Source of the DNA: an uncultured Burkholderiales bacterium
Lineage (GTDB): Bacteria > Pseudomonadota > Gammaproteobacteria > Burkholderiales > Burkholderiaceae
Assembly: GCA_946480465.1 (NCBI GenBank)
Contig: CAMLJY010000076.1
Coordinates: 1-24,955 of the forward strand
Direction: 5' to 3'
DNA: 24,955 nt
Below the pieces are notes generated by a model. It had not been told where the DNA came from. It saw nothing but the letters and a program-made list of their open reading frames with translations, and searched no databases. The translations under genes and the position numbers were made by a program. Shown piece after piece: positions 1 through 24,955 of the stretch (position 1 is the stretch's first letter; every line of letters starts with the position of its first letter).

Positions 1-2
1 CA

Positions 3-305
3 CGTCCTCGACATCTGATCGAGTCCGTCAAGGACGGGGGTTCGCGGACAGTTACCGACGTCTTGCTGCAGGAGCGCGATTTCGAGCCGGCTGACCTGCG
101 CCGCGCAATCGAAGCGACGTTCCAGCGACGACAGACGGCGCTGCCCACAGGCGTACCCGCGGGGCTGAGCGACGCGTTTGCGGGCGACGTCAGCAAGCAG
201 GCCCAGTGGAAGGCCTTCCTCAAGAAGAACCGCCTCGACCCGACCGACTTCCCCGATCTCGTCACGCTGCTGCGATCCGGCCTGTATGCCGCAGGCGTCA
301 TCTGA
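3..305 (+). CDS. AbiEii/AbiGii-type nucleotidyltransferase toxin, C-terminal part (partial)
   Basis: The reading frame is open from the left edge to a TGA at 303-305, so the gene begins outside the window. The visible 100 residues resemble the C-terminal region of AbiEii/AbiGii-family (DUF1814) nucleotidyltransferases. These often end with a segment like AIRATFxRRxTPLP followed by a KQAQWxAFLxx stretch. Here the matching pieces are AIEATFQRRQTALP and SKQAQWKAFLKKNRL. Family members act as toxins of type IV-like toxin-antitoxin pairs, in which a nucleotidyltransferase is controlled by a DNA-binding antitoxin. The catalytic GGT and DxD motifs would lie upstream and cannot be checked. The 3' end overlaps the convergent primase-helicase gene by 8 nt. 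The family call rests on remembered similarity of the tail only. Confidence 0.6.
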   Translation, partial: RPRHLIESVKDGGSRTVTDVLLQERDFEPADLRRAIEATFQRRQTALPTGVPAGLSDAFAGDVSKQAQWKAFLKKNRLDPTDFPDLVTLLRSGLYAAGVI

Positions 306-2732
306 ACAGGTCCCCGGCGGGCATACGATCGTCGTCCACCATCCGGTATCCCATCGCGCGATAACCCACCTGCCGCTTGTTCCACATGCGCAGCAGCGCC
401 GGATGGCCACAATCCACGAAGTCGACGATGCGCACGTCGTCCTTGCCGGCGTGCTGCCGATGCAGGCGGCCCGCGTACTGCTGCAGCGTGCCCTTCCATG
501 AAATCGGCATGGCCAGCACCAGCGTATCCAGCGGCGGGTGATCGAAGCCCTCGCCCACCAGCTTGCCGGTCGCCAGCAGGATGCGAGGCGCTTCAGGCGG
601 CAGGGCTTGCAGGTCGGCCAACAGGGCTGCCCGCTGCTTGCGCGACATCCGCCCGTGCAGGCTGAGCGGTGCAGGTGTCGTGCCGTTCAGCGCGGCAGCG
701 ATGGCATCGAGGTGCTCTGTGCGCTCGGTCAGCACGAGCACCTTGCGTCCCGCCTCGACCACTGCGCGAACCTCTGCCGCGACAGCCTCGGTCCGAGCCG
801 CGTCGTTGGCCAGGAAGCGGAACACGTCCTGGATGCCCGCATCCGGCGGCAAGTCGATGCGGTCGAGCCGCTGCCGGGCCACCACTTCCAGGTCATGCGG
901 TGCGTCCGCCGGTCTTGTCGCGCTGTGGCGAATGGGACCGCACTGCATGAAGATGATCGGCTGCTGCCCGTCGCGACGAAGCGGCGTCGCCGTCAATCCG
1001 AGCACGAACTTCGCTCGCGCTCGCTTGAGGATGGCATCGAAGGACACCGCTCCCACGTGATGGCACTCGTCAACGATGATGTGGCCGTAGTTCTCGACGA
1101 GCGGATCGACCTCGCCTTGCCGCGAGACCGATTGCATGACCGCGATGTCGATCCTGCCGGTCGCCTTGCTCTTGCCACCACCGATCACGCCGACCAGGTC
1201 ACTGCCTGCGCTCCGGTTCACTTCCAGGAATGCCTTCAGGCGCTCCTGCCACTGCCGCAGCAGTTCGGTGCGGTGTACGAGCACGAGCGTGTTGACGCCT
1301 CTTCGCGCGATCATGGCGGCCGCGGTAACGGTCTTGCCGAACGCGGTAGGCGCGCAAAGGACACCGGCATCGTGGCGCAGCATGGCTGCGACTGCGGCGT
1401 CCTGGTCAGGACGCAGCGCACCGGCAAACGTGACGTCGAGCGGTTCGCCACAGGTGCGCTCGTCGCGCACATCGAGGCGAATCCCGCTGTCGCTCAACAG
1501 CGCTCTGGCCGCGTCGAGGCACCCGCGCGGAAGCGCAACGTGCAGCGGGTAGTTCTCTGCACAGCCGATGACGCGCGGCTTGTCCCACACCGAGAGCCGC
1601 ATGGCTTGGGCCTTGTAGAACTCCGGGTTCTGAAACGCCGCGAGACGAATCAGGCGGTTGGCCAGCGCTTGCGGCAGTTCGGACTTCTCGAAGTACAGGC
1701 CGTTGGCCAGCGTCATGGTCAGCGACTCGGGAAGCGGCCCTTGCAGCTTGCCTGACGCCGCCGCAGTGCGCTTCCACGGCGTCGCCAGGTCTTCGTCGTC
1801 GATGAAGGTGACATCCAGCGGATGCCCGCCGCTGGTCGCCCTCAGGATCGTCGGCTCGATGTCGTTCGGCGGCATCGGACGGATCGAAGCCAGGAACGCC
1901 CATTGGTCGGGGAACGGCTGTAGGTCGTCGTCGACGAACACGCTGTTTCCTCGCTCTCGCGGCGCCTTCTGCAGCGGCAGTGCAATGAGATTGCCGAAGC
2001 CGCCGACCCGTGAGCCCGCAGGGCCACGGCCCTGGCGGAAGGCATGGTGTCCTGGTTCGGAAAGAGCCTGTCGTACGACGCAAGCTTCAGCTGCCGGGTG
2101 CGCGCGCAGGTGTGGCTGATGATGGCCGTCCCCAGGCGACGCGCATCGCGTGCCGACACACGGGACGCGAAGAAGATCCAGGCGTGCGCGCCCTGCCCCG
2201 AGCGCGAGATCTCCACCGCCACCGGCACACCCAGCTCCCGGCACGACTGCGCGAAGGCACGAACGTCGTCCCGCCACTCGGCATCATCGAAGTCGACCGC
2301 CAGGAAGTGGCAGCTGTCGTCCTCCAGCAGCGGGTAGACGCCCACCGTGTGCTCGCCCGCCAGGTGGTCGTAGATCACCGAATCCGACAGCGGGACCAAC
2401 GACCGGTTGCCGCAGTCAGCGCACTTGATGCGCGGCTTCTCGCAGATGCCCGGTCGCCACTCGTTGGCACACGCGGGGCTGTAGCCCGACCTGCCCGACG
2501 TCTTGCTTTCCCACCGGATCGGGTAGACGTCAGTCCGTCCCCGGAAGAGCCGCCGGAACAGCGTGACCTTCTCCGCCGTTGTCAGCCTTGGCGGGTCCAC
2601 TTCCGTCGACTGCGTCGGAGCCGACGATGCCTTGCGCCGCCAGTCGATACCATGCGCCTCCAGCAGCGCGATCAGCCGGGCGTTTTCTGCGTGCAGCGCC
2701 GCGACGCCATCGGAGTCAGCCGCCCTGCCCAC
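298..2732 (-). pseudogene. TOTE-type primase-helicase (zinc ribbon, AEP primase, SF2 helicase), frameshifted
   Basis: Two overlapping minus-strand frames together make one protein of about 810 residues. The first (GTG start at 2732) carries a four-cysteine zinc ribbon (C88, C97, C104, C107). It then has an archaeo-eukaryotic primase core with the metal motif AVDFD (residues 145-149) and the SGQGAHAWIFF motif. After NQDTMP the frame is lost. The homologous continuation GGFGNLIALPLQ resumes in another frame at 2004 and runs through a superfamily 2 helicase. Its motifs are Walker A APTAFGKT, box II VDECHH, LTATP, and QYAGRLHRQHAG. This architecture matches the proteins called TOTE conflict-system primases, which are linked to mobile elements and conflict. 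The break coincides with a 36-nt segment (2005-2040) that relatives, as I remember them, lack. The GTG start lies inside the end of the upstream gene (17-nt overlap), suggesting translational coupling. A base-calling error could also explain the break. Confidence 0.8.
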
Positions 2733-3264
2733 GTCGAGCCCACAACTCGTTCACATCGTCACAGACGCCATAGCCGATGTCCTGACAACGCTGTCGCACG
2801 GCGTCCAGCCGGGCGAGGAACTCTGGCCGCTGCGACTCATCCAGCGCAACCACGGCCTTCAAGGCTTGTTCGAACATCCTCACCAGTGCGCCGAGATAGG
2901 CTTCATCGTCCATGGCGACATCGGCTGCGAAACCGGACGCCTGTTCGCAGAAGAACACCGTCAGCTCGGTCAGGCCGTGCGGCTGGCCGTCGGCCTTCCT
3001 GTAGTCGGCAATCGCCTTCTTCGCCTTGGCGACCGATGTGTCCTGGCCGCGGAACACGTCAGGCCAGAGCCAGCGCGAGATCGTGGTCTGGTAGGGCTTC
3101 AGCACCTCGCCGCCCACGCCGAAGCGCGTGTGCAGAAACGCCTGGTTCTCCTTGCCGGCGGCGTAGAGATCGTGCAGCAGCGCGAGCAGCGCGGAGCGAT
3201 CGAGTTCCGTGAGCTTCGCCTTGACGTCACTCCAGCTGGCGCCTGTTCGCTTGGTTGTCGGCAT
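2716..3264 (-). CDS. Uncharacterised protein coupled to the TOTE-type primase-helicase
   Basis: This 182-residue protein starts at the ATG at 3262-3264, with an AGGA ribosome binding site 6 nt upstream. The frame stays open much further upstream, but that part is antisense to the toxin gene and is not used. It is hydrophilic and mostly helical, with no signal peptide or membrane segment. The N-terminal half (SWSDVKAKLTELDRSALLAL onward) loosely recalls small domains of unknown function such as DUF6155; I am not certain of this. It contains no catalytic motif I recognise. It overlaps the primase-helicase start by 17 nt, so the two are probably made together. It is divergent from the HTH/toxin pair, and a palindromic operator lies over the shared control region. 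A role as accessory or regulatory partner of the primase-helicase is inferred from position only. Confidence 0.75.
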   Translation of the reverse strand: MPTTKRTGASWSDVKAKLTELDRSALLALLHDLYAAGKENQAFLHTRFGVGGEVLKPYQTTISRWLWPDVFRGQDTSVAKAKKAIADYRKADGQPHGLTELTVFFCEQASGFAADVAMDDEAYLGALVRMFEQALKAVVALDESQRPEFLARLDAVRQRCQDIGYGVCDDVNELWARRGQGG

Positions 3265-3295
3265 GCCGGTTCCTGACCGTTCAACATCCTTGAAA

Positions 3296-3313
3296 TGTCG
3301 AGTATATTCGACA
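3296..3313. promoter_or_regulatory. Palindromic operator in divergent control region
   Basis: TGTCGA and TCGACA form a perfect inverted repeat separated by the 6-nt spacer GTATAT. It lies between the divergent genes starting at 3264 (minus) and 3337 (plus). The spacer region contains TATATT on the plus strand and TATACT on the minus strand (3301-3306), both close to the -10 consensus. A protein bound here would block both promoters. The obvious candidate is the helix-turn-helix product of the plus-strand gene, as is usual for antitoxin autoregulation. Good -35 boxes are not evident. Confidence 0.65.
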
Positions 3314-3336
3314 CCCTTCATCGACATCGCTCCGAA

Positions 3337-3822
3337 ATGAACCTGCGTGAGCTTGGCGGCCTCGTGCGCTCCCGTCGAGAAAGCGTCGGCCTCTCGCAGG
3401 AGCGGCTTGCCCGCCTGTCTGGCCTGTCTCGCGCGACCATCAACCAGCTCGAAAACGGCACGCTGGTCGACCTCGGTGTCAGCAAGCTCGCCAATCTGAT
3501 GGACTTGCTCGGACTGCAGCTCGAGGCCAGCCCCCGCAAGGCGACATCGCGCCATGCGTTGCGGATGGCAAGTCGTACGGCCAGCGTGAGCTACCGGACG
3601 CCGATCAGCACGCGCCAACTCGCGGACGTGCTGACGACAGGGGAGCTTCCTCCCGATCGCATCGCCCACGTGTCGACCTTCCTCGATGAAGCGCCACTCC
3701 CTCTGGTCGTCTCGGCAGTCGAAGAAGCCGCCCGGAGCCGCGGCGTTCCCCCAAAGCGCATCTGGCAGCACCTCACGCATTGGGCGCACGAACTTCGATC
3801 GCCCAGGGCTGCGTGGACCTGA
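3337..3822 (+). CDS. XRE-family helix-turn-helix regulator, likely antitoxin
   Basis: The 161-residue protein has an N-terminal helix-turn-helix of the Cro/CI (XRE) type at about residues 18-45, with QERLARLSGLSRATINQLEN as the helix pair. A C-terminal region of about 90 residues follows, of a kind seen in regulators paired with AbiEii-type toxins. An in-frame ATG also exists at 3295, but it lies on the edge of the palindromic operator. I therefore prefer the ATG at 3337, where the HTH domain begins with the usual short lead. Neither start has a clear Shine-Dalgarno sequence. The toxin-like nucleotidyltransferase follows after 15 nt in the same direction, so the two form an operon. By family precedent the protein represses its own promoter and counteracts the toxin. 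Confidence 0.8.
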   Translation: MNLRELGGLVRSRRESVGLSQERLARLSGLSRATINQLENGTLVDLGVSKLANLMDLLGLQLEASPRKATSRHALRMASRTASVSYRTPISTRQLADVLTTGELPPDRIAHVSTFLDEAPLPLVVSAVEEAARSRGVPPKRIWQHLTHWAHELRSPRAAWT

Positions 3823-3837
3823 TCCGCAGCGTCCAGA

Positions 3838-4506
3838 ATGAGTAGCCAACCGCGCCGGCTCCCGGCCGGCCCTTGGAAGGGCTTGCTCGGCCATGCGCTT
3901 CGGCTGGTCGACGAGATCGCAAAGCATGGCGATCCTGATCCCTTCTGGACCTTCGGCGGGGGCACCGTGCTCATGCTGCGGTACGAACATCGACGCAGCA
4001 AGGACATCGACATCTTCGTGCCGGACCCGCAGTACCTGGGATACGTCTCGCCCCGGCTCAGCGACGTCGCGGAGAGCGTCGCGCGCGACTACGTGGAAGC
4101 CGCCGCCTTCGTGAAGCTCATCCGGGAGGAAGGCGAGATCGACTTCGTCGCCTCGGAGAACCTCACCAACAACCCGCATGAGACCTGGACGCTGCTTCGG
4201 CGCAGCGTACGCGTTGAAACGCCTGCCGAAATCGTCGCGAAGAAGCTCTGGCACCGCGGAGATCGGCTGAGCGCACGGGACCTGTTCGACTTGTCGCTGG
4301 TCATTGAGCGCGAGCCCGAGCCACTGCGAGCCGCAGCGCGTTTCCTCGTGCGGCATCGGGCGGCGTTCCTGCACCAGTTGGCCGAACGAACCGCTGTGCT
4401 CCGGGCACAGTTCGAGGCCATCGATGCGCTGAAGTACAAGCCGACATTCGACGATGCTGCTGCACGGGCAAAGAGCTTTCTCTTGAGCCTTCCGGAGCCG
4501 CGGTGA
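3838..4506 (+). CDS. AbiEii/AbiGii-family nucleotidyltransferase toxin
   Basis: The 222-residue protein has the nucleotidyltransferase signature of the DUF1814/AbiEii family. A GGGT motif at residues 40-43 is followed by RRSKDIDIF at about 52-60, where D56 and D58 are the expected metal-binding pair. A later acidic position in EGEIDFV could supply the third carboxylate. The segment TPAEIVAKKLWHRGDRLSARDLFDLS is typical of the family's central part. These enzymes transfer nucleotides to RNA or protein targets and arrest growth when the antitoxin is lost. The AbiE system protects against phage by abortive infection. The gene sits 15 nt after the HTH gene and has only a weak ribosome binding site, consistent with coupled, low-level translation. 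It appears intact. Confidence 0.85.
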   Translation: MSSQPRRLPAGPWKGLLGHALRLVDEIAKHGDPDPFWTFGGGTVLMLRYEHRRSKDIDIFVPDPQYLGYVSPRLSDVAESVARDYVEAAAFVKLIREEGEIDFVASENLTNNPHETWTLLRRSVRVETPAEIVAKKLWHRGDRLSARDLFDLSLVIEREPEPLRAAARFLVRHRAAFLHQLAERTAVLRAQFEAIDALKYKPTFDDAAARAKSFLLSLPEPR

Positions 4507-4538
4507 GGGGCAGACTCGCCGCATGCCGCTGTGCCGAA

Positions 4539-4592
4539 TTTGTGCCGTGACTTGCGAAAACCGACCCCGAAGCGGTCCACCTACGGCACAAA
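4539..4592. repeat. 10-bp perfect inverted repeat near island edge
   Basis: TTTGTGCCGT (4539-4548) and ACGGCACAAA (4583-4592) are perfect reverse complements 34 nt apart. They lie just after the toxin gene and about 80 nt before the tRNA-like attachment sequence. This could be a recombinase arm-binding site or a remnant of an integrase-proximal region. There is no run of T to suggest a terminator. Confidence 0.5.
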
Positions 4593-4670
4593 CCTCAAGC
4601 ACCACAGAACGCCGTTTTCTCCAGCCGCGACAAGCCCTTATCGCGCATTCTTGCGGCCGCTCACTTCGAC

Positions 4671-4712
4671 CGCTAATTCGTCGGCCCCTGGTTCGAGCCC
4701 AGGCCGGGGGGG
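4671..4712 (+). other. tRNA-Asn 3'-end-like sequence, probable attachment site
   Basis: The stretch includes CCTGG-TTCGAGC-CCAGG, a perfect T-arm (5-bp stem, 7-nt T-loop), followed by GCCGGGG in the acceptor-strand position. It strongly resembles the 3' half of betaproteobacterial tRNA-Asn as I remember it, including a core of about 18 identical bases around the T-arm and the TAAT of the anticodon loop. There is no 5' half, so this is not a functional tRNA gene. A duplicated tRNA 3' end is the usual signature of an integrative element end. The comparison is from memory and was not computed. Confidence 0.55.
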
Positions 4713-4721
4713 CGAACTCAA

Positions 4722-4762
4722 AGGGGTCAGGTTCTGGTCAGGTTCGCAAGGAGCTGACCCCT
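4722..4762. repeat. GGGGTCAG inverted-repeat element
   Basis: AGGGGTCAG (4722-4730) and CTGACCCCT (4754-4762) form a perfect 9-bp inverted repeat with a 23-nt spacer. The spacer overlaps a tandem pair of GGTCAGGTTC copies (4725-4734 and 4736-4745). Such GGGGTCAG/CTGACCCC hairpins recall small non-autonomous elements or transposon ends scattered in proteobacterial genomes. No transposase is next to it. Confidence 0.5.
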
Positions 4763-5372
4763 ACGTGCTTGGTGAGATCGCGCTTGTGTTGTGGATCGCA
4801 AGCTGTGCGGTCGCGAGCAGCATCGCAAGTGCTTCGCCCCCTCGTTGGACCACGGCGGAGCGCCGCTCATCCGCAACGCGCACCGGCAAGGCATCAGGAC
4901 ATGACTTGCTGCAAGTTCTTTGCCCCTCTTTACCCGCCGGGGCCGCTGTGGGTCCACTGGTCCGGCAACGCCGAGACCCCTTGATTCGGCGCGATCTGCG
5001 TGTGCAAAGCCAGCGCGCGGCCGGATGCTTGCGACATCGCCTCTCGCAGTGTCTGCGCCAGGATCTGCTCTGACTCTTGGCGCGCATCGGCAGGCCGCTG
5101 CTCGCCCTTGAGCCGGGCCGAGTCTTGGTCGTGTTCTGTGTACAGCAGGTCAAAGGCCGAGACCACAGGGGCGCGGTGGGCCTGTCCATCCGACTCGTCC
5201 AGCGACCATCCCCGCACCTTCGCCCCCCCGCGGTGACCGTCCCCACCCGATCCGGGGATTCGCAATGGGGGACGTTCCGCCTAACGTGCCCGCCGTTTTG
5301 CCTGCGCGTCCGCAGGATCTTCCTCGTCTGAAACTTGCTGGCCCATGCGGCCAGCGGCACTGGAGTTGCCCC
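4763..5372. other. Junction region with no convincing gene
   Basis: This stretch separates the presumed island end from the PEP-CTERM gene. It contains only the doubtful minus-strand ORF at 4930-5265 and a 7-bp hairpin at 5337-5355 (GCTGGCC, 5-nt loop, GGCCAGC) in the leader of the next gene. No RNA gene or clear promoter was recognised. The open frames have no family features I know. Decayed coding sequence is possible. Confidence 0.4.
4930..5265 (-). CDS. Doubtful small hypothetical protein
   Basis: An open frame of 111 codons ends with TAA at 4930-4932. The region from WSLDESDGQ onward is acidic and helix-prone, with EQRPADARQESEQILAQTL as a representative part. Its third codon positions are GC-rich but less so than in the confident genes nearby. 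No good ribosome binding site precedes the first ATG, the true start is unclear, and I recognise no domain. It could be a remnant of a longer gene or a chance frame in GC-rich DNA. Confidence 0.25.
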   Translation of the reverse strand: MRIPGSGGDGHRGGAKVRGWSLDESDGQAHRAPVVSAFDLLYTEHDQDSARLKGEQRPADARQESEQILAQTLREAMSQASGRALALHTQIAPNQGVSALPDQWTHSGPGG

Positions 5373-5993
5373 TTGATCAAACGTGCTATTGCTGCGTCCA
5401 TGCTCGCGGCCGGGATGGTGTCCGTCCAGGCGGCGGCGGTCTTCACGGATCGCGCCGCGTTCGAAGCGGCCCTGGCCGGCACCGTCGCCACTGAAACCTT
5501 CGACTGCGGCGGCTGCACCTTCTCGCACCTCGGTACCGGAACGATCAGCCACCACGGCGTGACCTACACCACCACCGGCGGCCACAACTTCCTGATCGGC
5601 ACCCACTACGGCCAGACGGTCAGCGGCACGGACTTCATGCAGGTCGAGAACAGCAACGCGACGCTGACCTTCGGCAGCGGCATCCGGGCGATCGGCATGG
5701 ACGTCGACAACCTGTTCACCGACTACACCTTCACCCTCAGCTTCGGCGGCGAATCGATCTCCGCCAGCAGCACCGCGGACGCGCACCGCTTCCTCGGCAT
5801 CATCGCCGACGATGCCTTCGCCGAGGCCACGCTCGCCACCACCGGCACCCTGGGCCTGCAGTTCGACAACCTGACCACCGCCACCGACGTCGCGCTGTCG
5901 GTGCCCGAACCCGGCAGTCTGGCGCTGGCACTGCCCTTGTTGGGCGCATTGGCCTTCAGCCGCCGCCGCTCGGCGAGCACCACCGCCCGCTAG
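5373..5993 (+). CDS. PEP-CTERM sorting domain protein
   Basis: I chose the TTG at 5373 because GGAG lies 7 nt upstream and the product then begins with an ideal signal peptide (MIKRAIAASMLAAGMVSVQA). The 206-residue protein ends with a PEP-CTERM tripartite signal: VPEP near residue 177, a hydrophobic segment (LALALPLLGALAF), and an arginine cluster (SRRRS). Proteins with this tail are exported, then processed by an exosortase and usually displayed at the cell surface or in exopolysaccharide. The mature part is rich in Gly, Thr, Ser and Phe and probably forms a beta-sandwich, as in many PEP-CTERM proteins. A CGGC pair (residues in DCGGCTF) could form a disulfide. No exosortase gene lies in the window, so its processing enzyme must be encoded elsewhere. 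Confidence 0.88.
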   Translation: MIKRAIAASMLAAGMVSVQAAAVFTDRAAFEAALAGTVATETFDCGGCTFSHLGTGTISHHGVTYTTTGGHNFLIGTHYGQTVSGTDFMQVENSNATLTFGSGIRAIGMDVDNLFTDYTFTLSFGGESISASSTADAHRFLGIIADDAFAEATLATTGTLGLQFDNLTTATDVALSVPEPGSLALALPLLGALAFSRRRSASTTAR

Positions 5994-6091
5994 GCAAGCC
6001 CTGGGCGGCGCATCCCGGCTCGACAAAGCTGACATCCCCTGGCAGGTTTGCGCGCCTACGCTGCGCGCACAACCTCATCCAAGAGATGTGC

Positions 6092-6562
6092 ATGAGCACC
6101 GCCCACGACTTCGATTTCTTCCACGGCCGCTGGACCGTCCGCCACCGCCGCCTGAAGGACCGCCTGGCCGGTTGCACCGAATGGGAGACCTTCGGCGGAA
6201 GCACCAGTGTGCAGCCCCTGCTGGGCGGCGCGGGCAACGTCGACGACAACGTGATCGAACTGCCCGCCGGCCCTTACCGTGCCGCCACGCTGCGCTCGTT
6301 CGACCCCGCCACGAAGCGGTGGGCCATCTGGTGGCTCGACGGGCGCTGCCCGCACACGGTCGACGTGCCGATGGTCGGCAGCTTCGAGGCCGGAATCGGC
6401 ACCTTCTTCGCGGACGACACCTTCCGCGGCCGGCCGATCAAGGTGCGCTTCCTGTGGTCGAACATCACGCCCTCGACCGCCCGCTGGGAACAGGCCTTCT
6501 CGCCCGATGGCGGGAAATCCTGGGAGACCAACTGGGAGATGGACTTCACGCGCGAGGGCTGA
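6092..6562 (+). CDS. DUF1579-like protein of unknown function
   Basis: The 156-residue protein starts at the ATG at 6092, with AAGAG 6 nt upstream; an ATG at 6086 overlaps that site and is less likely. It has no signal peptide. The opening HDFDFFHGRWTVRHRRLKDR, then WAIWWLD and WEQAFSPDGGKSWETNWEMDF, match the pattern of DUF1579-like proteins. That family is predicted to be a small beta-barrel with a conserved DFF(L)xGxW start. The biochemical function of these proteins is not established. The gene stands alone and is followed by a strong intrinsic terminator-like hairpin at 6618-6653. Confidence 0.75.
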   Translation: MSTAHDFDFFHGRWTVRHRRLKDRLAGCTEWETFGGSTSVQPLLGGAGNVDDNVIELPAGPYRAATLRSFDPATKRWAIWWLDGRCPHTVDVPMVGSFEAGIGTFFADDTFRGRPIKVRFLWSNITPSTARWEQAFSPDGGKSWETNWEMDFTREG

Positions 6563-6617
6563 TCCGGGGCAGGTCCCGGACCCGATCGCGCCAGCGGTCA
6601 CAATGCGGCTCCAGAAC

Positions 6618-6653
6618 AAGCACTCAGGCCTCTGGCCCAGGTGCTTTTTTTTT
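6618..6653 (+). terminator. Intrinsic terminator, possibly an attenuator
   Basis: AAGCAC (6618-6623) pairs with GTGCTT (6641-6646), with further GGCC pairing inside, and runs straight into nine T residues (6645-6653). It ends transcription from the DUF1579-like gene. It also lies only about 24 nt before the ATG at 6677 and just ahead of that gene's ribosome binding site, so it could attenuate read-through into it. Confidence 0.8.
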
Positions 6654-6676
6654 GCCAACCGAGAAGGAGCCTTCCC

Positions 6677-6967
6677 ATGAACGACGACCAGAACATGACA
6701 TCGGCTGAGCAGTCCGCGCGCGATGCGCTGGAAGCCCACGCCCTGGAAGGCAACATGAAGGCCGTGGCCGTGCTCGCGGAATCGGCCAGCCCGCAGCAGC
6801 AGGCAGAGCACATCCGCGGCGTGGTGGCGACCATGGCGCACTACTCGTCGGAAGCGACGGCCGCCACGCAGGCCCACGCATCCCAGTGGCGCGCCTGGGC
6901 GCTGGGCCTGATCGAAAAGCTGGAGGGTCCGGCGGCTCAACTGGCCGGGGAACCACCGCGCGCCTGA
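6677..6967 (+). CDS. Small hypothetical protein, 96 residues
   Basis: A strong AAGGAG ribosome binding site 7 nt upstream fixes the start at 6677. The product is Ala/Glu/Gln-rich and predicted to be almost wholly helical, with no signal peptide, cysteines or membrane segment. The part EHIRGVVATMAHYSSEATAA and the closing LGLIEKLEGPAAQLAGE suggest helical packing. I recognise no family. A terminator hairpin sits directly in its leader, and about 200 nt of featureless DNA follow before the convergent helicase gene ends. Its role is unknown. Confidence 0.7.
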   Translation: MNDDQNMTSAEQSARDALEAHALEGNMKAVAVLAESASPQQQAEHIRGVVATMAHYSSEATAATQAHASQWRAWALGLIEKLEGPAAQLAGEPPRA

Positions 6968-7169
6968 GTGCGCTCCGGAGCAGTTCACCCCGCAATTCGG
7001 CGCTGCCCCGGCCGGCACGGCCACGACTGGCGCGGACTGCGCGGCTGAACGGGCCTGCGGTGAGCGTGGCGCCGGCACCGGGGCCGCTTACCGCGCTGGC
7101 GGACCCAGATGCCAGTGAGGCAACGCATGTGCCGTGGGCCCGCGGCTCGGCTCGGTCCCCAACAGCGGC

Positions 7170-9761
7170 TCACCCCTTCAGCCAGGGCGCCAGGGCCTTG
7201 GCCAGTTGCTGCAGCAGGGCAGGATCAGGCAACGGCAGCCGCAGGCTGGGCTCGCCAGTCTCCGGATCCCGTTCGATGCGCATGCGCGCCCCAGTGCCCT
7301 GCTGCTGTCGCTGCGCCGCCAGGCCCTGCAGCATCGCTGCGCCGGCCTGCAGCAGGTCGGACCAGGCGTCGGCAGCAAGTTGACCTGATGCCGCATCGGA
7401 GCCGGGGCCCGCGGGGCCTCCGGGACGCGCAGAGTCAGGCCCGGGGGCTGCGGCTGATCCGGGTGAGGAGTCGGCACCGGCCACGCCGCCGGCCCCGGGC
7501 GTGGTGTCCGCATCGCCGGCTGCGCCGGCGGTCAGCGGGGCATGGGCCGGCGAAGCGTCGGACTCCTGCCCGGCCGGTCCGGCAGCCGCCGGGCTCGCGT
7601 CATCCTCCCCTTCGTCCACTCCCATCGCCCCGGCCACCTGCTCCACGCTCTTCATGAAGCTGGACAGCCGCGTGCCTTGCAGGAAGACCTCGCCGGCGCC
7701 ACCATCGAGCACGCCGGCGAAGAGGCTCTTCTTGAAGGCGAGCACGCCCAGCATGCCCTCTTCGATGCTGCCTTGGCCGATGAAGTTGACGACCTGCACC
7801 CCGCGCGACTGGCCCATGCGGTGTACACGGCCGATGCGCTGCTCCAGCACCGCCGGGTTCCACGGCAGGTCCATGTTGACGACCATCGCCGCGGCATGCT
7901 GCAGGTTCAGGCCGACGCCGCCGGCGTCCGTGCTGAGGAAGATGCGGCATTCGGGGTCGGTGTGAAACCGCTCCACCAGCGCGCCGCGCTGCTCGCCCGG
8001 CACGCCGCCGTGGAACAGCACGTGACCCCAGGAGCGCGCCTTCAAACGCCGGACGATCAACTCGTGCGTGCCGAGCCACTGGCTGAACACCACCACCTTG
8101 GCCGCCGGGTCCTCCAGCCATTCGTCGAGCAGCGTGATCAGCTCGTCGGCCTTGTGGCCGTGGTCGGTCTCGTGGTCGAGCAGCCAGGTGCTGTTGCAGG
8201 CCATGCGCATGTTCTGCAGCGCGCACTGCAGGCGGCGCTGGTCCACGTCGGACAGGTAACCGGTCCGGCGCCAGCGCAAGACGATGCGGGAAACGATGAC
8301 GCCGTTCTCGTCATGGTGGACACGCTGTTCCGGCGTCAGCGGCACGAACAGGCGACTGTCCACGCGCTCGGGCAGCTGGCCCAGCACCTCGGCCTTGCGC
8401 CGGCGCAGCATCACCGGCGCCAGCGTCTCGCGGATGCGCTCGAGCGCGCGGTAGCCGATGACGCGGCCGGCCTCGTCGCGCGCCTGGTGCTCGTCCAGCA
8501 GCTTCCAGGTCGGGCCCAGCCGGTGCTGGTCGACGAACTGCACGATGGAGATCAGTTCCTCCAGCCGGTTCTCCAGCGGCGTGCCGGTCAGCACCAGGGC
8601 ATACGGGCTGGCGATGCGCTTGAGCGCGCGGGCCGCGATGGTGTCCCAGTTCTTGATGCGCTGCGCCTCGTCGGCGATCACCAGCTCCGGCGCCCAGGCG
8701 TCGATCAGGTCGGCGTCGCGCGCCAGCATCTCGTAGTTGACGATGCGGCAGAAGCTGTCCTCCGTGTACTGCGCCTGGCGCTGCGCGCGCAGGCCGTGGA
8801 TGACCTGCGCCGGGCGGTCGGCGAAGCGCGCGAACTCGGTCTTCCACTGGTGCTTCAGCGAAGTGGGGCAGACCACCAGCACGCGGCTGACGCCGAAATG
8901 GCGCGCCATCAGCTCGGCCGTGGCGATGGCCTGCACGGTCTTGCCCAGGCCCATCTCGTCGCCCAGCAGCGCCCGCCCGGCACGCGCGGCGAACAACGCG
9001 CCTTCGGCCTGGTAGGGGTAGAGGCGAGTCTTCAGCAGCTTGTGCAGCGCCTTGTCGCGCGCGCCCTTGGGGTAGGCCCGGGCCAGCACCTGCTGGCGCT
9101 GTTCGGCGTCGCGCACCTGGGCGATGAAGGCCCACACGTCGTCGCCGATGCGAAGTTCGTGGCCGGCGGCCTGCGCGGCGCGCGCCAGCGGGCCGACCTC
9201 ATCCAGCCGGCTCCACGGCAGGGTCCAGCCGGCCGCCGGATCGAAGCTCTGGCGTGCCCGCTTCAGCAGCGCCGGCGGGCAGGCCGTGCCCGGATGCAGG
9301 CGCACCTGCCGGGCGCCCAGGTAGTCGAGCCGGATCTCGCTGTACGGCGCCTGATGCCCGCGTGCCAGCGCCACCTTGCCGCCGCGGCGCGCCTGCAGCC
9401 GCGCCAGGGTGAATTCGATGTGCTTGCAGGTGCCAAGGTGGTTGGTGGCATGGTCGGGGCAAGTGCAGTGGTTGCTGCCCGGTTCCAGTCCGCGGATCGT
9501 CACGACGTACTGCGTGCCGCTGTCCGGGTTGTCGACGCGGAAGGTGGAGAACACCGGCTCGGTGCCCAGGTTGCGCAGGCTGAAGCCCTGCTCCCGGCCA
9601 AACTGGCGCCGCAAGGCGGCCTGCCAGTCCGGCACCGCCATGTCTTCCGGGCGGCGCGTGCGCGACAGGCGCGGTTCAGCCGCCTGGCGGGCAGTGGACT
9701 TGGCTTGTCGGGGCGAGGCTGTACGCATGGGCGCTCGGGCAGGTGAAACGGGATGCGGCAT
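7170..9761 (-). CDS. SWIM zinc-finger SNF2-family helicase/translocase downstream of jetD
   Basis: The protein of up to 863 residues has a SWIM zinc finger near the N-terminus (C99, C101, C112, H114). An SNF2 ATPase follows, with Walker A DEMGLGKT (268-275), box II DEAQ (364-367), LTGTPLENR (391-399), STDAGGVGLNL (610-620) and IGRVHRMGQ (643-651). Family members are ATP-driven double-stranded DNA translocases. Residues about 718-800 form a Gly/Ala/Pro/Asp-rich linker, and the last 60 residues form a separate small helical segment. Two starts are possible, at 9761 and 9728; neither has a strong ribosome binding site. The start lies 24 nt after the jetD stop on the same strand, so it looks co-transcribed with the Wadjet genes. 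It is not one of the four known Wadjet subunits. It could equally be a neighbour with its own unrelated DNA-repair role. Confidence 0.9.
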   Translation of the reverse strand: MPHPVSPARAPMRTASPRQAKSTARQAAEPRLSRTRRPEDMAVPDWQAALRRQFGREQGFSLRNLGTEPVFSTFRVDNPDSGTQYVVTIRGLEPGSNHCTCPDHATNHLGTCKHIEFTLARLQARRGGKVALARGHQAPYSEIRLDYLGARQVRLHPGTACPPALLKRARQSFDPAAGWTLPWSRLDEVGPLARAAQAAGHELRIGDDVWAFIAQVRDAEQRQQVLARAYPKGARDKALHKLLKTRLYPYQAEGALFAARAGRALLGDEMGLGKTVQAIATAELMARHFGVSRVLVVCPTSLKHQWKTEFARFADRPAQVIHGLRAQRQAQYTEDSFCRIVNYEMLARDADLIDAWAPELVIADEAQRIKNWDTIAARALKRIASPYALVLTGTPLENRLEELISIVQFVDQHRLGPTWKLLDEHQARDEAGRVIGYRALERIRETLAPVMLRRRKAEVLGQLPERVDSRLFVPLTPEQRVHHDENGVIVSRIVLRWRRTGYLSDVDQRRLQCALQNMRMACNSTWLLDHETDHGHKADELITLLDEWLEDPAAKVVVFSQWLGTHELIVRRLKARSWGHVLFHGGVPGEQRGALVERFHTDPECRIFLSTDAGGVGLNLQHAAAMVVNMDLPWNPAVLEQRIGRVHRMGQSRGVQVVNFIGQGSIEEGMLGVLAFKKSLFAGVLDGGAGEVFLQGTRLSSFMKSVEQVAGAMGVDEGEDDASPAAAGPAGQESDASPAHAPLTAGAAGDADTTPGAGGVAGADSSPGSAAAPGPDSARPGGPAGPGSDAASGQLAADAWSDLLQAGAAMLQGLAAQRQQQGTGARMRIERDPETGEPSLRLPLPDPALLQQLAKALAPWLKG

Positions 9762-9785
9762 TGTGGCCGCCGAGAGCCCCTCTGG

Positions 9786-11015
9786 TCAGGCCCGCGTCCG
9801 TGCCGCCACCGCCCCCGCCGCCCCCAGTGCGTGCACCGCCCGCTCGACCCAGCCGAAGCCGATGCGCTCCTGCTCCAGCCGCAGCGGTTCGTCGCGCAGG
9901 CGGCGCCAGCGCAGGTCGTCGTAGAGCCGGCGCTCGTCGTCGCCCAGGTGCGGCAGGTCGCGTTGGGTGGGTTGCGGCTCGCCCGTCCACTGGGCCTCGT
10001 GGGCCAGCATCGTGTCGCGATCCATCAGGAAAGACCGCACCTGCGGAAAATGCGCGCGCAGCTGGTCCAGGATGGCGAAGCCGTGGGTGTCGATGTCACC
10101 CCAGTAGTGCAGCTCACGCTGGCGCAGCCAGGCCGCCTGCGCCAGCGCATCGAAGCCATAGCCGGCGCCGAAGACCACCAGGCTGTCCGCCGCCGGCGGA
10201 AAGGCGAGGAAGTTGATCTCGTTCTCGGTGATGAAGACGCGCCTTTCCCGCGGCACCAACCGGGCGAAGGCGTCGTGCGTCAGCGTGTAGTCGGCGTCGG
10301 CGTCGGCGCCGGGCACCCAGGCCTCATGGTCCGGATCGAGAAAGCGCAGGCGCACCCGGGCCGGCTTGTCGCGAAAGCCGTAGCGGCGCGCGAATTGCGC
10401 CAGGCCGCTCACTTCGTTATCTATGACCTCGCCCGGCAGTGCCCGGTCCAGCAGCTCGGCCAGCACGCCACGCTGGGCCTCGATGAACTTGCTGTGGATG
10501 CCGGGCAGGTCCACCTGCCGCAGATAGATGCCGGGGCGCGGATGAGCCTGCAGCCAGGTGACCAGGTCCAGCAGCCGCGGCCAGTGATCGGCCAACGCCA
10601 GCGCACGCAGCGGCTGCGCTTGCAGCCACGGCAGCAGGGTAGGCTGCCGCTGCCGCGTGTCGTCCCGCAGGGCCTCGAAGCGGCGCGCGTCGCGCGCCTT
10701 GCCGATCAGCCGCAGCGCGTCGTCCAGCGTGTCCACCCAGGCCTCGGCCGGCAGGCTGTTGTGCCCGATGACGCGGTGCCGCACCTCGCGCAGCACCAGG
10801 CGGTAGCCGGCGCTTCCATCTTGCTGCAGCGCGGCCACCCAGGCGCGCACTGCATCGAAGCGCTCGGACAGCTCGCCCGATCCCGGCGCACGCAGGCTCA
10901 GGCGGCACGGGAACAGGCCGGACGGCGCGACGAGTTCGGCCAGCAACTCACCCTTGTCCCAGCGCCGCTGCACCTGGGCGCGCAGGTCCGCGGGCGTGGT
11001 CCACGTGCCGCTCAT
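9786..11015 (-). CDS. jetD: Wadjet JetD, Toprim-domain nuclease subunit
   Basis: The 409-residue protein has an N-terminal DUF3322-type region and a C-terminal DUF2220/Toprim-like domain. The Toprim motif is visible as ITENEINFLAF (acidic residues E264 and E266) and YWGDIDTHGF (D307 and D309), the residues expected to hold the metal ions. In characterised Wadjet systems JetD is the topoisomerase VI-like nuclease that cuts closed circular plasmid DNA after the SMC complex has extruded it. The frame is open upstream to 11486, but that part is antisense-like overlap with jetC. The ATG at 11015 overlaps the jetC stop as ATGA, which marks it as the start and implies translational coupling. All catalytic residues look present. 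Confidence 0.93.
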   Translation of the reverse strand: MSGTWTTPADLRAQVQRRWDKGELLAELVAPSGLFPCRLSLRAPGSGELSERFDAVRAWVAALQQDGSAGYRLVLREVRHRVIGHNSLPAEAWVDTLDDALRLIGKARDARRFEALRDDTRQRQPTLLPWLQAQPLRALALADHWPRLLDLVTWLQAHPRPGIYLRQVDLPGIHSKFIEAQRGVLAELLDRALPGEVIDNEVSGLAQFARRYGFRDKPARVRLRFLDPDHEAWVPGADADADYTLTHDAFARLVPRERRVFITENEINFLAFPPAADSLVVFGAGYGFDALAQAAWLRQRELHYWGDIDTHGFAILDQLRAHFPQVRSFLMDRDTMLAHEAQWTGEPQPTQRDLPHLGDDERRLYDDLRWRRLRDEPLRLEQERIGFGWVERAVHALGAAGAVAARTRA

Positions 11016-14000
11016 TGCAGTTCCGCGGGCGAGGCGCCTTCGTCCACCACCTGAATGCGCTGCGCCAGCTGCCCGGCCACGCCGCGCTGCGCGCGGTATT
11101 CCTCGATGCCCAGGTTGCGCAGCTTGGACGCGCTGCCGTCTTCGTTGTGCACGAAGCCGACGCTGGCCACGTAAGGCTCGATGATGTGGATCTTCTGCAG
11201 CGGGGTGACGATCAGCAGCTGCAGCTTCAGCTGCTCGAAGAGCCGCAAACCATACTCGGCCGATTCGTCCGACCCGCGGCCGAAGGCCTCGTCGATGACG
11301 ACGAAGCGGAACGAGCGCGAGCGCACAGCGCCCCATTCCAGCCCGAACTGGTAGGCCAGGCTCGCGGCCAGGATGGTGTAGGCCAGCTTCTCCTTCTGGC
11401 CGCCGGACTTGCCACCGGAGTCGGCGTAGTGCTCGTGCTCGCGGCCGTCCTCGCGCCAGCGTTCGCTGGCGGCGAACTGGAACCACTGCCGCACGTCGGT
11501 TACCTTGGCGGCCCAGCGGCGGTCGGCCTCGGCCGAACCCTGGCGGCCTCGGAAACGCTCGATGATCTGCCGCACCTGCAGGAACTTGGCCTCGGAGTAC
11601 TGCGCGTCGTCCGAGCCGGTCAGCGTGCCTTCGGTGCAGGCGCGCAGCTGGGTCTGGAAGTCGCGCACGTCGGCATCGGTGGCGGCTTGAGCCTCCAGCG
11701 CGATGTAGCGGCCAGCGTTGTAGTCGATCTGCGTCAGCGACTCGTTGATGCGCGCCACGCGTTCCTTGATGGTCTCGCGCTCGCGGTGCAGCTGCGACTG
11801 GAAGTGCGCCACCTCGCGGATGGTGTTCTCGTTCAACAGCTCCTTGAAGCGGGCCTCGAAGCGCGGCAGGTCGTCGGCCTGGAGCTGTTGCAGCATGCTG
11901 CGGTATTCATGCGCCGCCGCCACGCTGGCATCCACCTCCTGCGTCTCCAGCTTGTAGGCCTCCTTGTACTCGGCCATCGCGCGCACGATCTTCTCGGCCA
12001 GGCGGGCCTGGCGCTTGTCGTCGGCGTCGATGCGGCCCTGCAACCAGTCGCGCATCTCCTGCTGGCGGCCGTCGCAGGATTCGACGCTCAGCTGGCGTTC
12101 GCCCAGCGCCTCGGCGCGCCAGGCTTCGATGCATTCGAACTGCAGCTGATGGACCGCAAAGTCAGCGGCCTCCAGGCGCTGCTGCACCGCAGCCCGCAAG
12201 GCCACGGCCTGCTCCTGCTTCAGCTGCGCGCGGGCCTGCTCGGCTTCGCGGTCCTTCAGCTTGGCGCCGGTCGCGGCCAGCGCCGCCTCCAGGGCCGACA
12301 GCTGCGCCGCCAACGCCTTCAACACGTCGGAGGCCGTCTCCAGCCGCTGCTTCTCGTCCTGCAGCGCGGCCAGTTCGGTGGCACTGCTGCGCCAGTCCAG
12401 CTCGGCGAAGTCGCGGTACTCCTCCAGCTTGTCCAGCGCCTGCAGCCGCTCGCGCACCTGCTGCTGTTCCTTCTGCAGCGCGGCGATGCGCTGGCCGGTG
12501 TCCGCCAGGCGCGCCTGCAGCACGCGGGCCTTGGCCTCCAGCGCGGCGATCTTGGCGTGGTTGCTCCAGCCCAGCACGTAGCGGCTGCGATCGTCGATGC
12601 GATGGCGGTCGTCCTTCTCGTGGCGCTCGCCCAGGCCCTTGATCTGGCCGGCGCGGGTGATGGCGCGGGTCTCGCGGCGGAACTGGTCCTGGCTGCTGCA
12701 GCAGGCCAGGTCGAAGCGGTGAGCCAGCTCGCGTTCCAGCCAGGCGTAGAACAGCGAGTCGGGCTTGATGGCGAGCTTGCGCGCCATTGAATCCGGATGC
12801 AGCGCCGGCAGCTCGCCGCGGGCATCGCCGCGGCGCGCAGGCCGCACGCGGAAGTAGACCAGCCGCCCCTTCAGCTGCGTGCGGTCCACCCAGTCGCTGA
12901 CCGCCGCGTAGTGCACATCGGGCACCAGCAGCGACAGGCCGAAGCTGCGCAGCAGCCGCTCGGCGGCGCCTTCCCAATCGCGTTCCTCGTCACGCACCTG
13001 GATCAGCTCGCCGGCGTAGGGCATGGCCGCCTCGTCCAGCTTCAAGGCCTCGCACAGCGCGCTGCGCAGGGCCACCTGCTGCGCGTCGATGTTGCTGCGG
13101 CGGGCCTTCAGGCTGAGCACTTCCTGCGTTAACTCCGCGTGCTCCTGCCGGCCCTGGGCGAAGGCCACGCCCAGCTCGTTGAGCTCGTTCTGCAGCTCGG
13201 CCTCGCGCTGGGCCGCGGCCTCGCGCATCGGCACGCACAGCGCGCGCTGGGCCAGGAAGTCCTCCGCCTGGTGCACCGACAGCAGACCCAGCGCCTGCCG
13301 CAGCGCGTCGTAGCGGGCCGCCTTGTCGGCGCGCCGCTGCTTCTCGCTCTCCTTGCGCGCGATCTCCAGCGCCAGGCGCTCCAGGCGGTCGCCGCCGCTG
13401 TCGGCGATGGTGCGGCGCAGCTCGCGTTCCTGCACCTGCTGCTCGCGCTGCTGGGCTTCCAGCCGCTGGATGTGGCCGGCGTGGCGCGCCAGTTCTTCGG
13501 CCAGGTGCTGCAGGCGCTGGTCAAGCAGGCCGGCCTTGTGCACCGCGAAGAAGGACTGCAGCGCCTCGCGCGCCGCGCGCTGCTGCTCGATGGCCGCGGC
13601 CAGCTCGGCATGGCGTTCGGCATCGGCCACCAGCGGCTGCAGCAGGGCCACCTGGGCCTTGGCCTTCAGCACCGCCTCGTGCGCGCGGTTCAGGTCGTCG
13701 AAGTGCGCGATCAGCGCGGCCAGGCGCGGCGCCACGTCGAAAGGCTCGAGCATGTGGCTGCGCACGAAGTCGGTCAGGTTGCCCACCGACTTCATCGACA
13801 CGGTCTGGTGGAACAGCTCCAGCGCCTGCTCGTTCTGGATGCCGAAGAGACGGCGGAACAGCGCGCCGTACGGCGGGAAGCTGTCTTCCACCACCGCGCC
13901 GCGGGCGCGCAGGCGCTTGCGCAGCTTGGCGATGTCGGTGCCGAAATCGGCGAAGTCGCCGGCGATGCCCAGTTCCTTCTCGGCCACCGCGTACAGGCGC

Positions 14001-14449
14001 AGCGGCTGGCCGGCCGGGTCCTTCAGCCAGAACACCTGGGCCAGGGTCACCGTCTGGTCATATCCGGCGTTATGGAAGACGGCCAGGATCACCGAGTAGC
14101 TGTCCGGCCCGCGCAGCGCCACCGGCTTGCCGCTGCCGCCGGCATCGCTGCGCGCGGCCTTGTAGTGGCCCAGCACGTAGCTGCGCAGGCTGCGCTCGCG
14201 CGCCTCGGCGCCGGCGGCCTTGTTGTAGGCCACGCGGTGCGCGGGCACCAGCAGCGTGGTCATCGCGTCCACCAGCGTGGACTTGCCGGAGCCGATGTCA
14301 CCGGTCAGCAGCGCGTTGCGGCCGTCGGCGCGCAGCGTCCAGACGCGGCCGTCGAAGGTGCCCCAGTTGAAGACCTCCAGGCGTTGCAGGCGGAAACCGG
14401 ACAGGCTGTCGTCGGCGCCGAAGTCCAGCGCCATCGGTTCATGCTTCAT
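11012..14449 (-). CDS. jetC: Wadjet JetC, SMC-like ATPase
   Basis: The 1145-residue protein has the layout of an SMC/MukB-like ATPase. It has an N-terminal head with Walker A GDIGSGKST (residues 50-58), a long central region rich in Glu, Gln, Arg, Leu and Ala with coiled-coil character, and a C-terminal head. The C-terminal head has the signature SGGQKEK (about 1015) and Walker B FRFVVIDEAFGRGSDES (about 1048). JetC is the motor of the Wadjet complex, a MukBEF-like loop-extruding machine that recognises small circular DNA. The start at 14449 is supported by GGAGG 8 nt upstream and sits 11 nt inside the end of jetB. The frame continues upstream to 14527, but that would overlap jetB by about 90 nt. 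The gene looks intact. Confidence 0.95.
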   Translation of the reverse strand: MKHEPMALDFGADDSLSGFRLQRLEVFNWGTFDGRVWTLRADGRNALLTGDIGSGKSTLVDAMTTLLVPAHRVAYNKAAGAEARERSLRSYVLGHYKAARSDAGGSGKPVALRGPDSYSVILAVFHNAGYDQTVTLAQVFWLKDPAGQPLRLYAVAEKELGIAGDFADFGTDIAKLRKRLRARGAVVEDSFPPYGALFRRLFGIQNEQALELFHQTVSMKSVGNLTDFVRSHMLEPFDVAPRLAALIAHFDDLNRAHEAVLKAKAQVALLQPLVADAERHAELAAAIEQQRAAREALQSFFAVHKAGLLDQRLQHLAEELARHAGHIQRLEAQQREQQVQERELRRTIADSGGDRLERLALEIARKESEKQRRADKAARYDALRQALGLLSVHQAEDFLAQRALCVPMREAAAQREAELQNELNELGVAFAQGRQEHAELTQEVLSLKARRSNIDAQQVALRSALCEALKLDEAAMPYAGELIQVRDEERDWEGAAERLLRSFGLSLLVPDVHYAAVSDWVDRTQLKGRLVYFRVRPARRGDARGELPALHPDSMARKLAIKPDSLFYAWLERELAHRFDLACCSSQDQFRRETRAITRAGQIKGLGERHEKDDRHRIDDRSRYVLGWSNHAKIAALEAKARVLQARLADTGQRIAALQKEQQQVRERLQALDKLEEYRDFAELDWRSSATELAALQDEKQRLETASDVLKALAAQLSALEAALAATGAKLKDREAEQARAQLKQEQAVALRAAVQQRLEAADFAVHQLQFECIEAWRAEALGERQLSVESCDGRQQEMRDWLQGRIDADDKRQARLAEKIVRAMAEYKEAYKLETQEVDASVAAAHEYRSMLQQLQADDLPRFEARFKELLNENTIREVAHFQSQLHRERETIKERVARINESLTQIDYNAGRYIALEAQAATDADVRDFQTQLRACTEGTLTGSDDAQYSEAKFLQVRQIIERFRGRQGSAEADRRWAAKVTDVRQWFQFAASERWREDGREHEHYADSGGKSGGQKEKLAYTILAASLAYQFGLEWGAVRSRSFRFVVIDEAFGRGSDESAEYGLRLFEQLKLQLLIVTPLQKIHIIEPYVASVGFVHNEDGSASKLRNLGIEEYRAQRGVAGQLAQRIQVVDEGASPAELQ

Positions 14450-15074
14450 CGGCCGGTCCTCCCTCGCCCACCAGCTGCGCGCGGTAGACAGCCAGGCGCG
14501 CGTCGAACTCGCCCAGCCATTGCGCATCGACGAAGGCCTTCAGGATGCGCTGCACCTCGAACATGCCGTCCTGGCCGCGCAGCTTGCGCACGAAACCCAG
14601 GTCGATGACGCGATTCAGGTGCGCGTCCACCTGGTCGATCAGGCGCGCCTCGTTGCTGCCCTCGGGCATGAAGACGCGCAGCATCTCGGCCACCTGCTCG
14701 CGCGACAGGATCAGCCGCGTGTCGCCGCCCGCGGCATCGAACTCGGCCAGCTTCTTGCGCAGCAGCGCCAGCAGCAAGCTAACCGCAAAAGACAGCGGCC
14801 GCCGCACCACCAGGCGGGGCAACGCGGCGGCGGGATCGCCTTCGGCCACGGGGCGCGAACGCAGGAAGGCGTAGCCCTCGGCCTCGTCGATCATCAGCTC
14901 CAGCCCCAGCACCGCCACGTGGTCGCGCACGCGGCCCTGCAGCTGCAGCAGCGCGCTCCAGCGCAGGGCATCGTCGTCGCGGTAGAGCACGCCCTTCAGC
15001 AGCGGGACCAGCACCGCCGGTAGCTCGGCCACGGCCTCCGCCGGCGCGTTCAGCACGTCATCATTCATCGTCAT
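14439..15074 (-). CDS. jetB: Wadjet JetB, KITE-like subunit
   Basis: The 211-residue protein corresponds to the DUF4194 (MukE/MksE-like, KITE) subunit of Wadjet, which uses winged-helix domains to bind the kleisin and DNA. Visible features are the PAVLVPLLKGVLYRDDD opening, LELMIDEAEGYAFLRSR, and SREQVAEMLRVFMPEGSNEA. The LGFVRKL(R)GQDGMFEVQRILKAFV tail is typical of the family. The start at 15074 forms an ATGA overlap with the jetA stop; a second in-frame ATG at 15068 is also possible. No strong ribosome binding site is seen, which fits translational coupling to jetA. The 3' end overlaps jetC by 11 nt. Confidence 0.92.
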   Translation of the reverse strand: MTMNDDVLNAPAEAVAELPAVLVPLLKGVLYRDDDALRWSALLQLQGRVRDHVAVLGLELMIDEAEGYAFLRSRPVAEGDPAAALPRLVVRRPLSFAVSLLLALLRKKLAEFDAAGGDTRLILSREQVAEMLRVFMPEGSNEARLIDQVDAHLNRVIDLGFVRKLRGQDGMFEVQRILKAFVDAQWLGEFDARLAVYRAQLVGEGGPADEA

Positions 15075-16531
15075 CTCGAAAAGATCACCCGCGGCAGCCG
15101 CGCCGACTTGCGCCGGCCGTCTGGCGCCACCCAGCTCACCTGCTCCTCCACCGCATCGTCGATGGCCGCGCGCAGGCCTGTTGCGGCGCCGGGCGCTTCG
15201 GACGCCAGGCTGAAGTAAGCGATCAGCTCGGCCAGTCCCTGCTGCAAGGGCCGCGCGGCCAGCAGTTCGGCCAGCGTCACCTGCGTGCGCTGCTGCAGGC
15301 TTTGCCGCACGTGGCGCGCCAGGGCCGCCTTGTCGACGACGAACTGGCCGTAGAGCGCGGCGGCGTCCAGGTCCTCGTCGCCCGTGGCGATGGCCGCGCT
15401 GCGGATGGCCGCCTTGTGCGCCGGCGCGTGCAGCGGGCGCTCCATCGGCAGCTCGATCGTCGGCGCGGTCTCGTCGATGGCCATGAACTCGCCTGCCGGC
15501 TGCTGCGTGCGCACCGCCAGCGCACCCGCCTCGATCCCGCGCAGGATGTCCATGATGCGGCGGTTCTCGAGGAAGGCCTGGTCGTCCAGGAAGCGGCGCA
15601 ACTGCTGCGACAGCAGGGCCACCGTGCGCTGCGTCTGCTCGCCGGCCTCCAGCCAGTCGTAGTGCACGCGGCGCAGGCGCGGGTCGGGCGACTGGGCCGC
15701 CACCGGGTCCAGCTGCAACACGCGGTCGAGCAGGCCGGTGAGTTCCTCCTGCCGGTCGCGCGACATCAGGAAGTCCCAGAACGCACGGAAGCTGCGACCC
15801 TGGTCGGACTCCTCGATCAGGTCGCGCTCGCCCAGGATTTCCTGCAGCAGCGCGCCCTTGCGGCCGTCCCACAGCGCGATGCGCTCGCGCACCCGCCGGT
15901 CCAGGCCGCGGAAGTTGTGTTCCACCTCGCGGAAGTCCGCCAGCAGCTCGCGCGCCAGCGACACGAACTGCGCGAAGCGCTCCTTCAGCGCGGTGTCGCC
16001 CAGCAGCGGCAGGTCGCCGGAGCGCACGCGCTCGATCTCGTCGTCGATGGCCTGGCGCCGGCGCAGCAGCTCCTGCACGCGCACCTCGGGATCGGTCTCG
16101 CTGCCCTCGCCCATCTGGCGCAGCAGCTCGAACAGGGTCAGCAGGCGCGATTCGGTGCCGACGAAGCTGCGCTCGCCCAGGCTGAGCAGCCACGACAGCG
16201 CGCGCTCGGTGGCGGGGGTCAGGTCGAAGTGCGGCTCGTCCGAGCCAGGTGGGTAGAACTTGCGCAGCCAGCCCTTGTCATTGGCCGCCCAATCGTTCAA
16301 GTATTCGAGCGCCGGCTTCGGAAAGCTGCCGGTGCCGCGCTGCTCGCGCACGGCGTACAGGGTGTCGTCCAGCGCGGCGGCCAGTTCGGCCTGGTGAATG
16401 GCGCGGCGATTGGGCAGCACGAACACGCGGTGCAGGAAGCTCGCCACCAAGGGGGCGGAATCGGCCAGCAGCAAGCGCCACGCCGGGTGCTGGCGACGCA
16501 AGGCGTCGAGGGTGTCGAGGTCGAGGGACAT
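15071..16531 (-). CDS. jetA: Wadjet JetA, kleisin-like subunit
   Basis: The 486-residue protein matches DUF3375, the MukF/MksF-like kleisin of type I Wadjet. It opens with the typical LDTLDALRRQHPAWRLLLAD and carries FLHRVFVLPNRR, DFLMSRDRQEEL and FLENRRIMDILRGIE further in. JetA bridges the JetC heads and recruits JetB. I chose the ATG at 16531 because it starts with the conserved family sequence; in-frame ATGs at 16552 and 16591 have no better ribosome binding site. It is the first gene of the jetABCD unit. A possible -10 element (TATGCT on the minus strand, 16587-16592) lies upstream without a clear -35. Confidence 0.93.
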   Translation of the reverse strand: MSLDLDTLDALRRQHPAWRLLLADSAPLVASFLHRVFVLPNRRAIHQAELAAALDDTLYAVREQRGTGSFPKPALEYLNDWAANDKGWLRKFYPPGSDEPHFDLTPATERALSWLLSLGERSFVGTESRLLTLFELLRQMGEGSETDPEVRVQELLRRRQAIDDEIERVRSGDLPLLGDTALKERFAQFVSLARELLADFREVEHNFRGLDRRVRERIALWDGRKGALLQEILGERDLIEESDQGRSFRAFWDFLMSRDRQEELTGLLDRVLQLDPVAAQSPDPRLRRVHYDWLEAGEQTQRTVALLSQQLRRFLDDQAFLENRRIMDILRGIEAGALAVRTQQPAGEFMAIDETAPTIELPMERPLHAPAHKAAIRSAAIATGDEDLDAAALYGQFVVDKAALARHVRQSLQQRTQVTLAELLAARPLQQGLAELIAYFSLASEAPGAATGLRAAIDDAVEEQVSWVAPDGRRKSARLPRVIFSR

Positions 16532-16714
16532 GGGGCGCGCTGGCGTGATCATGGCGATCACGTGGGGCCGCGTCGCGCAGGTGGCGAGCATATTCGAGCC
16601 CCGGCGCCCGACTCGCCGGAAGCCCCGGCGTCAGAGTTCCGGGTCGAGGGGCGCGGATTCCGCCGGTGCCCTCCTGCCTCTGACCGGGTTCGCCGCGTCC
16701 ATCGGCAGCGCCAG

Positions 16715-17167
16715 TCAGCGGCGGCTCACTCCGCCGCGGCCTTGCAGCCGTCTCAAGGCCGGCTGCAGCAATTGATGCTCGAACTGGTCGAGCAGCCGCA
16801 CCAGCGCGGGCGACGGGGTGTCTTGGCGGGCCAGCCAGCGCAGTTCCAGGCCGGCGGCACGAACCACTTCGTCGGGCAGGTCCCAGGGGCTGGCGCCGGG
16901 CATCCTCAGCACGCTTTCCACGCTGCGCAGGTTGGCAAAGTCGCCGCGTGCCAGTGGCCGGCGGTCGAGCAGACGGGACAGCTCCTGGACCCAGGGCGGC
17001 ACGGCCGGCTTGCCCAGCGAGATCGGCAGCGGCTGGGTGCGGTGGTCGCCCTGCGTTCCCGCCGCGGCATCGGGCCCAGCCTGGGGCAAGGCCCCGGCCA
17101 TCAGGGCCATCGTCGGCGCCCTGGTCGCGCCAGCCTGCCCCAGCTCGTTCGTCCTGGACCCATCCAT
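16715..17167 (-). CDS. Hypothetical protein upstream of the Wadjet genes
   Basis: The 150-residue frame has its preferred start at the ATG at 17167, where GAGAG lies a few bases upstream. A longer form from 17230 adds 21 residues and cannot be excluded. The first half is low-complexity, rich in Ala, Gly and Pro. The second half (VPPWVQELSRLLDRRPLARG onward, through SPWDLPDEVVRAAGLELRWL) looks like a folded helical segment. There is no signal peptide and no motif I recognise. It lies about 180 nt upstream of jetA on the same strand, so a relation to Wadjet is possible but not supported by overlap. It may instead belong to the esterase/purL side. Confidence 0.5.
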   Translation of the reverse strand: MDGSRTNELGQAGATRAPTMALMAGALPQAGPDAAAGTQGDHRTQPLPISLGKPAVPPWVQELSRLLDRRPLARGDFANLRSVESVLRMPGASPWDLPDEVVRAAGLELRWLARQDTPSPALVRLLDQFEHQLLQPALRRLQGRGGVSRR

Positions 17168-17315
17168 GGCTCTCACCCCGCTCGGCAACCGTTGCTCGGT
17201 CGACGGGGCAAGAGCAATCGACGCTCCCACGCCGGTTGCAAACTCTGGCGCCAGGGATCGCGCCGCGGCCTTTCCGCTGCCGGGGTGGCGGCAGGGTCAG
17301 GCTTCCAAGGACCGC

Positions 17316-17612
17316 TCAGGGCATCGCGATGCCGTCGATCCGGTCCATGCGGATGACGATGCGGCCGTACTGCTGGCTGCGCAGCTCCACCCACTGGCCC
17401 GGCTCGATCTTCACGACGCCGCCGCCGATGGCCTGGCCGCCGACGTAGACCATGATGCCCTTCTTGCTCTCCTGCGCCGCGGCCAGCGCCTGCTCGATGC
17501 CCTTGTTGACGTCGGCGGCCATGGCGGCGGCCGGCAGCGCGCCCAGGGCGGCCAGCAAGGCAGCGGCACCGGCCTGGCGGGAGAGGGAACGGCGGAAGGC
17601 GGGGGTCATCAT
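17316..17612 (-). CDS. Small exported protein of unknown function
   Basis: The 98-residue protein starts at the ATG at 17612, with GGAG 5 nt upstream. The first 32 residues form a clear signal peptide: basic start (FRRSLSRQ), Ala/Leu core, and AMA before the likely cleavage. The mature part of about 66 residues includes KKGIMVYVGGQAIGGGVVKI and GQWVELRSQQYGRIVIRMDR, which suggests a small beta-barrel. No cysteines or lipobox are present, so it is probably periplasmic. It lies 69 nt after the hydrolase gene on the same strand and may share its transcript. I do not recognise the family. Confidence 0.75.
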   Translation of the reverse strand: MMTPAFRRSLSRQAGAAALLAALGALPAAAMAADVNKGIEQALAAAQESKKGIMVYVGGQAIGGGVVKIEPGQWVELRSQQYGRIVIRMDRIDGIAMP

Positions 17613-17681
17613 GGAAGCTCCTCGTGGTTCAGCCGCGCATGGTGGCTCCGCACCGTTGCACCGCGGCTTCGCCGGCGGGTT

Positions 17682-18716
17682 TCAATGGTTGCCAGCCGGC
17701 GCTGGTGCCGGCACAGGCGCCAGCAGCGTCTGCGCCAGGAAGGCGATGAACTCGTCGTAGCGCTGCTGCAGCAGGTACAGCGTGTCGTGCGGGTCGACGC
17801 CAGCCGGCGTCTGCACGATCAGCGGCTGGCCGTGGGCGCACCGGCTACCCATGCGCGCGCAGGCCTCGATGGACTGCTGCGGCGGCACCAGCGTGTCATC
17901 GGCGCCGTGGATGAAGAGCGTGGGCGCGGCCGAGATGTTCACGCTGAGATAACTCGTTGGCGACGCGTCCTTGCGCTGCTGCTCTGTCGGCTCGCCGCCA
18001 AACAGGTTGCGCAGGATGCCGGGCACGCTGGGGTGCGGCAGCGCGGCCGTGCTGGCCAGGTTCCACGGCCCGGCGATGGACACCACGGCGTTGGGCCGGC
18101 TGTACACATCGCCGGCCTGCAGGCCCGGCCGCGGTATCAGGGGGCGCTCGTCCAGCACGCCCAGCATGCCCGCCAGGTGGCCGCCCGCCGAGGCCCCCAC
18201 CACCGCGATGCGGTGGCGGTCGACCAGCAGCGCATCGGCGTGCGTGCGCAGCTGCCACATGAGATTGCGCAGGTCGCTGATTTGCCGCCCGTAAGGCTGC
18301 CGGTTCCCGGGCAGGCCCAGGTCGTCGCTGGGGGCGGTGGCGGCACTGCAGCCATCTCGCTCGCCCGGGGAGGCGATGCGGCCGTCGACGCCCAGCACCG
18401 CATCGGTGACGGGCGCCAGACGGTACGACACCGTGACGGCCACCACGCCGTAGGCCTCGGCCAGGTGTTGGGGCCAGCCCAGGAAGGCGTCGCGGTTGCC
18501 GCAGGTCCAGCCGCCGCCGTGCACGAAGACGACCGCCGGCCGCCGATCGCCATAGGGTGAGGTGGCGCTGGTGTAGACGTCGGCCTTCAGCGGCACGCCA
18601 TTGACGTGGGCGTAGGTGTAGGTGGCCTTTTGGACGACGGGCTGGGCAGCGGCTGGCCCCGCTGCCACGGTCCCGAGGACGGCGGAGGCGATCGCCAGCA
18701 GCGCGCGCATGCTCAT
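17682..18716 (-). CDS. Exported alpha/beta hydrolase (esterase family)
   Basis: The 344-residue protein begins with a signal peptide ([20 protein letters not shown], cleavage likely after the AAA near residue 24), so it should act in the periplasm or outside. It has the oxyanion-hole motif HGGGW (66-70), nucleophile elbow GASAG with S176, a probable acid at D274 ([10 protein letters not shown]), and H310 in DPHDTLY. This is the complete triad of an esterase or carboxylesterase-like hydrolase. The substrate cannot be told from sequence. The ATG at 18716 overlaps the purL stop codon as ATGA, and the frame upstream of that is purL antiframe rather than gene. The tail is Pro/Ala-rich (PVPAPAPAG). 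Confidence 0.88.
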
Positions 18717-21700
18717 CCCACCCACTTGCGAGCGTTGGCGAACATGCGCATCCAGGGGCTGCGCGCCGACACGTCGCCCGAGGTCCAGCTCATCAGCACG
18801 TTGCGGAACACGCGCTCGGGGTGCGGCATCAGCGCGGTGAAGCGGCCGTCGGGCGTGGTGACGGCGGTCAGGCCATCGGGACTGCCGTTCGGGTTGGCAG
18901 GGTAGGTCTCGGTCGGCCGGCCGGCGGAGTCGACGTAGCGCATGGCGCGGTGCACGCGCTGCGCGTCGCCACGCTGCGAAAAGTCGGCGAAGCCTTCGCC
19001 GTGCGCCACCGCGATGGGCAGGCGGCTGCCGGCCATGCCGGCGAAGAAGATCGAAGGCGAATCCAGCACTTCCACCTGGCTCAGCCGCGCCTCGAACTGC
19101 TCGCTCTTGTTGCGGGTGAACTTGGGCCAGGCCTGCGCGCCGGGAATCATCGGCGACAGCGCTGCCATCATCTGGCAGCCGTTGCACACGCCGAGCGCGA
19201 AGGTGTCCTGACGCGCAAAGAACGCGGCAAACTGCTCGGCCAGCGCCGGGTTGAAGAGGATGGAGCGCGCCCAGCCCTCGCCCGCGCCCAACGTGTCGCC
19301 ATAGCTGAAGCCGCCGCAGGCGACGAAGCCCTGGAACTGGTCGAAGCGCGCGCGGCCGGCCTGCAGGTCGCTCATGTGCACGTCGAAGGTCTCGAAGCCC
19401 GCCTGCGCCATCGCGTAGCTCATCTCCACGTGCGAGTTCACGCCCTGCTCGCGCAGGATCGCGAGCTTGCGCCTAGCGGTGTTCACGAAGGGCGCGGCCA
19501 CGTCCTCGGCCGGGTCGAACGTGAGCTGCAAGTGCAGGCCGGTGTCGCCGTCGGCCCCCACGCCGGCGTGTTCGCTGTCGGCGCAGGCGGGGTTGTCGCG
19601 CTGGCGGGCGATGCGCCAGCTGACCTCGTCCCAGGCCTGCTGCAGCGTGGTGACGGGCGCGCTGAACTGCACCTTGGTGTCGCGGTAGACCTCGACGACG
19701 CGGCGGTCGTTGGTCACGCCGATGACGTGGCTGTGCTTGCTGAGCCCGTGCGAGCGCAGCACCGCCATCACCGCGTCGCGGTCGGCACGCTTCACCTGGA
19801 TCACCGCGCCCAACTCCTCGTTGAACAGCGCCTTCAGCGTCAGCTCGTTGCGGCGCTCGCCGACCTGGCCGGCCCAGTTCTTCGAATCGCCGAACTCGGC
19901 GCGGCTGTCGCTGATGCCGTCGCCTTCGGTGACCAGCAGGTCCACGTTCAGGCTGACGCCGAGCTGGCCGGCAAACGCCATTTCGCACACCGCCGCCCAC
20001 AGGCCGCCGTCGCTGCGGTCGTGGTAGGCGAGCAGCTTGCCTTCGCCGCGCAGCTGGTTGATGGCGGCGACCAGGGCCTTCAGCTGCGTAGGGTCGTCCA
20101 GGTCCGGCACGCCGTCTTTGTCATGGCTGCCGAACTGGTTCAACACCTGCGCCAGCATCGAGCCGGCCATGCGGTTCTTGCCCTGACCCAGGTCGACGAG
20201 GATCAGCGTCGTCTCGCCGGGCTGCAGCTGTGGCGTCAGCGTGCCGCGCACGTCGGCCAGCGTGGCGAAGGCGCTGACGATCAGGCTGACCGGGGCGGTG
20301 ACCTGCTTCGCCTCGCCGTTGGGTGCGGTCCAGCGGGTGCGCATCGACAAGGAATCCTTGCCGACCGGAATGCCGATGTTCAGCGCCGGGCACAGCTCCA
20401 TGCCCACGGCGCGCACGGTCTCGTACAGCGCGGCGTCTTCTCCGGGCTCGCCGCAGGCGGCCATCCAGTTGGCGCTGAGCTTGACCCGCGGCAGCTCGAT
20501 GGGCGCGGCCAGCAGGTTGGTGACGGCCTCGCCCACCGCCATGCGGCCCGAGGCCGGTGCGTCCAGCGAAGCCAGCGGCGTGCGCTCGCCCATGGCCATC
20601 GCCTCCCCACGGAAGCCGGCGAAGTCGGCCAGGGTCACCGCGCAGTCGGCCACCGGCACCTGCCAGGGGCCGACCATCTGGTCGCGGTGGTTCAAGCCGC
20701 CCACGGTGCGGTCGCCGATGGTGACGAGGAAGCGCTTGCTGGCCACGGTGGGATGGCGCAGCACGCTGACGGCCGCTTCGTCCAGCGACACGCCGGTCAG
20801 GTTCAGCGGCGCTTCGCCGCGCGCCACGCGCTTGACGTCGCGCTGCATCTTCGGCGGCTTGCCCAGCAGCACTTCCATCGGCATGTCGATGGGGCAGTCA
20901 TGGTGCCCCCGGTCGCCGGGTACAGCGGCCATCCCCCGAGGGGGCGCCGAGCCGGCTTGGGGCGGCCCGGCACTCGGCTCGGCGGCACCACCGGCGCTGT
21001 CGAACAGCACCAGGTCCGGCTCATCCGTCGCGGTGCCGACGATCGCGAACGGGCAGCGCTCACGCTCGCACATCTGCTCGAAGAGCGGCAGCAGGTCCGG
21101 GTCCAGCGCCAGGACGTAGCGTTCCTGGCTCTCGTTGCACCAGATTTCCTTGGGCGCGAGGCCGCTCTCTTCGAGCGGTACTTTGCGCAGGTCGAAGCGC
21201 GCACCCTTGCCGGCGCCGTCGACCAGCTCGGGGAAGGCATTGCTGATGCCGCCCGCACCCACGTCATGGATGGCGAGGATGGGGTTCTTGTCGCCCAGGG
21301 CCCAGCAGTGGTTGATGACTTCCTGCGCGCGGCGCTGGATCTCGGGGTTGCCGCGCTGCACCGAGTCGAAATCGAGCGCCGCGGTGTTGGTGCCCGCGGC
21401 CATCGAACTGGCCGCGCCGCCGCCCATGCCGATGCGCATGCCGGGGCCGCCCAGCTGAACCAGCAGCGTGCCGGCGCCGAAGGGCCGCTTGTGCGTCTGC
21501 CCGGCATCGATGCTGCCGATGCCGCCGGCGATCATGATGGGCTTGTGGTAGCCGCGCTGCACGCCGGCCACCTGCTGCTCGTAGACGCGGAAGTAGCCGC
21601 CCAGGTTGGGCCGACCGAACTCGTTGTTGAACGCGGCGCCGCCCAGCGGGCCCTCGGTCATGATTTGCAGGGGGCTGGCGATGTGCTCGGGCTTGCCGAT

Positions 21701-22801
21701 GGGGTTGGCTTCCCAGGGCTCGGCGAGGCCGGGCAGGTGCAGGTTGGAGACGCTGAAGCCGGTGAGGCCCGCCTTCGGCTTCGCGCCGCGGCCGGTCGCA
21801 CCTTCGTCGCGGATCTCGCCGCCGGCGCCGGTGGAAGCACCCGGGAAGGGCGAGATCGCCGTCGGGTGGTTGTGCGTCTCCACCTTCATCAGCACGTGCG
21901 CGGTCCCGGGGCGGGCGCCATAGGCCGGCGCATTGGTGAAGCCGAACGGCTGCCAGCGCTCGACCGGGCCGCCCTCCATCACCGCCGCGTTGTCCGAGTA
22001 GGCGACCACGCTGTGCTGGCCCGAGATCTTCTCGGTGTTGCGGATCATCCCGAACATCGACAGCGGCTGGCGCTCGCCATCGATGGTGAATTCCGCATTG
22101 AAGATCTTGTGCCGGCAGTGCTCGCTGTTGGCCTGCGCGAACATCATCAGCTCGACGTCGGTCGGGTTGCGCTTCAGCGTGTTGAAGGCGTCGACCAGGT
22201 AGTCGATCTCGTCGCCGCTCAAGGCCAGGCCGAATTCGACGTTGGCCTGTTCCAGCGCGGCGCGGCCGCGGCCCAGGATGTCCACGCGCTCCATCGGGGC
22301 GGCGGGCTGCTCGTCGAACAGGTGGCGGGCGGCGTCGCGCTCGAAGGCGACGCTCTCGGTCATGCGGTCGTGCAGCAGCGCGGCGCAGGCCTGCAGTTCT
22401 TCGGTGCCGAGCGGCTTGGCGGAGCCCAGCAGCGGGGCCTTCAGCACCAGGCGAAATTCGGTGACACGTTCGACGCGGTGGATGGCGAGGCCACAGTTGT
22501 GCGCGATGTCGGTCGCCTTGCTGGCCCAGGGCGACACGGTGCCCAGGCGCGGCATCACGACGATCAGCGCGCCGTCGGCGGCGCCGGTGTAGGCGTCGCC
22601 GTACTGCAGCAGGGCGGCCAGCTTGTCATGCTCGGCGCGCGCCAGCGCGGTATCGCTCCAGGCCCAATGCACGTGCCGTGCGGCGATCCCGGTGACGCGT
22701 GGGCTCACCGATTGCAGGCGGGCCAGCAGCGCCTGCGCGCGGAACGTGGACAGGGCATCGCCCCCTTCGAAATGCATCAGGTGCTTGGGGGCGGCGGTCA
22801 T
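18713..22801 (-). CDS. purL: Phosphoribosylformylglycinamidine synthase
   Basis: PurL catalyses the ATP-dependent conversion of FGAR to FGAM in purine synthesis, using glutamine. The 1362-residue protein is the long single-chain form. Visible motifs are [32 protein letters not shown] and [15 protein letters not shown] in the first synthetase half, and [20 protein letters not shown] in the second. The C-terminal glutaminase domain has GVCNGCQMM (nucleophile cysteine) and PHPERVFRN (catalytic His/Glu). The start at 22801 begins the usual [14 protein letters not shown] lead. At about residues 602-629 it carries an insertion rich in Gly, Ala and Pro that maps to a palindromic repeat; E. coli PurL, as I recall it, has only a few residues there. 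The frame is otherwise intact. Confidence 0.97.
20920..20990. repeat. GC-rich palindromic repeat inserted in frame within purL
   Basis: CGCCGAGCC (20945-20953) and GGCTCGGCG (20976-20984) are a perfect 9-bp inverted repeat around a GC-rich centre. CCCCCGAGGGGG, a second self-complementary block, lies immediately to the left. The pattern resembles the GCTTGGGGCGGCC-containing repeats that are frequent between genes in Burkholderiales, as I remember them. Here it is translated as a Gly/Ala/Pro-rich segment of about 25-30 residues. The exact ends are approximate. Confidence 0.6.
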
Positions 22802-22833
22802 GCTGGATGGGCGACGGCTGGGGGAAACCCGGG

Positions 22834-22839
22834 ATTGTA
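22834..22839 (-). promoter_or_regulatory. Possible purL -10 element
   Basis: Read on the minus strand this is TACAAT, one mismatch from the TATAAT consensus, about 33 nt upstream of the purL start. No convincing -35 is present. No PurR-type operator was recognised. Confidence 0.35.
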
Positions 22840-22887
22840 GGGACCCCACCCGCCCGGGCCCCCGACCCGCCACCCCGCGGACGGGCG

Positions 22888-23026
22888 TCAGGCCGCAGCG
22901 GGCAGCTGTTCCGCCGCGTCGTCGTTGCGGAACACCGCGACCGCCTCGACCAGGCGCCGAACCTGCCGGCGCAGGCTCTCGGCGGCGGCGGACCCCTCGA
23001 CCAGCGCAGCCGTTCTGCTGCGTCAC
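22888..23026 (-). pseudogene. C-terminal remnant of a methyl-accepting chemotaxis protein
   Basis: Reading on the minus strand, HVTQQN (up to about 23029) is followed, after a one-base frame change at 23011, by [20 protein letters not shown] and VEAVAVF, then a TGA at 22888-22890. This is the classic end of chemotaxis receptors (VTQQNAALVEE...AAAESLxxQAxxLxxAVAVF). Removing the single extra G restores the usual VTQQNAALVE. Upstream of the VTQQN segment no receptor sequence can be recognised, so only about 45 codons survive. It lies in the gap between the divergent purL and map genes and has no start of its own. Confidence 0.7.
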
Positions 23027-23181
23027 GTGGCGCGCGGCATCGTGGCCGGCACGGCGCAACTGCTCCGACCTGCTCCACCTGCGGCCTCGCGCGCGAACGC
23101 CGGAGGGCGCAGCCTGCAGGATCCCCAGTGACGGCTTCGCGGGCACTCCCGCGCACCTCCAGGCCGTCCGAGCCCGGGTGG

Positions 23182-23187
23182 GATAAT
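23182..23187 (+). promoter_or_regulatory. Possible map -10 element
   Basis: GATAAT, close to the -10 consensus, lies 8 nt before the map start codon inside the palindrome GGGATAATCCC. Such close spacing would give a leaderless or nearly leaderless mRNA, and no Shine-Dalgarno sequence is visible before the ATG. A -35 box is not clear. Confidence 0.35.
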
Positions 23188-23195
23188 CCCGCCCC

Positions 23196-23999
23196 ATGTC
23201 GATCACCCTGAAAACCGCTGCCGACATCGAAGGCATGCGCGTCGCCGGCCGCCTCGCCTCCGAGGTGCTGGACATGCTGACGCCCCACGTGAAGCCCGGC
23301 ATCAGCACCGAGCAGCTCGACAAGCTGGCGCACGACCACATCGTGCACGTGCAAGGCGGCATCCCCGCGCCGCTGAACTACGCGCCGCCGGGCTACATCC
23401 CCTACCCCAAGTCGATCTGCACCTCGGTGAACCACCAGGTCTGCCACGGCATCCCGAACGACCGGCCGCTGAAGAACGGCGACATCGTCAACATCGACGT
23501 CACCGTCATCAAGGACGGCTGGCACGGCGACACCAGCCGCATGTTCGTCGTCGGCGAGGGCTCGATCGCCGCCAACCGCCTGTGCACGCTGACCTACGAG
23601 GCCATGTGGAAGGGCATCGCCAAGGTCAAGCCCGGCGCGCGCCTGGGCGACATCGGCCATTCGATCCAGATGTTCGCGGAGCACAACGGCTTCTCCATCG
23701 TGCGCGAGTTCTGCGGCCACGGCATCGGCCGCAAGTTCCACGAAGAGCCGCAGGTGCTGCACTACGGCCGCCCCGGCACGCTGGAAGAGCTGGTGCCAGG
23801 CATGGTGTTCACCATCGAGCCGATGATCAACGCCGGCCGGCGCGAGATCCGCGAGCTGGGCGACGGCTGGACCATCGTCACCAAGGACCGCTCGCTGTCG
23901 GCGCAGTGGGAACACACCGTGGTGGTGACCGACACTGGCTACGAGGTGCTGACGGTGTCCGAGGGCTCGCCGAAGCCCCCTGCTTTCATCTCTGCCTGA
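23196..23999 (+). CDS. map: Methionine aminopeptidase, type I
   Basis: Map removes the initiator methionine from new cytosolic proteins. The 267-residue protein has the length of type Ia enzymes without an N-terminal extension. The five metal ligands are D101 (IDVTV), D112 (HGDTSRMF), H175 ([12 protein letters not shown]), E208 (TIEPM) and E239 (WEHTVVV), and the substrate-binding histidine lies in VCHGIP (H84). The start is at ATG 23196, directly after a GATAAT element. The glnD start follows the map stop by 4 nt, so the two are probably one operon; map next to glnD is, as far as I know, a common betaproteobacterial arrangement. No anomalies are seen. Confidence 0.97.
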
Positions 24000-24003
24000 G
24001 CCA

Positions 24004-24955
24004 ATGCTGACCGCGGTGCAGGAGTCGCCTGGTGTCGGGGGCGTCGCCGCGCTGCGCGCCCGCTTCCGCGACGGCAAGAAGGCGCTGATCGACCACTTCA
24101 TGGCCTCGCGCGCCAGTGCGCCAGCGGCCACGCAGCTGGTGAAGCAGCTGACCCGCCACGTCGACCTGACGCTGTGCGAGCTGTGGCGCAACGCCGGCAT
24201 GCCGGCGGGCGCGGCGCTGGTGGCCGTGGGCGGCTACGGCCGCGGCGAGCTGTTCCCGCATTCCGACGTCGACGTGCTGGTGCTGCTGCCCGACTCGGGC
24301 CTGGGGGCGGGCGGTGCGTCCAACGACGCGCTGCGCGCTTCGGTCGAAGGATTCATCACCGCCTGCTGGGACATCGGCGTCGAGATCGGCTCGTCGGTGC
24401 GCACCGTGGACGAGTGCGTGGCCGAGGCCCGCGGCGACGTCACCGTGCAGACGTCCCTGCTCGAAGCGCGGCTGATCACCGGCGCCAAGCGGCTCTTCGT
24501 GCACTTCAAGCACGAGACCGCCGCGGTGATGGACCCGGCGGCGTTCTACCGCGCAAAGACGCTGGAGATGCGCCAGCGCCACACCAAGTACGAGGACACG
24601 CCGTACTCGCTCGAGCCCAACTGCAAGGAAAGCCCGGGCGGCCTGCGCGACCTGCAGGTGGTGATGTGGGTGGCCCGCGCCGCGGGCCTGGGCCGCACCT
24701 GGAACGAGCTGGCCGCCAACGGGCTGATCACGCCTTTCGAAGTCAAGCAGCTGCAGCGCAACGAAGGCACGCTGAAACTCATCCGCGCCCGCCTGCACGC
24801 CGTGGCGGGCCGGCGCGAGGACCGGTTGGTCTTCGACCTGCAGACCGCCGTGGCCGAGAGCTTCGGCTACGTCGCCACCAAGGCCCAGCGCTCGTCCGAA
24901 GTGCTGATGCACCGCTACTACTGGGCGGCCAAGGCGGTGACGCAGCTGAACCAGA
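24004..24955 (+). CDS. glnD: Bifunctional uridylyltransferase/uridylyl-removing enzyme GlnD (partial)
   Basis: The frame opens at the ATG at 24004 and runs off the right edge, giving 317 residues of a family usually near 850-900. The nucleotidyltransferase motif [17 protein letters not shown] is at residues 76-92, with catalytic aspartates D88 and D90. The central motif [18 protein letters not shown] at about 201-218 identifies GlnD rather than a generic nucleotidyltransferase. GlnD senses glutamine and uridylylates or deuridylylates PII proteins, which sets glutamine synthetase activity and nitrogen gene expression. The HD and ACT domains would lie beyond the window. It starts 4 nt after the map stop and is probably translated from the same mRNA. 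Confidence 0.96.

What the first reader, a model, noticed from the sequence alone, without database searches (positions are those of the whole stretch)
7170..16531. SWIM-SNF2 helicase as a fifth gene of a type I Wadjet operon
The helicase start is 24 nt from the jetD stop, on the same strand and in the same tight pattern as jetABCD (overlaps of 4, 11 and 4 nt). Known type I Wadjet has only a kleisin, a KITE, an SMC-like ATPase and a Toprim nuclease. A dsDNA translocase could clear proteins from the plasmid, help process cut DNA, or extend the target range. If the link recurs across genomes it would define an undescribed Wadjet variant; if not, it is a chance neighbour.
Basis: partly seen in the sequence, partly recalled or inferred. 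Interest (0 to 1): 0.7.

Follow-up and report, generated by a model that had tools for sequence, protein, structure and literature searches.

The report
Wadjet operon with added DNA translocase
A DNA-walking motor gene sits in the same run of genes as a bacterial plasmid-destroying machine, and the pairing turns up in several separate branches of bacteria, which hints that the motor helps the machine finish its job.

Summary

Of 80 helicase loci, 6 adjoin type I Wadjet, 7 adjoin type II and 8 lie beside an AEP-TOTE primase-helicase; 59 show none of these. Type I and type II links each need at least 4 changes (gains or losses) on the tree. Five type II contacts overlap by 1-4 nt. Between the window and L001-L003, DNA similarity begins at jetA and ends at the helicase stop.

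But 0 of 37 unselected type I loci, 1 of 4 informative unselected type II loci, and 0 of 4 unselected helicases show the pairing.

So this is an optional, mobile companion of several systems, not a type-I subunit. Best mechanism: it clears proteins from DNA that Wadjet extrudes. That is inferred. No paper describing the pairing was found in the open-licence library.

The parts
15071..16531 (-). jetA1, kleisin-like (DUF3375), 486 aa
   Evidence: Pfam 7.6e-159, PADLOC JetA1 1.2e-219; start checked
14439..15074 (-). jetB1, KITE-like (DUF4194/MksE), 211 aa; 4-nt overlap with jetA
11012..14449 (-). jetC1, SMC-like ATPase, 1145 aa; 11-nt overlap with jetB
   Evidence: P-loop and Walker B domains, PADLOC JetC1 E=0; PDB JetC chains 8dk2 and 8as8
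9786..11015 (-). jetD1, Toprim-type nuclease (DUF3322 + JetD_C), 409 aa; 4-nt overlap with jetC
7170..9761 (-). SWIM-SNF2 translocase ORF, 863 aa (852 aa from the likelier start near 9728): SWIM about 99-114, SNF2 core about 240-690, low-confidence linker about 676-796, conserved C-terminal module about 800-861
   Evidence: relatives
298..2732 (-). AEP-TOTE primase-helicase homologue, 4.4 kb downstream of the translocase, split over two overlapping ORFs (298-2277 and 1842-2732) in different frames
   Evidence: PF22548 in both ORFs, helicase domains in the first; 71% DNA match to the TOTE gene of L002

Best explanation
The gene encodes an accessory double-stranded-DNA translocase that works on the same DNA as Wadjet. 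JetABC extrudes the plasmid as a loop and JetD cuts when extrusion is complete. The SWIM-SNF2 motor most likely removes or shifts DNA-bound proteins ahead of the extruder, so that it can go all the way round crowded plasmids. It is an interchangeable module: the same protein architecture joins type I Wadjet, type II Wadjet and TOTE primase-helicases, and often stands alone. Shown: domains, intact motifs, operon-like contacts, recurrence in separate branches and both gene orders, a five-gene block. Inferred: co-transcription, translocase activity, clearing of obstacles, and that Wadjet is what benefits. I put about 0.6 on a real functional link with Wadjet of any kind and about 0.4 on this mechanism.
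For: Adjacent to type I in 6 of 80 and type II in 7 of 80 helicase loci. Random placement predicts about 0.006 and 0.0002; if 4 cases of each are taken as independent and defence islands are assumed to raise the odds 100-fold, P is still about 0.003 (type I) and 6e-9 (type II). Type I and II labels each need at least 4 changes on starred branches of the helicase tree, and both gene orders occur in each type. Overlaps of 1-4 nt with type II genes: jetD2-hel in L046, L049 and L051, hel-jetA2 in L022 and L165. The window and L001-L003 are 83-85% identical just inside jetA and 76-77% over the last 200 nt of the helicase, and at the random baseline (0.59-0.67) outside; L046/L049 behave likewise for type II. 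Nearest solved sequence: an SNF2/Rad54-family helicase, 8.4e-51; fold matches are mostly nucleosome and RNA-polymerase remodellers. PMC12647877 (passages): Wadjet-I bypasses some obstacles through its hinge, while a Wadjet-II lacking the hinge channel was bypass-incompetent; an outside remodeller would help most there, in line with the type II excess.
Against: 0 of 37 unselected type I loci carry it; 3 of 4 informative unselected type II loci lack it; none of 4 unselected helicases adjoins Wadjet. 59 of 80 helicase loci show neither type I/II Wadjet nor TOTE, so the protein has a life of its own. The tree counts changes, which may be losses as well as gains. PMC12647877 (passages) describes JET, purified as JetABC plus JetD, cleaving naked circles, and proposes that the longer arms of Wadjet-II let it thread larger obstacles, which would lessen the need for a remodeller. 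No experiment shows translocation or interaction. The C-terminal module is present in stand-alone copies too, so no part specific to Wadjet-linked copies was found. The model is of middling confidence and its TM-scores to solved chains are low (query-normalised 0.24-0.46 in the 50 rows shown).
Confidence: 0.42

Rival explanations
1. The helicase is an independent defence (or general DNA-maintenance) gene that moves among islands. Wadjet and TOTE are frequent neighbours because all are defence cargo; shared transcription is convenience, not joint action.
For: 59 of 80 loci lack type I/II Wadjet and TOTE. Among 98 of their neighbours scanned, some are other defence-like genes (PDC-S01 4, REase_III 2, AbiEii 2, Avs2 1; 25 of 36 matching families were shown) and others housekeeping. 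Unselected Wadjet loci mostly lack it.
Against: In the families shown, restriction-modification genes, which are commoner than type II Wadjet (general knowledge), were seen less often beside it than Wadjet. Overlapping start and stop codons in both gene orders and the five-gene block suggest more than shared residence.
Confidence: 0.38
2. The translocase acts after JetD: it processes the linearised plasmid, removes JET or end-bound proteins from the break, or feeds ends to host nucleases.
For: In the window, L001-L003, L052, L016, L046, L049 and L051 the gene follows jetD; SNF2 motors remodel DNA-bound proteins (general knowledge).
Against: The helicase comes first in L040, L062, L022 and L165; no nuclease domain was called in it.
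Confidence: 0.12
3. Chance neighbour in this genome.
For: Unselected type I loci lack it (0 of 37).
Against: Kept in L001-L003 with differing flanks and found beside Wadjet elsewhere on the tree; far above random placement.
Confidence: 0.03

Closest known systems
Wadjet type I (jetABCD)
   Same: All four core genes, order and family matches
   Different: A SWIM-SNF2 gene follows in the same run; the described system has four genes (PMC9252829 and PMC10586767, passages)
Wadjet type II (DUF2398; DUF3323/DUF2399 jetABCD)
   Same: The same helicase family lies next to it on the same strand in L016, L022, L046, L049, L051 and L165, and near it on the other strand in L058 and L074
   Different: The window's own core is type I
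SWIM-associated SWI2/SNF2 ATPases (SsoRad54-like)
   Same: Motor core and SWIM motif; a passage of PMC5512222 says they are widely present in mobile systems and phages
   Different: That passage does not link them with Wadjet; the family here has its own conserved C-terminal module
SNF2 proteins of other defence systems (DISARM DrmD, Zorya ZorD, DpdE, BREX BrxH)
   Same: Shared SNF2 core; ZorD 8qy7 among the fold matches (rank 32)
   Different: NCBIfam scores fall far below the cut-offs for DrmD, DpdE, ZorD and RapA; BrxH was matched only in PADLOC, which gives no cut-off
AEP-TOTE primase-helicase genes (PF22548)
   Same: Match ends within about 100 nt upstream of the helicase in 7 of 80 loci, about 2 kb away in L075
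   Different: Not a Wadjet gene; 1 of 16 unselected TOTE loci has the helicase (L174, the same locus as L057)

Membership tests
Wadjet type I | JetA with DUF3375 | tested here: met
   7.6e-159
Wadjet type I | JetB with DUF4194 | tested here: met
   3.4e-45
Wadjet type I | JetC SMC-like ATPase with ATP-binding domains | tested here: met
   AAA_29 1.3e-24, SbcC_Walker_B 5.2e-25; JetC PDB chains
Wadjet type I | JetD with DUF3322 and JetD_C | tested here: met
   2.1e-58 and 7e-53
Wadjet type I | Contiguous jetABCD in one operon-like run | tested here: met
   4, 11 and 4 nt overlaps
Wadjet type I | Restricts plasmids by cutting circular DNA | not testable with these tools
   Needs an assay
SNF2-family dsDNA translocase | SNF2 N and C domains with Walker A and DEA[QH] box | tested here: met
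   Pfam; motifs in 79 of 79 sequences tested
SNF2-family dsDNA translocase | ATP-driven translocation on dsDNA | not testable with these tools
   Inferred from family
SWIM-containing protein | CxC...CxH zinc motif | tested here: met
   Pattern in 79 of 79, four ligands invariant in 42 rows; but Pfam reported no SWIM match at E 0.001
DrmD / DpdE / ZorD / RapA | Score over the curated family cut-off | tested here: not met
   158 vs 610, 121 vs 500, 112.8 vs 1500, 80.4 vs 576 bits
Obligate Wadjet subunit | Present in most Wadjet loci | tested here: not met
   0 of 37 type I, 1 of 4 informative type II unselected loci

The most novel reading that the evidence does not exclude
One translocase family serves as a plug-in remodeller for several DNA-surveillance machines (type I and II Wadjet, TOTE primases), stripping proteins from foreign DNA so that the machine can scan or extrude it fully. 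It would be a chromatin-remodeller-like partner of a loop-extruding SMC complex in bacterial defence, needed most where the SMC hinge cannot bypass obstacles (type II).
Probability: 0.3. Interest if true: 0.82.

Novelty: new variant of a known kind. Interest (0 to 1): 0.6.

Why it matters
How loop-extruding SMC machines deal with proteins on DNA is an open question, recently studied with Wadjet itself (PMC12647877, passages). A natural cassette that adds a remodeller-type motor to Wadjet, in several branches and two Wadjet types, gives a direct genetic and biochemical handle on it. It also adds a candidate accessory gene for defence annotation and a reason to look for the same motor beside other DNA-scanning systems.

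Tried and rejected
Rejected: that the helicase marks type I Wadjet generally (0 of 37); that it is a known SNF2 defence protein (below cut-offs); that it is common plasmid cargo (945 of 72,556 plasmid records match, none over 80% of the query, all under 60% identity). A pattern-based scan of viral contigs found no relative. A chance neighbour is held unlikely.

Led nowhere or limited: neighbour clustering mixes real genes with shadow frames, so it was used only to pick candidates. Of 165 neighbours listed for the 59 loci without Wadjet/TOTE, 98 were scanned, and the answers showed 25 of 36 PADLOC and 25 of 107 Pfam families. Type III Wadjet was not searched for otherwise. Only L046 (type II) and L057 (TOTE) proteins were scanned with family models; the other loci were typed by similarity to them. 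The tree (quick method) dropped L045 and L072, whose ORF came out short. The motif VI pattern matched 53 of 79 and is not relied on. Start codons are rough; one search replaces them for 18 of the 20 contacts it lists (none printed for L040 and L056). The 80 loci are the best 80 of 268 relatives by similarity to the window's gene, so they are neither random nor independent; the type II frequency used pools three partly overlapping samples. Paper searches found no description of the pairing; passages of ten papers were looked at, the rest were listings only.
Full report
WHAT IS THERE. The minus strand of the window carries a complete type I Wadjet operon, jetA (15071-16531), jetB (14439-15074), jetC (11012-14449), jetD (9786-11015), followed by a SWIM-SNF2 ORF (7170-9761). 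Overlaps within jetABCD are 4, 11 and 4 nt. The next in-frame ATG, 57 nt after jetD, has counterparts 51, 51, 50 and 57 nt after jetD in L001, L002, L003 and L052. No sigma-70-like promoter was found around the junction; the one terminator-like match lies inside jetD.

THE PROTEIN. It has a SNF2 N domain and Helicase_C and a CxC..CxH SWIM motif that Pfam did not call; SWIM, GxGKT and DEA[QH] patterns occur in 79 of 79 sequences tested. A 42-sequence model (mean pLDDT 72.9, pTM 0.64) shows a folded N-terminal part and motor, a low-confidence linker (676-796) and a small C-terminal helix-strand-strand-helix module (about 801-861) seen across the family. The nearest solved sequence is the SNF2/Rad54-family helicase 1z63 (8.4e-51). 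Fold matches are mostly chromatin and polymerase remodellers, with ZorD at rank 32; TM-scores are low. It is not DrmD, DpdE, ZorD or RapA by curated cut-offs.

HELICASE-CENTRED SURVEY. 268 stretches in the genome collection encode a relative; the best 80 were kept. Type I Wadjet adjoins 6 of 80: L001, L002, L003, L052 (jet first) and L040, L062 (helicase first). A neighbour in L046 proved to be type II Wadjet by JetB2/C2/D2 models; by similarity to it, type II adjoins 7 of 80: L016, L046, L049, L051 (jet first), L022 (helicase first), L058 (divergent, about 1.07 kb) and L074 (convergent, about 0.18 kb). An AEP-TOTE primase-helicase (typed in L057) precedes the helicase in 8 of 80 (L042, L056, L057, L059, L061, L070, L073, L075), about 2 kb away in L075. 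59 of 80 show none of these. 59 of 80 loci have at least 1.5 kb on both sides and 77 on at least one, so some absences may be contig ends.

OPERON-LIKE CONTACTS. jetD2 and the helicase overlap by 4 nt (L046, L049) or 1-4 nt (L051); helicase and jetA2 overlap by 1-4 nt in L022 and 4 nt in L165 (sequences). TOTE-helicase gaps are 1, 15, 15, 15 and 68 nt in L057, L059, L070, L073 and L061, and a 4-nt overlap in L042; none was listed for L056, where the TOTE match ends about 75 nt before the helicase. Looser contacts: L016 (296 nt), L062 (104 or 140 nt) and L040 (about 500 nt).

RECURRENCE AND CHANCE. On the helicase tree type I, type II and TOTE labels each need at least 4 changes on starred branches; changes may be gains or losses, and the labels are somewhat clustered (as few changes in 20, 42 and 7 of 500 shuffles for type I, type II and TOTE). 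Type I JetA occurs in 51 of 399 genomes of the order, seed included; type II JetB in 2 of 399, 2 of 368 (seed excluded) and 1 of 397 (centre excluded). Random placement within 1.1 kb predicts about 0.006 type I and 0.0002 type II neighbours among 80. With an assumed 100-fold island clustering and 4 cases taken as independent, P is about 0.003 and 6e-9. Even having type II Wadjet anywhere in the genome is expected for only 0.34 of 80.

FIVE-GENE BLOCK. DNA similarity between the window and L001, L002, L003 runs from the jetA start to the helicase stop. In 200-nt steps it is 83-85% just inside jetA and 76-77% over the last 200 nt of the helicase; the step before that, in the variable linker, gives 40-67%; outside both ends it is at the random baseline of about 0.6. 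L002 and L003 differ from each other on both sides, while L001 and L003 share the upstream flank (94%) and differ downstream. L046 and L049 (type II) also lose similarity at both ends; other type II pairs are too diverged at jetA2 to tell.

THE REVERSE VIEW, WHICH TELLS AGAINST A FIXED SUBUNIT. 52 regions around the JetA1 hits, from the 50 genomes over the cut-off other than the seed G003, were fetched. 42 hold jetA, jetC and jetD, 37 of them with at least 1 kb beyond jetD; none has the helicase. Unselected type II loci: L165 (G545) has it; L164, L166 and L171 do not; L163 ends at the contig edge; so 1 of 4 informative. Unselected helicases: 5 of 150 genomes of the order at family-level scores including the seed, plus one 38%-identity relative. 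Of the other four, none has Wadjet nearby and one (L169) has a partial TOTE gene. Two of those four genomes (G041, G112) hold type I JetA on another contig. TOTE: 22 of 270 genomes over the cut-off; of 16 regions fetched out of 27 places listed, 1 has the helicase, L174, the same locus as L057.

MECHANISM. Passages of PMC12647877 say that Wadjet-I extrudes a circle and cuts when extrusion is complete, that its hinge lets some obstacles be bypassed, and that a Wadjet-II without a hinge channel is bypass-incompetent and cuts at the obstacle. A dsDNA motor that removes bound proteins would help most there; the excess of type II partners fits. The same paper proposes that longer arms partly compensate in Wadjet-II, which tells against a need for a remodeller. 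All of this is inference: neither translocation nor interaction has been tested. The main rival is an independent defence gene sharing islands. Against a purely post-cleavage role, the helicase comes first in L040, L062, L022 and L165.

NOVELTY. Searches for Wadjet with SNF2, SWIM domain, accessory gene, additional gene or JetE gave no description of the pairing in the listings or in the passages looked at; only open-licence papers are held. PMC5512222 (passage) already notes SWIM-SNF2 ATPases in mobile systems and phages, so the protein kind is known; the recurrent Wadjet pairing appears new.

Noticed in passing
window 298-2732 (-): AEP-TOTE primase-helicase homologue 4.4 kb downstream of the translocase, in two overlapping ORFs in different frames; L002 also has a TOTE gene, about 3.4 kb after its helicase.
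   Followed up: partly
window 3295-4506 (+): HTH gene followed by an AbiEii nucleotidyltransferase gene, possibly a toxin-antitoxin pair, between the TOTE gene and the translocase.
   Followed up: no
window 5265-5993 (+): PEP-CTERM protein gene.
   Followed up: no
L042, L057, L059, L061, L070, L073: Helicase and AEP-TOTE primase genes in tight tandem (4-nt overlap to 68 nt), a recurrent pair of its own.
   Followed up: partly
L043 1111-2370 (+) and other helicase neighbours: AAA_14/DUF4143 (PADLOC candidate PDC-S01) genes: 4 of 98 helicase neighbours scanned.
   Followed up: no
plasmid collection: No plasmid record carries this helicase at 60% identity or more, although more distant SNF2 helicases match in 945 of 72,556 records.
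   Followed up: no
window 18713-23362 (-): The long ORF upstream of the jet operon reads like purL (phosphoribosylformylglycinamidine synthase); recognised by eye, not scanned.
   Followed up: no
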